Shown piece after piece: positions 1 through 64,000 of a DNA stretch of 64,000 nt. The stretch comes from Mesorhizobium sp. 65-26. Its GTDB lineage: Bacteria > Pseudomonadota > Alphaproteobacteria > Rhizobiales > Rhizobiaceae. Numbering within the stretch: position 1 is the first letter of the stretch; every line of letters starts with the position of its first letter. A program made the translations under genes and the position numbers. The stretch covers positions 62,001-126,000 of the forward strand of contig MKVL01000039.1 of NCBI GenBank assembly GCA_001899205.1, read 5' to 3'. The notes beneath the pieces were generated by a model, which did no database searches, was not told the origin of the DNA, and was given only the letters and a program-made list of their open reading frames with translations.

Positions 1-266
1 CAGAGGAAAAGGTCGACGCGCGCCGCGAACAGCACGCGTGAGAAGACGTCCCGGCCGACCTGGTCGGTGCCGAACCAATGGTCGGCTCCGGGCGGGGCAA
101 GCATGTTCATGATGTCGACGGCATCGGGGTCGTAAGGCGCCAGCAATGGCGCCGCGATGGCGACGGCCAGCCAGGCGCACAGGATGGCGATGGCGACGAC
201 CATCGACGGCGTGATGCGCGCCCGGCTGAGGGGAGTGTCCGAAACGGTGAGGCCCTGGTTCGACAT
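1..266 (-). CDS. Peptide-type ABC transporter permease, DppC-like (partial, C-terminus off window)
   Basis: Inner-membrane permease of a dipeptide/oligopeptide/nickel-type ABC importer. Only the first 88 codons are in the window; the rest lies beyond the left edge. What is visible fits DppC: a short cytoplasmic N-terminus, one hydrophobic segment at about residues 20-42, then the conserved stretch after TM1 ending in HWFGTDQVGRDVFSRVLFAAR, which is diagnostic of the family. The ATG at 266-264 is preceded by AGAAGG. It starts 9 bp after the stop of the upstream permease, so the two are surely co-transcribed and probably translationally coupled. The ATPase genes of the system would be expected further left, outside the window. 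Substrate cannot be told from the sequence. Confidence 0.9.
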   Translation of the reverse strand, partial: MSNQGLTVSDTPLSRARITPSMVVAIAILCAWLAVAIAAPLLAPYDPDAVDIMNMLAPPGADHWFGTDQVGRDVFSRVLFAARVDLFL

Positions 267-275
267 GTCGCCTTC

Positions 276-1214
276 TCACGTCCTGACACGCGGATCGATG
301 AGACCCGTCAGCAGATCGACCAATAGCGTGACCAGCACGGTGGCCAGCGCGAAGACCAGCGTCAGCCCCTGCACCACGTAATAGTCCCGCCCCAGCAGCG
401 CGGCGACCATCAGCGAACCGAGACCGGGCACTGCGTAGACCGTCTCGACGATGATGGTGCCGCCGACCAGGAATGCGACCATGACGCCGAGCAGGTTGAG
501 CGTCGGCAGCACCGAATTGGGCAGAATGGTCTTCCAGAAGATCTCTCGTTCGCTCGCGCCTTGCGCGCGGGCCGCGGTGACGAAGTCGGCCCCAGCGCGA
601 TCGATCAGTGCGGCGCGCAGGCTCTGCGTCAGAACCGGCACCATCCAGATCGCCGTGGACAGCGCCGGCAGGAAGAGATGGTGCAGGTGCCCCACGAAGC
701 CGACGCCGTATCCGGACACGGGAAACCAGCCCAGCGTGACGCCGAACAGACGTGACATCATGATGCCCAACCAGAACACCGGGATGGCCAGCCCAACCAT
801 GCCGAATGTTCGTATGACCTGGTCCGCCAGGCCTCCGGGCCGGCGCGCGCCGACGATCGCCAGGACGATCGTCGGTGGCACGGCCAGGCAGACCACATAG
901 CCCGCTAGAAACAGAGTCGGCCACATGAAGCGCAGGATGATGTCGGCGACCGGCTGTTGAAACCGCAGCGAACGGCCGATGTCGCCCGTGACGAGGTTAC
1001 CGACATAGACAAGGAACTGGCGCCAGAGCGGCAGATCCAGCCCATATTGCTGACGGATCGCGGCGATGGTTTCGGCATTTGCCCGGTCACCCGCCAGCAG
1101 ACGGGCGGGATCGCCCGGCGCCAGGCGCAGCAGCAGGAATGTGACGATGGTGATGCCGGCCAGCACGGCGACGAGTTGAGGCAGGCGGCGCGCCAGGATG
1201 GACAGGAGATTCAA
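276..1214 (-). CDS. Peptide-type ABC transporter permease, DppB-like
   Basis: Inner-membrane permease partner of the DppC-like gene downstream. The N-terminus has the family signature (first TM followed by FLLLRLAPGDPARLLAGD), and the conserved DppB/OppB end GLIDPRVR is present. The reading frame is open back to an ATG at 1271, but that start has no ribosome site. I prefer the TTG at 1214, which has GGAGG six bases upstream and gives the typical start MNLLSILARRLPQ. The resulting protein is 312 residues, the usual size. The inner-membrane EAA loop (RAQGASEREIFWKTILPN) is visible near residues 195-215. It lies about 155 bp after the binding-protein gene, with a hairpin between them. Confidence 0.92.
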   Translation of the reverse strand: MNLLSILARRLPQLVAVLAGITIVTFLLLRLAPGDPARLLAGDRANAETIAAIRQQYGLDLPLWRQFLVYVGNLVTGDIGRSLRFQQPVADIILRFMWPTLFLAGYVVCLAVPPTIVLAIVGARRPGGLADQVIRTFGMVGLAIPVFWLGIMMSRLFGVTLGWFPVSGYGVGFVGHLHHLFLPALSTAIWMVPVLTQSLRAALIDRAGADFVTAARAQGASEREIFWKTILPNSVLPTLNLLGVMVAFLVGGTIIVETVYAVPGLGSLMVAALLGRDYYVVQGLTLVFALATVLVTLLVDLLTGLIDPRVRT

Positions 1215-1333
1215 GACCGTCCTCCACCGGGGCGCGAAACGCCTGTGCATCCGGACGGCGTCGCCGGACATCGCATGAATACGGCTATATCAAACTGCAT
1301 TTGCAACCGGCTGGATACCTGGCATCGCATGAA

Positions 1334-1361
1334 GGCGGCGCGCCGTTTCGGGCACGCCGCC
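1334..1361 (-). terminator. Intercistronic hairpin between binding protein and permease genes
   Basis: The 7-bp arms GGCGGCG (1334-1340) and CGCCGCC (1355-1361) are perfectly complementary, with a 14-nt loop, about 10 bp after the stop of the binding-protein gene. There is no T-run, so it is more likely a transcript-stabilising or attenuating hairpin that keeps the binding protein in excess of the permeases than a full terminator. That role is inferred from position. Confidence 0.5.
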
Positions 1362-1370
1362 GGTCGGTCT

Positions 1371-2915
1371 TCACTTGGCGATGGTCGTGTCTTCCAGCGT
1401 CCATTGCAGCGACGGGGTGAGCTTGATCCCCTGCAGTCGTTTCGAGTAGGCGACCGCATTGGGTGCGTAGTAGAGCGGGATCTGCGCCACCTCGTCGGTG
1501 GTGATCTTCTGGATCTCCTTGTAGATCTCCGCGCGCTTGGCCGGATCGGCCTCTTTCGTACCCTGCTCGACCAGTTCATCCACCTTCGGGTTTTCATAGA
1601 AAGTGTTGTACGAACTCGACCCGCAGGAGCCGCAGACCGCCCAGCGCACCGCGAGATCCGGATCAGGGGTCTCGTTGTACCACCAGTTGGCGGCGGCATC
1701 GTAGTCACCCTTGCCGGTGGCGTCCCACCAGGCGCCGGAATCGACATTCACGATCACGGGCTTCAGCCCGATCGCCTGCCACTGCGCCTGCAGCAGCAGC
1801 GCCAGTTGCTGCGCGGCGGCATCGGCCGTGGCCAGGATCTTCACCTCGCGGCCTTGCATGCCGGATTCGGCCAGCAGTTGCTTGGCCTTGGCGATGTCCT
1901 GCGGGATGCCTGGATTGTCCTTGTCATGGAATTCGATGCTTCCGGGCAAGGTGGTGTTGGCCGGCTGCGCGTAACCATGGGTGACAGCCTTGGTCATGGC
2001 CTTGTTGTCGATGGCATAGGCCGCCGCCTGCCGCGCCTTCAGGTTGGAGAAGGGCTCGCGCTTCTCGCTGAGCAACGTCATGTAGATGGTCGTCGACGGC
2101 TCCAGCCGCATGTCGATGGTCTCGACCTTCTTGAGGTCGTCGATCTGCGCCCACGGCACCGAGCGCATGACGTCGACCTCGCCCGCCTTGATCATCGCCT
2201 GGCGGGTCTCCGGCGAAGCGATCTCCATCAGTTCCACGGTGGCGTCCGACTTCGGGTAACCCTTGCGCCAGTAGTGCGGGTTGGGCTCCAGAACGAGTTT
2301 CTCGTTCGGCTTCCACTCCTTCACCGCGTAAGGCCCGGAGGTCAGCGGCGCCTTGACGAAGGCATCCTCGCCGCGCTTCTCGACATCGGCTTTCGAGACG
2401 ATGCCCATATTCCAGATCTCGACATTGCCGAGGAAGGGCGCGAAGGGCGATTTCAACGTGACGACGACGGTCCTGTCATCGCCGGCCTTGATGCTGTCGA
2501 CCGCGCCGAGCGGCGCCGGATAGGCCGATTTCTTGTCGCTGTGGATGCGTTCCAGGCTGAAGGCGACGTCGGCCGCGGTGATCGGCGAGCCGTCCGAGAA
2601 CTGCGCGTCGCGCAGATGGAACGTGTAGGTCAGGCCGTCCTGCGAAACCTCCCATTTCTCGGCCAGGCCCGGCTCCAGCTTGCCGGTCTCCGGGTCGCGA
2701 CGAAGCAGGCGCGAATAGATCTGGCCGTAGGTTTCGATGTTGCCGGCGGCCGCCGAGCGCATCGGGTCGAGTGTCGTGGTCTGGTAGGGCGAGGCGACGC
2801 GGATCACGTCAGCGGCCAGGGCCGGCGTCGCAACCATCAGTCCCATCGCGAGCAAGGCTGCCCCGCCGAATGCCCCGCAACTGCTTTTCTTCCGCCTTCC
2901 GGCCGACAAATCCAT
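1371..2915 (-). CDS. Peptide-type ABC transporter substrate-binding protein (SBP_bac_5)
   Basis: Periplasmic receptor for a peptide, opine or glycoside-type ABC importer, 514 residues, the usual length for family SBP_bac_5. A Sec signal peptide is evident: basic start with RRKK, hydrophobic core, and cleavage after ATPALA near residue 35. The family signature is present as YEPGLAEKW-like text ([38 protein letters not shown], about residues 75-115). The ATG at 2915 has GGGAGGA nine bases upstream. It is the first gene of the leftward operon with the two permeases. The 229-bp upstream region is AT-rich near 2975-3025 and probably carries its promoter, divergent from the gene at 3145. Confidence 0.95.
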
Positions 2916-3144
2916 CTTGGTTTTCCTCCCGAACGTTGTCGAAACCCGCCAGGGCCCCGATCAAGCTTCGAAAGGCTATGTTATTTTTTACACATCAGTC
3001 AACATTGAAGTTGAAAAACTAACATGCGCATCACATCGCTCGTGGAGACACAATCTGCCGGCGTTGCCATACAGAATGCAGACAACGGGTCCGGGCTTCG
3101 GCTACAATTCCGCAACTTCGACAATCATCGAGGAGAACATCGAG

Positions 3145-3564
3145 ATGAACGAAGACGCCGCTGCGCCAAGGCCGCTGGCCGAGATCGCCAGCTACCACGC
3201 TCACATCTACTACAATGGGCAGGCCGAGCGGCAGGATGCCGAATGGCTGCGCCTTCGCATCGGGGAACGCTTCCGCGTGCGCCTGGGCAGCTGGCACGAC
3301 CAGAAGGTCGGACCGCATGACCAGGCAATGTACCAGGTCTCGTTCGCGAAAGAGGTTTTCGCCTCGCTCGTCCCGTGGCTGATGCTGAACCATCGCGGGC
3401 TAAGTATCCTCATCCATCCCAACACGACCAACCCCCGGCGCGACCACCTCGTCGATCCACTCTGGATCGGCCGGCCGCTCGACGTGCATGGCGATATCCT
3501 CACGGACGACGATGAGGCGGAGGAAGCGTTGCCGCCCAACACCAGCCCGTCCCTGCCGGCGTAG
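3145..3564 (+). CDS. DOPA 4,5-dioxygenase family protein
   Basis: Small cytoplasmic protein of 139 residues belonging to the DOPA-dioxygenase-like family (Pfam DOPA_dioxygen). Known members cleave catechol rings of DOPA in fungi and plants, but most bacterial members are uncharacterised. Matching features are the N-terminal YHAHIYYN, the central [12 protein letters not shown], and the C-terminal [16 protein letters not shown] with [10 protein letters not shown]. The histidines in these blocks are the likely metal ligands. The frame is open back to 2917, but the ATG at 3145 has AGGAG ten bases upstream and matches the family N-terminus. It is monocistronic or leads the fucosyltransferase gene 90 bp downstream. 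The physiological substrate is unknown. Confidence 0.85.
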
Positions 3565-3654
3565 CCGGCAAGCGCCGCGTGGCCCAGTAGAAAGGCGTTG
3601 ATTTCGGCCTCGCGCTGACCAAGACATGGAAGGAACGTCGGAGATCGTGTCGCC

Positions 3655-4644
3655 GTGAGCGCGCCACTCGTTCTTTTCTACACGACTTTCTTCAGCAAGC
3701 CGGTCGACATCCCCAGGCTGACAGGCGGCGACATGGAAGCCGCCTCACGCCTGACACTGGACAAGAAGCGCATCGCGGAGGTCGCGGCAGTCGTCTTCCA
3801 CCTGCCCAATTTCCGCGAGATGGGCGACGCATTCCGCTATCCCGGACAGCTCTGGATCGGCTGGTCGCTGGAATGCGAGCAGAACTACAGGATCCAGGCA
3901 AACCCCAGGATCATGAGGCATTTCGACTTCATGATGTCGTATGAGACGCGCTCGGACGTCTGGTGCCCCTATCTGCCAAAAGCGGATTGGTGGCGCGATG
4001 CGAGAGCGCGCGCGACGCCAGCCAAGACCGAAGAGGCCCCCGTCGCCCTGTTCGTCTCGGCAAGGTTGAACTACAGCGGACGCCTCGACCTCGTGGAAGA
4101 GCTGTCGAAGCACCTCAGGATCGATTCCTACGGTCGCTATTGGCATAACCGGAACCTGCCCGGGCCGGACCTTGGCAAGGTCACCAAGCTCGAGACGATC
4201 GGGCGCTACAGATTCTGCCTCGCGGTCGAGAATTCGATCGAACAAGACTATGTCACCGAGAAGATCTACGACTGCCTCGGCGCGGGCACCGTGCCTATCT
4301 ATCTTGGCGCGCCGAATATCGACGAGTTCGCGCCACCCGGTTCCTACGTCAACGCGGCGGACTTCCGGACCCCGGCCGAACTGGCGGCCTACATCCGACA
4401 TCTTTGCGAGACGCCCGAAGCATACGAAAGCTATTTCCGGTGGAAGAAGGAACCGCTTCCTCCATTGCTCGTCGAGCGCTTGAAACGGATCGAAACTCCT
4501 CTTGGAATCCGGTTGCTGCGGTTTGTTGAGCAACAGGCCGCGCTTCGGCCGGCGGACAGGACCGGACGGCGAACCATGCCGTTCGGGCCACGCTCATATA
4601 TCGGCACGCGCTTGCGCAAATGGCGGGGAAAAGTTCCGGGCTAA
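3655..4644 (+). CDS. Glycosyltransferase family 10 (alpha-1,3-fucosyltransferase-like)
   Basis: Predicted GDP-fucose-dependent (or related) glycosyltransferase acting on surface polysaccharide. The C-terminal half carries the GT10 motif, visible as YRFCLAVENSIEQDYVTEK (about residues 183-201) followed by KIYDCLGAGTVPIYLGAPNI. The N-terminal half has WSLECEQNY and the stretch leading to YETRSDVWCPY, which also fits GT10. It is 329 residues and begins with GTG. No signal peptide or membrane segment is seen, so it should be cytoplasmic. A decayed fragment of a close homologue lies far away at 51702-51836. Acceptor sugar cannot be deduced; bacterial GT10 enzymes decorate LPS or capsule. Confidence 0.88.
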   Translation: MSAPLVLFYTTFFSKPVDIPRLTGGDMEAASRLTLDKKRIAEVAAVVFHLPNFREMGDAFRYPGQLWIGWSLECEQNYRIQANPRIMRHFDFMMSYETRSDVWCPYLPKADWWRDARARATPAKTEEAPVALFVSARLNYSGRLDLVEELSKHLRIDSYGRYWHNRNLPGPDLGKVTKLETIGRYRFCLAVENSIEQDYVTEKIYDCLGAGTVPIYLGAPNIDEFAPPGSYVNAADFRTPAELAAYIRHLCETPEAYESYFRWKKEPLPPLLVERLKRIETPLGIRLLRFVEQQAALRPADRTGRRTMPFGPRSYIGTRLRKWRGKVPG

Positions 4645-4683
4645 AGCAATTTGCAAGCCTGCCTGGGGATGTTCTCCCGGCCG

Positions 4684-5823
4684 CTACGCCACCGCGCCGG
4701 TCGGGCGGCTGTTGGCGGCCCGCAGCAGTTCCGAGCGAACCCACGGATCGGCCATGGCCTTGGGGATCGCCCGCGCGCGCACATCGTCAGGGAGCGTCGA
4801 CACTTCGCCGTAGAGGCACGACCAGTGCTGGCAATGCTCCGCGAGCGGCCTCTCGTTTCGTTCCCACTGTGCCAGCCGGCCGGGAATGTCGCGACTGTCG
4901 GTGACACCTTCCATGTAGGCGGCCAGTGCCAGCGCGCTCTGCATGGCCATGCCGCCACCCTGCCCCAGGTTCGGAGGCTGGGCATGGGCGGCATCGCCCA
5001 ATATGGCGGCATGTCCGGCCGACCACGACCTCACCGTGACGATGCTGTAGGGGCTCCACGACAAGACGTCGTCGATACGGTCGATGAGATGCGCCCAATG
5101 CGGAAAGGAAGAGCGCCAGCTGCTCTTGTTCAACGGGTATGCCCGCCCCTCCTCGTCGGTCTCCTGGCAGGTCAGGGCCAGGTAGATCTGACGCGAGGCA
5201 AGCGGCGTGATCAGGAACCGCCGCATGCCGGACCAGCACTCGATGTATTTGTCCTCGCCTCCCGGACCGAGATCGTCCGTTCCACCCTCGATGATCGTGC
5301 GGATAGCGCCTTCGGTGGTCTGCTGGTGGCCCAGCTCCAGCCCCAGCGACTTGCGGATCGGCGACCATACGCCGTCGGCCCCGATCACCAGGTCCGCGCG
5401 CAAGGAGCGCCTGCCGGGGAGAAGAAGCTCTCCCTGCGCGCTGGCGCCGATCACCTCATGGTTGGTGCGGATTTCGACGCCGGCCTTTTCCGCCGCGCCC
5501 TTCAGGCCCTCCAGAAGATCGCGCCGGTGCAACGTCACCAGCCGCACGGCCGGAGGCAACCCGCCATCGTCCAGGATGCTGTTGTCGTGGCCGCGCTGCT
5601 CCATCGCATGCCCGCGATAGGCGTTCTTCGCCAGCCCTCCCAGGCCGAGGGACTCCAGGATGCGCAGCCCATTTTCCCAGATGTAGATGCCGGCCCCCGA
5701 CGCTCTCAACTGGGGCTGGCGTTCGAGGACGGTGACGCTCCATCCGCGTTGCGCCAGCGCGGTGGCCGCCGTCAATCCGGCGAAGCCGGCGCCGGCGATG
5801 AGTGCCGTCGGTTTGCCTGTCAT
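4684..5823 (-). CDS. FAD-dependent aromatic monooxygenase (possible 4-quinolone 3-monooxygenase)
   Basis: Flavoprotein hydroxylase of the p-hydroxybenzoate/salicylate hydroxylase group. It has the N-terminal dinucleotide fold GAGFAG, the internal DG-type motif VIGADGVWSPIR (about residues 155-166) and the second FAD motif GDAAHAQPPNLGQGGG (about 280-295). The frame is open back to 5916, but the ATG at 5823 has GAGGAG at the right distance and begins MTGKPTALIAGAGFAG. It is the last gene of the livKHMGF operon, 55 bp after livF. Because the same regulatory sites control a Hod-type ring-cleaving dioxygenase, I infer it hydroxylates C3 of a 4-quinolone-like compound, as PqsH, AqdB or MeqE-type enzymes do. 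The family assignment is firm; the substrate is inference. Confidence 0.85.
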   Translation of the reverse strand: MTGKPTALIAGAGFAGLTAATALAQRGWSVTVLERQPQLRASGAGIYIWENGLRILESLGLGGLAKNAYRGHAMEQRGHDNSILDDGGLPPAVRLVTLHRRDLLEGLKGAAEKAGVEIRTNHEVIGASAQGELLLPGRRSLRADLVIGADGVWSPIRKSLGLELGHQQTTEGAIRTIIEGGTDDLGPGGEDKYIECWSGMRRFLITPLASRQIYLALTCQETDEEGRAYPLNKSSWRSSFPHWAHLIDRIDDVLSWSPYSIVTVRSWSAGHAAILGDAAHAQPPNLGQGGGMAMQSALALAAYMEGVTDSRDIPGRLAQWERNERPLAEHCQHWSCLYGEVSTLPDDVRARAIPKAMADPWVRSELLRAANSRPTGAVA

Positions 5824-5878
5824 CGGTCCTACTCCTCTCGACCCCTGCAAAATCTGAAAAGCGGGCTGGCCATGCCGG

Positions 5879-6613
5879 TCACATGCCGAAGTAGCGGCGC
5901 TTGACTTCGGGATCATCCACCAGCTGGTGCGCCGGCCCGGACAGCGTCACGATGCCGTTCTCGATGATGTATCCGTGGTCGGCGGTCTCCAGCGCCAGTT
6001 TCGAATTCTGCTCGGACAGCAGCACCGTATAGCCGTCGGCGCGCAGCTGGCCGATGATCTCGAAGACCTTCTTGACCATGATGGGCGCCAGCCCGAGCGT
6101 TGGCTCGTCCAGCAGGACAAGCCGTGGCTTCGCCATCAGGCTCCGGCCGATGGCGAGCATCTGCTGCTCGCCGCCGGACATGCTGCCGGCCAATTGCCGG
6201 CGCCGCTCGCGCAGTTTGGGAAACTGACGAAAGATTTCCTCGAGCCTTTCCTGGGTACCGCCATGCGCGCGCGGAACCACCGCGCCGAGCCGCAGATTCT
6301 GCTCGACAGTCAGCGTGGTGAACACCATGCGGCCCTCGGGCACCAGCGCGATCCCCGCGTCCACGCGCCGGTGCGACGGCATATCGGATATGTCGGCTCC
6401 ATCGTAGACCATGCTTCCGGCGCCGCGCCTGATCAGCCCGAGGATGGTCTTCATCAACGTCGTCTTGCCGGCGCCGTTGGGACCGACGAGGGCCGTGATC
6501 GATCCGCGTTCGACACGAAGGCCGATGTCGCGCAGGATGACGACAGGTCCATAGCCCGAGGACAGGCCGGAAATGTCGAGCAGCGGCCCGCTCGGGGCGA
6601 CAGGCGGCGTCAT
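5879..6613 (-). CDS. livF: Branched-chain-amino-acid-type ABC transporter ATPase LivF
   Basis: One of two ATPases of a LIV-type importer, 244 residues. The Walker A motif is GPNGAGKTT (about residues 38-46), the signature motif is MSGGEQQMLAIGRSLM, and Walker B is RLVLLDEPTLGLAP. The LivF-type feature is the conserved VPEGRMVFTTLTVEQNL block. The ATG overlaps the stop of livG in an ATGA, so the two are translationally coupled. In this operon the transporter sits with an aromatic monooxygenase, so its cargo is more likely an aromatic or heterocyclic compound than an amino acid; LIV-family importers of aromatics are well known in soil bacteria. Confidence 0.93.
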   Translation of the reverse strand: MTPPVAPSGPLLDISGLSSGYGPVVILRDIGLRVERGSITALVGPNGAGKTTLMKTILGLIRRGAGSMVYDGADISDMPSHRRVDAGIALVPEGRMVFTTLTVEQNLRLGAVVPRAHGGTQERLEEIFRQFPKLRERRRQLAGSMSGGEQQMLAIGRSLMAKPRLVLLDEPTLGLAPIMVKKVFEIIGQLRADGYTVLLSEQNSKLALETADHGYIIENGIVTLSGPAHQLVDDPEVKRRYFGM

Positions 6614-7329
6614 CCGAAATACACCCTGATAACGTTCTCGTCGGCGACGACCTGCTCAGGCGGTCCCATGGCGATCGGCACACCATGATCCAGCACGAGG
6701 ATCCGGTCGGACAAATTCATCAGCGCGCCCATGACGTGCTCGATGATCAGGATCGTCAGCTTGCGCTCCTGCCTCAACCGGAAGAGCGTCTCGCTCATCT
6801 GCGCGACTTCCGTTGCCGTGAGCCCCGCCATGACCTCGTCGAGCAGGAGCAGCTTTGCGCCGGTCGCCAGCGCACGCGCGATCTCCAGCCTCTTCTGGTT
6901 CGACAGGGTGAGGCTTCCGGCAGCCTGGTCCGCAAGGTGGCCAAGCCCCACCTCATCCAGCGCCCTGCGCCCGGCCTGGGTGGCGGCCTCCAGCCGGTGC
7001 GCGCGCACCGCCCCGTACATGGCCGAGACGATGACGTTCTCGAGCACCGACAGATTGGCGAACGGACGCACGATCTGAAAGGTCCTGCCGAGCCCCATGC
7101 GGCAGATCTGGTCGGGCCGTTGCCCGGCCAGCGGCCGGCCGTCGAAGGTGATGGTGCCTCCGTTCGGCCGTATCTGGCCGGCGATCACGCCGAACAACGT
7201 CGTCTTGCCGGCTCCGTTGGCGCCCATCAGGCCGAAGATCGTGCCTTCATCCACGCTGAAGGAGACGTCCTGGAGCGCCTTCAGGCCGCCGAACTGCTTG
7301 GAGACGTTGTCGACCCTGAGCATGGTCAT
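6610..7329 (-). CDS. livG: Branched-chain-amino-acid-type ABC transporter ATPase LivG
   Basis: Second ATPase of the LIV-type importer. It shows Walker A GANGAGKTT, the LivG-type block GRTFQIVRPFANLSVLENV, a signature region read as LTLSNQKRLEIARALA and Walker B KLLLLDEVMAGL. The signature LSNQKRLEIA replaces the usual LSYGQQRRLEIA, a small deviation in the ABC signature worth noting. Either ATG at 7329 or the one two codons later could be used; 7329 overlaps the livM stop as ATGA. It is 239 residues. It works with livF, livM, livH and the binding protein. Confidence 0.92.
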   Translation of the reverse strand: MTMLRVDNVSKQFGGLKALQDVSFSVDEGTIFGLMGANGAGKTTLFGVIAGQIRPNGGTITFDGRPLAGQRPDQICRMGLGRTFQIVRPFANLSVLENVIVSAMYGAVRAHRLEAATQAGRRALDEVGLGHLADQAAGSLTLSNQKRLEIARALATGAKLLLLDEVMAGLTATEVAQMSETLFRLRQERKLTILIIEHVMGALMNLSDRILVLDHGVPIAMGPPEQVVADENVIRVYFG

Positions 7330-8234
7330 GCGCGTCTCAAGCCCCTGCGCAGCAGCCCCGAAAGCCCTTGCGGGACGAACAGGATGAAGACGATGAGCAG
7401 CGCGCCCAGGATCATCATGTAGGCTTGCGGAAAACGCGCCCACAGAAGCTCCGACAGGATGACCAGGAACAACGTCCCGAACAGCGGTCCGGACATGCTT
7501 CCGAGGCCGCCGACGATCGCCGTCGTGACGATGGTGAAGGACACCGTCGCGTCGAATGCCTGGTCGGCGGCAAAATAGCTGGTGCGCAGCACGAGAAGGC
7601 CGCCGACCATGCCCGGAATGATCGCCGAGGCCACGAAAGCGATCAGCTTCAGCCGCGTCACGGGAACGCCGATCGCCTCCGCGGCGACCTCGTTCTCGCG
7701 AATGGCAGCCAGGCCGCGGCCGAAGCGGGAATGCGCCGTCCAGGCCGCCATCGCCGTGGCGATGACAGCAAGGGCCAGCATCGCGTAATAGAGTTCTTCC
7801 AGCGAAGGGGTGTCGAAGATCAGCCGGCTGAATTGCCCCAGCCGCGTCTCGATCAGCATGACCAGGTTCTTCACCAGTTCGGCGAAGCCGAAGGTCAGGA
7901 TGACGAAATACGGCCCCTTGACCCGCAGGACCGGCAGGCCGACGACCAGCGCCAGCAGGCCGGCCGCCGCCCCGGAGAGCAGTAGGGCGAAGGGCACGGG
8001 CATCCAGTCCAGGCTGACGACCAGGACATAGGCGCCTATTCCATAGAACACGGCGTGGCCGAGCGAGATGTAGCCCGTCGTCGCCGACAGAAGCGACCAG
8101 CTCTGGATGAGAGCCACCCACATGGCGACGATGAAAGCCACGCCCAGCCAGTAGTCCGACCGCACAAGCGGCACGAGCGCCAGCAGGCAGGCGAGCACGA
8201 CATAGGCCGAGATCGAAAGAACCTTGCCGCTCAT
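7326..8234 (-). CDS. livM: LIV-type ABC transporter permease LivM
   Basis: Inner-membrane permease, 302 residues with about eight to ten hydrophobic segments. Family hallmarks are SLGHAVFYGIGAYV near residue 58, the RVKGPYFVILTFGFAEL block, and the cytoplasmic loop FGRGLAAIRENEVAAEAIGV that contacts the ATPases. The start ATG at 8234 overlaps the livH stop as ATGA. The frame stays open far upstream on the same strand, but that is antisense-free overlap within livH and is not coding. All five transporter genes are packed with overlaps, so they form one transcription unit with the monooxygenase. Confidence 0.93.
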   Translation of the reverse strand: MSGKVLSISAYVVLACLLALVPLVRSDYWLGVAFIVAMWVALIQSWSLLSATTGYISLGHAVFYGIGAYVLVVSLDWMPVPFALLLSGAAAGLLALVVGLPVLRVKGPYFVILTFGFAELVKNLVMLIETRLGQFSRLIFDTPSLEELYYAMLALAVIATAMAAWTAHSRFGRGLAAIRENEVAAEAIGVPVTRLKLIAFVASAIIPGMVGGLLVLRTSYFAADQAFDATVSFTIVTTAIVGGLGSMSGPLFGTLFLVILSELLWARFPQAYMMILGALLIVFILFVPQGLSGLLRRGLRRA

Positions 8235-9109
8235 CGTGCTTGCACAGCCTTGCCGAACAGGCCCTGCGGGCGCAGCAGGAGCACGCCGACGAAGATGCCG
8301 TAGATAAGGATGGAGCGGTAGGTGGCCGAGGTCAGCGCGACGCCGAAGGTCTCGACGAAGCCCAGGACGAAGCCCGCGGCGATGCCGGCAAGGATGTTCC
8401 CAAGTCCGCCCATGATGACGACGACGAAGGCGGCTATCGTGAAGGGAAAGCCCATGAACGGCGTAATCTGCTGCGTCATGCTGACCAGCACGCCCGCCAC
8501 GCCGGCTATGGCGAAGCCGGCGCAGATCGAGGTCATCTGCACCCGATCGACGTCGACGCCGACAACTGCCGCCGCGTCCTTGCGCTCGATGACGGCAAGC
8601 AGGCTCCAGCCGGCGATATGGAACCGCAGGAAGGCAAGCGCGCCCAGCGTGATGAGCGCGGCGACGCCGAGCAGCAGCAGCATGTTCCCGGTTGCCGAAA
8701 CGCCCGCGAAGGTGTGGACGCCACCGAGATACTGATAGCCGCGCGACGTGGCCGTGAAGGCCAGCGACGTCGCATTCTGCAGGATCACCGACAGCCCGTA
8801 GAAGATGATAAGGGAATTCGCCTCGAGGCGCTGCGCCAGCGCCGGCGCGTTCAGCTGCCGCTTCAGCAAGACGACATAGACCAGGAAGCCGAGCCCGCCG
8901 CAAAGCAGCGTGGTGGTGAACAGCGAGATGATCGGCGATATGCCGAGCAGCGTGAAGGACCAGAACGCGATATAGGCGCCGATCATGACCAGGTCGCCAT
9001 GAGCGATGTTGAGCAGCCTGAGCGACCCATAGACGAGATTGAGCCCGAGGGCGACGAGCGCGTAGAGCGAGCCCGAGACGATGGCCGCGAACAACAATTG
9101 CTGGAACAT
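8231..9109 (-). CDS. livH: LIV-type ABC transporter permease LivH
   Basis: Inner-membrane permease, 292 residues, almost entirely hydrophobic segments. It begins with the LivH-type sequence GSLYALVALGLNLVYG and the following RLLNIAHGDLVMIGAY, and ends with the usual LRPQGLFGK. The cytoplasmic loop is AVIERKDAAAVVGVDVDRVQ. The ATG at 9109 follows the binding-protein stop by 46 bp. Together with LivM it forms the translocation pore for the substrate delivered by the binding protein encoded just upstream. Confidence 0.93.
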   Translation of the reverse strand: MFQQLLFAAIVSGSLYALVALGLNLVYGSLRLLNIAHGDLVMIGAYIAFWSFTLLGISPIISLFTTTLLCGGLGFLVYVVLLKRQLNAPALAQRLEANSLIIFYGLSVILQNATSLAFTATSRGYQYLGGVHTFAGVSATGNMLLLLGVAALITLGALAFLRFHIAGWSLLAVIERKDAAAVVGVDVDRVQMTSICAGFAIAGVAGVLVSMTQQITPFMGFPFTIAAFVVVIMGGLGNILAGIAAGFVLGFVETFGVALTSATYRSILIYGIFVGVLLLRPQGLFGKAVQAR

Positions 9110-9155
9110 GGAAACCCGTGCAGACGCCTGTGGGAAATCGGTGCCTTGGCTGTCC

Positions 9156-10340
9156 TCACCAGCCTTTCTTGGGTCTGAAATCCTTGGTCTTGATGGAATC
9201 CGGCCAGACCAGTTCCAGGTTGCCGTCCTGGATCTGAAGGAACGAGGTTGGCGTCATGGTGTTCTGGACGCCATCGAATTTGACGGGGCCGTTGATCGTA
9301 TCGAAGGTCTGCGAGGCGATCGCCTCACGGATCTTTTCCTTGTCCAGGCCGGCGGTCGCCACCGCCTGCTGAAGTATCTCCATCGACATGTAAGAGAGCA
9401 CGCTGTCCAGAGCGTCCGGCGCCTCCTTGTACTTCGCCAGATAGGCGTCATAGAACGGCCGGGCCCTTGGCCATTTGCTCTGGTTGGGCGACCAGTGGCC
9501 GACCGTCACCATATTGTCCACGCCGGCGCCGAAGGCCTGCTGGTAAGCGGAAATGGTCGCGCCGATCAGCGACAGCACGAAGGGCGCTTTCACGTTCAGC
9601 TGCTTGGCCTGCGTGGCGAACAGGAACGTATCGGACGGATAGCTCAGCACGATGAACGCATCCGGACTGGACTGGTTGGCGCCGCTGATGAGCGTCGTCA
9701 TGTCCTTGATATCAGGCGGGAAATCCTCATTCGCCACCAGCTTGATGCCGTTCTTCTCCAACGCCGGAAGCAGATAGGCCTTGATCTCCTGCGCCAGCGG
9801 CAGGACGTTGGCGAAGACGGCGGCTGTCTTGACGTTTTCCTTGGCCATGAAGGCGGCGAGTTCCTCGCCCACCTTGTCGGGGATGACGGCCGTCGGGAAC
9901 CAGATATAGCCAGGCTTGACTTCGCGCAGCTTCACCGAGGCGGCGGTGTTTCCGACCATGGGGAATTTGTGCTTGGCCAGCACCGGCGCGATCGCAAGAT
10001 GGATCGGCGTGCTCCACGGGGCCGCGAGCAGGTCGACATTGTCCTCGGTGATCAGCTTCTCGTAGATGCGGACGGCATTGGCGGGGTTGGACTGGTCATC
10101 GTAGCTGACGAATTCGACCGGCCGGCGCTGGCCGCCGATCTCGAGCCCGCCGGCCGCGTTGACCTGATCCTTCCACAGTTCATAGGCGTTGACCTGGGAG
10201 GGAGCCGCCTGCGCGAACAGCCCCGTGAGGCACATCGAATAGCCGATGCGCACGGGATTGTCGGCGGCGACTGCAAGGCGCGTCGCGGGCGCCAGCGCGG
10301 CTGCGGCAAGGAACGTTCTGCGGTTGATGACGAATGCCAT
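9156..10340 (-). CDS. LIV-type ABC transporter substrate-binding protein
   Basis: Periplasmic receptor of the importer (Peripla_BP_6 fold), 394 residues. The N-terminus has twin arginines in INRRTFLAAAALAPATRLAVA, so export may be by Tat, with cleavage near residue 25. It continues with the family start NPVRIGYSMCLTGLFAQAAP. The frame is open to 10388, but ATG 10340 has GGAGGT four bases upstream. It leads the operon livKHMGF-monooxygenase. Its promoter region carries two copies of the 18-bp motif also found before the Hod-like dioxygenase gene. The ligand is not known; context suggests an aromatic N-heterocycle. Confidence 0.9.
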   Translation of the reverse strand: MAFVINRRTFLAAAALAPATRLAVAADNPVRIGYSMCLTGLFAQAAPSQVNAYELWKDQVNAAGGLEIGGQRRPVEFVSYDDQSNPANAVRIYEKLITEDNVDLLAAPWSTPIHLAIAPVLAKHKFPMVGNTAASVKLREVKPGYIWFPTAVIPDKVGEELAAFMAKENVKTAAVFANVLPLAQEIKAYLLPALEKNGIKLVANEDFPPDIKDMTTLISGANQSSPDAFIVLSYPSDTFLFATQAKQLNVKAPFVLSLIGATISAYQQAFGAGVDNMVTVGHWSPNQSKWPRARPFYDAYLAKYKEAPDALDSVLSYMSMEILQQAVATAGLDKEKIREAIASQTFDTINGPVKFDGVQNTMTPTSFLQIQDGNLELVWPDSIKTKDFRPKKGW

Positions 10341-10440
10341 GGTACCTCCTCCGGCGCGTCGGCGCGCATCCCTGTCGTGGCTCCACAAATCGAGTTGGGA
10401 GCTGTTCCCACATCATTTCCTGGCGCCTTGTGGCACTCTT

Positions 10441-10458
10441 GAACGAATGATGTTCTTT
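10441..10458 (-). promoter_or_regulatory. Operator-like site, liv proximal
   Basis: Read leftward this is AAAGAAC-ATC-ATTCGTTC. It matches 16 of the 18-bp consensus AAAGAACnnnATTCGCTA, apart from the last positions. It lies at the expected transcription start of the liv operon and 48 bp from the distal copy, exactly the spacing seen before the dioxygenase gene. Confidence 0.65.
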
Positions 10459-10459
10459 A

Positions 10460-10488
10460 AAGAATGCCAGCATCGCGGGCAGTGTCAA
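10460..10488 (-). promoter_or_regulatory. Predicted sigma-70 promoter of the liv operon
   Basis: On the leftward strand a perfect -35 box TTGACA (10488-10483) is followed after 17 bp by ATTCTT (10465-10460) as a -10 box. The -35 box adjoins the distal operator copy, so a bound repressor would block polymerase. Confidence 0.6.
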
Positions 10489-10506
10489 TAGCGAATTACG
10501 TTCTTT
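10489..10506 (-). promoter_or_regulatory. Operator-like site, liv distal
   Basis: Read leftward: AAAGAAC-GTA-ATTCGCTA, directly followed by TTGACA. The same 25-bp arrangement with only the three spacer bases different occurs at 11372-11396 before the dioxygenase gene, on the opposite strand. This near identity outside coding sequence points to a common regulator, most simply the TetR protein encoded between the two promoters. Confidence 0.75.
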
Positions 10507-10660
10507 TATAAATTGGAATGCGGCGACCCTCGACACACGGCGCCGCCCTCCCCGGCGATGCAGGCTCACCCGGGCATAGCTATCAAGCGCGCGATGAAGG
10601 AGGTGGTCGCTGCGGCGGGATTTGTCCAGCCAGGCGGAGCGGAGACGCGGTTGCGGCGGC

Positions 10661-11317
10661 TTAGTGACGAGCCCCGTCGAGCAGCATCGCGACCAGAGCC
10701 TGCTCCACGTCGGTTATGTCGGTGCTGTCTTGGCTGCCCGCGCGCACGGCTTTCACCCGCAGCGCCACGCCGTCGAACGTGAGCATGAGAAGCCTGGCAA
10801 AGGCCTGCAGGCGCGCATCCTCGGGCGTGTAGCCATCGATCGCGTCGCTGACGATCTGGACGATCTTCTTCTCCGCCCAATGCAGCAGGTCGGGCTTGTA
10901 TTTGTCCTTGGGCATGACGATGGCAAGGCCCTCCATCAAGGCGGAGGTGTAGCCGGTCTTGTCGTCCGCGATCCCGTCGAGAAGGCCATGGACGAGGTGC
11001 TGTATCTTCTTCTCCGGCGTCTTTGCCCGCGACACGCCGCGCTCGAGCGCGGTGATCTGCGAGCGGAACCACGGTTCGTAGATGGTGAAATAGATCTGCA
11101 GCTTGGACTCGAAATAGACGTAGACGTTGGACGGCGCGATGCCCGCCCCCTTGGCGATCTTGGCGACCGTCGTGTCCATGTAGCTCGTCATCGCGATTTG
11201 CGACGCGGCCGACGTCAGGATCGCCTGCCTGACCGATTCATTCTTAACGCGAGCCAAGACCGCCCCCTCGAACAACACTGAGTTACCACGCTTTAGCGTG
11301 AATTCGCCGTTGCTCAA
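10661..11317 (-). CDS. TetR-family transcriptional regulator
   Basis: DNA-binding regulator of 218 residues. The TetR-type helix-turn-helix is at about residues 48-68: MDTTVAKIAKGAGIAPSNVY followed by VYFESKLQIYFTIYEPW. The C-terminal ligand domain is unlike any that I can name. The N-terminus before VLARVKNESVRQAILTSAA is longer than usual, so an internal start is possible. It lies between the liv/monooxygenase operon, same strand, and the divergent dioxygenase gene. The four shared operator-like sites flanking it make it the natural candidate repressor of both, probably relieved by the imported compound or a derived metabolite. Sites at 11373-11438 would also place its own promoter under control. 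Confidence 0.9.
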   Translation of the reverse strand: MSNGEFTLKRGNSVLFEGAVLARVKNESVRQAILTSAASQIAMTSYMDTTVAKIAKGAGIAPSNVYVYFESKLQIYFTIYEPWFRSQITALERGVSRAKTPEKKIQHLVHGLLDGIADDKTGYTSALMEGLAIVMPKDKYKPDLLHWAEKKIVQIVSDAIDGYTPEDARLQAFARLLMLTFDGVALRVKAVRAGSQDSTDITDVEQALVAMLLDGARH

Positions 11318-11372
11318 ACAGGCGAGCCGATGCTGCGTGCCTTCGGATGATACGACGGGATTTGAAATCTAA

Positions 11373-11390
11373 AAAGAACAATATTCGCTA
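11373..11390 (+). promoter_or_regulatory. Operator-like site, dioxygenase distal
   Basis: AAAGAAC-AAT-ATTCGCTA, immediately followed by the TTGACA -35 box of the rightward promoter. It matches the liv distal site in all but the central three bases, including the flanking TTGACA. Confidence 0.75.
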
Positions 11391-11420
11391 TTGACATCGA
11401 TCCCGCAGGATACCTTCATA
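11391..11420 (+). promoter_or_regulatory. Predicted sigma-70 promoter of the dioxygenase gene
   Basis: TTGACA at 11391-11396 and TTCATA at 11415-11420, separated by 18 bp. The box order and the two flanking operator-like sites mirror the liv promoter. The start codon lies 100 bp downstream. Confidence 0.6.
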
Positions 11421-11438
11421 AGAGAATATCATTCGCTA
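11421..11438 (+). promoter_or_regulatory. Operator-like site, dioxygenase proximal
   Basis: AGAGAAT-ATC-ATTCGCTA, at the expected transcription start, 48 bp from the distal site. The core GAAT-ATC-ATTC is a perfect inverted repeat here, which suggests that the bound protein is a dimer reading GAAY/ATTC half-sites. Confidence 0.65.
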
Positions 11439-11519
11439 ATGAGCACGAAGCTGGCCATGGCGGAAGCGATGGCCAATGGCTTGGATCATCGAGGGACCGA
11501 GCAAAAAGGGAGAAGCAGA

Positions 11520-12305
11520 ATGCCGACGTTGCGGATCAACGACCACCCGATCGACTATCTCGAATTCGGCAATCCGGAAGCGGAGGCCATCGTCCTCCTG
11601 TCGGGCTGGGCGCAGGACAACCGCCTTTTCAAATATCTTTCGCCGTTGCTGGCCGAAAAATTCCACGTGCTCGTGCCCGACTACCGCGGGCACGACGCCA
11701 ACGAGACCGTGCATGGCGATTTCGGCACCGAGGAATTGATCGACGACATCGCGGCTTTCATCAAGCTGAAGGCGCCGAAGAACCCGCTGCTGGTCTCGAC
11801 CTCGCATGGCTGCTGGGTCAACATCGGCGTGTGCGAGCGCCTGGGTTTCGAGAAGACCGTGCTGATCGACTGGCTGATGCAGCCGCATCCGGGTTTCGTC
11901 AAGCAGCTCGAGGATGGGCAGGACCCTCAGCGCTACAAGGAAGGCCGCGACTCCTTCTTCAACGAGTGGGAAGCGGCGACCGACAATGTCGACGTCATCA
12001 ACCACATGAAGAAGGAAATGGCCTGGTTCTCAGGGCCGATGTGGATGCGCGCCTGCCGCGAGATCCTGAGGGCGTATGACAAATACGGCTCGCCCCTGAA
12101 GCGCATGGAGGGACTGAAGAAGCAGCCCCGGCTCATCCATATCTATTCCCAGCCTCTGTCGGCCGACTACCGGAAATTCCAGGAGGACTATTCGTCCGAA
12201 CACCCCTGGTTCCGGCCGGTCCATATTCCCGGGCAGACGCATTTCCCGACGCTCGAGAATCCGGAAGCAGTCGCCGCGGCAATCGCGGATTTTCGCCGGA
12301 GCTAG
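11520..12305 (+). CDS. Cofactor-free 2,4-dioxygenase of the Hod/Qdo/AqdC type (alpha/beta hydrolase fold)
   Basis: Alpha/beta-hydrolase-fold protein of 261 residues. It closely resembles 1H-3-hydroxy-4-oxoquinaldine 2,4-dioxygenase (Hod), an enzyme that opens the N-heterocyclic ring with O2 and releases CO without metal or flavin. Matching blocks are GWAQDNRLFKYL (residues 29-40), VPDYRGHD (52-59), SHGCW (95-99) with the nucleophile-elbow Ser95, IDWLMQPHPGF with Asp117, and EHPWF followed by THFP with His241. These correspond in order to the Ser, Asp and His of Hod; the SHGxW and DWLM motifs separate this group from ordinary esterases. ATG 11520 has GGGAG eight bases upstream; a start at 11440 is less likely. 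Substrate is inferred: a 3-hydroxy-4(1H)-quinolone. An ordinary hydrolase cannot be fully excluded. Confidence 0.75.
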   Translation: MPTLRINDHPIDYLEFGNPEAEAIVLLSGWAQDNRLFKYLSPLLAEKFHVLVPDYRGHDANETVHGDFGTEELIDDIAAFIKLKAPKNPLLVSTSHGCWVNIGVCERLGFEKTVLIDWLMQPHPGFVKQLEDGQDPQRYKEGRDSFFNEWEAATDNVDVINHMKKEMAWFSGPMWMRACREILRAYDKYGSPLKRMEGLKKQPRLIHIYSQPLSADYRKFQEDYSSEHPWFRPVHIPGQTHFPTLENPEAVAAAIADFRRS

Positions 12306-12412
12306 TTCCTGACCGGGCGGAAGGTCGTTCGCAGCCCGTTGGACGACGCGATGCGGCGCCGGCATTGGCCGGAGAGCACTGAGCGCAGCGCGGTTGGCGC
12401 TACGCTCACGCC

Positions 12413-12456
12413 GGGATCATCGATGGTATGATCCGGGATCATCGATGGTGTGATCC
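12413..12456. repeat. Two tandem 22-bp units, each an inverted repeat
   Basis: Units 12413-12434 and 12435-12456 are identical except for one base. Each contains GGATCA and TGATCC as arms around a 7-9 nt loop. They lie between the ends of the convergent genes for the dioxygenase and the YceI protein, so they could form a bidirectional terminator or be a protein-binding site. Confidence 0.7.
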
Positions 12457-12496
12457 TTGCCATGCCATCAGGCGAAACGCCTCACGGCTTTCCGCC

Positions 12497-13114
12497 TCAC
12501 TGGAACTGGTAGTCGGCGGGAACCATCTGCGTTTCGATGGCGAAGGTCACTTCGTCGCCAAGCTCGGGTATGGCGAAGTCCAGTCCCCATTCGCTGCGCC
12601 GGATGCTCCCCGTTGCCGAGAAGCCGATCTTCGGCACGCCCATCATCGGGTGTTCGGCCATCGAGCCGTTGAAGGTGACGTCGAGCGTCGCCGGATGCGT
12701 CTGGCCACGGAAGGTGAGCAGGCCTTCGACGGTGCCGGTCTTCTCGCCCGACACGTGGATCTTTTTCGAGACGAAGGTGATCGGCTTGGCGGCCAGGAAT
12801 GTCTCCTCGCCGCCGATCTCGGCGTCGAAATTGACCCGCTCCGGCCACGGATAGTCGGTGCGGACCGAAAGCGGATCGATCGCGACCGACAGTGTCGACG
12901 CCTCCGGCTTTGCAGGGTTCCAGTCGAGCCGCGCATCGACCTTGGTGAAGCGCGCGGTGTAGTGCGACAGGCCGGAATGGTTGAACGACCAGTTGAAGCT
13001 CGAATGCGAGGGATCGGTCTTGTAGGCGCCGCCTGGCGCCGGATCGGTGGCGGCGGCAATGGCATAGGTCGTGCTCAACGCGAGACCGAGGGAGAGTGCA
13101 GCTATGCGAAGCAT
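12497..13114 (-). CDS. YceI family periplasmic protein
   Basis: Secreted lipocalin-like protein of 205 residues. A clear signal peptide (hydrophobic core, cleavage near AIAAA, residue 21) precedes the YceI domain, which has the typical YKTDPSHSSFNWSFNHSGLS start, ARFTKVDARLDWNP and the HPATLDVTFNG block. YceI proteins bind polyisoprenoids or amphiphilic lipids; some are induced by base or osmotic stress. The gene is followed on the same strand by nothing and preceded, 40 bp upstream, by the N-acetyltransferase gene, so both may form one unit. Molecular role here is unknown. Confidence 0.92.
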   Translation of the reverse strand: MLRIAALSLGLALSTTYAIAAATDPAPGGAYKTDPSHSSFNWSFNHSGLSHYTARFTKVDARLDWNPAKPEASTLSVAIDPLSVRTDYPWPERVNFDAEIGGEETFLAAKPITFVSKKIHVSGEKTGTVEGLLTFRGQTHPATLDVTFNGSMAEHPMMGVPKIGFSATGSIRRSEWGLDFAIPELGDEVTFAIETQMVPADYQFQ

Positions 13115-13154
13115 GGATGTTTCCTTGAATCCGTATTGGTGAAGCGGCGCCCGG

Positions 13155-14000
13155 TCAGGCGGCCTTGTCGCGGCCGACGGCCTGGACCCTCTCCCAGACG
13201 CGACCGGGCTGCGGAACGTCGAGGTCGAAGACGGTTTCGAACGTCTCGGCGAGATGGTCGGTGCTCGTTATGAACTGCTCGGTGAGGCTGTTCGCCTTGA
13301 CGCGGCGCAGGCAGTCGTTCTGCAACGAGATGTAGCCGTCCGCCGTGTGCCGGAGCACCGCGAGCGCATTCGTGAAGGGCGAGCCGGGATCGTGCATCAG
13401 CCAGCCATGCGTCGCGGCCATGGTGGCCTCGTCGCTATGGTCCGGCCTGAAATCGAAGCTTTTCGCGATGCCGCGCGGATGGTTGTTGAAGCGCAGCCAG
13501 CCGCCTTCTTCCAAAGTGATCGAAAAATCGAAGCCGCGCTGGCTGAATGGCCCGACGGCCAGCGGCACCGGTTCGACGATGGCATCCGCCACGCCGACTT
13601 CGGCCAGATAGGGACGGTCGAGATCGACGCGCAGGGTCAGGTGGTTGCCGATGGCGAGGTCGCCGAGCCTTTCACGATCGACCCCGCCGCAAAGGCGCGT
13701 CACCCGGAAGCCCAGCCCTGCCAGAGCGGCGCCCAGCAGGCCGTTCATCTCGTAGCACCAGCCGCCGCGCCGGCCCGCTACCATCTTGGCGTGGGCAGCC
13801 GCCGGCGTGATCGAGGACGGCCATCCCATGAAGGCATCCAGCGCCTCCCAGGTGAAGGCCATGAGGTGCGCCCGGTGAAGCCTCGACAGGCTGTCGACGT
13901 CGAGAGAGCCCGGCCGCTCCATTCCGATACGTGCGAGGTAGGCGTCGAGCTGGTCGGCGCTGAGGGTCATTCCATTTTCGTTTGAAGGCGCGTGCGTCAT
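13155..14000 (-). CDS. Arylamine N-acetyltransferase family protein with Glu at the catalytic Asp position
   Basis: NAT-fold enzyme of 281 residues, the usual length. Known members move acetyl from acetyl-CoA to arylamines through a Cys-His-Asp triad. Here the nucleophile is Cys82 in GRRGGWCYEMNGL and the histidine is His120 in GNHLTLRVDL. The place of the usual Asp (canonical DVGFG) reads AEVGVAD, so Glu134 replaces it. ATG 14000 is preceded by AAAGGAGA; the upstream frame to 14213 is not needed. Activity may be retained, changed or lost. It lies near a putative quinolone degradation locus, whose pathway would yield N-acylanthranilates, but there is no direct link. Confidence 0.88.
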   Translation of the reverse strand: MTHAPSNENGMTLSADQLDAYLARIGMERPGSLDVDSLSRLHRAHLMAFTWEALDAFMGWPSSITPAAAHAKMVAGRRGGWCYEMNGLLGAALAGLGFRVTRLCGGVDRERLGDLAIGNHLTLRVDLDRPYLAEVGVADAIVEPVPLAVGPFSQRGFDFSITLEEGGWLRFNNHPRGIAKSFDFRPDHSDEATMAATHGWLMHDPGSPFTNALAVLRHTADGYISLQNDCLRRVKANSLTEQFITSTDHLAETFETVFDLDVPQPGRVWERVQAVGRDKAA

Positions 14001-14272
14001 CCTTCGGTCTCCTTTCGATGGACCGTTGTCGAGGGTTCTCGATGTTGTGTTTCGAAGTGGCTGGTCGCCGTCTCGGACGACCTTGCATTGGCGGACGCCC
14101 GCGCTTGGCGTGCATCCACCCGTGATGGGTATTGTTCGTTCTCCACACCGTCCGGCCGGTACGGCGCCTCTATAGCGCTCCGGAAAACCGGGCGTTCCTA
14201 AATGAATGTGCAAGGCGTGCCCGATATCCTAAAAGTTTGCTAAGCAGGGCTGGGGCGGAGACGGGGACGGCG

Positions 14273-14746
14273 GTGCGGCTCGACGACAAGCTTCTCGAAT
14301 TTTTCAGGCGGCCGTTGATGTGCATCATCGCCGGAGCCGACGCCGCCGGCCGCCCCTCGGCGGGACGCGGTGTCGGCTTCGACGTGCTGGCAGACCGCGA
14401 GACTTTGGACGTCATTTTCTCCGCCTGGCAATGGCCGCGCCTGGAGGCCGACATCCGGCAGACGGGGCGGGTCGCCGCCACCTTCGTCAGCCCTTCGGAC
14501 TATGTCAGCTTCCAGCTCAAGGGTGCCGCCACAATGCAGGACACCGGGGCGCCGGACCTCGATCGCGCCGAACGCTTCATGACGGCGGCGACGAACGAGC
14601 TCGAATCCCTCGGCGTGCCCCGGCCGCTCATCGCGCCCTGGCTGACCGCCCGCGAGGCGCGGGTCGCCCGGCTCGACATCCGCGAAATCTATGTCCAGAC
14701 ACCCGGCCCGCTTGCCGGCATGCTGGCCGGCGCGAGATCGCAATGA
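14273..14746 (+). CDS. Pyridoxamine 5'-phosphate oxidase-like flavin split-barrel protein
   Basis: Protein of about 157 residues with the split-barrel fold of the PNPOx-like group: a hydrophobic strand PLMCIIAGADAAGRPSAGRGVGFDVL, then strands ending with GRVAATFVSPSDYVSFQLKG, as in general stress FMN-binding proteins. The start is uncertain: GTG 14273 fits the beginning of the fold, and the frame is open upstream to 14132. Its stop overlaps the start of the next gene in an ATGA, so the two are coupled and their products may act together. Members bind flavin, F420 or haem and their substrates are usually unknown. Confidence 0.7.
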   Translation: MRLDDKLLEFFRRPLMCIIAGADAAGRPSAGRGVGFDVLADRETLDVIFSAWQWPRLEADIRQTGRVAATFVSPSDYVSFQLKGAATMQDTGAPDLDRAERFMTAATNELESLGVPRPLIAPWLTAREARVARLDIREIYVQTPGPLAGMLAGARSQ

Positions 14747-16086
14747 GCCTGCGTCTTTCCGATCTCTCGGCCTGTTTCGAGGGCGTCATCCCCTCCATCA
14801 TCGCCACCGCCTCGGCCGACGGCATGCCGAACATCTCCTATCTTTCCCATGTCGTACGGATCGACGAGGAGCATGTCGCGCTGTCCAACCAGTTCTTCGC
14901 CAAGACGGCGGCGAACGTGCGCGCCAACCCGAAGGTGACGCTTATCCTCGTCGACGGCTTTACGGGCGACCAGTTCCTGCTCGACATCGGCTTCATGCGT
15001 TCCGTCGATGCCGGCCCGCTGTTCGACAGGATCGCGCTCCAGCTCAAGGCGAGCAGCGCGCAGGTGGGCATGTCCGAGGTCATGCGGCTGCGGAGCGCCG
15101 ATGTCTTTCGCGTGCACGGGATCGAGAAAGTACCCTCCCCGGTGGAGACGGCGCCGGGTGTGGTCGGCAGAGATTCCGTCAGCCTGCCTGCTCTTTCCGA
15201 CGCCATCAAGGCGCTCGAGCGGCAGGCCGACGCGGACGAGATCATCGACAGCCTTCTGGGTGGCGTCCAGCGCGTGCTCGGCTACGACAACGCGCTCGTG
15301 CTCATCCACGACAGCCATCGCGGCTCCCTGGTCACGACCGGGAGCATCGGCTACGAGCGCTCGGGTCTGGGATCGGAGATCGCCAGCAGCGAGGGGCTGA
15401 TCGGCTCGGCGGCAACGAACGGGCAGACGATCAAGGTCAACGACATGAGCCGCGTGCGGCGACTCGGCGAGGCCATCAGCCTGGAAGCCGAGGCCTCGGA
15501 AAACGCGACGCGCGTCGTCACTTTCCCGCAATTGCCCAGGGTGGTGAGCCAGATCGCCGTTCCCATGGTGGCGCGTAACACCCTGATAGGGGTGCTTTTC
15601 ATCGAAAGCACGCAACGGCTGGCCTTCCGCGAGGAAGACGAGGCCGCCCTCGAAATCCTCGCCGGACAGGCCGCCGGCGCCCTGCGCGCCAGCGAACGGG
15701 AGGCAGCCGCGGCCCAGCCGACGCAGGTTCCGCCCCCGCCCCGCCTCGCCTCCGGCGGCGGGGAAATCCGCGTCGTCCATCACCGTGTAGACGACAGTGT
15801 GTTCGTCGACGGCACATACATCGTAAAGGGCATTGCCGGCGCGCTGCTTCGCCTGATGCTCGAATGGCACCTGAAGGACGGAAGCGAGGTGTTCACCAAC
15901 CGGGAGATGCGGCTGGCCCTGGGCGGCCGCATGCCCGAGATCAAGGACAATCTCGAGACCCGATTGCTGCTCCTTCGCCGCCGGCTCGAAGAGAAGCAGG
16001 CCCCCATCCAGATCGTTCGCGTGGGCAGGGGCCGCATTCGCCTCGAGGCGACGGGGCCGCTGCTGCTCGACGCCGCGCGCGAATAA
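14743..16086 (+). CDS. Fusion protein: flavin split barrel, GAF domain, winged-helix-like C-terminus
   Basis: A 447-residue three-part protein. Residues 1-130 form a PNPOx-like split barrel (PSIIATASADGMPNISYLSH, then FFAKTAANVRANPKVTLILVD). Residues 155-322 form a GAF sensor domain with the typical LIGSAATNGQTIKVNDMS and VVSQIAVPMVARNTLIGVLFIES. A proline-rich linker (QVPPPPRL) leads to residues 345-447, which look like an OmpR-type winged helix (FTNREMRLALG, then ETRLLLLRRRLEE and a RVGRGRIRLE hairpin). It may be a transcription regulator sensing flavin redox or a small ligand. Domains are seen; the role is inferred. ATGA overlap with the preceding flavin-barrel gene. Confidence 0.75.
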   Translation: MSLRLSDLSACFEGVIPSIIATASADGMPNISYLSHVVRIDEEHVALSNQFFAKTAANVRANPKVTLILVDGFTGDQFLLDIGFMRSVDAGPLFDRIALQLKASSAQVGMSEVMRLRSADVFRVHGIEKVPSPVETAPGVVGRDSVSLPALSDAIKALERQADADEIIDSLLGGVQRVLGYDNALVLIHDSHRGSLVTTGSIGYERSGLGSEIASSEGLIGSAATNGQTIKVNDMSRVRRLGEAISLEAEASENATRVVTFPQLPRVVSQIAVPMVARNTLIGVLFIESTQRLAFREEDEAALEILAGQAAGALRASEREAAAAQPTQVPPPPRLASGGGEIRVVHHRVDDSVFVDGTYIVKGIAGALLRLMLEWHLKDGSEVFTNREMRLALGGRMPEIKDNLETRLLLLRRRLEEKQAPIQIVRVGRGRIRLEATGPLLLDAARE

Positions 16087-16261
16087 CCGAGAGCGAACCG
16101 CGACCTCGAATTCGGGTCACCAGGAACCGACCAGCCCATAGGCCAGGAATCCAGACTCTAGGCTCCGCGTCTCCAATTGACCGCGCCCGCGCCCCGGATT
16201 CTTGACAAGCCATCCCAGCGGGTTTGAGGTCCTGCGGCAGTTCCTGCGCACGAGGACGACC

Positions 16262-16570
16262 ATGCGAAAATATGTTTTGGCTTGCCTGTTCAGTCTCACC
16301 ATGGGCATGAGCCTGCCGCTTACAGCGGTGACCCCCGCGGAAGCGCTGACCGTCAACATCAATGTCGGCTCCAGCCTCAACCACGGCCGGGCGATTACGT
16401 GCGCCCAGGGCCAGAGGCTCTTGCAGAATCGCGGATTTCGCGATGTCCGCCGCGTGGACTGCCGTGGACGCTTCTATGTCTACCACGCACGCCGCGGCGG
16501 CGGTCGTTTCGAGATAACGATCAACGCGCGCACCGGCCGCGTCTCGGATTTCCGCCGCATCCGCTGGTAG
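16262..16570 (+). CDS. Small secreted protein of unknown function
   Basis: A 102-residue protein with a convincing Sec signal peptide (MRKYVLACLFSLTMGMSL, cleavage near AEA, residue 30). The mature part is basic and has two cysteines (ITCAQGQRLL and VDCRGRFYVYHARR), which could form one disulfide. The pattern of repeated FRDVRRVDC and FEITINARTGRVSDFRRI resembles small PepSY-like or rhizobial hypothetical periplasmic proteins. I do not recognise a specific family. The ATG at 16262 has GAGG upstream; a TTGACA box occurs at 16202. The next gene follows after 25 bp, possibly in the same unit. Confidence 0.75.
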   Translation: MRKYVLACLFSLTMGMSLPLTAVTPAEALTVNINVGSSLNHGRAITCAQGQRLLQNRGFRDVRRVDCRGRFYVYHARRGGGRFEITINARTGRVSDFRRIRW

Positions 16571-16595
16571 GCCGGGCCGGATCTGGAAAGCTGGC

Positions 16596-17141
16596 ATGAC
16601 GGACCTGTCCGACGCCGGGCAGCCGGCGCAGTTCGCATGGACGAGTTCGGCCATCGGGATCGTCTTCATCCTTGCCGGCATATTCGTCCTGGGCGACTTG
16701 GCGCTCGCCACCGCGATCAGCACGGTCGTGCTGGGCTTGGCGATCATATGCGCGGGCTTCATCGAGATCGCCTTCGCCATCTGGACCGGAGGGTGGCGCG
16801 GCTTCCTGTGGCAGACGATGCTCGGCATCCTTTATGTCGTCTTCGGCTTCCTCCTGGTCAGCTTCCCGGCGATGGCATCGGCAATATTCACCTGGATCCT
16901 CGGCGTTGTCTTGCTGATCTCGGGACTTGGCCGGATATTCTTCAGCCTGCGTTACCTGCCAGGCGACAAATGGATGATGTTCGTTTCCGGCCTGTTCGCG
17001 CTCATGGCCGGCCTTCTGATACTCATCGGCTGGCCGGCCACCGGCATATGGGTTATCGGCGCCTTCCTCGGCATTGACCTTCTTCTTCACGGATTGGGCT
17101 GGCTGGTTGTTGCCTGGAGGCCGGCTGCGCTCGTACCATGA
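16596..17141 (+). CDS. HdeD-family (DUF308) membrane protein
   Basis: Inner-membrane protein of 181 residues with six hydrophobic helices grouped in pairs, as in E. coli HdeD, an acid-resistance membrane protein. Typical pieces are GIVFILAGIFVLGDLALATA, WQTMLGILYVVFGFLLVSFP and LIGWPATGIWVIGAFLGIDL. The exact molecular job of the family is not settled. A second HdeD-like gene lies at 29609. It follows the small secreted protein by 25 bp. Start ATG has a weak upstream GGAAAG. Confidence 0.88.
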   Translation: MTDLSDAGQPAQFAWTSSAIGIVFILAGIFVLGDLALATAISTVVLGLAIICAGFIEIAFAIWTGGWRGFLWQTMLGILYVVFGFLLVSFPAMASAIFTWILGVVLLISGLGRIFFSLRYLPGDKWMMFVSGLFALMAGLLILIGWPATGIWVIGAFLGIDLLLHGLGWLVVAWRPAALVP

Positions 17142-17228
17142 TATCAATCAGCCATTGCGGCCGGCTTCCGCCTGCAGCCCTGGCTGTGGGGGATTTCGCC
17201 CGGCGCCGGGCTAGCGGATGAGAGCGGC

Positions 17229-18908
17229 ATGGCAATTCTGGTTGCGGACAGACTATCCGCCGGCATGGTGGTGCGGTTCTGGCGTTCGCTCTCCGTGGGC
17301 GGGCTTCTTCTCGGCACCCTGTTCTTCATCGCCTCGCTGACGCCGACGCTTATCCCCCGCACCTATTTGACCCAGGGGGGCCTCTCGGGCGTCTGTTTCG
17401 CGGCCGGCTATGGCATCGGCGTCGCATGGCGATGGCTGTGGCGCTACATGGAGCTCCCCGTACCGGGCAGGCGGCTGCAGCGGGCGCTCAATGCGGCCGC
17501 AACACTGATCTGCGCCACGGTCGCCCTGTCCTTCCTCTGGCGCACGACGGAATGGCAGAATTCGATCCGCGGCCTGATGCGGCTCGAACCGGTGACCAGC
17601 GCGCACCCGGTGGAGGTCTGCCTGGTCTCGATCGTCACCTTCCTGGTGGTCATCGCGCTGGCGCGTCTTTTCACCATGGTCGTGTCCTGGGCGTCCGGCG
17701 TTTCCGCCCGGGTCATGCCGCCGCGTGTCGCGCGAGTGGTCGGCCTTGCGGTGGGCTTCGTCCTGTTCTGGTCGATCGCCAACGGCGTGCTGGTCCGCGC
17801 GACGCTTCACATGCTTGATTCGTCCTTCGCGGAGTTCGACGCGCTCATCGAGCCTGACAGGGATCGGCCAACCTCGCCGCTCAAGACCGGCAGCGCGGCG
17901 TCGCTGGTCACGTGGGAGGAACTGGGGCGGGCGGGGCGAGAATTCGTCGCGACGGGACCGAATGCGGCCGAGATCGGCGCCGTCACCCAGAAGACGGCGC
18001 TCGAGCCGATCCGGGTCTATGTCGGGCTGCGCGCGGGCGACACTGCTGAACAGCGGGCGAAGCTCGCGCTGAACGAACTCATCCGCGTCGGCGGCTTCGA
18101 GCGTTCGGTTCTCATCGTCATCACGCCGACCGGAACCGGCTGGGTCGACCCTTCAGCGATGGACCCGGTCGAATATCTTCACAATGGCGACATCGCCAGC
18201 GTGGCCATGCAGTATTCCTACCTGTCGAGCCCACTGTCGCTCATGGTCCAGCCGGAATATGGCGCGGAAGCTTCAAGGGCTCTGTTCGCCGCCATCTATG
18301 GCTACTGGACGACCTTGCCGAAGGACCACAGGCCGAAGCTCTACCTGCACGGCCTGAGCCTCGGCGCCCTCAACTCAGAACGCTCGGCGGAGCTTTTCGA
18401 GACACTCGGCGACCCGATCCAGGGCGCCATGTGGAGCGGACCGCCTTTCGAAAGCAGGATCTGGCGTCGGGCGACCGACGCACGCAACGCCGGCTCGCCC
18501 GCCTGGCTGCCGGAATTCCGCGATGGCTCGATCATCCGCTTCATGAACCAGAACGGCGCCACGGTCCCGGCGGACCGCCCCTGGGGGCCGATGCGCGTCG
18601 TCTACCTGCAGTATGCCAGCGATGCGATCACCTTCTTCGATTACAGGGATCTCTATCGCCCCCCTGAGTGGCTGAACGCGCCGCGCGGTCCCGACGTGTC
18701 GCCGCTGCTGCGCTGGTATCCCGTGGTGACGATGCTGCAACTGGGGCTCGACATGGCCGTGGCGACCTCCACGCCAATGGGCTACGGCCACGTCTACGCA
18801 CCCGAGCACTATGTCGACGCCTGGGTCGCCGTCACCGATCCCAAGGGCTGGTCGCCCGAAGGCTTGCAGCGCCTGAAGGAGCACCTGATCCGTCGAAGCG
18901 GACGTTGA
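17229..18908 (+). CDS. Membrane-anchored alpha/beta hydrolase (Abhydrolase_9 family)
   Basis: Protein of 559 residues. The first 190 residues hold four or five transmembrane helices matching the Abhydrolase_9 N-terminal domain (GGLLLGTLFFIASLTPTLIPR is characteristic). The rest is the catalytic alpha/beta-hydrolase part, with VFVATGPNAAEIGA-like and IRVYVGLRAGDTAEQRA segments and the nucleophile elbow HGLSLG (Ser at about residue 376). The end carries GYGHVYAPEHYVDAWVAVT, with a histidine suited to the triad. The active part is likely on the outer face of the membrane; the substrate is unknown, possibly a lipid or ester. Start ATG 17229 lies after GAGAGCGGC. Confidence 0.88.
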   Translation: MAILVADRLSAGMVVRFWRSLSVGGLLLGTLFFIASLTPTLIPRTYLTQGGLSGVCFAAGYGIGVAWRWLWRYMELPVPGRRLQRALNAAATLICATVALSFLWRTTEWQNSIRGLMRLEPVTSAHPVEVCLVSIVTFLVVIALARLFTMVVSWASGVSARVMPPRVARVVGLAVGFVLFWSIANGVLVRATLHMLDSSFAEFDALIEPDRDRPTSPLKTGSAASLVTWEELGRAGREFVATGPNAAEIGAVTQKTALEPIRVYVGLRAGDTAEQRAKLALNELIRVGGFERSVLIVITPTGTGWVDPSAMDPVEYLHNGDIASVAMQYSYLSSPLSLMVQPEYGAEASRALFAAIYGYWTTLPKDHRPKLYLHGLSLGALNSERSAELFETLGDPIQGAMWSGPPFESRIWRRATDARNAGSPAWLPEFRDGSIIRFMNQNGATVPADRPWGPMRVVYLQYASDAITFFDYRDLYRPPEWLNAPRGPDVSPLLRWYPVVTMLQLGLDMAVATSTPMGYGHVYAPEHYVDAWVAVTDPKGWSPEGLQRLKEHLIRRSGR

Positions 18909-19076
18909 GCCTGCTTGAGCCCGGCGGGCATTCGTTGGCCGTGAACGGATCGGCGCGCCGACCGTGCTCGCGGGCAAAAATGGGACTTACAGCACAGTCT
19001 TCGGACTTACTGCTCATCTCTGATGTCCACGCCCGTGCGATAGCTGCGCGGAGATAGTCTCAGCATGGGAGCCCAC

Positions 19077-19598
19077 ATGTCCGACCTGATCGTCATCGTC
19101 TATCCGAACGAGGCCAAGGCTGAAGAGGTCCGCCAGCGCCTTATCGGGTTGCAGAAGGAATACATCATCAAGCTTGGCGACGCGGTCATCGCGACCAAGA
19201 CCGAAGCTGGCGCGGTCAAGCTCAACCAGCTTGTCAACACGACGGCCGCCGGGGCGGTATCCGGCAGCTTCTGGGGACTGCTGATCGGCGTCCTGTTCCT
19301 GAACCCGCTCATCGGGCTTGCCGCTGGCGCCGCGTCCGGCGCCCTTGGTGGTGCATTGACCGATGTGGGCATCAACGACGCGTTCATGAAGGAACTGTCG
19401 GCCAGCATCCAGCCCGGCGACGCCGCCCTCTTCGTGCTTGCACACGAAATGACGGCGGACAAGGTGCTCAAGGAAATCCAGGGATTCGGCGGCGTGGTGC
19501 TCAAGACCTCGCTCGACGAAACCAAGGAACAGGTGCTGCGCGACGCGCTTCAGCGCGCGTCGGCACCCGCCGGCCAGACGGCTGCTCCGACGGCCTGA
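19077..19598 (+). CDS. DUF1269 family membrane protein
   Basis: Protein of 173 residues from ATG 19077 (GGGAG six bases upstream; an in-frame ATG at 19065 is possible). It begins MSDLIVIVYPNEAKAEEVRQRL and has a glycine/alanine-rich hydrophobic hairpin in the middle (FWGLLIGVLFLNPLIGLAAGAASGALGGAL), typical for DUF1269. The C-terminal part is a soluble alpha/beta segment ending in a proline/alanine tail. Such proteins are common in stress-related clusters of rhizobia, but no function is established. Followed by another small membrane-protein gene. Confidence 0.85.
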   Translation: MSDLIVIVYPNEAKAEEVRQRLIGLQKEYIIKLGDAVIATKTEAGAVKLNQLVNTTAAGAVSGSFWGLLIGVLFLNPLIGLAAGAASGALGGALTDVGINDAFMKELSASIQPGDAALFVLAHEMTADKVLKEIQGFGGVVLKTSLDETKEQVLRDALQRASAPAGQTAAPTA

Positions 19599-19706
19599 TC
19601 GCCTTGGGCTACGCGTCCGGGACGCGGAAGCGCGGCTACCGGGTGCGAGACGATCTGTATGCCGCCCGGGCGGCATACAGCCAGATGCTGGCCTCGTGAG
19701 GTTCGC

Positions 19707-20039
19707 ATGTTCGGCCTTGAGATAGCGATACTGCTTCTGATCGAAGCCGTTTGCGGCGCCGGCGGCGCGCTGGCCGTCACGCGGCTTTGGCGCAGGGCGG
19801 CCCTGGAGTGGAAGTCCGCCGCGGCCATCGGCGTGGTGGGCGGTCTCGCCCTGACGCTGCTCGCCGCTCAGGTCCCGGGCCTGGCGGGCTTCGTCGGCCA
19901 TGTGGGAAGCGCGATCGACGCCACCGCGCGCGGCGCGGGCGGCCTTACGCCCGGCCTGCTGGCCGGTGTCGGCGTGGCCGGCCTGCTCGGCGGCATCGCA
20001 TTGATCTGCCTCGTCGGTTTCACCAGAAATCCGGCTTAA
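19707..20039 (+). CDS. Small membrane protein of unknown function
   Basis: A 110-residue protein with three hydrophobic segments: MFGLEIAILLLIEAVCGAGG, then ALTLLAAQVPGLAGFVG, then LLAGVGVAGLLGGIALICLV. I do not recognise a family. ATG 19707 is preceded by GTGAGG. The stop is followed at once by a palindromic element and the convergent AI-2E transporter gene. Confidence 0.6.
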   Translation: MFGLEIAILLLIEAVCGAGGALAVTRLWRRAALEWKSAAAIGVVGGLALTLLAAQVPGLAGFVGHVGSAIDATARGAGGLTPGLLAGVGVAGLLGGIALICLVGFTRNPA

Positions 20040-20070
20040 AGCATCTCCCGAAAGTGGTCCCGGTTTCGGG
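20038..20070. repeat. Rhizobial-type intergenic palindrome, likely bidirectional terminator
   Basis: The sequence starts AAAGCATCTCCCGAAAG and ends in TTTCGGG. CCCGAAA (20047-20053) pairs with TTTCGGG (20064-20070). It looks like a worn copy of the short AAAGCATGATCCCGAAAAGTG-type element that is scattered through rhizobial intergenic regions. It lies between two convergent genes. Confidence 0.5.
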
Positions 20071-20088
20071 CCCCGCTTCAGGCCTGCC

Positions 20089-21132
20089 TCAGCGAGGCTG
20101 CTCGCCCTGAGGCGGGCCGGTCGGCGACCCGAGCAATTGGGAGATCCAGACCGTCGACGGCGATTGCGAGCAATAGGTGAGCAGCGCGATGGTGATGGGC
20201 ACGCCGATGAAGGCGCCGAACAGGCCCCACAGGAACGACCAGAAGAACACGGAAAACAGCACCACGAAGGGCGACATCGCCAGCACGTAGCCGGCCACGC
20301 GCGGCTCGATGTAGCTGCCGATGATGAACTGGATAACGTTGAGGCCGGCGAATATGGAGATGGCCGCCTGCGGCGATCCGAATTGCGCCAGCGCATAGAG
20401 CGTCGGCAGGAACGTCGCGACGAACGGGCCGATGAACGGTATGTAGTTGAGGGTGAAGGCGATGACGCCCCACTCGGCCGCGAACCGCAGCCCGAAGGCG
20501 GCCGAAAGCGCCCACACCATCGAGCCCGTCGCGAGGCTCATCAGCGTCCGGACCAGCATGTAGCGCCGCCATTTCGACGCCGTCAGGCTGCTGCCATTGA
20601 TCAGCGTGTCCGCCGCCGGGCCACTCAGCGCCAGGCGGGCGTTGCGGGCAACCGCCTCGGTATCGAGAAGCCCCAGAAGCACATAGACAACGACGACGAT
20701 CCAGAACGAGATCATGGTGTTGAGCCGCGCGGTCACGCCCTGTGCGATGCGCACGAAGAAGCCGACGTTGAAATGCTCGGCCCAGACGCCGGCGACCACG
20801 ATGCCGTGCCCCTCCAGCCAATCGGCAAGCTGGCTGTAGAGCAGCTGGAAGCGCGCGCTGTCGGCAAGGACCGATCGGCCGATGCGGCCAAAGCCCCAGC
20901 TCGCGATCGACGCGAAGACGAAGAACGCCAGCACGACGACACAGACCACGATCGCCAATGCGAGCAGCTTCGGCAGGACCCGCTGCAGGCCGCGCTGCAG
21001 CGGCCAGACGAGCGCTATGAGGAAAAGGGCGCCCACCACGGGCGCGAAAATGGACGCCGCCGCTTGCAGCGCCCAAACGACGGCTATGGCCGCCAGGATA
21101 CAGATAGGCGCGAACAGCGCTCGCTCTGTCAT
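20089..21132 (-). CDS. AI-2E family transporter (YdiK/PerM type)
   Basis: Inner-membrane protein of 347 residues with seven to eight hydrophobic helices. Family traits are the start with two adjacent TM segments, the long amphipathic middle region, and the C-terminal motif NYIPFIGPFVATFLPTL followed by FVVLFSVFFWSFLWGLFGAFIGVPITIAL. Members are annotated after TqsA, the AI-2 exporter; many others export different small molecules or Na+. The frame is open to 21201, but ATG 21132 gives the usual N-terminus. Convergent with the small membrane-protein gene at 19707. Confidence 0.9.
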   Translation of the reverse strand: MTERALFAPICILAAIAVVWALQAAASIFAPVVGALFLIALVWPLQRGLQRVLPKLLALAIVVCVVVLAFFVFASIASWGFGRIGRSVLADSARFQLLYSQLADWLEGHGIVVAGVWAEHFNVGFFVRIAQGVTARLNTMISFWIVVVVYVLLGLLDTEAVARNARLALSGPAADTLINGSSLTASKWRRYMLVRTLMSLATGSMVWALSAAFGLRFAAEWGVIAFTLNYIPFIGPFVATFLPTLYALAQFGSPQAAISIFAGLNVIQFIIGSYIEPRVAGYVLAMSPFVVLFSVFFWSFLWGLFGAFIGVPITIALLTYCSQSPSTVWISQLLGSPTGPPQGEQPR

Positions 21133-21329
21133 GATACGGTTTGTCCCCGGCCGTCCGGATGGCGTTACAAACACAATTCCGGTATTGGCCCGGAAACGCA
21201 ACCTGCTTTCGGACCAATATTCATCGATTTTCTACCTCGACTTCGCTGCATCCTTGCGCAAAGACAAATGACTGGAGCAGTTCGACGTCTCAGTGAAGCG
21301 ATGAACTGCTCCAGGGACCGCGCTGCCGC

Positions 21330-21611
21330 TCAGCAGCGTTCCTTGATCGGCCGTCCGTGGCGGTCGCGTATCTTGTGACCCCAGCGATCGCGAACCCAGC
21401 ACTCGCGCGGCGCCGTTGCCGCGCCCACGACCGCGCCCGTGCCACCACCGATCGCCGCGCCCACGAGCGCACCACGGCTGCCATTCGCAAGCCCGCCTAT
21501 GATCGCGCCCGTTCCCGCTCCTACCGCTGCCGTACCGGCTGTCCGTTGTTCGGTGGCCGTGCAGCCCGCCGTCAGCAAAGCCAACGCAGCAATCATGGCG
21601 ATCTGGCGCAT
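21330..21611 (-). CDS. Glycine-zipper outer-membrane lipoprotein
   Basis: A 93-residue lipoprotein. The lipobox LTAGC (Cys17) ends a short signal peptide. A long glycine zipper follows (GAGTGAIIGGLANGSRGALV, then GAAIGGGTGAVVG), as in small YMGG/SlyB-like proteins, and the tail is CWVRDRWGHKIRDRHGRPIKERC. It probably sits in the envelope; function is unknown. ATG at 21611 has AGGAGA upstream. Confidence 0.85.
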   Translation of the reverse strand: MRQIAMIAALALLTAGCTATEQRTAGTAAVGAGTGAIIGGLANGSRGALVGAAIGGGTGAVVGAATAPRECWVRDRWGHKIRDRHGRPIKERC

Positions 21612-21889
21612 TATGGTATCTCCTGGATGTATCGGATGAATTCAAGAACAAGACTTGCATCCAGATATTTTGCCCTTTGCGCCTTGGGTACAATTCGCAA
21701 TACATCCAGAAAATGTGCGTCAGATCTCTAAGTTCCCGAAGCAACATATTCGTCAGAGACGTTACGACAAGCAGGGAATGCTTGCACGACTTTCGATGCC
21801 GGTCGCATCATAAACCGCTTCGCGGCCCGCCCGATCATGGGCAGAGCCGCGGCCCTTCGCGTGGGCGCGTGGCGCACGTGGCGCGGCTA

Positions 21890-23134
21890 TCAGTAGTCGA
21901 CCGCGTCGCGAATGATCGGACAGGTCATGCAGTGACCGCCGCCGCGACCGCGACCGAGCTCGGCGCCCGAGATGGTGATGACCTCGATGCCTTCCTTGCG
22001 CAGCAACGTGTTGGCGTAGGTGTTGCGATCATAGGCGAAGACCACGCCGGGCGAGGCGCAGACGAGATTGGCGCCGCTGTCCCACTGCGTGCGTTCGCGC
22101 ATGTAGTCGTTGCCGCCGGTCTCGACGACGCGCATTTTCTTGAGGCCGAGCGAGTCCCGCACGGTCTCGACGAAGCTGCCCTTGTCCTTGTGCAGCTCGA
22201 CGCCCCCTTTCCCGTCCGGGCGATAGGAGAACGCGTCGATGCTGTTGACGATGTCCGGATAGATCAGCACGCAGTCGCGGTCGGCGAAGGTGAAGACCGT
22301 ATCGAGATGCATCGCCGCGCGCAGCTTGGGCATGGCCGCGACGATCACCCGTTCGGCGGCTCCCTTCTCGAACAGCGAAGCGGCCACCTGGCTGATCGCC
22401 TGCCGCGAGGTGCGTTCGCTCATGCCGATGAGCACATTGCCCTTGCCGATCGGCATGACGTCTCCGCCCTCCAGCGTGGCCAGCCCCCAATCCTGGGTCG
22501 GATCGCCCCACCAGACATTGACCTTGCCAGCGAAGTCGGGGTGGAACTTGTAGATCGCGGTGGTGAGGATCGTCTCCTCGTGGCGCGCCGGCCAGTAGAG
22601 CGAGTTGAGCGTCACGCCGCCGTAGATCCAGCAGGTGGTGTCACGCGTGTAGAGCGTGTTGGGCAGCGGCGGCAGCAGATATTCGTTCACGCCTGCCGCG
22701 TCACGGATCAGCGCCAGTTGCTCGCCGCCGATGGCCTCGGGGAATTCGTAGGTGGACAAGCCGCCGATCAGCGTTTCGGCAAGCTCGCGGTTGGACAGCC
22801 CGTCGAGGTAGGACCTGACCTCGTCAACCAGACCAAGGCCGATCTGGTTCGGCACCACCTGATGGTCGAGAATCCACTTCTTCGCTTCGGGATTTGCAAT
22901 CGTCTCGGCGAGCATGTTGTGCATCTCGACCACTTCGACGCCGCGATCCCGCATCTTGGTCATGAAGTCGAAATGGTCGCGCTTGGCGACGTCGACCCAC
23001 AGCACGTCGTCGAACAGCAGTGCGTCGCAATTGCTCGGCGTCAGTCGCTGGTGGGCACGACCGGGGGCGCAGACCAGGACCTTGCGAAGCTGGCCTACCT
23101 CGGAGTGCACGCCGAAAGGAGTTTCTCCTGTCAT
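21890..23134 (-). CDS. arcA: Arginine deiminase
   Basis: Hydrolyses L-arginine to citrulline and ammonia. The 414-residue length and all typical blocks fit: [20 protein letters not shown] at the N-terminus, [40 protein letters not shown], and the active-site end [15 protein letters not shown] with nucleophile Cys402. ATG 23134 has AGGAGA-type sequence upstream (ACAGGAGAAA in the early codons makes this weak; the start is chosen from the family N-terminus). It follows the antiporter gene by only 17 bp on the same strand. No arcB or arcC is seen in the window, so citrulline fate is open; ammonia production against acid is a plausible role. Confidence 0.95.
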
Positions 23135-23151
23135 GATCTCAAGCCTTTCGT

Positions 23152-24585
23152 TCAGGGTGTGATGATGCCGGTCAGCAGGCCATAGGCCCCGACCAGGCCG
23201 GCGACGAGCGTGACGGCGAAGACGGCGATTTCGACGGGGGTGAACAGCTGCAGCTTCTGTTCGCGCCGCGCCCACACGTAGAGGATGGTTCCCGGCACGA
23301 AGAGAACCGCGACCAGCAGCACGTATTTGAGCCCGGCCGCGATGAACATGAAGATGGTGTAGACTGCGGCTATCCAGCCGAAGACCTGATCGCGGCCGCG
23401 CTCTCCGGGCGCGTTCTCATAGCCCTGGCCGCTGCGCGCCAGCAGGATACCGTATCCCGCGACGAGCAGGTAGGGCAGCAGCGCCGTGACGCTGGTCATG
23501 TCGAGCATCAGGTTGAACGCGTCGCGCGACCAGTAGGTTGAGATGACGAAGAGCGAGACGACGATGTTGGTCAGCCAGAGCGCGTTGGCCGGCACCCTGT
23601 TGCCGCTCTGCTTGGCAAAGATTCGCGGCATGTCATCCGACTTGGCGGCCGCGAAGAGCACTTCGGCGCAGATCAGCGACCAGGCGAGATAGGCGCCCAG
23701 AACCGAGACCAGGACGCCGATGGAGATGAACACGGCACCCCAGTGACCGGCGACGAGTTCGAGCACGCTGGCGAGTGAAGGCTGCTGGACGCCGGCGATC
23801 GCCGACCGGGGCAGCGCGGCATAGGGCAGCAAGGTCACGGCCACCATCAGGCCGGTGACGCCGACAAAGCCCAGTATCGTCGCCGTGCCGACATCCGAGC
23901 GCTGCTTGGCGAAGCGCGAATAGACGCTCGCGCCCTCGATTCCGAGGAAGACGAAGACGGTGATCAACATGGTGTCGCGCACCTGCGCGAGCAGCGGCTT
24001 TTCAGGCATTCCCACGCCGCCGAAGAAGTTCTCGGCGAACTGCGTGTAGTGGAAGGCGAAGAGCAGGATAAGGATGAAGACGAGGATGGGCACGATCTTG
24101 GCGATGGTGACCACAGTGTTGATGAAGGCAGCCTGCTCGACGCCGCGCAGGATCAGGAAATGGAACGCCCATATGCCGATCAGCGACACGATGATCGCCG
24201 TGGCGCTGCTGCCGTCACCGAAGATCCCGGGAAAGAAACGGCCGAGCGTCGAGCCGATCAGCACCCAGTAGAACACGTTGCCGAGGCAGCTTCCCAACCA
24301 GTAGCCGAAGGCGGACAGGAAGCCCATGTAGTTGCCGAACCCGGCCTTGGCGTAGGCGAAGACACCGGAATCGATGTCCGGCCGCCTTTCGGCGAGAGAC
24401 TGGAAAACCCGCGCCAGCATGTACATGCCGGTGCCGGCGATGGCCCAGGCGATTATGGCGCCGAATGGCCCGGTCGCGGTGCCGAAACGGCCCGGCAGGT
24501 TGAAGATGCCGGCGCCCACCATCGATCCGACGACCATGGATGTGAGCGCAAACAGCGACAGCTTCTGATTCTCGCTTGAAGCCAT
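23152..24585 (-). CDS. arcD: Arginine/ornithine-type antiporter (APC superfamily, ArcD-like)
   Basis: Inner-membrane transporter of 477 residues with 12 or more hydrophobic helices. The APC signature is at the start: [20 protein letters not shown]. The characteristic [19 protein letters not shown] is also present. Members of this basic amino acid/polyamine antiporter family exchange arginine for ornithine or other amino acids. It sits directly upstream of arcA, so arginine import is the likely job; whether ornithine or citrulline leaves in exchange is unknown. ATG 24585 has GGGAGAGGA upstream. It is divergent from a second homologue at 24814. Confidence 0.9.
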
Positions 24586-24813
24586 AGTCCTCTCCCTGGC
24601 TGAGCGAACTTGAGTTCGCGATCAGAAGCCCTGTCGACATACGCCTGGCATGATCAGAAGCAGCAAATCCGCGAGGGGGCAACAGGTGAAACAGGCTGGG
24701 ATCAACGTTTGGGACGCGGGGTATATTGTTGGGATTCTTGACCCATCACGTCGGCGTCGAACTCGGACTAGATTGCACTGACAATAGAAAGACTTCCGGC
24801 CGGCCACCACCCG

Positions 24814-26268
24814 ATGCAACTAGAGATGACCGAATCCCCAAATACCGTCCTCCAGCAGAGATTTTCGGTCTGGACCCTGACGGCGATGGTCGTTGGATCG
24901 ATGGTGGGCGCCGGCATCTTCTCGCTGCCGCAAACCTTCGCCCGCGAAACCGGTCCGTTCGGCGCCATGATCGCCTGGGCCATCGCCGGCGTCGGCATGC
25001 TGATGCTGGCTTTCGTCTTCCAGACGCTTTCGCTGCGCCGACCGGATCTGGATGCCGGCATATACGCCTATGCCAAGGCCGGTTTCGGCAACTATCTCGG
25101 CTTCCTGTCGGCGGTCGGCTACTGGTCGGCCGCCCTGCTCGGCAACGTTTCCTATTTCGTACTGATAAAGTCGACGCTCGGGCTCTTCTTCCCGGTGTTC
25201 GGAGACGGCAATACGATCACCGCCATCGTGGTCTCGTCGGCGCTCCTGTGGATCGTGCATTCGCTGATCCTGCGCGGCGTGAGAGAGGCGGCGGCGATAA
25301 ACACCATCGTCACCTTCGCCAAGATCATCCCGATATTCCTGTTCATCGTCTTCGTCGCCTATGGCTTCCACGCCGACGTCTTCAGGGCGAACTTCTGGGG
25401 CGGGGAAGAGATCAGCTTCAGAAGCATCGCAAGCCAGGTCCGGGGCACGATGCTGGTCACGGTGTTCGTTTTCGTCGGGATCGAAGGCGCCAGCGTCTAT
25501 TCGCGCTACGCCCGCAACCGGGGCGATGTCGGGCTGGCGACGCTCCTCGGCTTCCTCGGGGTGCTGTGCCTCCTCGTGCTGGTCACCATCCTGTCCTACG
25601 GCGTGATGCTGCGTCCCGACCTCGCGGCGCTGCGCAACCCGTCGATGGCCGGGGTGCTGGAGGCGGTCGTCGGCCCGTGGGGCGCCAAGTTCGTCAGCTT
25701 CGGCCTGCTGATCTCCGTCGCGGGTGCCTACCTGTCCTGGGTGCTGCTGGCCGCCGAGATCCTCTTCACGGCCTCGCATAACGAAACCATGCCGCGCTTT
25801 CTCTCTCATGAAAACAAGAGCGGCGTGCCATCGAATGCGCTCTGGCTGACCAATGCCCTTGTCCAGACCTTCCTGATCCTCACGCTGTTTACGCAGTCGG
25901 CATTCAGGCTGGCGCTCGAGCTGACGAGTTCCATGATCCTGATCCCGTACCTCCTCGTCGCCGCCTATGGGTTCAAGCTCGCATGGACGGGCGAGAGCTA
26001 CCGGAACGAGCCAGCCTCGCGTCGCGTCGATTTCACGAGGGCGGCAATTGCCCTGGTCTACACGGCCGGCCTCGTCTACGCCGCCGGCACCAAGCACCTT
26101 CTGCTTTCCGCCGCGCTCTACGGACCGAGCACGATCCTGTTTTTCATGGCGCGGATGGAGCAGCGGCGGACGGTATTCACGCCAGTCGAAAAGCTGGTGT
26201 TCGCGGTCGTCGCACTCGGGGCGGTAGCGGCGATCTACGGCATCGCCACCGGTCTCTTCGTTTTCTGA
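24814..26268 (+). CDS. Second ArcD-like amino acid antiporter (APC superfamily)
   Basis: A 484-residue homologue of the antiporter encoded on the other strand 228 bp away. The two share [14 protein letters not shown]-type starts (here [20 protein letters not shown]), the block [23 protein letters not shown] and the C-terminal FTPVEKLVFAVVALGAVAAIYG. It has about 12 membrane helices. The start may be ATG 24814 or ATG 24826. The close similarity suggests an old duplication with diverged substrate, possibly one importing arginine and one exporting citrulline or ornithine; this is inference. No terminator with a T-run follows. Confidence 0.88.
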   Translation: MQLEMTESPNTVLQQRFSVWTLTAMVVGSMVGAGIFSLPQTFARETGPFGAMIAWAIAGVGMLMLAFVFQTLSLRRPDLDAGIYAYAKAGFGNYLGFLSAVGYWSAALLGNVSYFVLIKSTLGLFFPVFGDGNTITAIVVSSALLWIVHSLILRGVREAAAINTIVTFAKIIPIFLFIVFVAYGFHADVFRANFWGGEEISFRSIASQVRGTMLVTVFVFVGIEGASVYSRYARNRGDVGLATLLGFLGVLCLLVLVTILSYGVMLRPDLAALRNPSMAGVLEAVVGPWGAKFVSFGLLISVAGAYLSWVLLAAEILFTASHNETMPRFLSHENKSGVPSNALWLTNALVQTFLILTLFTQSAFRLALELTSSMILIPYLLVAAYGFKLAWTGESYRNEPASRRVDFTRAAIALVYTAGLVYAAGTKHLLLSAALYGPSTILFFMARMEQRRTVFTPVEKLVFAVVALGAVAAIYGIATGLFVF

Positions 26269-26740
26269 TCGGCCTGCCTTAACATGTGATGGAATCACAC
26301 TTTTTAAGTAAATATTTCACGGACATGGTTGGATTTTCATTCTCCTGAAAATTGCAGGCCTTCGCCTTTGGCAAGGTACAGACGGGACCTTCTTCGAGAT
26401 CGTCACGTTGCTCGAAATCCGAAGACACCCCCTTCATGAAATCTCGTCGGATTTTTCTATATCGCCGGGCGAAAAGCTTGCCTTGGCGACCAGCCGGTAA
26501 TCACCAAGCTCAATCACCGAACATCCATCCATTCACTTTGTGCCCATTATCCCAAACCTTGACATTGCGTCCCTTTTTTCAGCCGGCAACTGCACGGCTC
26601 CAAACGTAACGTGGACTAACATCCGGACATGGTTCATTCATTTGGAAGCGGATGCAAATGAGCTCGCCGCATCGAGCGCGATCGCCATATTCCGCGCTCG
26701 CCATAGGTTCGGGAACGATCGACGGCCGAAGGACGCAGCG
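26269..26740. other. AT-richer intergenic region, 472 bp
   Basis: Between the second antiporter gene and the Tat-exported M14-type gene. It holds a short inverted repeat GTGAT-GGA-ATCAC at 26286-26298, shaped like a dimer-type regulator half-site pair, and an AT-rich run at 26298-26345. No protein-like reading frame of note was found; the in-frame extension of the downstream gene back to 26540 has no ribosome site. Confidence 0.4.
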
Positions 26741-27937
26741 ATGACGAACGGAAGCAACGAAAAACTGGATCGTCGTGGCTTCATGATCGGATCCATGGCC
26801 ACGGTCGGCGGCGCCGCCACCTTGCTGGCGACATCCACGCAGGCTCAAACCGCCACGACATCCGCCAGTACAACGGCCACGGCGACAAAGGGAACCGTCT
26901 TCACGGGCGACGTGATCGACGGCAAGCGGGTGATCAGCGCGCTCGACGTGTCGGACCTGGAGCCCGGCAAGAAGCACAGCTTCTACTTCCAGGGTGTGGG
27001 AATGCCGACGGGCCAGCACTGGTACGTGGCCGTCATGGTGGCCAAGGGCGCCTCTCCGGGCAAACGGCTGGGACTGATCAGCGGCGTGCATGGCGACGAG
27101 ATGAGCCCGATCCACATGATCCAATCGGTGATGAACGCGCTCGATCCCGCGGCGATGTCGGGAACCGTGATCGCCGTGTTCGACGTCTCGCGTCCAGCGG
27201 TGGAGAGCATGGCACGACGGTGGCCGAATTCAGGGCGCGGCATCGACCTGATCGACATCAACCGTCTATTCCCCGGCAATGAGAACGCCCCCGACGCGCC
27301 GACCAGGCATGCCGGCCTGGTGTTCAACAGGCTGCTGAAGCCGAACCTCGACTATGGACTTGATTTCCACACGGCCGCGACCGGCATGGATGCGACGGCG
27401 TTCCACCTCGCGCGCATGGACCTGCCGGAGGTGCGGGTTATGGCCGAGCTCTATCCGATCGACCAGATCTTCGACAATGCGGCTTATCCCGGGCTGCTGG
27501 CAAACGCCCTCATCGATGCCGGGATCCCGGCCCTGACGCCCGAGATCGGCCGCCCCCGGATTCTCGATCACGAGATGATCGGACTGTTCGTCGAAGGCAC
27601 GATGAACGTCATCAAGCATCATGGCATCCTTTCCGGTCCCATGGGCAGGACGGGCAAGGATTCCGGCGTGCTGGTCGCCGACGCGATGTTTCCGGTGATC
27701 GCCACCCATGGCGGCTTCGTCGAGTTGCTGGTCGAGCTCAACCAGGCCGTCAAGGCCGGCCAGAAACTCGCCATCCAGAGGAATACGTTCGGCGAGATCG
27801 TCGCGGAATACACGGCTCCGCGTGACGGCGAGATCGGCGCGCGACGCACCGATGCGACGGCCGAGCCGGGCACGCCGATCCTGTTCGCCCTCTTCGACAG
27901 CGCAACCCCTTCCGGAGGCGACGTGATCGTCGAGTGA
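26741..27937 (+). CDS. Tat-exported succinylglutamate desuccinylase/aspartoacylase family protein
   Basis: Zinc-dependent deacylase-type enzyme (AstE/AspA group, M14-like), 398 residues. The N-terminus KLDRRGFMIGSMATVGGAA is a twin-arginine signal, so it works folded in the periplasm. Metal ligands are expected in GVHGDEMSP (His and Glu) and in YGLDFHTAATG (His). A C-terminal beta domain (PRDGEIGARR) follows, as in family members. ATG 26741 has AAGGA upstream. It lies 27 bp before a Tat-exported amidohydrolase gene, so the two probably degrade related amide compounds outside the cytoplasm. Substrate unknown. Confidence 0.88.
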   Translation: MTNGSNEKLDRRGFMIGSMATVGGAATLLATSTQAQTATTSASTTATATKGTVFTGDVIDGKRVISALDVSDLEPGKKHSFYFQGVGMPTGQHWYVAVMVAKGASPGKRLGLISGVHGDEMSPIHMIQSVMNALDPAAMSGTVIAVFDVSRPAVESMARRWPNSGRGIDLIDINRLFPGNENAPDAPTRHAGLVFNRLLKPNLDYGLDFHTAATGMDATAFHLARMDLPEVRVMAELYPIDQIFDNAAYPGLLANALIDAGIPALTPEIGRPRILDHEMIGLFVEGTMNVIKHHGILSGPMGRTGKDSGVLVADAMFPVIATHGGFVELLVELNQAVKAGQKLAIQRNTFGEIVAEYTAPRDGEIGARRTDATAEPGTPILFALFDSATPSGGDVIVE

Positions 27938-27964
27938 GCTCCCAATTCATCCTCGAGCAAGGGA

Positions 27965-29416
27965 ATGAAACACATGCTAAGGCTTGGCTCGAAATACAGT
28001 CACCTCGTTCACGACGACGGTTGCCGCTGTTTCAGCCCCGAGCTGCAAAAGGCATCGCTGCGCCTTGAGGCGCTCTCCCGGCGTGGCTTCCTTTCGGGCC
28101 TTGGCGCGGCGGCGGTCGTAGGCTCGCTGGCCGGGCCTTCCTTCGCCCAGACCGCCGCAGGCCCGTCGAAGACGCTGTTTCGGGAACTGCGCCTGTTCGA
28201 CGGCAAGTCCGGCGACGTCAAGAGCGGCGCCCAGGTGCTGGTCGAGAACGGCAGGATCACCGGCGTCGACATGACGAACGCGCCCGCTCCCGCCGACGCA
28301 GTCGTCGTCTCATGCCGCAATGGCGTCCTCATGCCGGGCCTCATCGACGCGCATTGGCACGCGATCTTCGCGGCGGTCCCGATCAACGTCCTGCTCAACG
28401 GCGACCCGGGGATCATCTTCGCATCGTCCACCGCCGAGGCCGAACGCACGCTCAGCCGCGGCTTCACGACCATACGCGATCTCGGAGGCCCTTCCTTCTC
28501 CTTCAAGCAGGCCATCGACACAGGCCTGATCCCCGGCCCGCGCATCTATCCCTCGGGCGCGATGATCACCACCTCCGGAGGCCACGCCGACCTTCGGCTG
28601 CCGAGCGAGATTCCGCGCGACGGCGGCAAGCTCAGCAAGGGTGAACTGCTGGGTGGAGCGGCGATCGTCGACGGCATCGCCGACCTGAAGATGCGGATCC
28701 GCGAGCAGCTTCTCCAGGGCGCGTCGCAGATAAAGCTGGTGGGCGGCGGTGGCGTGTCGTCGCCGCGCAGTCCGCTGGACATCGTTACCTTCAGCGAGGA
28801 AGAGCTGCGCGCCGGCGTCGAGGTGGCGCAGGACTGGAACACCTACGTTACCGTGCACGCCTATACGTCTCGTGCGATACGACGCGCGCTGGCGGCCGGC
28901 GTGCAGTCGATCGAGCATGCGCATCTGATGGATGACGAGACGGCGGCGATGTTCGCCGAGAAAGGCGCCTGGCTCAGCACCCAGCCATTCCTGTCGATGG
29001 AGGACACCGGACCGCTGACGGGACCGAGCGCCGACCGAGCCCAGCAGCTTTTCGCGGGCACGCCGAAGATCTACGGATTCGTCCGCAAGCACGGCATCAA
29101 GACCGCCTGGGGTTCCGACGTGCTGTTCTCGCCCGCCATCGGTCCGCGCCAGAACGTCATTCTCACGCATCTGGCCAACTGGTACAAGAACGCCGAAGTG
29201 CTGCAGATGGCGACCTCGGGAAATGCCGAACTGCTCAGCCTTTCCAATCTCCGCAACCCCTATCCCGGCAAGCTCGGTGTCATCGAGGAAGGAGCCCTGG
29301 CGGACCTTCTGGTCGTGGACGGCAATCCGCTCGACGACATCCGGCTGATGGAGGATCCGCACAAGAACTTCGTCGTCATCATGAAGGACGGGCGGCCCCA
29401 CAAGAACGTGCTGTGA
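27965..29416 (+). CDS. Tat-exported amidohydrolase (imidazolonepropionase-like)
   Basis: Metal-dependent hydrolase of 483 residues from the amidohydrolase superfamily. A twin-arginine signal is present but unusually far in: SRRGFLSGLGAAAVVGSLAG at residues 38-57, after a leader containing HDDGCRCF. The metal site is LIDAHWH (normally DxHxH; here HWH), with further ligands in VHAYTSRAIRRAL, SIEHAHLM and WGSDVLFSP. The family includes prolidases and Xaa-Arg/Lys dipeptidases, so an amide of an amino acid is plausible next to the arginine genes. It is in one unit with the desuccinylase-like gene. An internal start nearer the Tat motif would be possible. Confidence 0.88.
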   Translation: MKHMLRLGSKYSHLVHDDGCRCFSPELQKASLRLEALSRRGFLSGLGAAAVVGSLAGPSFAQTAAGPSKTLFRELRLFDGKSGDVKSGAQVLVENGRITGVDMTNAPAPADAVVVSCRNGVLMPGLIDAHWHAIFAAVPINVLLNGDPGIIFASSTAEAERTLSRGFTTIRDLGGPSFSFKQAIDTGLIPGPRIYPSGAMITTSGGHADLRLPSEIPRDGGKLSKGELLGGAAIVDGIADLKMRIREQLLQGASQIKLVGGGGVSSPRSPLDIVTFSEEELRAGVEVAQDWNTYVTVHAYTSRAIRRALAAGVQSIEHAHLMDDETAAMFAEKGAWLSTQPFLSMEDTGPLTGPSADRAQQLFAGTPKIYGFVRKHGIKTAWGSDVLFSPAIGPRQNVILTHLANWYKNAEVLQMATSGNAELLSLSNLRNPYPGKLGVIEEGALADLLVVDGNPLDDIRLMEDPHKNFVVIMKDGRPHKNVL

Positions 29417-29608
29417 GCCACCGTTGCCGGAGGATCTCGTCTTTTGGCCGCCAGGTCGACAGCTGAGTTTTCGTCCGGAGAGATCAGTCCTGAAATTTCG
29501 TCATTAAGCACGAGGGTCACGGGTGGCCCTCATCTTCCCAGTCCGCAGGGCGCAAGGTCGACATCTGGAACGTGCGTTGAACGGGGATATGCGGGGAAAA
29601 CGGAGCAA

Positions 29609-30169
29609 ATGGCCGCAACGCCATATGAACGGGCGGAAATCGAGCAGCGCAAGTGGCGCAGGTTTCTGCTCTTTGGCCTCCTCCTGCTCGCGGGCGGAGT
29701 GTTCTCCGTCGCCGTTCCCGCCGTTTCCAACTTCGCATCGAATGTCGTCCTCGCCGTGGCCTTGATGGCGGTCGGCATCATCAAGGTCATACAGTCCCTG
29801 TGGATCAAGAGCTGGGCCGGTTTCGTATGGCAGGAATTGACCGGCTTCTTCGAGCTCATCGGCGGCATCATGCTCTACTTCAATCCGATGAAAGCATCGG
29901 CCGCGATATCCTTGTTCATAGCGTTTATTCTGTTCATCCATGGGATCCTTCACATCATTGTCGCCATGGAAGTCAGAAAAGTAACCAGGTGGAACTGGTT
30001 TGTTTTTTCCGGAATATTCTCTCTATTGGCCAGCCTTGCCATAATTCTCAAGTGGCCGATGGTCAGGGAAATGCCGACAGGCCTTGTGGCCGGGTTTTCC
30101 CTGATGATTGCCGGACTGGCCTATCTCGTCACCGCGCTGAGCGTGCGCCGGACGAGGATTTTGTCTTGA
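29609..30169 (+). CDS. HdeD-like (DUF308) membrane protein
   Basis: Membrane protein of 186 residues with about six helices arranged like HdeD (LLLAGGVFSVAVPAVSNFAS, then WQELTGFFELIGGIMLYFNP, then SGIFSLLASLAIILKWP). ATG 29609 has CGGAG close upstream; the frame is open to 29444 without a ribosome site. It lies 20 bp before the RND adaptor gene, so it is probably co-transcribed with the efflux pump. The base composition at 29880-30060 is lower in GC than its neighbours. Confidence 0.85.
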   Translation: MAATPYERAEIEQRKWRRFLLFGLLLLAGGVFSVAVPAVSNFASNVVLAVALMAVGIIKVIQSLWIKSWAGFVWQELTGFFELIGGIMLYFNPMKASAAISLFIAFILFIHGILHIIVAMEVRKVTRWNWFVFSGIFSLLASLAIILKWPMVREMPTGLVAGFSLMIAGLAYLVTALSVRRTRILS

Positions 30170-30189
30170 GACGGATGCGAGGAGCCACC

Positions 30190-31329
30190 ATGAGCAGCAG
30201 TTTCGGTTTTCGACCCGTGGTCGCCGCGGCGGCACTGCTGGTCGGCTTGGCCGGCTTCACCGGAACGGCATATGCGCAGACCGCGCAATCCGCGCCAGCG
30301 GTGCCCGTGGTGGTGCAGAAAGTCCTTTCCGGCCCGGCAAGCGCGCCGCTGTCATACAACGCCCAGGTCGAAGCGATCGATGCCGTCGATATTCAAGCAC
30401 GCGTGTCCGGCCTGCTGAAACAGGTCAGGTTCTCGGAAGGCCAGGGCGTGAAGCAAGGCGACCTGCTCTTCGAAATCGAGCCGGATCAACTGTCGGCGGT
30501 CGTCATGTCCGCCGAGGCGCAGGTGGCCAGGGCGGAAGCCACTCAGAACGCCGCGCGACAGAGCCTGTCACGCACCAGGGAGCTGTTCAACCGCAGGACC
30601 GTTCCGCAGGCGACGTTGGACGACGCGCAGGCTTCGTTCGACGTCGCGGCCGCTGACGTCCAGAGCGCCAATGCAGCCTTGAATACGGCCAAACTCAATC
30701 TTTCCTACGCCCAGATCAAGTCGCCGATCGCCGGGACAATCGGCCGTTCGCTGGTGACGGCCGGCAACCTCGTGGGGCCTGGCTCCGGACCGCTGGCCCG
30801 CATCGTGCAACTCGACCCCGTCCGCGTCGCATTTGCGATCGCCGACAGCACTCTGGTCGACATCAGGCAGAAACTCGCCGGCGGCCAGAAGATCGATCCG
30901 AACAAGTTCCATCTCAGCCTGTCGCTCGCCAACGGCACGCAGTTCGCTTCACCGGGGCAGTTGCAGTTCATCGACAACGAGGTCAATCCGCAGACCGGCA
31001 CCGTGACCGTCCGCGCGCTGTTTCCCAACCCCGGCCACATATTGACGCCGGGCCAGTTCGTCCGGCTCACCATCGTCGACGAGGAAGCCGGGAAGTTGCC
31101 GATGGTGCCGATGGCATCCGTCCTCCAGGACCGCCAGGGCAAGTTCGTCTTCGTGCTCAACGACAACAATACCGTGACCAGGCAGCAGATCACGACCGGC
31201 GCCCGCATAGACAATCGCTGGGCGGTAACGAGCGGACTGAAGGATGGCCAGACAATCGTCGTCGAGGGATTGCAGCGCGTTTCCGATGGCCAGCAGGTCT
31301 CCCCGCGGGAAGCGGAGAGCGCGCAATGA
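30190..31329 (+). CDS. RND efflux periplasmic adaptor (membrane fusion protein)
   Basis: AcrA/MexA-type adaptor of 379 residues. A cleaved signal peptide (TAYAQ near residue 30) shows that this one has no lipobox cysteine. Order of domains: barrel-sandwich half (VDIQARVSGLLKQVRFSEGQ, residues 60-80), helical hairpin (about 95-155), second lipoyl half (IKSPIAGTIGRSLVTAGNLV), beta barrel, and membrane-proximal domain. ATG 30190 has GGAG seven bases upstream. The stop overlaps the start of the pump gene as ATGA. No outer-membrane factor gene follows, so the complex must use a TolC-like channel encoded elsewhere. Confidence 0.93.
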   Translation: MSSSFGFRPVVAAAALLVGLAGFTGTAYAQTAQSAPAVPVVVQKVLSGPASAPLSYNAQVEAIDAVDIQARVSGLLKQVRFSEGQGVKQGDLLFEIEPDQLSAVVMSAEAQVARAEATQNAARQSLSRTRELFNRRTVPQATLDDAQASFDVAAADVQSANAALNTAKLNLSYAQIKSPIAGTIGRSLVTAGNLVGPGSGPLARIVQLDPVRVAFAIADSTLVDIRQKLAGGQKIDPNKFHLSLSLANGTQFASPGQLQFIDNEVNPQTGTVTVRALFPNPGHILTPGQFVRLTIVDEEAGKLPMVPMASVLQDRQGKFVFVLNDNNTVTRQQITTGARIDNRWAVTSGLKDGQTIVVEGLQRVSDGQQVSPREAESAQ

Positions 31330-34300
31330 TCTCGGACGTCTTCATCAGCCGCACCCGGCTCGCGATCGTCATCTCGATCATCATTTCGATCGCCGGTGCG
31401 ATTGCGATCTTCTCGCTGCCCATACAGCAATATCCGCAGATCACGCCTCCGACGGTCACCGTGTCGGCCGTCTATCCCGGCGCAAGCGCCGAGATCATCG
31501 CCGACGTGGTCGGCGGCCCGCTCGAGACGGCCATCAATGGCGTGGACCGCATGATGTACATGTCGTCCACGAGTTCCAATGCCGGCCAATACACGCTGTC
31601 GGTGACCTTCGAGGTCGGGACTGATCCGGATACGGCTCAGATAAACGTGCAGAACCGTGCACAGCTGGCGATTTCCCGGCTCCCGGCCAGCGTCGTCCAG
31701 CAGGGCGTTTCCGTGCGCGCCCGCTCGCCGGATTTCGTCCTCGGCATCGCTTTCTATTCGCCGGACGACAGCCTCGATGCGCTGGCGATCACGAATTTCG
31801 TCACCACGACGGTAACCGACGCGATATCGCGCGTGCCGGGCGTCGGCGAGGCTTCCGTCGCCGGGGCCTCGCAGTATTCGATGAGGGTGTGGCTCAATCC
31901 GCAGCGCATGGACGCGCTAGGGCTGACGCCGGACGATGTATCGGCCGCCATCCAGCGGCAGAACATCCAGGCGACGCTCGGACAGGCAGGCGCGCCGCCG
32001 CAGGCGCAAGGCTCGGAACTGCAATACACGCTGGTCGCGCAGGGGCGACTCAGGAGCGCCGAGGAGTTCGGCGACATCGTCGTGCGCACCGGCGCGGCGG
32101 GGGCCAAGGTCTATCTGCGCGACATAGCGCGGATCGAGCTTGGCGCGCAAAGCTACGCCTCGAACGCCAGCTTCGCCGGGCACGCCTCGGCGATGATGCA
32201 GGTCAACCAGTCTCCCGGCGCCAACGCCATTCAGGCCGCCACCGCGGTCCGCACCGAGCTGGAGCGCCTATCGCCACGCTTTCCCAAGGGCATGCAGTAT
32301 CACATCGTCTACGATGCGACCCGCTTCGTGACCGCCAGCATATCGCTGACCACCAGAACGCTGATCGAGGCATTTCTGATCGTCCTCGCCGTCACCTACC
32401 TGTTCCTGCAGGACTGGCGCGCCATGTTCGTCTCGGCGCTTGCCATCCCCGTTTCGATGCTTGGTGCCGTGGCGGTGCTGTTTGCCGCCGGCTATTCGCT
32501 GAACATGATTTCCCTGCTGGCACTTGTGCTGGCGATCGGCCTGGTGGTGGACGACGCCGTCCTTGTCGTCGAAAACGTCAAGCATGTGCTGGAGGACACG
32601 CCCGGCATCGGCGTTGCCGACGCCACGCGCAAGGCGATGCACCAGATCACCGGGCCGATCATTTCCACGACGCTGGTGCTGCTTGCCGTGGTGACGCCGA
32701 CGGCGTTTCTCGGCGGCATAGGCGGTCAGCTCTATCGGCAGTTCGCCGTGACCCTGTCTTCGGCGCTGGTGGTTTCGTCCTTTGTCGGGTTGTCCTTGAG
32801 CCCGGCGCTGGCCGCGCTACTGCTGCGACGTGACGTAGGCCATTTCAAGAGCGGCCCGCTGGCCTGGTTCACCGCATTCATGAACAAGACGCGCGACGGC
32901 TACGGCCGCCTGGTCGGGTTTCTGGTGCGGCACTGGTATGTGCCGTTGGCGGGATTGCTTGCGTGTTTTGCCGCGGCCTATCTTATCTTCACCGGACTGC
33001 CCTCAACCTTCCTGCCCGACGAGGACCAGGGGGCGCTGTTCGTCGACATCCAGTTGCCGAATGCCGCCTCGCTCGATCGCACGAAGGCGATCGTGGAGGA
33101 TGTGCGCAAGACACTCGCCGAAACGGACGGCGTGCAGGACGTCATCACGGTTGCCGGGTTCAGCATCCTTCAGTCGACGAGTTCGCCAAGCGGCGCCATG
33201 GCGGTCGCGGCGCTGAAGCCGTGGGATGAGCGCACCTCCAGGGAACTGCAGCTTGCGGGTATCCTGCAGACGCTGCGGATGAAGTTTTCGCAGATTCCCG
33301 GCGCGAACGTCGCGGTCTTTGCTCCCCCGGCGATTGCCGGCATCGGTTCGGTCGGTGGCCTGGACTTCCGTCTGCAGGCACTCGAAGGGCAGCCCCCGCA
33401 AGAGATCGCGCAGGTGGTGGGGGCGCTGCTCGGCGCCTTCAATCGCCTGCCGGAACTCGGCGGAGCCGCCACCACCTTCAGCGCCAATGTCCCGCAGGTC
33501 TATGTCGACGTCGACAGGGCCCGCGCCGAGGCGCTTGGGGTGAGCGTGTCGGACGTCTATTCCACCATCGGCGCGGCCTTCGGATCGCGCTATGTGAATG
33601 ACTTCACGCTCAATGGCCGCGTGTTCCAGGTCAATTTGCAGGCCGATGCCGATTTCCGCAGCCATGCGGAGGACATCTTGAAGCTGCACGTCCGCAGCAG
33701 GAACGGCACCATGGTGCCGTTGAGCAACCTGGCGTCGCTGACGACCATCCTGTCGCCATTCGCCATCCAGCGTTACAACCTGTCGGTCGCCGCTCCGGTC
33801 AACGCCCTTACGGCGCCCGGCAGCAGCAGCGGCAACGCGATGGACGCCATGGAGAAGACGGCCGCCCAGGTCCTGCCGAACGGCTATGGCTTCGAGTGGT
33901 CGGGACTGTCGTTTCAGGAGCGCCGCAGCAGCGGTCAGGAAGGACTAGTCTTCGCGCTGGCGTTCCTGTTTGCCTACCTCTTCCTTGTCGCCCAGTACGA
34001 GAGCTGGTCACTTCCGCTGGTCGTCATTCTTTCGCTGGGAGCCGCCCTGCTCGGCGCCGTGGCGGCATTGAGGCTCTTCGGGTTGCAGAACAGCCTCTAC
34101 GTGCAGATCGCCATCGTGCTGCTGATCGGGCTGGCGGCGAAGAATGCCATCCTGATCGTGGAATTCGCCAAGGAACGGCGTAGCGAAGGCCTGAGCGTGA
34201 TGGAGGCCGCGCGAACCGGGGCCGAGCAGCGCTTCAGGGCCGTCATGATGACGGCGGTTTCCTTCATCCTCGGCATCATTCCCCTCGTCGTCTCGACAGG

Positions 34301-34496
34301 CGCCGGCGCGGGCGCGCGGCGGGCCGTTGGCGTCACGATCTTCGGAGGCATGACCGCCGCGACGACGATCGGCCTGTTGATCGTTCCCTCGCTCTACTTC
34401 GTTGTCCAGAAGACGACCGAGTATCTGTCGTCCCGAGGTTCGGGAGATCGCGTGGAAGATGCCGAGCATATGGATACGATTGGCCCACCCAGCTGA
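31326..34496 (+). CDS. RND multidrug efflux permease (HAE1 family)
   Basis: Proton-driven inner-membrane pump of 1056 residues, the full AcrB-like length. The start MISDVFISRTRLAIVISIII gives TM1. The pore-domain region has PTVTVSAVYPGASAEIIADV and the middle TM block LALVLAIGLVVDDAVLVVENV carries the two aspartates of the proton relay (TM4). The second half repeats the arrangement with LAAKNAILIVEFAKERR. It forms a trimer with the adaptor just upstream. Substrates cannot be read from sequence; drugs, plant phenolics or solvents are typical. No repressor gene adjoins the operon. Confidence 0.95.
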   Translation: MISDVFISRTRLAIVISIIISIAGAIAIFSLPIQQYPQITPPTVTVSAVYPGASAEIIADVVGGPLETAINGVDRMMYMSSTSSNAGQYTLSVTFEVGTDPDTAQINVQNRAQLAISRLPASVVQQGVSVRARSPDFVLGIAFYSPDDSLDALAITNFVTTTVTDAISRVPGVGEASVAGASQYSMRVWLNPQRMDALGLTPDDVSAAIQRQNIQATLGQAGAPPQAQGSELQYTLVAQGRLRSAEEFGDIVVRTGAAGAKVYLRDIARIELGAQSYASNASFAGHASAMMQVNQSPGANAIQAATAVRTELERLSPRFPKGMQYHIVYDATRFVTASISLTTRTLIEAFLIVLAVTYLFLQDWRAMFVSALAIPVSMLGAVAVLFAAGYSLNMISLLALVLAIGLVVDDAVLVVENVKHVLEDTPGIGVADATRKAMHQITGPIISTTLVLLAVVTPTAFLGGIGGQLYRQFAVTLSSALVVSSFVGLSLSPALAALLLRRDVGHFKSGPLAWFTAFMNKTRDGYGRLVGFLVRHWYVPLAGLLACFAAAYLIFTGLPSTFLPDEDQGALFVDIQLPNAASLDRTKAIVEDVRKTLAETDGVQDVITVAGFSILQSTSSPSGAMAVAALKPWDERTSRELQLAGILQTLRMKFSQIPGANVAVFAPPAIAGIGSVGGLDFRLQALEGQPPQEIAQVVGALLGAFNRLPELGGAATTFSANVPQVYVDVDRARAEALGVSVSDVYSTIGAAFGSRYVNDFTLNGRVFQVNLQADADFRSHAEDILKLHVRSRNGTMVPLSNLASLTTILSPFAIQRYNLSVAAPVNALTAPGSSSGNAMDAMEKTAAQVLPNGYGFEWSGLSFQERRSSGQEGLVFALAFLFAYLFLVAQYESWSLPLVVILSLGAALLGAVAALRLFGLQNSLYVQIAIVLLIGLAAKNAILIVEFAKERRSEGLSVMEAARTGAEQRFRAVMMTAVSFILGIIPLVVSTGAGAGARRAVGVTIFGGMTAATTIGLLIVPSLYFVVQKTTEYLSSRGSGDRVEDAEHMDTIGPPS

Positions 34497-34740
34497 TTGG
34501 TCCCTCGTCTGGGGCGGCTGTCCGCGGAGCCGGTCCGCCGCCCCATTTATATTCCCAGAATCCCAATCCTTGGCTCTGCGTCCATTTCTCATGATCGCGG
34601 CCCCTTCTCCGGACCAGGGCGGTAGACGGTTGCGGCGATCCAAGTACATTCCGTGCAACAGTTGGCGAAATTGCCTCGCCAGAGGCCAGTTTCCACCCGG
34701 CCTTCGAATTCAGTGACGCGATTGTCCGGAGGCAGCAACC

Positions 34741-35448
34741 GTGCGCGCAGATCACCACCGGTTCCCTCTCCTGGCCGCTTCGTTCGCGGCGCTATCGCTG
34801 TACGCCACCATCAGCAATGCGGCAGAGACAGCCCCGCTGACCGCGCGCGGCAATGAACCCGGCTGGCAGATCAGGATCTCGGACGACGTGCTCAGCTTCA
34901 ACGCCCTGGGGGGCGAAAGCTTCGAGATCAAACCCGCTCCGCAACTCACCAGGCAGGGCGACGCCGACATCTATCAGGCGACTGTCGACGGCCGGCAATT
35001 CGCGCTGACCATCGCGGCCAGGACATGCGTCGATACGATGAGCGGAATGCCATACCCCAAAACCGCCACTGTCGTCCTGGGTGACCAGAAGCTGGCGGGA
35101 TGCGCGGGACAGCCGGCAGAGCTGCTTCACGGCGACTGGCAGGTGGCCGAGATTCGGGGGAAGGCCCCGGTTGGGAATTCGAAACCCACCCTCGCCTTCG
35201 ACCCGGATGGGCGAATTCACGGCAATGGCTCGTGCAACAGGTTTTTCGGCAGTTTCACCCTGACCGGCGAAGGTCTCACCATCTCCGAAGCCGGTGCGTC
35301 CATGATGATGTGCGAGCAACCGCTGATGGACCAGGAGCGCAATCTTCTTAAGGCTCTTGAAGCGGTCCAGCGTTTCGAGGTCACACAGGAGGGACACGTG
35401 CAACTCCTCGACCATGAAGGGCAAAGACTGGTGAGTTTGCGAAAATAA
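34741..35448 (+). CDS. Periplasmic META-domain protein with an N-terminal COG3650-like domain
   Basis: Secreted protein of 235 residues from GTG 34741. A signal peptide (SLYATISNAAETA, cleavage near residue 28) is followed by a domain starting ARGNEPGWQIRISDD, with the CVDTMSGMPYPKTATVVL block seen in uncharacterised lipoprotein-like proteins. The C-terminal META/HslJ domain has GDWQVAEIRGK, FDPDGRIHGNGSCNRFFGSF and SMMMCEQPLMDQE. HslJ-type domains are linked to heat shock and novobiocin resistance, but their action is not known. It is 18 bp upstream of the DUF900 gene. Confidence 0.85.
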   Translation: MRADHHRFPLLAASFAALSLYATISNAAETAPLTARGNEPGWQIRISDDVLSFNALGGESFEIKPAPQLTRQGDADIYQATVDGRQFALTIAARTCVDTMSGMPYPKTATVVLGDQKLAGCAGQPAELLHGDWQVAEIRGKAPVGNSKPTLAFDPDGRIHGNGSCNRFFGSFTLTGEGLTISEAGASMMMCEQPLMDQERNLLKALEAVQRFEVTQEGHVQLLDHEGQRLVSLRK

Positions 35449-35466
35449 GCGGGCGCGGCCGGCAGC

Positions 35467-36654
35467 ATGAAGAACCCCGCGGGACGATTTGCACTGGTCA
35501 TCTTGGCGGCGATGCTTACGCAAAGCTGTGCCGGGCCGAGAGCCGTTACCGGGCTTGCCTCGCCCGTGCAGACGAATGGAGACATGCCGGCGATCCCCTT
35601 CCTGATCGCCACCACGCGCACCAAGTCCCCCACCACCGAACCGCCCTACTCGCGGGATCGCTCCTCCATGCTGAATTTCTCGCAGCTGACCGTCGTCGTG
35701 CCGGCGACACATCAGCCCGGCGCGGTCGAGACCTCGTCGACAACACCCGATCCGCAACGCCAGTTTTCGGCTCGCGATCTCGTCCGCCTGAAGGACAGGA
35801 ACGCGTTCTCGAGCCAGCTGAACGCCATGCTGGCAAAGCGCCCGCCGTCCCAGCGCGAGGTGTTCATCTTCGTGCATGGCTACAACAACAACTTTGCCGA
35901 GGGCCTGTTTCGCAACGCCCAGGTCGTGCACGACTACGACATCACCTCCGTGCCGATCCATTTCTCCTGGGCATCCGCCGGCTCCCTCAGCGGTTATGTC
36001 TTCGACCGCGACAGCGCGCTGCAGGCGCGCGATGGCCTGGCCGAGACCATCGCGATCGCGGCGCGATCCGATGCCAATGGCGTCTTCGTCGTCGGCCATT
36101 CGATGGGCGCCTATGTGGTGATGGAGGCGCTTCGCACGCTGGCCCTGCGAGGCAAGACCGACGTCACGTCGAGGATCAGAGGTGTCGTCCTCGCCGCGCC
36201 GGACATCGACCCCGATGTGTTCAGCAGCCAGGTCCGGGACATTCCCAGCCTGCCGCACCCATTCACGATCGTCGTTTCGCGTCGCGATCGCGCCTTGAGC
36301 GTGTCGCGACGCATCACCGGCGGCCGACCACGGGTCGGGAGCGGCTTCGAAATTCCGCTCCTCCAGGAAAAGAACATCCAGGTGATCGACATTTCCGACG
36401 TCGACGGCGGCGGACACAGCGGCTTCGCGACGTCGGGAACGCTGATGAAGCTCTTGGGGTCCGGCCGCCTTCTTCGCCAGCTCGTCGCGAACCAGGACGC
36501 GCCCGGCGAGGACAAGGCCGCCGAGGCGCGGCAGCTCATCGTCGACAACGCCTCCCTCGTCCTGCATCTGCCGCTGCGCATCCTGAAACGAACGACCGGC
36601 CCGCAACCGCTGCTTCCCCGGCAGACGGCATCGGATGGCGGCGCCACGCAGTAA
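35467..36654 (+). CDS. Alpha/beta-hydrolase lipoprotein (DUF900)
   Basis: Predicted lipoprotein of 395 residues: the signal ends LTQSC (Cys22). The DUF900 hydrolase domain follows with FIFVHGYNNNFAEGLFRNAQ (about 135-154), the strand leading to HFSWASAG and the nucleophile elbow VGHSMGAYV (Ser about 217). An Asp in APDIDPDVF and a His in DGGGHSGFA complete a likely triad. Family members are called esterase/lipase-like, but natural substrates are unknown. It probably forms a unit with the META-domain gene upstream and possibly with the MgtC-like gene 33 bp downstream. Confidence 0.88.
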   Translation: MKNPAGRFALVILAAMLTQSCAGPRAVTGLASPVQTNGDMPAIPFLIATTRTKSPTTEPPYSRDRSSMLNFSQLTVVVPATHQPGAVETSSTTPDPQRQFSARDLVRLKDRNAFSSQLNAMLAKRPPSQREVFIFVHGYNNNFAEGLFRNAQVVHDYDITSVPIHFSWASAGSLSGYVFDRDSALQARDGLAETIAIAARSDANGVFVVGHSMGAYVVMEALRTLALRGKTDVTSRIRGVVLAAPDIDPDVFSSQVRDIPSLPHPFTIVVSRRDRALSVSRRITGGRPRVGSGFEIPLLQEKNIQVIDISDVDGGGHSGFATSGTLMKLLGSGRLLRQLVANQDAPGEDKAAEARQLIVDNASLVLHLPLRILKRTTGPQPLLPRQTASDGGATQ

Positions 36655-36687
36655 AGGTCATGCTTGTTGAACCGGACGGATTGAGCC

Positions 36688-37398
36688 TTGGACGTTGAAG
36701 TCGCGGTAACGCATTCGATCCTGCTGAAGCTCGTGCTGGCGCTGCTGCTCGGCGCGCTGATCGGGGCCGAACGCCAGTATCGGCAGCAATATACCGGGCT
36801 TGTCACCCACGCCCTGGTGGCGATGGGCGCGGCCGCCTATTCCTCGCTGCCGGGGGCGCTCGGGCTGGAATTCGATCTTCGCATGGGCGCCCAGGTCGTG
36901 ACCGGCATCGGCTTCCTCGGGGCCGGACTGATCATCAGGGACGGGTCCAGCATCAAGGGACTGAGCACATCGGCGACAATCTGGAGCACCGGCTCGGTCG
37001 GCGTGTTCATAGGCTTTGGCTTCCTGTTGCTTGCCGCCGAAACGGCAATGCTCATCCTCGTGCTGAATTCGTTTCTTCCCACCTTTTCGCGCTTTTTCGA
37101 CAGGTACTCGCCGGCGCTGCCGACCGTCGAGCACAGATACGTCGTGAAAATCAGATGCGCGCGGCAGGACATGGCCGTGATCCGGGCAACCTTCCTGCAG
37201 GCATTGAACACGAACCTGCTTCGGTTCCGCTCGCTCGGCAGCCATCCCGTCGACGACGAGAAGGAGATGGAGATTGAAGCGACACTGTTCAGCGGCCGGG
37301 ACGAAACGCAGTCGGTCGAACGCGTCGCCACCCATCTCGCGCTGGACCCGAATGTCCATTCGGTCGTCTGGGAGATTACGCAGGAAACCGAAGAATAG
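36688..37398 (+). CDS. MgtC/SapB family membrane protein
   Basis: Protein of 236 residues. The N-terminal 130 residues are the MgtC membrane domain with the characteristic LLLGALIGAERQYRQQ, then VVTGIGFLGAGLIIRDG and GLSTSATIWSTGSVG. The C-terminal cytoplasmic part (HRYVVKIRCARQDMAVIRA onward) looks like an ACT-type domain. In pathogens MgtC proteins inhibit the F-ATPase and help survival at low magnesium; the role in this organism is unknown. The start TTG 36688 is the best fit, though its ribosome site is weak. Confidence 0.88.
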   Translation: MDVEVAVTHSILLKLVLALLLGALIGAERQYRQQYTGLVTHALVAMGAAAYSSLPGALGLEFDLRMGAQVVTGIGFLGAGLIIRDGSSIKGLSTSATIWSTGSVGVFIGFGFLLLAAETAMLILVLNSFLPTFSRFFDRYSPALPTVEHRYVVKIRCARQDMAVIRATFLQALNTNLLRFRSLGSHPVDDEKEMEIEATLFSGRDETQSVERVATHLALDPNVHSVVWEITQETEE

Positions 37399-37452
37399 AC
37401 GGAGGCCCGTGCCTCCGGACCAACCTTTGTCCCACACCTCAAGGAGAGCGAC

Positions 37453-37644
37453 ATGGAAGGAAACATCATGGCAAACAAACTGGTCGCCATTGGCCTCATG
37501 GTCATAGGCTTTCTGGTCTTCGCCTCGGGCTATCGCTACGGCTCCTCGCTGAGCGTGACGGTCGGATGCCTGCTCTTTGCCATCGGCGTCATTCTCCTGA
37601 TCCTGAAGATCGTCCGCAGGAACAAGCCGGACTCTACCGCCTGA
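37453..37644 (+). CDS. Small two-helix membrane protein
   Basis: A 63-residue protein with two hydrophobic helices (LVAIGLMVIGFLVFASGY and VTVGCLLFAIGVILLILKIV) and a short basic tail. ATG 37453 has AAGGAG seven bases upstream; a second ATG five codons later is possible. I do not recognise a family. It follows the MgtC-like gene by 54 bp. Confidence 0.65.
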   Translation: MEGNIMANKLVAIGLMVIGFLVFASGYRYGSSLSVTVGCLLFAIGVILLILKIVRRNKPDSTA

Positions 37645-37820
37645 GCAGCGAATAAAGAGAGAGCCCTCCAAGCTGGTTCCGGCATGCCGGAGGCTCCGGA
37701 CGTCACGCGTCGGATTATAGTCGTTCTGCTCGTTGCATCATTCACAGCAAGATTGCCGGTTCAGCATGCTCTGGCCTATGATTTGCGTGCATGGATGAGG
37801 GTTACAGGAGGTTCAGAAGC

Positions 37821-39401
37821 ATGTGGAATGAATCGTTTACCAAGATCGATGAAATCTCCCGTCGAACTCTCTTGATCGGGGCGCTGGCGTCGTCGGCAAC
37901 GCTCATGCTGCCGCCTTCCCTCGCCGCGGCAGAGGGTGGCGATGTCGCTGCGTCCGCCAAGGCCGCGCGTGACGCTGTCGAGGCGGTTCGCGAGGCGATC
38001 CTGCGGATATCTCGCGAGGTATGGCAGAACCCGGAGCTTTCGCTGCATGAGGAGAAATCCTCCGAGATTCACCTGCGAGAACTGAAAGAAGCAGGCTTCA
38101 AGATAGTCAGTACCGGCACCTCCGGCATTCCCACGGCGTTCGTTGCCGAATGGACACAAGGCGAGGGCGGGCCGAAGATCGGCTTCCTGCCGGAATATGA
38201 CGCGCTCCCAAATCTGGGCAACGCGGCCGAGCCACGCCAGGCGCCCGGCCCCACTGGTATCGAAGTCGGGCATGGCTGCGGCCACAACATGTTGGGCGCG
38301 GGCTGCACCGGCGCGGCGTTCGCGTTGCAGAAGATGATGATCGACGGGAAGGTGCCCGGCACCATTATGGTCTATGGCTGCGCGGCGGAGGAGACCGAAG
38401 GCGCCAAGGTCTACATGGCTCGCGACGGACTCTTCAATGACCTCGACGCCTGCCTCGCCTGGCATCCGGGGCCGATGAACGCCACGGGCCTGCTGAGAAC
38501 CGCGGCTGTGAACATGCTCAGGATCAGATACACCGGTCGCACCGCCCACGCTGGCGTCGATCCCTGGGAAGGACGCAGCGCGCTGAAGGGCGCCGAAATG
38601 TTCGGCATAGGCATCCAGTTTATGCGCGAGCACATCAAGCCCACCACACGTCTGCATTATGTGTACACGGATGGAGGTTCTGCGCCCAACGTCGTCCCCG
38701 CCTCGGCTGAAATCCTTATTGTGATCCGCGACCAGGACCGAGATGACGTCAATACTGTCACGGAATGGGTCAAGGATGCCGCCAGGGGCGCCGCCACCTC
38801 GACGCAAACCGAGGTCGACATCGATCATTTCTTCGGATTGCACGATTTGCTGCCAAACGAAACATTGGTGAACCGTATCCACGCCCATATGACCAAGCTC
38901 CCTCTGGAGTGGACGGCCCAGGAGCAGGAATTCGCCAAGGCCTGTCAGCGTGAAATGCAATTGCCCGAAGCCGGCCTCATGCCGGTCATCATGCCGGTGC
39001 TCCCTGAAATCACCACCGGCGGCGGTACCGATGTCGGCGATGTCAGTTTCAACACGCCTACGGGTCTTTTCGCCATCGCTACAATGCCTATCGGCGTCGG
39101 TCTGCATACTTGGCCGGTGACCGCCTGCGGTGGTATGAGCATCGGCGACAAGGGATCGATCTACTCGGCAATCGTCATGGCCGGCGTCGGCTATGATCTG
39201 ATGACTGACGCCAAGTTGCGCGCCGCCGCGCGGGCCGATTTCGATCGCCGCAAGGCGGGCCGGAAATACGTCTCGCCCCTGGTCGAAACGAGGCTGCGCC
39301 CCGATGGGATACCGCAGCACCTGCTCCTGCGAGACGGCAGCCAGGAGCTTGGCGTCGAGTTCGTGGAGGAGGCGATCGATTCGAAGACGCCAACACCTTA
39401 G
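37821..39401 (+). CDS. Tat-exported M20 family amidohydrolase (AbgB-like)
   Basis: Metallopeptidase-type amidase of 526 residues. The N-terminus DEISRRTLLIGALASSAT is a twin-arginine signal, so it acts in the periplasm. The M20D pattern is clear: EVWQNPELSLHEEKSS, EYDALPNLGN, GHGCGHNMLGAG with metal-binding Cys and His, AAEETEGAK with the catalytic Glu, and YTGRTAHAGVDPWEGRSAL. The closest named group is AbgB, a p-aminobenzoyl-glutamate hydrolase subunit, but AbgB is cytoplasmic. ATG 37821 has AGGAGG upstream; an ATG at 37791 is less likely. No AbgA-like partner gene adjoins it. Confidence 0.9.
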   Translation: MWNESFTKIDEISRRTLLIGALASSATLMLPPSLAAAEGGDVAASAKAARDAVEAVREAILRISREVWQNPELSLHEEKSSEIHLRELKEAGFKIVSTGTSGIPTAFVAEWTQGEGGPKIGFLPEYDALPNLGNAAEPRQAPGPTGIEVGHGCGHNMLGAGCTGAAFALQKMMIDGKVPGTIMVYGCAAEETEGAKVYMARDGLFNDLDACLAWHPGPMNATGLLRTAAVNMLRIRYTGRTAHAGVDPWEGRSALKGAEMFGIGIQFMREHIKPTTRLHYVYTDGGSAPNVVPASAEILIVIRDQDRDDVNTVTEWVKDAARGAATSTQTEVDIDHFFGLHDLLPNETLVNRIHAHMTKLPLEWTAQEQEFAKACQREMQLPEAGLMPVIMPVLPEITTGGGTDVGDVSFNTPTGLFAIATMPIGVGLHTWPVTACGGMSIGDKGSIYSAIVMAGVGYDLMTDAKLRAAARADFDRRKAGRKYVSPLVETRLRPDGIPQHLLLRDGSQELGVEFVEEAIDSKTPTP

Positions 39402-39752
39402 AGTCGCCTGTCGCCACCAGCCGACCAGGCTGCCGTTCCATGAAGGTTGTCCCGGACCATAACTGCCTTCGAGGACTTCCTTCGCACGGTCTGGAAGGCA
39501 GAAGGTCGATTTCGTGAAACTCGACGTGAGTGCGGTGGGGGATTCTGCCCATCGGCCCATGACGGTCATCCGCGATGATCTGGGATTGACGCGGCAGGCC
39601 TGACAGCGAGGTCGTGGTCAATGAGAACGAGCAAACGGGACGCCTAGGCCGGCTTTTTGGCGTCCCTGAGGGGCAGTGCCGAAGGCGTGGACAACGCCGT
39701 GCGCGCCGCCTTCAAGTGTGCCGCCATGCAATCGACGTACAGGGAGCTGGCG
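39402..39752. other. Intergenic region, 351 bp
   Basis: Between the M20 amidohydrolase and a small reading frame. It includes the hairpin at 39637-39666. Open frames exist on the reverse strand, but they have no recognisable domain and run into the antisense of the amidohydrolase, so I call no gene. Confidence 0.4.
39637..39666 (+). terminator. Hairpin, possible terminator
   Basis: GGGACGCC (39637-39644) and GGCGTCCC (39659-39666) form a perfect 8-bp stem around a 14-nt loop that contains TTTTT. The T-run is inside the loop, not after the stem, so termination is uncertain. Confidence 0.4.
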
Positions 39753-39875
39753 ATGAAGTTTGATCTGAAATCGCCACCCCGCAAGCCTCGGCCCAGCGTC
39801 GCGTACACTCCGAATAAATCGGAGGGTATGTTCACCTTTTCCGGTTTCGACTTTGATTTTTGGGACATCGAATAG
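39753..39875 (+). CDS. Possible small protein, 40 residues
   Basis: Short frame starting ATG with AGGGAG seven bases upstream. The product begins MKFDLKSPPRKPRPSVAY and ends in an aromatic, acidic stretch FSGFDFDFWDIE. No family recognised. It is followed by an AT-rich region before the protease gene. The good ribosome site and odd composition make it worth listing, but it could be chance. Confidence 0.3.
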   Translation: MKFDLKSPPRKPRPSVAYTPNKSEGMFTFSGFDFDFWDIE

Positions 39876-40104
39876 CCATCGCTTTTCGATGTCTTTTAAT
39901 TCCAGATTCTTACGCCATCCAAGTTAAACTTTTGCAATCTTTTTTCAAAAATGAGCTTGATCGTTTTCAAATACATATTGCCGCAGATATTGAGCGAATG
40001 ACAAAACTTTCATGAAACGGAAATGGCGCCGTAATGTGCGCTCTTCTAGTCCTGCCGACAAGGATGCTCTTCCGACTGCATCTCTTTCAAAAGGACCCGA
40101 ACCC

Positions 40105-41568
40105 ATGAATATTGCCCCCAATTCATATTCCAGCACACGTCGACGCCTGGCGGCGGCAGTGGCTGCCGTTGGCGCTGTCGGCGCCATCGCGATCTTCTCC
40201 GGAACGGTTCCCGTTCTGGCGGATGCCGTGCATGTCGAAGCACCCCAGTCGACGGGCTTTGCCAACATCGTCGAACGCGTCTCGCCGGCGGTCGTCAGCG
40301 TCAAGGTCAAGTCGACGGTCCAGCCCACGGCCGACGACGGCTCCGACGATCAAGGCGGCTTCGACAACCTTCCGGACAATCCGCGGCAGCCCAGCCTCAA
40401 ACAGGGCGGCAAACCGCGTCCGGTCGCCCAGGGTTCGGGCTTCTTCATCTCCGAGGACGGCTACCTCGTCACCAACAATCACGTCGTCTCGGAAGGCTCG
40501 TCCTTCACGGTTGTGACCAATGACGGCAAGGAACTCGACGCCAAGCTGATCGGCACCGACCCCCGCACCGACCTGGCTGTGCTGAAGGTCGATGGCGGCA
40601 ACAAGTTCACCTATGTGAGCTTCGCCGACGATTCCAAGGTTCGCATCGGTGACTGGGTGGTGGCCGTAGGCAATCCGTTCGGCCTTGGCGGCACGGTTAC
40701 ATCAGGCATCGTCTCGGCCCGCGGCCGGGACATCGGTGCCGGCCCCTATGACGATTTCATCCAGATCGACGCGCCGATCAATCACGGCAATTCGGGCGGT
40801 CCGACTTTCAACCTGAATGGCGAAGTGATCGGTATCAACAGCGCCATCTTCTCGCCGTCGGGCGGCAGCGTCGGCATCGGTTTCGACATACCGGCCTCGA
40901 CCGCCAAGCAAGTCGTCGAGCACCTCATGAAGGACGGCTCCATCAAGCGCGGCTGGCTCGGCGTCGGGATCCAGCCGGTTACCGCCGAGATCGCCGACTC
41001 GCTCGGTCTGAAGTCGGACAAGGGCACGCTGGTTTCGAACGCCCAGGAAGCAGGTCCCGGCAAGAAGGCCGGCATCGTCGCCGGCGACGTCATCACCCAG
41101 GTCAACGGCAAGGATGTCGACTCGCCCAAGGAACTCGCCCGCACGATCGGCGCCTATGCGCCGGGCAAGTCGGTCGACGTCACCGTCTGGCGCGATGGCA
41201 AGAGCCAGACGATCAAGGTCGATCTCGGCACGCTGCCGTCCAGCGACAAGCAGGCCTCGAACGATGACGGCAAGCAGGCAGCGCCCGCCAAGGCCGACGC
41301 ATTGGCCGATCTTGGCCTGACCATCGCCAAGTCGGACGATGGCAAGGGGCTGGTCGTTACCGATGTTGATCCCAACAGCGATGCGGCCGACCGCGGCATT
41401 CAGCCCGGCGACATCATCACCACGATCAATTCGGCCAAGGTCACCACCACGGGCGATGTCACCAAGGCCATGTCCGACGCAGCCAAGGCGGGCCGCAAGG
41501 CGGTGCTGATGCAGGTCACCCGTGACGACAGCAACCGCTTCGTCGCCCTGCCGGTCAGCAAGGGCTAG
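40105..41568 (+). CDS. DegP/HtrA-type periplasmic serine protease
   Basis: Periplasmic quality-control protease and chaperone of 487 residues. The signal peptide has RRR at residues 12-14, a hydrophobic core and cleavage near VLADA (residue 40). The trypsin-like domain has the full triad: His126 in TNNHVV, Asp156 in RTDLAVLKV and Ser230 in HGNSGGP. Two PDZ domains follow, at about 300-390 and 400-480. A low-complexity acidic stretch (TADDGSDDQGGFDNLPD) fills the LA loop. ATG 40105 has AAGGA upstream; the frame to 40012 lacks support. The upstream region is AT-rich, suggesting its own promoter. Confidence 0.95.
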   Translation: MNIAPNSYSSTRRRLAAAVAAVGAVGAIAIFSGTVPVLADAVHVEAPQSTGFANIVERVSPAVVSVKVKSTVQPTADDGSDDQGGFDNLPDNPRQPSLKQGGKPRPVAQGSGFFISEDGYLVTNNHVVSEGSSFTVVTNDGKELDAKLIGTDPRTDLAVLKVDGGNKFTYVSFADDSKVRIGDWVVAVGNPFGLGGTVTSGIVSARGRDIGAGPYDDFIQIDAPINHGNSGGPTFNLNGEVIGINSAIFSPSGGSVGIGFDIPASTAKQVVEHLMKDGSIKRGWLGVGIQPVTAEIADSLGLKSDKGTLVSNAQEAGPGKKAGIVAGDVITQVNGKDVDSPKELARTIGAYAPGKSVDVTVWRDGKSQTIKVDLGTLPSSDKQASNDDGKQAAPAKADALADLGLTIAKSDDGKGLVVTDVDPNSDAADRGIQPGDIITTINSAKVTTTGDVTKAMSDAAKAGRKAVLMQVTRDDSNRFVALPVSKG

Positions 41569-41989
41569 GCGCGCGCGCCGCCAACGACCTTCCCCCGATC
41601 ATGGTTGGCGCCAGTCGGGGGAAAGGGGCGGAATACGTCGGTCAGTCATTGTGTTCCGCTCCCCGGCGGCAGCGGGCTCCCCTACGCCCGCTGCCGTTCC
41701 AGCCACTCATCCTCCGGCGCACTGTCCGACGCATGGTCTGCGTGTTTCGAAAACGCTCTCGACGACAGATGGATTCAGTTGCCGCCGCCCCCAACAACAG
41801 TTGCGTGATCCGACGTTACAACTCGTAATCTTGATTTGACCTCAGCTGCGGCGGAAGGTTGCTATCGCCGGAAATCGGTCAGTTGTACCGGTACATCCGA
41901 TGGGCAAGCACGAAACGTCCATGGCCGAGCGAGGCAAACCGATCGCGCCCGATATCTCCCATGTCGGACGACACTTGTAGAGGCCCTGG
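41569..41989. other. Intergenic region, 421 bp
   Basis: Between the protease and an AraC regulator. It contains the terminator-like hairpin at 41590-41623. I see no convincing gene; several short frames overlap without ribosome sites. Confidence 0.4.
41590..41623 (+). terminator. Terminator-like hairpin after the protease gene
   Basis: TTCCCCCGA (41590-41598) pairs perfectly with TCGGGGGAA (41615-41623), a 9-bp GC-rich stem with a 16-nt loop, about 20 bp after the stop. There is no T-run. Confidence 0.5.
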
Positions 41990-42970
41990 ATGCTGGACGC
42001 ACCGAACTGGTACGCCCGTAGGTACAACTCGGTGGTCGCCCGCACCCGCGAGTCCGATCCCGATGCGGAATTCCATATCCAGCAGATCGGCGCGCAGCGC
42101 CATGCATCGCGCCTGGCAACCATCGACTATGGCGATGCTTTTGTGCTCGACCTGCAGGACAAGGGCGGCATCGCAATGTCGGGTGCGATCAACGACGATG
42201 CTTTGACGGCAGTGTTCCTCTGGGGCGAAGGCACCACCTTCAACGGACAACGGAGTGAAACCCCGCGGCTGCGGATCATCGGCCCGGGAACGGAATTCAA
42301 ACTGGAGATGCCGGGCAGCTATCGCCTCATGCGGATCGGCCTGCGGGGACCCACGCTCGCATCCCTGCGTGCGGCGTCCAACTCCGACGCGGGCGATCGG
42401 GGCTGGTTGATACCGGGCGTGCACGAGCAGCGCGTCGCACCGGGGGCCGAAGTGGAGCTTCAGCAGAAGCTGCTGCGGACCGTCGGCTTCGCGGAAGCCG
42501 CCGCGCGGCGTGGCTACGACCTCAGCGCCGGCCTTGCGGTGGCGGCGAGCGAGGCCGGCGCCGCGCTCGCGCAGGTTCTTGCCCGCACACACGCGCCGCC
42601 GGTCCGAAATCTCGGCTTCCACGACCGGCGCGAAATCGTCGATGCAACGCTCGCCATCCTCGAGGCAAAGCCTCAAAGTCCTGTTTCAGTCAGTGCCGTC
42701 TGCGGCATACTTGGTGTCGGCGAGCGCACCCTGGAGCGCGCCTTCCAGGAGTGCCTGGGCGTCAACCCGCGCGCCTATGAGCGGGAGCGGCGGTTGCGGG
42801 CGGCGCACGGCCTCATCCTGACGCGGGGGGATCGCCTTTCGATCACCGATATCGCCATGAGCTTTGGCTTCTGGCACCTGGGCCGCTTCGCAGGCGCCTA
42901 CGCAGCGCTCTTCGGATGCCCGCCCAGCGAGATGCGGCGACGCATTTGGGGCTTGGTGGCGCAGGACTGA
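41990..42970 (+). CDS. AraC-family transcriptional regulator
   Basis: Regulator of 326 residues. The C-terminal double helix-turn-helix is clear: VSAVCGILGVGERTLERAFQ for the first helix pair and DIAMSFGFWHLGRFAGAYAA with LFGCPPSEMRRR for the second. The N-terminal 200 residues form a cupin-like sensing domain without specific identity. The HTH is of the EutR-like kind. Starts at ATG 41990. No structural gene adjoins it, and it is only distantly like the two AraC genes downstream, so its target is unknown. Confidence 0.88.
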   Translation: MLDAPNWYARRYNSVVARTRESDPDAEFHIQQIGAQRHASRLATIDYGDAFVLDLQDKGGIAMSGAINDDALTAVFLWGEGTTFNGQRSETPRLRIIGPGTEFKLEMPGSYRLMRIGLRGPTLASLRAASNSDAGDRGWLIPGVHEQRVAPGAEVELQQKLLRTVGFAEAAARRGYDLSAGLAVAASEAGAALAQVLARTHAPPVRNLGFHDRREIVDATLAILEAKPQSPVSVSAVCGILGVGERTLERAFQECLGVNPRAYERERRLRAAHGLILTRGDRLSITDIAMSFGFWHLGRFAGAYAALFGCPPSEMRRRIWGLVAQD

Positions 42971-43231
42971 CCGATTCCGTCGACCTGCCAGCATGAAGTG
43001 CATTCTCACCCGACACTCCCAGCCCCTTGCCCGGCGCGACTTTCGAAATGAAGGCCTGCCCTGAAAGGTTTGTCCGGCGCCGCCCGTCCGTGCCTGCCAA
43101 GGTGTGGTGTCGGAAAGTGGATAGAGATTGGGCGGCTCTCGGGAGATTCTGACGACACGGCCGCATCGCCGTCGCCCGTTCCAGAACAGCTTTGGCGCGA
43201 GTGTATCCAGCAGACAGGCGATTGAAAGACC

Positions 43232-44344
43232 TTGGACGCAAAGGTAAGCTCGTTCGGCATTCCCGCCGATCCTTTCGCCGACGAGCCGCTACGGTGGACG
43301 CTGGCAATGGACACCGCATCCGTGCCGCCCCCCGAGCAGTTCGATTTCTACCGAACGTGGCACGCGGACCTTGCCGACGTGCAGCTTCTGGGCGCGAAAC
43401 GCTCCTCCTTTGCCGCCCGGCAACAGGTGTGGCAACTGGGCGATATGGCGCTCGTGACGATCGAATGCCCCGGCTTCGGCTACGACCTTCGGTGGGAGCA
43501 CCGGAAGCGGCCGTTGCTGGACCACTGGGTATTGTCCGTGCCGTTTTCCAGGTCCCCTTCAGGCGAGATGAAGGCGGGAAAGGCCCGTATGCGTTGCCTC
43601 GCCTTACCCGATGGAGGGCTGACCAACGATGACCTGTTCGTCGCGCTCTTCCTGCCGAACACCATGCCGGCAACCAACGCGTCCAGCCTTCAAATCGGCG
43701 AGGCGACGTTGCGCTTCCTGGCGGACTACATGCTTCTCCTGCACCGCTCCCTTCCCCACCTCCGGAAAGGAGACCTGCCGCTTATCGTGGCGACGACGAC
43801 CAATCTTTTCGCGGCCGCCCTTGCGCCGTCCAACGATCGCGACATGGCGGCCCAGGGACCGACGGACGCCGTCGCCACGGCGCGCATCGCCAGGATCATC
43901 ACCGAAAGACTCCGCGACCCTCTTTTGACGCCTGACAAGCTCTGCCGCGCCGTCGGCGTGTCGCGATCCCGTCTCTACCGGATGTTCGAACCGGCGGGCG
44001 GAATATCCAACTATGTCCGTCGCAAGCGGCTGCTCAAGACACGCGATGTGCTTGCGGACAGCTCGGACCGGCGCTCCATCTCCAGCATCGCCGAGGAATG
44101 GGGCTTCACCGACGCCTCGACATACAGCCGGATGTTCAAGCTCGAGTTCGGCATCTCTCCCAAGGAAGCGCGCGAACTCGGATGGCAGGGCATCAAACAT
44201 GCCACCTGGCTCACCATCGACCAGCCGGCTGGCGGGGGCAGTGATAGCCTAAGCAGTGTTTTGATCAACAATTCCCTGGGTCTATCGCTATCGCCAAGAC
44301 GTCGAGAAGTGGCTTCGCCTGGCGCGCCCGGTTTCGTCCAATGA
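43232..44344 (+). CDS. AraC-family transcriptional regulator, tandem paralogue 1
   Basis: Regulator of 370 residues with an N-terminal AraC-binding-like domain (PEQFDFYRTWHADLADVQLL onward) and a C-terminal HTH_18 domain (LCRAVGVSRSRLYRMFEPAG, then SSIAEEWGFTDASTYSRMF). TTG 43232 is chosen because from there the protein aligns residue by residue with the ATG start of the paralogue at 44615. In the 73-residue HTH stretch from FEPAGG to GIKHA, 59 positions are identical between the two. The C-terminal tail here is longer. Ligand and targets unknown. Confidence 0.85.
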   Translation: MDAKVSSFGIPADPFADEPLRWTLAMDTASVPPPEQFDFYRTWHADLADVQLLGAKRSSFAARQQVWQLGDMALVTIECPGFGYDLRWEHRKRPLLDHWVLSVPFSRSPSGEMKAGKARMRCLALPDGGLTNDDLFVALFLPNTMPATNASSLQIGEATLRFLADYMLLLHRSLPHLRKGDLPLIVATTTNLFAAALAPSNDRDMAAQGPTDAVATARIARIITERLRDPLLTPDKLCRAVGVSRSRLYRMFEPAGGISNYVRRKRLLKTRDVLADSSDRRSISSIAEEWGFTDASTYSRMFKLEFGISPKEARELGWQGIKHATWLTIDQPAGGGSDSLSSVLINNSLGLSLSPRRREVASPGAPGFVQ

Positions 44345-44614
44345 AGTACTCCTTGCAGGCCGGCTCTCTCAGTCGAACGGAAGACGCGAGATTATTAGCC
44401 GTCGCAATCGCGAGAAATATACGGCAGACCCATATTTTGGATTCTTCGCATATTCTAAAAATTTGCCGCCAACCTAGGATTCTGCCGTTTGAGGCCTGCC
44501 CTTCGAAGCGCCAATGACGTCAATTTTACTCTTATTTTCCAAGTAAAAGAATCAGCCTGTTGCGAAAGGTATCTTCTATATTATGGTGCGCTCGCGGGGG
44601 GATAGGAGTTCGTC

Positions 44615-45670
44615 ATGGACACAGGGGTAATCTCGACCAGCCTCCCCATCACTTCCTTCGCGGCGCCGCCCTTGAGATGCGTTGTCGACGTGGATACGTC
44701 GGAGGCACCGCCCGCCGAGCAGTTCGACCTTTTTCAGAGCTGGCACGCGGACATCGTTGATGTCGACCTGCTTAGCGGCGAGTTCAGCTCGTTTGCAGCG
44801 CGCGAGCGAGCGTGGCAGTTGGGCGACCTCGTTCTGGCTTCGGTGGAATATCCTGGAACCGGTTATCACCGTCGCTGGAGCAGCAAGAAGCATCCGGTCT
44901 TCGATCATTGGCTTCTGTGCGTACCGCAAACGATCCCGCCCGGCGGCGGACGCCCCCGGACAGGACGGTTGCGCTGGCATTGCCTGGCCGTCCCACATCA
45001 GGATGAGAGCGAGGATGATGGCGTCCTTTGCCTCTTCCTTCCGCGGGATTTCGCGTTCTCCCAGCCCTTGACGCTGGATATCCGTCCAGAGATGGCGGCG
45101 TTCGTTTCGGACTACATCCTCCTGCTCTACCATTCTCTTCCGGATCGCACGGAGAACGATGTTGCCTATATCGGCGCGGCGACCGCAAGCCTGCTCGCCG
45201 CCTGCGTCTCTCCATCCCGGAACCACATTTTCGAAGCCCAGGAGCCGATCGACGCCGTCATCATGTCGCGCGCGAACAAGTTCATCTCCGCCAGGCTTGC
45301 CGATCGAAACCTGACCCCGGAAAAGCTTTGCCAGGAGCTTGGCATCTCACGCTCCCGCCTCTACCGGATCTTCGAGCCGGCCGGGGGCATTTCGCACTAC
45401 ATCCGGCGCCAGCGACTGCTGAAGACAAGGGATGTCCTGGGCGACAGCACGGATGGTCGTCCGATCTCCAGCATCGCGGAGGAATGGGGCTTCGTCGACC
45501 CGTCCACCTACAGCCGGACATTCCGGAGGGAATTCGGAATTTCCCCCAAGGAGGCGCGCGAAGCCGGCTGGCTTGGGATCAAGCATGCGCCTCTGTCCGA
45601 GCGACAGGGCGACAGCGTATCCTCGCTGAGCGGCCTGCTGGCCAACAACTATCTTGGTCGCCAGCTCTAG
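44615..45670 (+). CDS. AraC-family transcriptional regulator, tandem paralogue 2
   Basis: Regulator of 351 residues, closely related to the gene just upstream over its whole length. N-terminal domain: PAEQFDLFQSWHADIVDVDL. C-terminal HTH: LCQELGISRSRLYRIFEPAG and SSIAEEWGFVDPSTYSRTF. ATG 44615 has GGAG upstream and a 270-bp AT-rich region before it, so it is likely expressed from its own promoter. The pair arose by tandem duplication. Neither has an adjoining operon that would reveal the regulated pathway. Confidence 0.88.
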   Translation: MDTGVISTSLPITSFAAPPLRCVVDVDTSEAPPAEQFDLFQSWHADIVDVDLLSGEFSSFAARERAWQLGDLVLASVEYPGTGYHRRWSSKKHPVFDHWLLCVPQTIPPGGGRPRTGRLRWHCLAVPHQDESEDDGVLCLFLPRDFAFSQPLTLDIRPEMAAFVSDYILLLYHSLPDRTENDVAYIGAATASLLAACVSPSRNHIFEAQEPIDAVIMSRANKFISARLADRNLTPEKLCQELGISRSRLYRIFEPAGGISHYIRRQRLLKTRDVLGDSTDGRPISSIAEEWGFVDPSTYSRTFRREFGISPKEAREAGWLGIKHAPLSERQGDSVSSLSGLLANNYLGRQL

Positions 45671-45731
45671 AGCAAAGCCAGCAAAACTGCGCGGCGGTCT
45701 TGCGTCCGGAATTGCGTAAAAACAAAGGGAT

Positions 45732-45782
45732 AGAGCATGATGACATCCGAACACCGCTCCACGCTCTTCGGCATCATGCTCT
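45732..45782. repeat. Rhizobial-type palindromic intergenic element
   Basis: AGAGCATGATG (45732-45742) and CATCATGCTCT (45772-45782) are exact inverted copies around a 29-nt middle with CTTCGG. The form matches the common short palindromic element of Mesorhizobium/Rhizobium intergenic regions. It lies between the AraC gene and the L,D-transpeptidase. Confidence 0.6.
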
Positions 45783-45840
45783 AGTGGAAAACAATTGCCG
45801 GCACCGGCCGGCGTTATCTGATCGAGAATGGGGGACAGAC

Positions 45841-46448
45841 TTGGTAAACTGCTTGGATAGACGGGCCGTGATCGTAGGGGGATATCGTTCCTCGCTTTGT
45901 TCGGTCGCGCGGAGGCCTCCCAGAAGGGTTGGTATATCGGGAGAATCCCGGACAAGCCCTTCGACATTCCTCTGGTCGACAAGGCGCGCATTCCGGAGCA
46001 GTTCCGCCGGCAGGACGTGCCCTATTCCGGCAGGGAGCCCCCCGGGACAATCCTGATCAACAAACGGGAACGGTTCCTCTACTATGTCGAAGACGGCGGC
46101 AGGGCGATCCGCTTCGGCATCGCGGTCGGCCGGGACGGACAGAGATGGGATGGAGAGGCGACGGTCGGCAGAAGAGCCCAATGGCCGAGCTGGACCCCTA
46201 CCGCCAACATGCGGCGCCGCAATCCGAGCTTGCCTCAGCGCGTTTCGGGCGGCCCCAACAATCCCCTGGGCGCAAGGGCGCTTTATCTGTATCGCAACGG
46301 CCGGGATACGCTGTATCGCATCCATGGGACCAATGAGCCGTGGAGCATCGGCAAGGCAGCGTCGTCCGGCTGCATCCGGATGTTGAACGAGCACATCTTC
46401 GAGCTTTACGGCACGGTTCGAAACGGCGCCCGCGTCGTTGTCCTTTAG
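45841..46448 (+). CDS. L,D-transpeptidase (YkuD), signal peptide out of frame by one base
   Basis: Periplasmic enzyme that makes 3-3 cross-links in peptidoglycan or attaches lipoproteins to it. The frame from 45897 encodes the catalytic domain, with the full motif IHGTNEPWSIGKAASSGCIRM and active Cys near the end. This frame alone lacks an export signal. The frame from TTG 45841 reads MVNCLDRRAVIVGG and then leaves. If one G were added to the run of five G at 45877-45881, the two join to RRAVIVGGISFLALFGRAEA, a textbook twin-arginine or Sec signal. So either the sequence lost a base, or the gene is a real frameshift. Coordinates cover both parts. Confidence 0.8.
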
Positions 46449-46490
46449 CCGGCACTGAATTCCGTAGCCGATCGACTACGGCGCCGTTGC

Positions 46491-46610
46491 ATGATCTTCC
46501 CCGCGCTCACCGCCATGTGGGCGCGGGACGTGGCCTTCCCCGACCCCGTGCCCATGCAGTGCCCCTGGGCAGAAACGACGACCCTCCTCGCCTGGCTGAA
46601 TCGAATTTAG
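46491..46610 (+). CDS. Small open frame, doubtful
   Basis: A 39-residue frame starting ATG and rich in Pro and Trp (MIFPALTAMWARDVAFPDP). It has no clear ribosome site and no recognised family. It could be the remnant of a longer gene. The rest of the 46449-46700 gap shows nothing else. Confidence 0.15.
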   Translation: MIFPALTAMWARDVAFPDPVPMQCPWAETTTLLAWLNRI

Positions 46611-46700
46611 GCCACCGCCTGTAGACATCGCGTCGTCAATCACCCAATCTGCCTGAGGGAACACGAGCGCCTCGAAGAAGGCGCCTACCTTCGGGTGCGC

Positions 46701-47579
46701 ATGAACAATCGCTGGACTTTGTACGATCCACGCCTGGCCTGGATGCTGATTGCACCGGTGCTTCTGCTGCTGATCTTCTTCCTGGTGCTGCCGATCGCGG
46801 TGATGGCCGCCTATACGTTCTTCACCTTCGTCACGGCCGGCGTCGAAACCAGCACGCTGACCACCGCCAACTGGCAGGAATTCTTCACCGACAGTTACTA
46901 TTCCGGCTTCCTACTGAAGACGCTCAGGGTCGGCGCGATCACGGCGCTGCTGTGCGGCGTGCTTGGATACTTCCCCGCCTATTTCATCTGGGCGACTACG
47001 TTCAAGCACAAATGGCTGCTGCTGCTCCTCCTCATCGTACCGTTCTGGATCAGCTTCACCATCCGCACCTTCTCCTGGATCAACATCCTGGGCGAACAGG
47101 GGGTCATCAATGTCGCGCTGCTGAAGCTGGGCATCATCAGCGAACCCTTGCCGATGCTCTACAACGAGGGCGCGGTGATCCTCGGGCTGCTGCACTTCCT
47201 GCTGCCCTACATGATCCTCAACGTCTATGTCAGCCTGGAGGGCATCGACCGCACGCTGATCTCGGCGGCGCGCTCGATGGGCTGCACCAGCGCGCAGGCC
47301 TTCCGCGAGGTGACGCTGCCTCTGTCGCTGCCTGGCCTCGCGGCTGGTCTGTTGCTCTGCTTCGTGCTCGCCGCCGGCAGCTACGTGACGCCGCAGCTTC
47401 TCGGCTCCGGCCGCGACGCGCTCTTCGGCAATTTGATCTACGACACGATCATGGGCGAGCTGAACTGGCCGATGGGCGCCACGCTGTCGATCGTGCTGTT
47501 CGTCGTGCTCGGCTTCTTCGCCGCCATCTACACCCGCTACATGGGCATGTCGCAGATCGTCAAAGGACTCGGTGGATGA
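46701..47579 (+). CDS. Polyamine-type ABC transporter permease (PotB-like)
   Basis: Inner-membrane permease, 292 residues from ATG 46701 (GTG 46695 possible), with six helices. Family pattern: WMLIAPVLLLLIFFLVLPI at the start, FWISFTIRTFSWINILGEQG as in PotB/PotH, and the EAA loop SAARSMGCTSAQAFREVTLP. It is the first gene of a four-gene spermidine/putrescine-type importer with overlapping starts and stops, unusual only in that the ATPase gene comes last. The exact substrate, polyamine or a related amine, cannot be deduced. Confidence 0.92.
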   Translation: MNNRWTLYDPRLAWMLIAPVLLLLIFFLVLPIAVMAAYTFFTFVTAGVETSTLTTANWQEFFTDSYYSGFLLKTLRVGAITALLCGVLGYFPAYFIWATTFKHKWLLLLLLIVPFWISFTIRTFSWINILGEQGVINVALLKLGIISEPLPMLYNEGAVILGLLHFLLPYMILNVYVSLEGIDRTLISAARSMGCTSAQAFREVTLPLSLPGLAAGLLLCFVLAAGSYVTPQLLGSGRDALFGNLIYDTIMGELNWPMGATLSIVLFVVLGFFAAIYTRYMGMSQIVKGLGG

Positions 47580-48429
47580 CGGGATCGGGCGAATGACGGC
47601 GCGCAAGGAAGAGGGTCGGTGGGCGTGGCGGCTGACCGGCTTCGTCACGCTCTGCGTTTACATCTTCATGTTCGCGCCGATCCTGGCGACCGTCATCCTG
47701 TCGTTCAATGCCTCGATGTTCGGCGGCTTCCCGATGACCGGCTTTTCGCTGCAATGGTACGCCAAGCTGATGAACAACGACGCGGTGCTTTCCGCCTTTC
47801 GCACATCGCTGTGGATCGCGCTGGTCACCGCCGCAATCACCACCGCGATAGGCGTCGTCACGGCGTTCGCGCTGGTCCGCTTCGAATTCCCCGGCAAGCA
47901 GGCGCTGAGCACGCTGGTGATCCTGCCGGCGCTGGTGCCGGAAACCATCCTCGGCGTCGGCCTGCTGGTGCTGATCAAGGCGGCGGACCAGCCCCGCACC
48001 ATGCTGCTGCTCGTGCTCGGCCACATCATGCTCGCAGTGCCCTACGTCGTGCTGATCGCCCAGGCGCGCATGGTCGGTATCCGGCGCGTCTATGAGGAGG
48101 CGGCGCTTTCGCTCGGCGCCTCGCGCTTTGCCTCCTTCCGCGAGATCACGCTGCCGCTGCTCATTCCGGCCGTCGTCGGCGGCGCGCTGCTCGCCTTCAC
48201 CATTTCGTTCGACAACACCTCGGCCAGCCTGTTCTGGCGGCCGGCGGGCGTCGAGACCATGCCCACACAGATCCTGTCGATGCTCAAGATCTCGATCAGC
48301 CCGGAGATCAACGCGCTCGGCACCGTGATGATCCTGGTGACCGTCGGCATACCGTTGCTCGGCGGTCTGATCCTGCAAAGCCTGACCCGATTGAAAAGAC
48401 GTGGCGAACCAAAGGAGGAGACGACATGA
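47572..48429 (+). CDS. Polyamine-type ABC transporter permease (PotC-like)
   Basis: Second permease, 285 residues from GTG 47572, or 278 from ATG 47593. It has six helices, with the PotC-like LCVYIFMFAPILATVILSFN and FSLQWYAKLMNNDAVLSAFRT, and the EAA loop EEAALSLGASRFASFREITLP. It overlaps the end of the first permease gene, and its stop overlaps the start of the binding-protein gene as ATGA. Confidence 0.92.
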   Translation: MDDGIGRMTARKEEGRWAWRLTGFVTLCVYIFMFAPILATVILSFNASMFGGFPMTGFSLQWYAKLMNNDAVLSAFRTSLWIALVTAAITTAIGVVTAFALVRFEFPGKQALSTLVILPALVPETILGVGLLVLIKAADQPRTMLLLVLGHIMLAVPYVVLIAQARMVGIRRVYEEAALSLGASRFASFREITLPLLIPAVVGGALLAFTISFDNTSASLFWRPAGVETMPTQILSMLKISISPEINALGTVMILVTVGIPLLGGLILQSLTRLKRRGEPKEETT

Positions 48430-49568
48430 AACTGACAACCACAACGCGGCTGGAACGGCTGCAGGACAGATATGCCAACGGCGATCTCAGCCGCCGCACA
48501 TTCCTGACGCTGACGGCGGCGGCGGCGGCAGCGGCCGGCCTCGACATGCCCTGGATGCGACAGGCGCTCGCCGCCGTCGAGGAAGTGCGCTTCGACGGCT
48601 GGGGCGGCACTGTGCAGGAAGCGATCGATAAATACGCCTTCCAGCCCTACACGGCCAAGACCAAGATCAAGGTGGTCCAGGGCACGTTTGGCGACGAGGA
48701 CGAGATCATCACCAAGATCAAGACCGCCAAGCCCGGCGACTACCAAGTGATCCACTCCTCCGGCGTCAACTACTACATCAAATACGTCAATGGTGGCCTG
48801 ACCTCTGAGATCAACGAGGCCAACATTCCCAACATGGCGAATGTGCTGCAGCCGATGATCGAGCCGTTCCGCAAGCTGACACCGAAGCTTTCGGCGGTGC
48901 CGTACGACTACGGCACGACGGGCATCGCCTACAACACCAAGGTGATCTCGCCCGAGGAAGCCAAGGAAAAGGGCGCCGCGCTGCTGCTCGACAAGAAATA
49001 TGCAGGCAAGGTCGGCGGCTATTCCGACATGACCACGCGCGTCTGGTACGCTGCGCTCGCCACCGGGCAGGATCCCAACAACATCAAGGACATGGACACG
49101 ATCTGGGCAAAGGTGCGCGAGACGCGCGACCTGGCAAAGAAGTTCTGGAGCTCGGGCGCCGAGCTGATGGACCTGCTGTCAAAGGGCGAGATCGTGGTGA
49201 CCGACGCCTGGTCGGGCCGCGTCGCGGCACTGCAGGACCAGGGCCATCCGATCGGCTATCTCGATCCGGCCGGCTCCTATGCATGGATGGAGGACATGCT
49301 GATCCTGAAGGGCTCGCCCATGGCCGAATCCGAGGAGCTGATCAACTTCATGCTCGACCCCGCGACCTCGATCGCGGTGGCAGAGGGCCAGAGCTATCCG
49401 CCGTCGCTCGATCCGACCAAGGTCAAGCTCACCGAGAAGATCGAGAAGCTGCCGGCCTTCGACAAGACCGGCACGATGAAGTCGCTGACCTTCGCCGATC
49501 CGACCTACTGGGCGAACAACGAGGACGCCTGGACCAAGCAGTGGAACAGGATCTCGAAAGGTGCCTGA
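48426..49568 (+). CDS. Polyamine-type ABC transporter substrate-binding protein (PotD/PotF-like)
   Basis: Periplasmic receptor of 380 residues. The N-terminus SRRTFLTLTAAAAAAAGLD is a twin-arginine signal. The mature part begins EEVRFDGWGGTVQEAIDKY, a variant of the PotD-like start, and has YDYGTTGIAYNTKVISPEE and the later VVTDAWSGRVAALQDQG. ATG 48426 has AAGGAGG upstream and overlaps the previous stop. The ATPase gene begins within its last codons. Ligand not determined. Confidence 0.9.
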   Translation: MKLTTTTRLERLQDRYANGDLSRRTFLTLTAAAAAAAGLDMPWMRQALAAVEEVRFDGWGGTVQEAIDKYAFQPYTAKTKIKVVQGTFGDEDEIITKIKTAKPGDYQVIHSSGVNYYIKYVNGGLTSEINEANIPNMANVLQPMIEPFRKLTPKLSAVPYDYGTTGIAYNTKVISPEEAKEKGAALLLDKKYAGKVGGYSDMTTRVWYAALATGQDPNNIKDMDTIWAKVRETRDLAKKFWSSGAELMDLLSKGEIVVTDAWSGRVAALQDQGHPIGYLDPAGSYAWMEDMLILKGSPMAESEELINFMLDPATSIAVAEGQSYPPSLDPTKVKLTEKIEKLPAFDKTGTMKSLTFADPTYWANNEDAWTKQWNRISKGA

Positions 49569-50715
49569 GACCCAGGACACGATAGCCAGTCCCCGGCCGG
49601 TTTCGGCCGGGGCAGCCGACGCGGCCGCCGGGGCGAGCAGCCCCGCGGTCGAGTTCCGCAGCATTGAAATCGCCTATGGCAAGTTCGTCGCGGTGCGCGA
49701 CTTCTCGCTGTCGATCCGAAAGGGCAGCTTCGTCACGCTGCTCGGACCTTCCGGCTGCGGCAAGACGACGATCCTGCGCTCCATCGCCGGGCTCGTCGAC
49801 ATCTCCGGTGGCCAGATCATGATCGGCGGGCAGCGTGTCGACGACGTGCCCATCTACAAGCGCAACATCGGCCTGGTCTTCCAGAGCTATGCGCTGTTCC
49901 CGCACAAGACGGTCTTCGACAATGTCGCCTTCGGGCTGAAATACCGCAACGTGCCGAAGCCCGAGATCGCCCGCAAGGTCAGCCAGGCGCTTGCCATGGT
50001 GCGGCTGCCCGGCAGCGAGAAGAAACTGCCCTCGCAGCTTTCCGGCGGCCAGCAGCAGCGCATCGCGCTGGCCCGCGCCATCGTCTTCGAGCCGCAAGTG
50101 CTTTTGCTCGACGAGCCGCTGTCGGCGCTTGACGCCAACATGCGCGAGGAGATGCGCGTCGAGATCAAGAAGATCCAGAAGGAAACCGGCATCACCGCCA
50201 TCTTCGTCACCCACGACCAGGAGGAAGCGCTCTCCATGTCGGACCGCATCGTGGTGATGAACGCAGGCTCCGCCGAGCAGGTCGGCACGCCGGAGGAGGT
50301 CTACGAGACGCCCGCCACGGCCTTCGTCGCCGATTTCCTCGGCAAGGCCAACATGCTGGCCGGCACGGTCGGCAAGCCCGGTGCCGCGGCCGCCATCACG
50401 CTTGCCGCCGGCCAGGCCGTCAATGTTGCCTCGGCGGCACGGCTCGCGCCGGGAAGCAAGGTCACCGTCGTGGTGCGGCCGCAGAAACTGTCCACGGGTG
50501 CGGCTGCGAGCGGCAACAAGCTGTCAGGGCGCGTCGTCTCGACGTCTTATCTCGGCGGCAGCGCCATCTACGAGATCGACATTGGCGGAGGCGTCACCAT
50601 CCGCGCCAACATGCCGATCAGCGGCCGCGTCTTTCGCGAGGGCGAGGCCATCGAGGTCGGCTTCGATCCCAGCGACAGCATTCTGCTCGATGAAGGCGGG
50701 CGCAGGATCTCCTGA
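49561..50715 (+). CDS. Polyamine-type ABC transporter ATPase (PotA-like)
   Basis: ATPase of 384 residues driving the importer. Walker A GPSGCGKTT, Q-loop FQSYALFPHKTVFDNVAFGL, signature LSGGQQQRIALARAI and Walker B LLLDEPLSALD are all intact. A C-terminal TOBE domain (residues about 285-380) has VVRPQKLST and the EVGFDPSDSILL end. It starts at GTG 49561, overlapping the binding-protein stop. The first 30 residues are an Ala/Ser-rich extension not usual in PotA. Convergent with the dapF-like gene. Confidence 0.94.
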   Translation: MPETQDTIASPRPVSAGAADAAAGASSPAVEFRSIEIAYGKFVAVRDFSLSIRKGSFVTLLGPSGCGKTTILRSIAGLVDISGGQIMIGGQRVDDVPIYKRNIGLVFQSYALFPHKTVFDNVAFGLKYRNVPKPEIARKVSQALAMVRLPGSEKKLPSQLSGGQQQRIALARAIVFEPQVLLLDEPLSALDANMREEMRVEIKKIQKETGITAIFVTHDQEEALSMSDRIVVMNAGSAEQVGTPEEVYETPATAFVADFLGKANMLAGTVGKPGAAAAITLAAGQAVNVASAARLAPGSKVTVVVRPQKLSTGAAASGNKLSGRVVSTSYLGGSAIYEIDIGGGVTIRANMPISGRVFREGEAIEVGFDPSDSILLDEGGRRIS

Positions 50716-50735
50716 GGCGGCCGCCTGATCCGGCG

Positions 50736-51629
50736 TCAGTCGAAGTCGTAAACCGTCTCGGCGGCGACGAATCCGCGGCAGCAATAGGCGACCGGACCCG
50801 ACATGAGGGCCATGGTGCCCCGGATTTCGATCCGCAACGGGCCGGCCGGCAGATGCACCGTGAAGCGCGTGCTGTCGGTCAGGCCTTTCAGGCGCGCGGC
50901 GAAGGCGGCGACGCAGGCGCCCGTGCCGCAGGCTTGCGTGGCGATACCCGGCCTCTCCCAGACGGCGAGCCGGATCGTCGAGGGGTCAACCAGTTCCGCG
51001 ACGCCGACATTCACGCCTTGCGGAAACAGCGGGTCATCGTGGATTGGCGCGGCATCCCGCGCCAGGTCGACGGCGGCGAGATCGTCAACGAAGAAGACTG
51101 CATGCGGGTTGCCGATCCACAGGCCCATGCCATGTCGCAGCGCTCCGCTCGCCACCGGCAGGTCGAGCATGTCGACCTCATGCGAGAGCGGAAAGTCACG
51201 CCAGTTCGAACCGATCGGACCAAGTTCCACGCTGACATCCATGGCGCCGGTGCGACGGCATTTGAGCATCCCGCCCTTGGTCTCGAGCACGAGCGCGTCC
51301 ACGCCGGCCTCCTCCATCAGAAGGTGGGCGACGCAACGTGTGGCATTGCCGCAGGCCGAGACTTCGCGGCCGTCGATGTTGAAGATGCGCATGGCCCCCG
51401 TGGCGCCCGCGGCGACGCCCTCGGGTGAAGGCGGCTCGATGGTCAGAACCTGATCGCCTCCGACGCCGACCTGCGGATCACAGATCCTGACGATATCGGC
51501 GCGCCGGAAGGCACGGCGATCCCGGCGCCGGTCGAAGATGACGAAGTGATTGCGCAGGCCATGCATCTTGACGAAGGACCGCTCGGTGGAAGCAGGCGTT
51601 TCGCCAAAGGCATGGTTCAAAATGGTCAT
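50736..51629 (-). CDS. dapF: Diaminopimelate epimerase (DapF-type)
   Basis: PLP-independent racemase family enzyme of 297 residues, converting LL- to meso-diaminopimelate in lysine and peptidoglycan synthesis. Both catalytic cysteines are present: SACGNATRC and TQACGTGACVA. The substrate block FVKMHGLRNHFVIFD differs from the usual KMHGLGNDF by Arg and His. There are about 18 extra residues at the N-terminus. Standing beside a polyamine transporter and apart from lysine genes, it might be a second copy or an isomerase of a related diamino acid; there is no proof. Start ATG 51629. Confidence 0.85.
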   Translation of the reverse strand: MTILNHAFGETPASTERSFVKMHGLRNHFVIFDRRRDRRAFRRADIVRICDPQVGVGGDQVLTIEPPSPEGVAAGATGAMRIFNIDGREVSACGNATRCVAHLLMEEAGVDALVLETKGGMLKCRRTGAMDVSVELGPIGSNWRDFPLSHEVDMLDLPVASGALRHGMGLWIGNPHAVFFVDDLAAVDLARDAAPIHDDPLFPQGVNVGVAELVDPSTIRLAVWERPGIATQACGTGACVAAFAARLKGLTDSTRFTVHLPAGPLRIEIRGTMALMSGPVAYCCRGFVAAETVYDFD

Positions 51630-51701
51630 GGACGAACGCCCCGCATCATAATCCCGCGTCCGGACCTTCGACCGGACGGACGATCAATTCAACCGGAATG
51701 A

Positions 51702-51836
51702 CTGCCTCGCGGTCGAGAATTCGATCGAACAGGACTACGTCACCGGGAAGACATGCGACTGCCTCGGACCGGCACCGTTCCGATCTATCTCGGCGCGCCG
51801 AATGTCGACGGGTTCGTGCCGCCCTTGCGCAAATAG
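51702..51836 (+). pseudogene. Decayed fragment of a GT10 fucosyltransferase gene
   Basis: About 135 bp closely match the GT10 gene at 4205-4345. The frame starts CLAVENSIEQDYVTGKTCDCLG, then loses one base in the text corresponding to GAGTVP, and resumes as PIYLGAPNVDGFVPP. It then jumps to LRK and a stop, resembling the LRKW near the end of the intact protein. The rest of the gene is gone. The remaining gap at 51630-51959 holds nothing else that I recognise. Confidence 0.8.
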
Positions 51837-51959
51837 AAGGGCGAGCTTCCGGACTGGGCTGCCAATCTTCGTATCTTGACGAAAATCGGCGCGCCTGTTT
51901 GAGACAGATGCAATCGGGACATTTGCTCCCGGGGGAAACGAGCAAGCCATGGCCAAGCT

Positions 51960-53021
51960 GTGAGGCGCATTTTTCGATTGCTCGCTGTGATGATCATGGC
52001 GTCCGGCGGGGCGACCGGCTGCACGAGCATTTCCTATTATGCGCAGTCGCTGGAAGGCCATGCGCGAATCATGGCGGCGCGCCAGGATGTCGGAAAACTG
52101 ATCCACGATCCTTCGACGCCGGCCGCATTGCGGGGCAAGTTGACGTCGGCAAGCGCCATACGACGGTTCGCGACGGATGAACTGGCGCTGCCCGAAAACA
52201 GCAGCTACCGCAGCTATGTCGACATCCATCGGGACGCTGTGACGTGGGCCGTTTTTGCAGCGCCGCAATTCTCGCTCGCGCCACGAACCTGGTGCTTTCC
52301 GGTTTTCGGCTGCGTTCCGTACCGGGGTTATTTCGATCGCAAATCCGCGACTGAAACCGCCGTCGAACTCCATGGACAGGGGCTGGACGTCTACGTCACG
52401 GGCATCACGGCATATTCCACCCTGGGCTGGTTCAGCGACCCGCTGCTGAGCACGATGCTCACCCAGGACGACTCCTATCTCGCAAGCCTCATTTTTCATG
52501 AACTTGCGCATCAGCGCCTTTATGTAAACGGCGACTCCGCGTTCAACGAAGCCTTCGCCGTGGCAGTCGAAACCAGCGGTGTGAGGAAATGGCTCCGCGC
52601 CAACGGCGATCGCGCCGGATTGCGCCGCTACGAGGCCGACCGCAAGCGCAGGATCGATTTTCTCGGGCTGGTGTCGAAGACCAGGGACGAACTGGGGCAG
52701 ATCTATCTGAGTCCCCGAGCTCCGGAGCAGATGGCTGCCGCCAAGGCAGAAGCCATCGACCGGCTGCGCATGCGCTACCGGCAGCTTCGCGACAAGCGCT
52801 GGGGTGGGTATCGAGGATACGACGCCTGGTTCGATTCCCCGATCAACAACGCAAAGCTCGCCGCGACCGCTGTCTACGGCGAGCAGGTTCCGGCGTTTCT
52901 TCACTTGTTCGACTTGTGCTCGGGCGACTATCCCAGGTTCTACGCCTCAGTCCGACGGATCGCGAATTTGCACCAGCCATCCCGATCCGAGGCACTGAAG
53001 GCCGCGGATACATGTGATTGA
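51960..53021 (+). CDS. Lipoprotein aminopeptidase-like zinc metalloprotease (COG4324)
   Basis: Predicted aminopeptidase of 353 residues. The signal peptide ends in ASGGATGC, a lipobox with Cys21, so it is membrane anchored. The zinc site is HELAH at residues 180-184, with the third ligand probably Glu197 in FNEAFAVAVE. The middle block RGYFDRKSATETAVELHGQG is typical for COG4324 proteins, and LSTMLTQDDSYLASLIFHELAH matches the family core. It starts at GTG 51960. It lies directly after a GT10 fragment and faces the autotransporter gene end. Substrate unknown. Confidence 0.88.
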   Translation: MRRIFRLLAVMIMASGGATGCTSISYYAQSLEGHARIMAARQDVGKLIHDPSTPAALRGKLTSASAIRRFATDELALPENSSYRSYVDIHRDAVTWAVFAAPQFSLAPRTWCFPVFGCVPYRGYFDRKSATETAVELHGQGLDVYVTGITAYSTLGWFSDPLLSTMLTQDDSYLASLIFHELAHQRLYVNGDSAFNEAFAVAVETSGVRKWLRANGDRAGLRRYEADRKRRIDFLGLVSKTRDELGQIYLSPRAPEQMAAAKAEAIDRLRMRYRQLRDKRWGGYRGYDAWFDSPINNAKLAATAVYGEQVPAFLHLFDLCSGDYPRFYASVRRIANLHQPSRSEALKAADTCD

Positions 53022-53153
53022 CTTGAACAGGCCGGCAAGGTGCCCCAGGTCGACATTTTGATCCGTGCGGAGCGCGCCCTTGCGACTGGCTCGATGGGTC
53101 GGCTTTTCACGGAGGTCGTGCGACATCCGTGTTCGTACAATAGGCCTCGCTCC

Positions 53154-56100
53154 TCAGAACTTCACGTTGAAGTTTGCCCTCACACCCTGGTCGGCGGCGT
53201 CTGATCCGAGCTGGGCGTTATAGGCGACGCCGAGGACAGCATCGCGCGTGATGGCATAGTCGAGCCCAGCTTCGAGGGTGGCAGCGTCGCGCGCTATCGG
53301 CACGCCCCAGATCGAGAAGGAATCGCCGCCGGCGGCGAAGCGCTGTATCGCCAATGGCGTGGTATCGCCGAAGGCATGGCGCCAGCCGATCACGCCTTTG
53401 GCTGTGAAGCGAGCGCCGCCCAGTTCGAAGCCGGTCGATGCGCGCAGGCCGATCGTGCCGAAGGTCGCATCGGTACTGGTCGACGCGCTGGTCAGCGCCG
53501 CCGCGCCGCCCTGTTCAGTGAACCTGTCCGTGCTGAGATTGACATATGCCAGATTGGCGAAGGGCTCGAAACGCGCGGGACCTGCGTCGTAGCCATAGGC
53601 GAGTTCACCGAACACCTGCGCCGTCGCGGCGCTATAGTCGCCCTTCAGACTGTCGGCGAAGCCCGGGAAGGCTACGCTGCGGCTGGTGGCGATTTCGTGC
53701 CAGGTGTAGGCTGCGCCTGTGCGCAAGGCGAGACCACCCCAAGTCGTGCCGCCATAAAGACCGACATGATAGTTGTCGCTCGACCCGGACGAGCGGCGGT
53801 CGTTAGCTTCAAAGGATGTGTGACTGTAGCCGGCCATAACGCCAAGGCGCCAGCCGTCGAACACGGGGGCATCCAGACCGGTGAGGAAGCCACCGGTGGA
53901 GTGCGTAAGCCGCGCGGCATTGCCGTCGCTGCCAGTCTGGCTCCAGGAGCCAAAACCCTGGCCCCAGAGCGCGGCGCGATCCGTGGTCGCGGCAACGGGC
54001 ACCGGCTTGCCATCCACATAGGTCGTCACCACGCCATTCCCGCTCCCGACACCGTCGAAGGCGGCGCGGATGCGGTCGTTGACCGCGTTGCGGGCGAACT
54101 GGCTGTCTTCGATCAGCGCGGTCCTGGCCGAAGCATGCACCTCACCCGATGCCTGGTCGAAGGCATTGCGGGCAGCCGCGTCCGATTGCAGTTGCAGGAT
54201 GGCGTCATAGAGCGGACTGCCCGCGTAGAACGGATCTCCACCCGACAGGCTCTGGACGCCGGCCGCCGCCGACTTCTGGTTGCGGGTCACCCCGGCATCG
54301 GCGAAGTCGCGCACTCTCAGCACATCGAGATACGCATTGTTGGCGTCGTAGCTATCGGTCATGCCGACGAAGGCCGAGATCGGGCCGATCCCGGTGACGG
54401 AGCCGAACGTTCCCGTAAGGCCGCCAGTGGTGGTCACGATCGCATAGTGCCCTATCTTCGCGCCCTGCCCGGAAACATCGAGCACCGAGCCGGAGATGTC
54501 ACCTGTGCCGGACACGGCGACACGATCGGATGCACCAGGGGTGCTGATCTCTGCGACGAGATGCGAACCGGCCGCCATGGCAAGGTCGCCGTTGACGGTA
54601 AGCGTGCCGATGGAGTTGCCGGGCGACAGGGTAGCCCCGGAAGCGATGGTTACCAGCGAGCCGGCGCCCGAGCCGACCGTGCCATGGCCGGCAAGTGCGC
54701 CGCCGCGCGCGACATTGAGCGATCCGCCCAGCACTGCATCGCCATGGCCGGCCGTCGAGCCGACGACCAGCACGCCGGCACCAACCTCGGTGTTACCGGC
54801 AAAGCCGGCGCCGTTGCCATCATAGATAAGTGCCCCCGTGCCGCTCTTGACGAGATTGCCAGACCCCGAAACCACGCCGCCGAGCCCCAGGACGGTGCCG
54901 CCGGCCACATCGAACGTGCCCGCCTGCCGCAGCAGAACGTCGCGCGCCGTCGTGAAGCTCGCTGTCGTCGCCAGGGTTCCGCCACTGAAAATCAGATCCC
55001 CTGACGCAGCACCCAGATTGGCGTCGGCCGACACCGACAGAACGCCGCCATTCAGCTCGGTGCCGCCCGAATAGGTGTTCGCACCGGTGAGCGTCAGCGT
55101 TCCGCTCCCGGTCTTGACGAGGCTGCCGCCAGCGCCCCCTCTGAGGCCGCCATCCGCGATCACGCCGCTGACAGTCGTGGAATCGCCATTGCCGCCGACG
55201 GTGAGCTGGTTGCCACCGAGAAAGAACGTGCCACCGCCAGCGATCGATCCGGCGCTGATCCTGCCGTCGCCGGCCGCCCCGGTCGTGCCGGAGAAGTCGA
55301 ACCGCCGATTCCCCTCGCCGTTGATCAGGCGCGCATTCCCGGCCGTGCTGCTACCCTGGAACAGCACCAGTTCTCCGTTGTTGATGATGGTCGCATTGCC
55401 GGCGGTGCTGTTGGCGTGGAAGCCTGCATCAGCCCCACTGCTAAGGTCGATTGTGGCGTTGTCGGCCGTACTGCCCTCAAAAAATTGCACCGACCCGCTA
55501 TTGGTGATGTTGATGGCCGCGCTTCCGGCCTTGGCCGTACCGGCGAAACTGATTGTGCTCCGATCGCTGTTGATCGTGGCGGTGGCAGCTGTGCTGTTGC
55601 CATCGAAAGCCGCGATGGCGCCATTGCTGACACTGATCCCGGCCGCTCCAGCCGTGCTGGTGCCCTGGAAAAAGACCCCGGTCTTGTTGTTGAAGACGCC
55701 CTCGCCGTCGGCATTGATGATGGCGACGCCAGCCGAACTGCGGTCGGAGAACGTCGTCGATCCGTTGCCGAAGTTCGCGATTGTGGCGCTTCCGGCCGTG
55801 CTGTCACCTTTGAAGGAGGTCTGCCCATTGACGTTGGTGATCGTCGCAAGGTTGGCGGAACTGGCGTCGCCGAATTCCGTCGACCCGCCATTGCGATTGC
55901 TGATGGTGGACTGCCCGGCTCCGCTTGTGCCGGAGAATGTCGTCGTGCCTCGATCATTGACAATAAGTGCACCATCGGCCGTGCTTTGGTCAGTGAAATG
56001 CGTCGCCCCATCCTGCTCGTTGGTGATGACGGAAAAGCGGGCCGTACTGCCATCGAAAAATGACGTCGACCCGCCGCCGCGGTTCGTAATGGTGGCGCCG

Positions 56101-56606
56101 CCGACCGGGCCGGGGCCAGTGTCGCCGGCCGTGGCGCCGCCCCTGAAAATCGTGCGGGCTCCTGAACCGAGGTTGCTGATGGCCGCATTTCCGGCAGTGC
56201 TCCGGTCAACGAACACCGTCCCGCCGTCCGGACCATTGTTGATGGTGGCACGACCGGCCGTGGCGTCATTCTCGAAAAACGTCACCCCATCACTGCTGTT
56301 GTTGATGGTGGCCTCGTTCGCGGTGCTGTCGTCCAGGAAATGCGTTACGCCGGCATCGTGGTTGTCGATCGTCGCGTCACCGGCGTTGCCGGTCGTGTTG
56401 GAAGGCGGAGCCGCCCGGCGGAAAAACGCGGAGTCGCCGCTGCCATTGTCAATCGTCGTGCCCGCGGCGGGATTGGGATTGACGGTGCTGCCATCATAGG
56501 TCGCTGTTTGCGCCAGGCTTGGCGTCAGCATGAGAAGCCCAAGGGCCGAGCTCGCGCTCAGGATCGACAGCATCCCGCGCACGTTGAATGAGCATTTTTT
56601 CGACAA
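53154..56606 (-). CDS. Autotransporter (type Va) with a repeat passenger domain
   Basis: Surface protein of about 1150 residues. The signal peptide is MLSILSASSALGLLMLTPSLAQ, which follows a basic stretch SKKCSFNVRG; I take the start at TTG 56606 with GGGGAG eight bases before it, though ATG 56573 or the frame to 56678 are possible. The passenger begins with about 17 repeats of 20-26 residues (annotated separately). Then come autotransporter-associated strands (GSGTLTLTGANTYSGGTELN). The last roughly 260 residues form the beta barrel, ending GVRANFNVKF with the required terminal Phe. No catalytic motif is seen, so it is likely an adhesin or autoaggregation factor. Monocistronic. Confidence 0.92.
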   Translation of the reverse strand: MSKKCSFNVRGMLSILSASSALGLLMLTPSLAQTATYDGSTVNPNPAAGTTIDNGSGDSAFFRRAAPPSNTTGNAGDATIDNHDAGVTHFLDDSTANEATINNSSDGVTFFENDATAGRATINNGPDGGTVFVDRSTAGNAAISNLGSGARTIFRGGATAGDTGPGPVGGATITNRGGGSTSFFDGSTARFSVITNEQDGATHFTDQSTADGALIVNDRGTTTFSGTSGAGQSTISNRNGGSTEFGDASSANLATITNVNGQTSFKGDSTAGSATIANFGNGSTTFSDRSSAGVAIINADGEGVFNNKTGVFFQGTSTAGAAGISVSNGAIAAFDGNSTAATATINSDRSTISFAGTAKAGSAAINITNSGSVQFFEGSTADNATIDLSSGADAGFHANSTAGNATIINNGELVLFQGSSTAGNARLINGEGNRRFDFSGTTGAAGDGRISAGSIAGGGTFFLGGNQLTVGGNGDSTTVSGVIADGGLRGGAGGSLVKTGSGTLTLTGANTYSGGTELNGGVLSVSADANLGAASGDLIFSGGTLATTASFTTARDVLLRQAGTFDVAGGTVLGLGGVVSGSGNLVKSGTGALIYDGNGAGFAGNTEVGAGVLVVGSTAGHGDAVLGGSLNVARGGALAGHGTVGSGAGSLVTIASGATLSPGNSIGTLTVNGDLAMAAGSHLVAEISTPGASDRVAVSGTGDISGSVLDVSGQGAKIGHYAIVTTTGGLTGTFGSVTGIGPISAFVGMTDSYDANNAYLDVLRVRDFADAGVTRNQKSAAAGVQSLSGGDPFYAGSPLYDAILQLQSDAAARNAFDQASGEVHASARTALIEDSQFARNAVNDRIRAAFDGVGSGNGVVTTYVDGKPVPVAATTDRAALWGQGFGSWSQTGSDGNAARLTHSTGGFLTGLDAPVFDGWRLGVMAGYSHTSFEANDRRSSGSSDNYHVGLYGGTTWGGLALRTGAAYTWHEIATSRSVAFPGFADSLKGDYSAATAQVFGELAYGYDAGPARFEPFANLAYVNLSTDRFTEQGGAAALTSASTSTDATFGTIGLRASTGFELGGARFTAKGVIGWRHAFGDTTPLAIQRFAAGGDSFSIWGVPIARDAATLEAGLDYAITRDAVLGVAYNAQLGSDAADQGVRANFNVKF
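55270..56395 (-). repeat. About 17 degenerate coding repeats in the autotransporter passenger
   Basis: The pattern is ATIxNxxGGxTxFxDxSTAGx, 20-26 residues per unit. Examples are ATINNGPDGGTVFVDRSTAG and ATIANFGNGSTTFSDRSSAG. The units are all in frame and stacked without spacers, as expected for one rung each of a right-handed beta helix. Confidence 0.85.
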
Positions 56607-57093
56607 ACTGAGGCTCCCCGATTTCCAATGGCCGCGGCAAACGCTCAACGAAGCCGTTTCGCGCGCCTGTAACGACAAGCCCGCTCACACGAATCGAGGC
56701 TCTCTGGATGTTCTCCGTGATCAGCGTCCCCTGAGCGTCCCCTGAGCACCTCCGAACACCCGCGGTTCGAGGTCTCCGGCCATTGCGGCCACTCGACGTG
56801 CCGGAACTCCCGGTCAGTGAGCGGGTAGTTCGGGCCAGCGACGGGAGTGGGGGCATAGCGACCGCGGCCGGCGGCAGTGCAGGATCGGGACCTACGCCTC
56901 GACCTGAAACCCGAGGCCCTGGCCGAAATATTGCTGGCTCGACCTGACCAACGGACCAGTGTCACGACGACAGGGCGCCCCCTCTCGACGACCCATTAGG
57001 TGTCGTACTGGCGATCATTTCCGTATCGGCGACGGCCTGCTTACCGTCGGCTGGGCGTCGATCGGCTGGAGTTCGACCTGAAAGATGTCAGGC
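56607..57093. other. Intergenic region upstream of the autotransporter, 487 bp
   Basis: Both neighbours are leftward. It contains the autotransporter leader and an 11-bp tandem repeat GCGTCCCCTGA twice at about 56724-56745. No gene was recognised; open frames on either strand have no domain or ribosome site. Confidence 0.35.
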
Positions 57094-57960
57094 TCACACC
57101 CAGGAGCCTCGCGCGCGCAACCAGTCGATAGAGGCCTCTATGCCACCGAAGGGATAGACGTGGAGGTGCGAGATGCCGGTTTGCGCCTGAAGAATGTAGC
57201 GCTCGAGCGGCTCGGCGAACATCTCGGGCGACTGGCTTCGCGCCAGCGACATCAGTCCGCCGCCGCGCTTGCGCAGCATGTCCAGTGAATTCCCCACGCC
57301 GCAGGCCATCGCATATTTGACCAGCGTGGCGAACCGCGCTGGCCCCGCGACGCCGATATGGACGGGAACGTCGATCCCGTCCTCGCGCAGGGTCTTCGCC
57401 CATTGTCCGAACGCGTCGCCGTCAAAGCCGAACTGGGTGACGATACGAAGCTCGCTGCCGGTTTGGCGCGCATAATCCAGCTTGCGGCGTAGCGCCAGCG
57501 CCTGGTCGTCGCGCGATATGTCGGGACTGCCCTCTGGATGACCTGCAACGCCCAGCCTGCGGATGCCATGATCGACGAGAAGCCCCGTATCGAGGACGTC
57601 GAAGGCGGACCCGAAAGGCCCTTGCGGCTCGCGTGGACTGCCGCCGATCACCAGGATGTCCTCGACGCCCGCTTCCGTGGCCAGCCGGCATATGCGCGTG
57701 ACGAGTTGCCCGTGGCTGGACAGCCGCCGCGCGGCGACGTGAGGGACGGCCGCGAAGCCGCGTTCGCGCACGATGCGTGCCGCGGCGACCAGCGCGTCAT
57801 CGGTGTCGGTGCCGAGGTCGGGAATGTAGATGCGTGTGCCGGTCGGCACCCGGTGCGCCAAACTTGAGAGATCCGAAATATGGCGCGGCAGCATCTCGAT
57901 CGATGCCGGCAGGCGCTGGTCCACTCGCCCGTCGGTACCGGACAGGACGGCGCGGTTCAC
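57094..57960 (-). CDS. Methylenetetrahydrofolate reductase-like protein
   Basis: TIM-barrel protein of 288 residues of the MetF family, which reduces 5,10-methylene-THF to 5-methyl-THF with a flavin. Visible are VPHVAARRLSSHGQLVTRI, the loop VIGGSPREPQGPFGSA in place of the usual RGDxP, GVAGHPEGSPD with the conserved HPE, TQFGFDGDAFGQW and HIGVAGPARFATLVKYA. The GTG start overlaps the purU stop as GTGA, so the two are coupled. The altered RGD loop and short N-terminus mark it as a variant, likely serving C1 disposal rather than methionine synthesis. Substrate is inferred. Confidence 0.85.
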   Translation of the reverse strand: MNRAVLSGTDGRVDQRLPASIEMLPRHISDLSSLAHRVPTGTRIYIPDLGTDTDDALVAAARIVRERGFAAVPHVAARRLSSHGQLVTRICRLATEAGVEDILVIGGSPREPQGPFGSAFDVLDTGLLVDHGIRRLGVAGHPEGSPDISRDDQALALRRKLDYARQTGSELRIVTQFGFDGDAFGQWAKTLREDGIDVPVHIGVAGPARFATLVKYAMACGVGNSLDMLRKRGGGLMSLARSQSPEMFAEPLERYILQAQTGISHLHVYPFGGIEASIDWLRARGSWV

Positions 57961-58808
57961 GAGAAGACCACCGTCTTGCGGCCGTTCAGCAGAACGCGAT
58001 CCTCGATGTGGAGTGCGACCGCGCTGGCGAGAACGCGCCGCTCGATATCGCGGCCCTTGCGGACCATGTCGTCCGGCGTGTCGGCATGGCTGACCTGCTC
58101 GACATCCTGGGTGATGATCGGGCCTTCGTCGAGATCGGAGGTCACGTAGTGAGCCGTCGCCCCGATCATCTTCACGCCTCGCTCGAACGCCTGGTGATAG
58201 GGCTTCGCGCCCTTGAAGCCAGGCAGGAAGGAGTGATGGATGTTGATGCAACGGCCCGACAACCTGCTGGCGAACGAGTCCGACAGGATCTGCATGTATC
58301 GGGCAAGGACCACCAGTTGCGCGCCGCTCCGCTCGATGACCTCGCCGATGCGCGCCTCCTGGCTGTGCTTGGTCGCCGCGGTGATGGGCAGGTGATGAAA
58401 CGGGATCGACGGATCGGGCGCGATCGCCAGCGCGCCGACGGGATGGTTGGAGACGATACCCACGCAATCGACCGCCAGTTCGCCTATACGCGCGCGATAG
58501 AGAAGGTCCTGCAGGCAATGGTCGAATTTCGAGACCATCACCAGGACCTTGCAGCGCTCCAGCGCCGGCCGCAGCCGCCAGTCCGATCCGATCCATTCCG
58601 CGAGCGCGGAAACGTCCGCGCGCAAGGGGGCTGGATCGCCAGCCAGCCGAAACCGGATGCGCATGAAGAAGCGACCGGTCTGGGCGTCGTCGAACTGGGC
58701 AGCCTGCACGATATCGCCGCCATGCTTGGCGATTGCGGTCGACACCACGGAGACGATGCCCGGACGGTTCGCGCAGCTGAGGGTGAGGATGTACTCCGCG
58801 ATCGCCAT
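57957..58808 (-). CDS. purU: Formyltetrahydrofolate deformylase
   Basis: Hydrolyses 10-formyl-THF to formate and THF. At 283 residues it has the two PurU parts: an N-terminal ACT domain (YILTLSCANRPGIVSVVSTA) and the formyltransferase-like catalytic domain with VSNHP, QLVVLARYMQILS, NIHHSFLPGFKGAKPYHQAF and TSDLDEGPIITQDV. The Asn, His and Asp of the active site are all there. It leads a two-gene operon with the MetF-like gene; such pairs occur in rhizobia in methyl-group catabolism, for example demethylation of betaines or methoxy aromatics. Its upstream region holds a 19-bp palindrome. Confidence 0.94.
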   Translation of the reverse strand: MAIAEYILTLSCANRPGIVSVVSTAIAKHGGDIVQAAQFDDAQTGRFFMRIRFRLAGDPAPLRADVSALAEWIGSDWRLRPALERCKVLVMVSKFDHCLQDLLYRARIGELAVDCVGIVSNHPVGALAIAPDPSIPFHHLPITAATKHSQEARIGEVIERSGAQLVVLARYMQILSDSFASRLSGRCINIHHSFLPGFKGAKPYHQAFERGVKMIGATAHYVTSDLDEGPIITQDVEQVSHADTPDDMVRKGRDIERRVLASAVALHIEDRVLLNGRKTVVFS

Positions 58809-58888
58809 GTGGGCACCCCTGAACGTCGTTCCGCGAACGCCCGCATGGCAGGCGAAAATCGATGTAGCTCCTGCCTATCATTGCATTA

Positions 58889-58907
58889 AATAGAAATCAA
58901 TTCTATT
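58889..58907. promoter_or_regulatory. 19-bp palindrome between purU and the metallohydrolase gene
   Basis: AATAGAA (58889-58895) and TTCTATT (58901-58907) are perfect inverted arms with a 5-bp centre ATCAA. It lies in an AT-rich island about 80 bp before the purU start and about 110 bp before the divergent gene. It is shaped like a dimeric repressor site and might control either gene. Confidence 0.5.
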
Positions 58908-59019
58908 ATACAGAACTTTTGCAGAGCGCCGCAGACCGTACACTCCGTTCGCAGGGCGAAAGGCCCGGTGACGACGCGCGCACGAAATGAGCAGAATTGG
59001 ATTTTCGAAGGGAACAGCG

Positions 59020-59901
59020 ATGCAGCATCAGCCGGAAGTGACTGGCTTCCACGACCCGCGCACCGGGTCGGTCCAATTCGTCGTCGCCGATACGCAGGCC
59101 GGCAGATGCGCCATCATCGATCCCGTGCTCGACTACGACGAGAAGGCCGGAACCATCGCGACCCGAAACGCCGACGCGATCCTCGGCTTTGTCGCCAACA
59201 GAGGCTATGCGATCGACTGGATCCTCGATACGCATCCGCACGCGGACCACTTCTCGGCGGCCGACTACCTCAAGCGGCGGACCGGCGCGCCGATTGCCAT
59301 CGGCGAGAACATCGTCGGCGTCCAGAAGCTGTGGAAGGACTTTTACCACCTGCCGGATTTCCGCGCCGACGGCTCGCAATGGGATCGGCTGTTCACCGCC
59401 GGCGATACGTTCAAGGTCGGCGACATCGATGCGCGCGTGATGTTCTCGCCCGGCCACACCATGGCCTCCATCACCTACGTCATCGGTGACGCGGCCTTCA
59501 TCCATGACACGCTTTTCATGCCGGACGGCGGCACGGCGCGCGCAGATTTTCCGGGCGGCAGCGCCGCCGCCCTGTGGTCATCGATCCAGGCAATCCTCGC
59601 CCTGCCGGACGAAACGCGCCTGTTCACCGGCCACGACTACCAGCCCGGCGGGCGCGAGCCACGGTGGCAATCCACGGTCGCCCAACAGAAGGCTGGAAAC
59701 ATCCATCTCGGCGGTGGCCGCGACGCGGCGGGTTTCATCGCCATGCGCGAGGCGCGCGATGCGACCCTGCCCATGCCGAAGCTCATTCTTCACGCCATGC
59801 AGATCAACATCAACGCCGGCCGGTTGCCGGAGCGCGAACCCAACGGGCAGCGCTACATGAAGATCCCGCTCGGACTGTTCGATGCAGCCCCCTGGGGCTG
59901 A
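59020..59901 (+). CDS. Metallo-beta-lactamase-fold hydrolase, persulfide-dioxygenase-like
   Basis: Protein of 293 residues from ATG 59020 (AAGGGA upstream; ATG 58987 possible). The metal motif is DTHPHADH with His72, His74, Asp76 and His77; further ligands are expected in FSPGHTMAS and FIHDTLF, and in FTGHDY. The arrangement, GSVQFVVADTQAGRCAIIDP start and the YQPGGREPRWQSTVAQQK block fit Blh/ETHE1-type persulfide dioxygenases, which oxidise glutathione persulfide with one iron. No rhodanese or BigR repressor gene adjoins it. General MBL hydrolase activity remains possible. Confidence 0.85.
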   Translation: MQHQPEVTGFHDPRTGSVQFVVADTQAGRCAIIDPVLDYDEKAGTIATRNADAILGFVANRGYAIDWILDTHPHADHFSAADYLKRRTGAPIAIGENIVGVQKLWKDFYHLPDFRADGSQWDRLFTAGDTFKVGDIDARVMFSPGHTMASITYVIGDAAFIHDTLFMPDGGTARADFPGGSAAALWSSIQAILALPDETRLFTGHDYQPGGREPRWQSTVAQQKAGNIHLGGGRDAAGFIAMREARDATLPMPKLILHAMQININAGRLPEREPNGQRYMKIPLGLFDAAPWG

Positions 59902-59930
59902 GCCGGCACTAGCCCCTCGCCCGACTCACC

Positions 59931-60884
59931 TCAGGCCTCTTGCGATGCTCCATCCAGGGCAGCGACCTGTTCGGACGTGAGGGCCAGCGTTGCCGCGTCG
60001 AGCACGGCATCCATCTGCTCCGGCCGGCTGGCGCTGACGATGGCGGCGGCGACGGTTGGCCGGGCGATCAGCCAGGCGAGCGCGACCTGGGCCGGCGTGG
60101 CCGCTTGCGCTTCCGCCACCGCGTCGACCGCGGCCAGGATACGCAGGCCACGCTCGTTCAGGTAATTTATGGCGGTGCTGCCGCGCGGGCTCTGACCGCT
60201 GCTGGCCAGCGCGCGATATTTGCCGGTGAGAAAGCCCTGGGCCAGCGAACGGTAGGTCAGCACACCCAGGTCCTGGCTCTGGCAGACCGGGGCCAGTTCC
60301 TTTTCATACACGGCGCGGTCATAGAGATTGTAGAGCGTCTGGAAACTCTCGAAGCGCGGCAGGCCCTTGGCTGCGCTCGTCTCCAGTGCCGCCGCCAGCC
60401 GCGGCGCTTCGTAGTTCGAGGCGCCGATCACGCGGGCCTTTCCCGCCTCGATCAAGCGGTCGAACGCCTCCAGCGTTTCGTCGAGCGGCGTTTCCGGGTC
60501 GTCTATATGCGCCTGGTAGAGATCGATGTAGTCGGTCTGAAGCCGCTTCAGTGACGCCTCGACGCCCGCGATGATGTAGTCGCGCTTCAGCCCTTGCCGC
60601 TCGTCGCCGAAGCTTTCACCGACCTTGGTGGCGATCTTGACGCGATCGCGCCCGCCGCGCGACTTCAGCCAGTTGCCGATGATGGTTTCGGATTCGCCGC
60701 CGCTGTTGCCGTTGGCCCAGAGATAATAGACATCGGCCGTGTCGATGAGATCGAAGCCGCGCGCGACGAAGCGGTCCAGTATGTCGAAGGCTGTTCCTTC
60801 CGGGACCGTCCAGCCGAAAACACTGGAGCCGAGCGCAATGGGCGCGGTCGTCAGATCGGATCTACCGATGCGTCTGCTGTCCAT
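59931..60884 (-). CDS. Aldo/keto reductase
   Basis: NADPH-dependent oxidoreductase of 317 residues. The catalytic tetrad is visible: Asp and Tyr in LIDTADVYYLW, Lys in KIATKVG and His in LYQAHIDDPE. The NADPH-binding end reads IVSASRPEQMDAVL. It belongs to the YajO/YhdN-like group. It is convergent with the metallohydrolase and divergent from the GMC oxidoreductase, 109 bp away. Substrate unknown. Confidence 0.92.
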   Translation of the reverse strand: MDSRRIGRSDLTTAPIALGSSVFGWTVPEGTAFDILDRFVARGFDLIDTADVYYLWANGNSGGESETIIGNWLKSRGGRDRVKIATKVGESFGDERQGLKRDYIIAGVEASLKRLQTDYIDLYQAHIDDPETPLDETLEAFDRLIEAGKARVIGASNYEAPRLAAALETSAAKGLPRFESFQTLYNLYDRAVYEKELAPVCQSQDLGVLTYRSLAQGFLTGKYRALASSGQSPRGSTAINYLNERGLRILAAVDAVAEAQAATPAQVALAWLIARPTVAAAIVSASRPEQMDAVLDAATLALTSEQVAALDGASQEA

Positions 60885-60993
60885 GGGCAGTCCCTCCGAT
60901 CAAGTTTCGCCACCTGCGCGATTATTCCAATATCAGGAACATTGACACAATATATGAAACAACTCATCCTGCAAGCGCAGCAGGACAGAACCG

Positions 60994-62634
60994 GTGCTGA
61001 ACACCGCGCGCAAACGCGACCAATACGACTACATCATCGTGGGCGGCGGCTCGGCCGGCGCCGTGGTGGCATCGCGCCTGTCGGAGGACGCCGACGCCAC
61101 TGTGCTGCTGATCGAGGCCGGGCCGGCCTGGCATGGTCCCACGGTCCGCATGCCGGCCGCCGCCTTCATCGCCATGTCGGGCCAGCGCTACGCCCAGAGC
61201 CTCGCGACGCTTCCGCAATCCGGCCTGGCGGGACGCAAGGACGCCATCACAGTCGGGCGGACGCTGGGCGGCGGCTCGGCGGTGAATTCGCTGTGCTATC
61301 TCCGGGGTCACGCCCTGGATTTCGACCTCTGGGAGACGATGGGGGCGACCGGCTGGTCCTATGCCTCCACCCTCCCCTATTTTCGCCGCGGCGAGACGCG
61401 CATTCCCGCGGGAGATGCGCGATATCGCGGCGACGCGGGACCGCTTCAGGTCACGAAGGCACATCCGCACGGTCCGTTCCAGCACGCGTTCCTGGAAGCG
61501 GGCAGCGCGCATCCGTCGGGGGTTACCGACGATCCCAACGGCTTTCGCCAGGAAGGCTTCTTCACCTGTGACCAGACGATAGGCCACGGCCTGCGTGCCA
61601 GCACGGACCGCGCCTATCTACGACCGGCGATGAAGCGGCCGAACCTCACCGTGCTGACCGGGACGACCGCCACCGGCCTCATCGTGAAGGACGGCAAGGT
61701 CGAAGGCGTGCGCGCCCTGAGAAACGGCCGGCAAATGACCTTCAGGACGAGCAGGGAAGTCGTTCTCAGCGCGGGCGCGCTGCGCACGCCGCAGTTGCTG
61801 ATGCTGTCGGGCGTCGGACCGGCCGACCATTTGCGGAAAGTGGGCATCACCCCCGTACTCGACCTGCCAGGCGTCGGCGCCAACCTGCAGGACCACGTCG
61901 CGACACGCCTGTCATGGCAGGCAACCCAACCGCTCAGCCATTCGCTTTACGCAAGTGGGCACCGGCGGCTGACGGCAGGCGGACGCTGGCTGCTGCGGCG
62001 CGACGGCATTGCCGCGACCACCGGACTGGAAACATGCGCCATGCTGCGATCCTCGTATGCCGATGGCACGCCGGACCTGCAGATGTTTCTTTATCCAGCG
62101 TTGATCGAGAACAACCGGCCGGATCCGCGCACGCACGGCTTCGGCATAGGCATCAACCTGAACCGCAGCCGCAGCACGGGGCATCTGCGCCTTGCGTCGG
62201 CCGATCCGCTGGCTGCGCCATTGATCGACCCCCGCTATCTGTCCAACGCCATGGATCTCGCCATTCTCGCTGATGGCATCGACATCGCGCGCGATATCGT
62301 CGAGGACACGGCCTTCCGTGACCTGCGCGGCAGGCCCATGCAGGACCATCGGGCCATTGTCGCCGATCGCCAGGCCTGGCTGCGTCAGACCGTATCCGGC
62401 AACTGGCATCCGGCCGGCACCTGCCGCATGGGCGAAGGCGACGGCTGTGTCGCCGCCCCGGACGGCAGGGTCCACGGCATCGGCGGCCTGCGCGTCATTG
62501 ATGCCTCGCTGATGCCCGCGATCACCAACGCCAATCTGAACGCTCCCGTCATCATGATGGCGGAGCGGATCTGCGACATGATCCGGGGACGCCCGCTGCT
62601 TGCGCCCGAAGCAGCGCCATTCCACTGGGCCTGA
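60994..62634 (+). CDS. GMC-family FAD oxidoreductase (choline dehydrogenase-like)
   Basis: Flavoprotein of 546 residues that oxidises an alcohol. The N-terminal FAD fold is YIIVGGGSAGAVVASRLSED. The GMC signatures are GRTLGGGSAVNSLCYLRG and SAGALRTPQLLMLSGVGP. The catalytic region has GNWHPAGTCRMG with the active His, and NANLNAPVIMMAERICDMI with a likely Asn partner. The start GTG 60994 gives a normal N-terminus. It is close in type to choline or aromatic alcohol dehydrogenases, but lacks a betaine gene neighbour. It is 15 bp from the end of the convergent ABC gene. Confidence 0.93.
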   Translation: MLNTARKRDQYDYIIVGGGSAGAVVASRLSEDADATVLLIEAGPAWHGPTVRMPAAAFIAMSGQRYAQSLATLPQSGLAGRKDAITVGRTLGGGSAVNSLCYLRGHALDFDLWETMGATGWSYASTLPYFRRGETRIPAGDARYRGDAGPLQVTKAHPHGPFQHAFLEAGSAHPSGVTDDPNGFRQEGFFTCDQTIGHGLRASTDRAYLRPAMKRPNLTVLTGTTATGLIVKDGKVEGVRALRNGRQMTFRTSREVVLSAGALRTPQLLMLSGVGPADHLRKVGITPVLDLPGVGANLQDHVATRLSWQATQPLSHSLYASGHRRLTAGGRWLLRRDGIAATTGLETCAMLRSSYADGTPDLQMFLYPALIENNRPDPRTHGFGIGINLNRSRSTGHLRLASADPLAAPLIDPRYLSNAMDLAILADGIDIARDIVEDTAFRDLRGRPMQDHRAIVADRQAWLRQTVSGNWHPAGTCRMGEGDGCVAAPDGRVHGIGGLRVIDASLMPAITNANLNAPVIMMAERICDMIRGRPLLAPEAAPFHWA

Positions 62635-62649
62635 CGCCTAAGGGGCGTC

Positions 62650-64000
62650 TCAGTTTGCCGCGGCGATAGCGCCGCCGCGCCGCTCGGCCAGCAGCCGCGT
62701 CAGCCAGTCGGGATCCATTTCCGGAACGGACGAGAGCAGCAGGTTGGTGTAGTCCTGCTGCGGGGTTTCCAGGACCTGCGCGCGCGAACCCTGTTCTACC
62801 AGCTTGCCGCCATTCATCACCACCACCTGGTCGGCGATGGCCCGCACGGTCGCGATATCATGGGTGATGAAGACGTAGGTGATGCCCAGTTCCTGCTGCA
62901 GCGTGTCGAGCAGCTTCAGGATTTCCGTCTGCACCAGTTGATCGAGGGCCGACGTGACCTCATCGCAGATGACCAGGCTGGGCTTGGCGGCCAGGGCCCG
63001 CGCGATGCAGACGCGCTGCTTCTGCCCGCCTGAAAGCTCCCCCGGCAGCCGGTCGAGGAATTGCGACCCCATTTCGATCATGTCGAGCAGTTCCACCACG
63101 CGGCGATCCCGCTCCTCGCCCCGCAGGCCAAGATAGAATTCCAGCGGACGACCGATGATCTCCTCGACCGTGTGGCGCGGATTGAGCGCCGTGTCGGGCG
63201 ACTGGTAGATCATCTGGATCTTGCGCAGCAGGTCTCGCGAGCGGCCGCGGAACCCGGAGGGCAGCACTTGTCCCTCGAACACCATCTTGCCTGACCAGAC
63301 CGGAACCATGCCGGAGATCACCTGGGCGAGCGTCGACTTGCCCGAGCCCGACTCTCCGACAATGGCCAGCGTGCGGCCACGCTGCACCTTCAGCGAGACG
63401 TCATCCAGCACCTTGACGGATTTTGCGTAGCCGCTCGACAGGCCCTCGATGGAGAGGTGGGTATCCGTCTCCGGGCGCTCGGCCTGCGACATGGCCCGCA
63501 CCGACCATAGCGATCGGGTGTATTCGGTCTCGGGCTCCGCCAGCATCTTCCGCGTCGGCGCTTCCTCGACCGCGATACCGTGGCGCAGCACCATGATGCG
63601 ATCGGCCATCTGCGCGACGACGGCCAGGTCGTGCGAGATATAGATGGCGGCTGTGTTGAACTCGCGCACCACCTCGCGCATCGAGGCGAGCACCTCGACC
63701 TGGGTCGTTACGTCGAGCGCGGTTGTCGGCTCGTCGAAGATGATCAGGTCGGGGCGGCATTCCATCGCCATCGCCGTCATGGCGCGCTGCAACTGGCCGC
63801 CCGACACCTGATGCGGGAACCGGAAACCGATTTCGGCCGCGCGCGGCAGGCGCAGCTTGCCGAACATCTCCACCGCCCGCGCCGCCGCCAGCCGACGGCC
63901 GAGCAGCCCGTGGCGAACGGCAGTCTCGATGGTCTGGTCGAGCAGGCGATGGCTGGGGTTGAACGACGCGGCGGCGCTTTGCGCCACATAGGCGATGCGC
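62650..64000 (-). CDS. Fused peptide-type ABC transporter ATPase, DppD-DppF (partial, N-terminus off window)
   Basis: Cytoplasmic ATPase of a peptide-type importer with both nucleotide-binding domains in one chain. The window holds about 450 residues and the frame is open to the right edge, so the first Walker A is outside. Visible for domain 1: AYVAQSAAASFNP, VSGGQLQRAM and LIIFDEPTTALD. Domain 2 is complete: Walker A VGESGSGKST, QMIYQSPDTALNPRHTVEEI, LSGGQKQRVCIARAL and LVICDEVTSALD. The order fits rhizobial fused DppDF proteins. It is not in the same unit as the peptide transporter at the left edge. Convergent with the GMC oxidoreductase. Confidence 0.92.
   Translation of the reverse strand, partial: RIAYVAQSAAASFNPSHRLLDQTIETAVRHGLLGRRLAAARAVEMFGKLRLPRAAEIGFRFPHQVSGGQLQRAMTAMAMECRPDLIIFDEPTTALDVTTQVEVLASMREVVREFNTAAIYISHDLAVVAQMADRIMVLRHGIAVEEAPTRKMLAEPETEYTRSLWSVRAMSQAERPETDTHLSIEGLSSGYAKSVKVLDDVSLKVQRGRTLAIVGESGSGKSTLAQVISGMVPVWSGKMVFEGQVLPSGFRGRSRDLLRKIQMIYQSPDTALNPRHTVEEIIGRPLEFYLGLRGEERDRRVVELLDMIEMGSQFLDRLPGELSGGQKQRVCIARALAAKPSLVICDEVTSALDQLVQTEILKLLDTLQQELGITYVFITHDIATVRAIADQVVVMNGGKLVEQGSRAQVLETPQQDYTNLLLSSVPEMDPDWLTRLLAERRGGAIAAAN

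Follow-up and report, generated by a model that had tools for sequence, protein, structure and literature searches.

Known quinolone-cleaving systems and the locus of Mesorhizobium sp. 65-26

To our knowledge, cofactor-free quinolone dioxygenases have so far been described from degraders of quinaldine, 4-oxoquinoline and PQS. In the quinaldine cluster of Arthrobacter sp. Rue61a plasmid pAL1, a hydroxylase (Moq) and the 2,4-dioxygenase Hod/MeqE are accompanied by an MFS transporter, the alpha/beta hydrolase Amq and subunits of a molybdenum hydroxylase. The aqd clusters of Rhodococcus erythropolis BG43 and Mycobacteroides abscessus also combine a FAD monooxygenase with a cofactor-free dioxygenase, a TetR-family regulator being present in aqdRABC and an MFS transporter lying next to aqdC1; the transporter neighbour is an MFS protein in the two characterised clusters compared here (pAL1 and aqd1). 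QDO (1H-3-hydroxy-4-oxoquinoline 2,4-dioxygenase, PDB 3IBT) comes from Pseudomonas putida 33/1, and the nearest Pseudomonas locus found (L027, a 10.5-kb contig) contains an amidase-like hydrolase and a monooxygenase of the type found in the present locus (FAD-A), but no LIV importer. A published survey of the enzyme subfamily, to which PMC8961568 and PMC10548524 refer, may already include some of the dioxygenases considered here.

The locus studied here lies in a stretch of 64,000 nt from Mesorhizobium sp. 65-26, a soil relative of the root-nodule bacteria (genome size 6.84 Mb; assembly GCA_001899205.1, contig MKVL01000039.1, positions 62,001-126,000, forward strand), hereafter the window. It occupies window positions 4684-12305, and all eight genes of the original prediction were recovered where they had been placed (Table 1). 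The pairing of a hydroxylase with a 2,4-dioxygenase is shared with pAL1 and aqd, whereas the window has a LIV importer in place of the MFS transporter, together with a TetR-family regulator. We read it, with a probability of roughly 0.8, as a regulated locus for the uptake and oxygenolytic ring opening of a small 4(1H)-quinolone. The original prediction taken as a whole is partly supported, its proposed quorum-quenching role being the part left without support.

Table 1 Genes and operator-like sites of the proposed quinolone locus (window positions)
Feature	Position	Strand	Basis or remark
Probable 4(1H)-quinolone 3-monooxygenase (FAD-dependent aromatic hydroxylase), at the end of the liv operon	4684..5823	-	FAD_binding_3
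LivF-type ATPase	5879..6613	-	ABC_tran; closest NCBIfam model LivF, below cut-off; kept in 8/8 alphaproteobacterial loci
LivG-type ATPase	6610..7329	-	ABC_tran and BCA_ABC_TP_C; closest NCBIfam model LivG, below cut-off; kept in 8/8 alphaproteobacterial loci
LivM-type permease	7326..8234	-	BPD_transp_2; kept in 8/8 alphaproteobacterial loci
LivH-type permease	8231..9109	-	BPD_transp_2; kept in 8/8 alphaproteobacterial loci
Periplasmic binding protein for LIV uptake, encoded first in the liv operon	9156..10340	-	Peripla_BP_6, 196 bits
Operator-like site 2, liv-FAD promoter	10442..10458	-	about 48 bp from site 1
Operator-like site 1, liv-FAD promoter	10490..10506	-	directly upstream of TTGACA (10488-10483)
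TetR-family regulator	10661 to about 11257 or 11317	-	TetR_N
Operator-like site 1, dioxygenase promoter	11373..11389	+	directly upstream of TTGACA (11391-11396)
Operator-like site 2, dioxygenase promoter	11421..11437	+	about 48 bp downstream of site 1; presumed -10/+1 region
Predicted QDO-type 3-hydroxy-4(1H)-quinolone 2,4-dioxygenase, 261 aa	11520..12305	+	QDO match, tree, fold

The dioxygenase belongs to the QDO type

The SHGxW, DWLM and THFP blocks on which the dioxygenase had first been recognised are present (as SHGCW, DWLM and THFP), and the protein matches QDO with an E value of 1.9e-102 and HOD with 1.7e-49. The earlier description of the enzyme as Hod-like was therefore right as to family but not as to the nearest relative, which is QDO: identity is 57.1% to QDO versus 34.9% to HOD, 32.0% to AqdC1 and 31.0% to AqdC2. 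The dioxygenase and QDO have 20 of 21 active-site residues in common, the sole pocket change being a Cys of QDO replaced by Ala31. The catalytic triad is Ser95-Asp117-His241, with the His-Asp dyad and the elbow Ser all present; the corresponding dyad is given as His251/Asp126 in HOD and His244/Asp120 in QDO in PMC3961685. In the phylogenetic tree, the protein falls into a 16-row clade with QDO (support 100/100).

The predicted structure has the alpha/beta-hydrolase fold (pLDDT 94.8). A structure search against Hod and AqdC had been proposed, with an ordinary esterase as the adverse best match; instead, Foldseek returned QDO first (3IBT, TM-score 0.96, 57% identity), and ranks 1-19 are taken by QDO, AqdC and HOD structures (TM-score 0.93-0.96), with esterases and dehalogenases appearing only from rank 20 (ranks 20-50, TM-score 0.66-0.80). 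By sequence and structural model, the product of 11520-12305 is a QDO-type cofactor-free 3-hydroxy-4(1H)-quinolone 2,4-dioxygenase, for which an O2-dependent, CO-releasing ring cleavage is well supported by family membership. Identity, active site, tree and fold search all back the predicted 4-quinolone catabolic locus with an enzyme of this class.

These results bear directly on a function analogous to that of aqdRABC, namely the degradation of HHQ or PQS for quorum quenching or detoxification. The reaction type would be the same, the FAD enzyme of the window is 37% identical to AqdB1 and 38% to AqdB2, and a TetR-family regulator accompanies aqd in Mycobacteroides (PMC5332414), as AqdR does in Rhodococcus. 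The dioxygenase, on the other hand, is placed with QDO rather than with AqdC, and only 13 of 21 active-site residues agree with AqdC1 (counted on aligned residue strings). Furthermore, pairwise comparison of the window's TetR with AqdR gave no significant alignment, and no relative of AqdA1 or AqdA2 was detected in the window. Because alkylquinolones are hydrophobic and poorly soluble, as stated in PMC3053476, an importer with a periplasmic binding protein would also be an odd choice for them. We consider an aqd-like function improbable, and PQS quenching as the primary function is rejected on the strength of the QDO-clade dioxygenase, the AqdR-unlike regulator and the missing AqdA relative.

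The partner FAD monooxygenase

The FAD enzyme had been described as a hydroxylase of the 3-hydroxylating type, which agrees with its relationship to the Moq/AqdB group: beyond the AqdB values given above, it is 39% identical to Moq of pAL1, and thus lies within our working limit for membership (FAD_binding_3 and full-length similarity at 35% identity). All 14 loci retrieved for the dioxygenase clade (8 alphaproteobacterial and 6 others) contain an enzyme of the Moq/AqdB/FAD-A kind. It is of the Moq/AqdB1 type in the 5 actinobacterial loci (54-61%) and of the FAD-A type in the 9 proteobacterial ones (63-86%), which indicates that different monooxygenase lineages occupy the same slot. The dioxygenase clade itself is represented in 3 of 297 host-family genomes, and these three are the only ones with the FAD enzyme at an identity of at least 69%. 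The enzyme is probably a 4(1H)-quinolone 3-monooxygenase.

Could it instead be a pyridine-ring oxygenase? MHPCO (2-methyl-3-hydroxypyridine-5-carboxylate oxygenase, 3ALJ/3ALM), which takes part in the breakdown of vitamin B6 in rhizobia, is the best match of the FAD enzyme among solved structures (3ALM, 194 bits). A locus built on an oxygenase of that type would degrade a 3-hydroxypyridine or 4-pyridone (B6-like or mimosine-like), with the dioxygenase recruited for the pyridone. We calculated a tree of 35 rows, comprising 30 proteins picked as dioxygenase neighbours, MHPCO, and the proteins of 4 of the 6 host-family genomes with a distant FAD match and no dioxygenase. The MHPCO-like genes of three host-family genomes (L121-L123) group with MHPCO at 100/100; no dioxygenase of the present family was seen near them, and none was found in those genomes at E 1e-40. 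The 30 dioxygenase-adjacent rows fall outside the MHPCO group, albeit with weak support (83/65), and the deep forks toward Moq have 72/49. The window's own group of 10 is entirely dioxygenase-linked, which is partly built in, since rows were chosen for their dioxygenase neighbourhood; without this bias, the linkage holds in 3 of 3 genomes when identity is at least 69%. The pocket of the dioxygenase is that of QDO, which acts on a bicyclic quinolone. Overall, a pyridine substrate appears very improbable.

The conserved hydroxylase also bears on flavonols (3-hydroxy-4-chromones), whose cleavage by the dioxygenase might make legume flavonoids the natural substrates. The hosts are rhizobial relatives, and flavonol cleavage likewise releases CO from an analogous ring system; the flavonol dioxygenases described in PMC6479552, from which this is taken, are metal enzymes. 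Because the 3-hydroxyl group is already present in flavonols, the FAD hydroxylase would be left without a role. The active site of the dioxygenase is that of QDO. We give flavonol cleavage next to no weight.

The LIV importer and its association with the enzymes

All five LIV components (binding protein, two permeases and two ATPases) are encoded in one operon and have Pfam matches, as in branched-chain amino acid LIV importers, but here they are linked to quinolone enzymes. None of the LIV genes reached the cut-off of an NCBIfam model among the models listed, and among solved structures in the PDB, the binding protein found weak matches alone (best 69 bits); its structural model is poor (pLDDT 62). 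Among the literature matches listed, none pairs a LIV importer with quinolone-cleaving enzymes, as judged by title and start of abstract.

The key question is whether the importer belongs to the system, as originally claimed, or is a mere neighbour with, at most, a common regulator. The genome contains 22 Peripla_BP_6 proteins over cut-off, and the chance that a given gene has a LIV gene less than 10 kb away is thus roughly 6% (22 x 20 kb / 6.84 Mb). A close orthologue of the binding protein, however, occurs in exactly the 3 of 297 host-family genomes that carry the dioxygenase clade. Relatives of the binding protein (49-92%) are found in 8 of the 14 fetched loci, all 8 of them alphaproteobacterial, and in each of these, the five importer genes stand in a row adjoining the dioxygenase; the eight loci are related to one another and do not represent eight independent events. 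The importer is absent from all six non-alphaproteobacterial QDO-type loci within the fetched stretches, one of which is the 10.5-kb contig.

The gene order around this constant block differs. The window locus and L020-L022 have split transcription units, while in L023, L025 and L071, all genes run in one direction in the order binding protein, LivH, M, G, F, dioxygenase, FAD enzyme. The locus is accessory, as 4 of 4 other sampled genomes of the same genus had no match at E 1e-40. Taken together, the match in 3 of 297 genomes, the adjacency in 8 of 8 loci, the operator-like sites on both units and the position of the FAD gene at the end of the liv operon argue that the importer is part of the quinolone gene set, and a chance neighbourhood is highly improbable.

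Regulator and operator-like sites

For the TetR-family regulator, the TTG at 11257-11255 is the likelier start, as matches in relatives begin nearby. The gene is kept in the related loci L020-L023, L025 and L071 and missing from L024 and L026. At both transcription units, paired 17-mer palindromes at a spacing of 47-49 bp flank a TTGACA promoter, and the arrangement recurs in relatives, with exceptions: L071 has one operator only, L024 has no pair, and L026 has a weak, chance-like pair elsewhere.

The predicted sharing of operator-like sites by the two units was borne out by pattern searches. With up to 2 mismatches, AAAGAAYNNNATTCGYT has four sites in the 64 kb, where 0.44 would be expected; all four lie within the two promoters, and none of 100 shuffles reached four. 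In the whole 6.84-Mb genome, the three sites with 0 mismatches all lie at the quinolone locus, and three further sites have 1 mismatch (two on contig C14 and one on contig C25). At up to 2 mismatches, there are 42 genomic matches versus 27 for the reversed control, and sites elsewhere in the genome are therefore treated as probable chance occurrences. Joint control of both transcription units is supported by this conservation of sites. The regulator would most likely repress both units through the two palindromes around each TTGACA promoter and may leave the DNA once the quinolone or a metabolite binds. At this locus, known dioxygenase chemistry would thus be coupled to uptake by an ABC importer and to a simple switch with two operators. 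Since both the binding protein and the repressor should hold a pocket for the substrate or a close relative, the natural substrate should be discoverable.

Proposed pathway and substrates

In the proposed pathway, the LIV importer would bring a quinolone, probably charged or polar, into the cell, and the FAD monooxygenase, as suggested by its Moq/AqdB homology and its constant pairing with the dioxygenase, would hydroxylate it at C3. The His241-Asp117 pair of the QDO-type enzyme would then deprotonate the 3-hydroxyl group; O2 would add at C2 and C4, CO would be expelled, and an N-acyl-anthranilate would be left. An amidase encoded elsewhere may free anthranilate, the candidate being the Amq-like amidase of a sister cluster on the same contig, which lies outside the window, 28 kb away. 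Searches at E 1e-5 with four reference amidases (the sister-cluster enzyme, Amq, AqdA1 and AqdA2) detected no relative in the window or in L020-L023, L025, L026 and L071, and in the two other host-family genomes with the dioxygenase, the relatives found of the sister-cluster amidase are all distant (28-32%). For anthranilate 1,2-dioxygenase, the TIGR03228 profile gave 8 genomic matches, none over the cut-off.

The substrates are most likely 4-quinolones that are unsubstituted or carry a short or polar substituent at C2, e.g. 4-hydroxyquinoline or kynurenate, and not alkylquinolone signals. The imported quinolone is most likely plant- or microbe-made, and its breakdown would most likely serve as food supply or detoxification. 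If kynurenate and xanthurenate or plant 4-quinolones are the substrates, tryptophan-derived signals or rhizosphere alkaloids would be linked to CO-releasing catabolism in plant-associated bacteria.

The sister cluster holds its own LIV importer, the Amq-like amidase and a 3-hydroxyanthranilate dioxygenase, a gene content that suggests 8-hydroxy-4-quinolones such as xanthurenate as substrates. Among the literature matches listed, an oxygenolytic, CO-releasing route for kynurenate or xanthurenate is not described. We tentatively propose, as a possibility that we rate below even odds, that the two clusters form two LIV-fed routes for tryptophan-derived quinoline acids, leading from kynurenate to anthranilate in the window and from xanthurenate to 3-hydroxyanthranilate in the sister cluster, both through 3-hydroxylation and cofactor-free, CO-releasing cleavage. 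If this is true, Rhizobiales, Firmicutes and Actinobacteria would all have representatives of the 8-hydroxy branch.

Gene content and layout of the locus

Both the gene content and the arrangement originally predicted for the locus were borne out by the gene calls and by Pfam, which backs every assignment; the importer proteins reached no cut-off among the NCBIfam models listed.

Positions of the locus genes in the window and of the sister cluster
Feature	Position	Strand	Basis and remarks
Binding protein	9156-10340	minus	Pfam; first in the liv run
LivH, LivM, LivG, LivF	between binding protein and FAD gene	minus	Pfam
FAD monooxygenase	4684-5823	minus	Pfam; ends the run after LivF
TetR gene	10661 to about 11257 or 11317	minus	Pfam; adjoins the liv run
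Alpha/beta-hydrolase-fold gene (dioxygenase)	11520-12305	plus	Pfam; divergent from TetR
Sister cluster	L004:8491-18590 and start of L005 (G000:C39 about 44490-56050)		outside the window

A gene resembling arylamine N-acetyltransferases by eye (13155-14213, minus strand) lies ~1 kb downstream of the dioxygenase; it is absent from the downstream neighbours listed in the related locus L022 and is thus probably unrelated. Elsewhere in the window, two adjacent plus-strand genes (43232-44344 and 44615-45670) have N-termini that look alike and are probably paralogues.

Assignment of the dioxygenase to the HQD family

By every test applied here, the window dioxygenase is a member of the HQD (3-hydroxy-4(1H)-quinolone 2,4-dioxygenase) family, for which PMC10548524 gives a count of more than 150 bioinformatically identified members, nine of them validated. 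Its full-length match to QDO of P. putida 33/1 (3IBT) has an E-value of 1.9e-102, compared with 1.7e-49 for HOD. Within one alignment, it is 57.1% identical to QDO, 42.4% to its paralogue in the sister cluster, 34.9% to HOD, 32.0% to AqdC1 and 31.0% to AqdC2. The QDO triad described in PMC3961685, Ser95/His244/Asp120, aligned with Ser95/His241/Asp117. Over 21 active-site positions (the 19 HOD ligand-contact residues given in PMC10548524, plus Asp126 and His251), 20 residues are identical to those of QDO, the sole change being Cys to Ala31, while 14/21 agree with HOD and 13/21 with AqdC1. Such a QDO-type pocket favours a substrate with no 2-substituent or a small one. In a 69-row tree, the window enzyme, QDO and 14 fetched relatives formed one group (100/100). 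The structure search proposed originally, against Hod and AqdC, gave the same answer: with an AlphaFold model (mean pLDDT 94.8), Foldseek ranks 1-19 were occupied by QDO (TM 0.96), AqdC and HOD, and ordinary esterases, dehalogenases and similar proteins appeared at ranks 20-50 (TM 0.66-0.80).

A distant HQD-like gene (36%) was seen on Pantoea agglomerans megaplasmids (L008:7001-7789). It has Ala in place of the elbow Ser and retains the catalytic His and Asp, and there is no annotated monooxygenase within 7 kb of it.

Linkage of the LIV importer

Is the importer a chance neighbour or a part of the quinolone set? The window genome encodes 22 Peripla_BP_6 proteins over the cut-off, which gives a baseline chance of ~6% that one lies within 10 kb of a given gene. 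A collection of 84,980 species genomes was scanned with an alignment of seven dioxygenases, yielding 62 loci; since the scan used two peptide patterns, LLSGW[CA]QD and TSHG[GC]W[AV]N, relatives that lack them, for instance those of the HOD or AqdC type, should not be represented among these. Fourteen of the loci proved to be QDO-type by tblastn. A binding-protein relative (49-92%) was present in the fetched stretch of eight of them, namely all eight alphaproteobacterial loci (L020-L026 and L071), and in none of the six from Pseudomonas and Actinobacteria, the Pseudomonas contig being just 10.5 kb long. In all eight, the five importer genes are consecutive. The window and L020-L022 share split units, while in L023, L025 and L071 the order binding protein-LivHMGF-dioxygenase-FAD enzyme runs in one direction with TetR divergent; L024 and L026 carry more distant importers (46-54%) and additional genes, and no TetR of the window kind was found in them. 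Loci with the importer are mutually related and hence do not represent independent events.

Among 297 sampled family genomes, in which six binding-protein candidates were scored per genome, the same three possess the dioxygenase (at least 60%), the binding protein (E 1e-90 or better) and the FAD enzyme (at least 69%). Thus, the LIV importer belongs to the set, as the original prediction of a dedicated importer had it. No dioxygenase match at E 1e-40 was obtained in the four other same-genus genomes of the sample, indicating that the module is accessory.

Operator-like sites in the two promoters

Operator-like sites common to both transcription units had also been claimed, and these were recovered. 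The consensus AAAGAAYNNNATTCGYT is a near-palindrome; at no more than two mismatches it occurs four times in the 64-kb window (0.44 expected), always within the two promoters, and 0/100 shuffles reached four sites. All three exact copies in 6.84 Mb are at the locus, and with up to two mismatches there are 42 sites vs 27 for the reversed control, so that single weak sites mean nothing. Each promoter contains two copies at a spacing of 48 bp: the first immediately precedes TTGACA (11391-11396, plus; 10488-10483, minus), and the second falls at the presumed -10/+1 region. Such a pair, spaced 47-49 bp, is found again at both promoters of L020-L022 and at the single promoter of L023 and L025; 60 shuffled patterns averaged 0.1 pairs per window (maximum 1), compared with two places observed, each counted on both strands. 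L071 has a single site with perfect arms, L024 has no pair, and the one pair in L026 (4+4 mismatches, distant from the locus genes) is probably due to chance. Location and co-occurrence suggest that TetR binds these sites.

The FAD monooxygenase and its partners

The FAD enzyme is an FAD_binding_3 monooxygenase whose best solved relative is the pyridine-ring oxygenase MHPCO; identities are 39% to Moq (the product of the gene preceding hod on pAL1), 37% to AqdB1 and 38% to AqdB2. In a 35-row tree, it fell within a group of 10 (100/99), every member of which comes from a QDO-type locus, a composition partly built in because 30 of the 35 rows were picked from dioxygenase loci. MHPCO clustered at 100/100 with L121-L123, from three further genomes of the family, while L120, from another one, was loosely attached; none of these four stretches contains an HQD-family dioxygenase. 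The split between the dioxygenase-linked enzymes and the MHPCO side was weakly supported (83/65), with deep forks at 72/49. The genome-wide count is less biased: 18/297 family genomes have an FAD match at E 1e-60, 12 of which are exactly the 12 with a dioxygenase match at E 1e-40, while the six without one show only 38-41% identity; matches of at least 69% are confined to three genomes, all with a QDO-type gene. Within the QDO-type clade, the partner is of the Moq/AqdB1 type in five actinobacterial loci (54-61%) and of the window type in nine proteobacterial loci (63-86%); thus, pairing with a monooxygenase is kept in 14/14, with the partner lineage differing.

The Beijerinckia and Bradyrhizobium versions (L024:115-13787 and L026:1460-11956) have a second FAD monooxygenase beside the HQD and FAD enzymes, related to 2RGJ/3C96 (PhzS; 310 bits for the copy in L026). 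PhzS hydroxylates an N-heteroaromatic acid with decarboxylation. Both also carry an isochorismatase-family hydrolase (the L026 copy was examined), and L024 has RidA-like and SfnG/RutA-like proteins.

Proposed pathway and comparison with the aqd system

On the observed enzyme family, active site, conserved gene set and conserved sites, we base the following model. The importer would take up a 4-quinolone, the FAD enzyme would 3-hydroxylate it, and the dioxygenase would cleave the ring 2,4-dioxygenolytically with loss of CO; the N-acyl-anthranilate would then be hydrolysed by an amidase encoded elsewhere, and TetR would repress until substrate or product is present. Relatives of four reference amidases (that of the sister cluster, Amq, AqdA1 and AqdA2) were absent from the window, L020-L023, L025, L026 and L071; L024 has an Amq relative (42%). 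No anthranilate 1,2-dioxygenase exceeded the cut-off in the window genome. An importer with a periplasmic binding protein suggests a polar or charged substrate, for which kynurenate is the boldest candidate.

The catabolic reading originally put forward is well supported, whereas its quorum-quenching variant is not: aqd systems combine an AqdC-clade dioxygenase, an AqdR-related regulator and an AqdA-type hydrolase, and none of the three was found at the window locus, which is not an aqd system. Among the papers listed in literature searches, thin on subscription papers and judged by title and start of abstract, none pairs a LIV importer with this chemistry. As far as we have seen, QDO-type cleavage combined with LIV-type import and a two-site TetR switch is a new assembly; the chemistry is known, and the natural substrate can now be put to a direct test.

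A sister cluster on the same contig

The contig encodes a second dioxygenase (44% to that of the window) about 28 kb upstream of the window locus. It is clustered with a Moq-like enzyme (48% identical to Moq), an amidase that is 48% identical to Amq of pAL1, and a 3-hydroxyanthranilate 3,4-dioxygenase (HAO; TIGR03037 and PRK13264 over cut-off). The cluster also contains genes for a DapA-family protein, an aldehyde dehydrogenase, a member of the aspartate dehydrogenase family and a LIV importer of its own, whose binding protein scores 113-150 bits against 4ZPJ, 4EVQ, 4EY3 and 4F06. Several of these bind benzoate derivatives. HAO was found in the fetched stretch of 26/48 non-QDO-type loci vs 0/14 QDO-type loci. 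The sister gene and 25 loci formed a group of 26 rows (100/99) in the 69-row tree; 21 of these 25 loci have HAO, two of the other four being short stretches, and 24 encode a LIV binding protein of one or the other sister-cluster type, with the permeases absent from the stretch in L046, L063 and L065. As in the window genome, a sister-type locus is present in the three Mesorhizobium genomes with the window-type layout, IRAMC:0171, 1M-11 and LU (L048, L058 and L053, respectively); the two other family genomes with a window-type dioxygenase yielded only one match each at E 1e-40.

HQD and HAO genes have neighbours that by eye resemble enzymes of the meta route via 2-aminomuconate (ACMSD, RidA-type deaminase, ALDH, hydratase, aldolase and acetaldehyde dehydrogenase) in Paenibacillus (L059) and, to a lesser extent, in Streptomyces (L076) and Saccharopolyspora (L077). 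The set is fullest in L059, whose ACMSD-like amidohydrolase (PF04909) is the only one assigned beyond inspection. These loci are candidates for encoding the whole path by which an 8-hydroxy-4-quinolone would enter central metabolism, and HAO together with the meta-route genes points to such a substrate, e.g., 4,8-dihydroxyquinoline or xanthurenate, for the sister cluster.

The sister-type cluster of Nitratireductor alexandrii includes what appears by eye to be a molybdopterin-binding hydroxylase subunit (L034:12685-15012), reminiscent of the molybdenum hydroxylase that yields the 4-oxo compound in quinaldine degradation.
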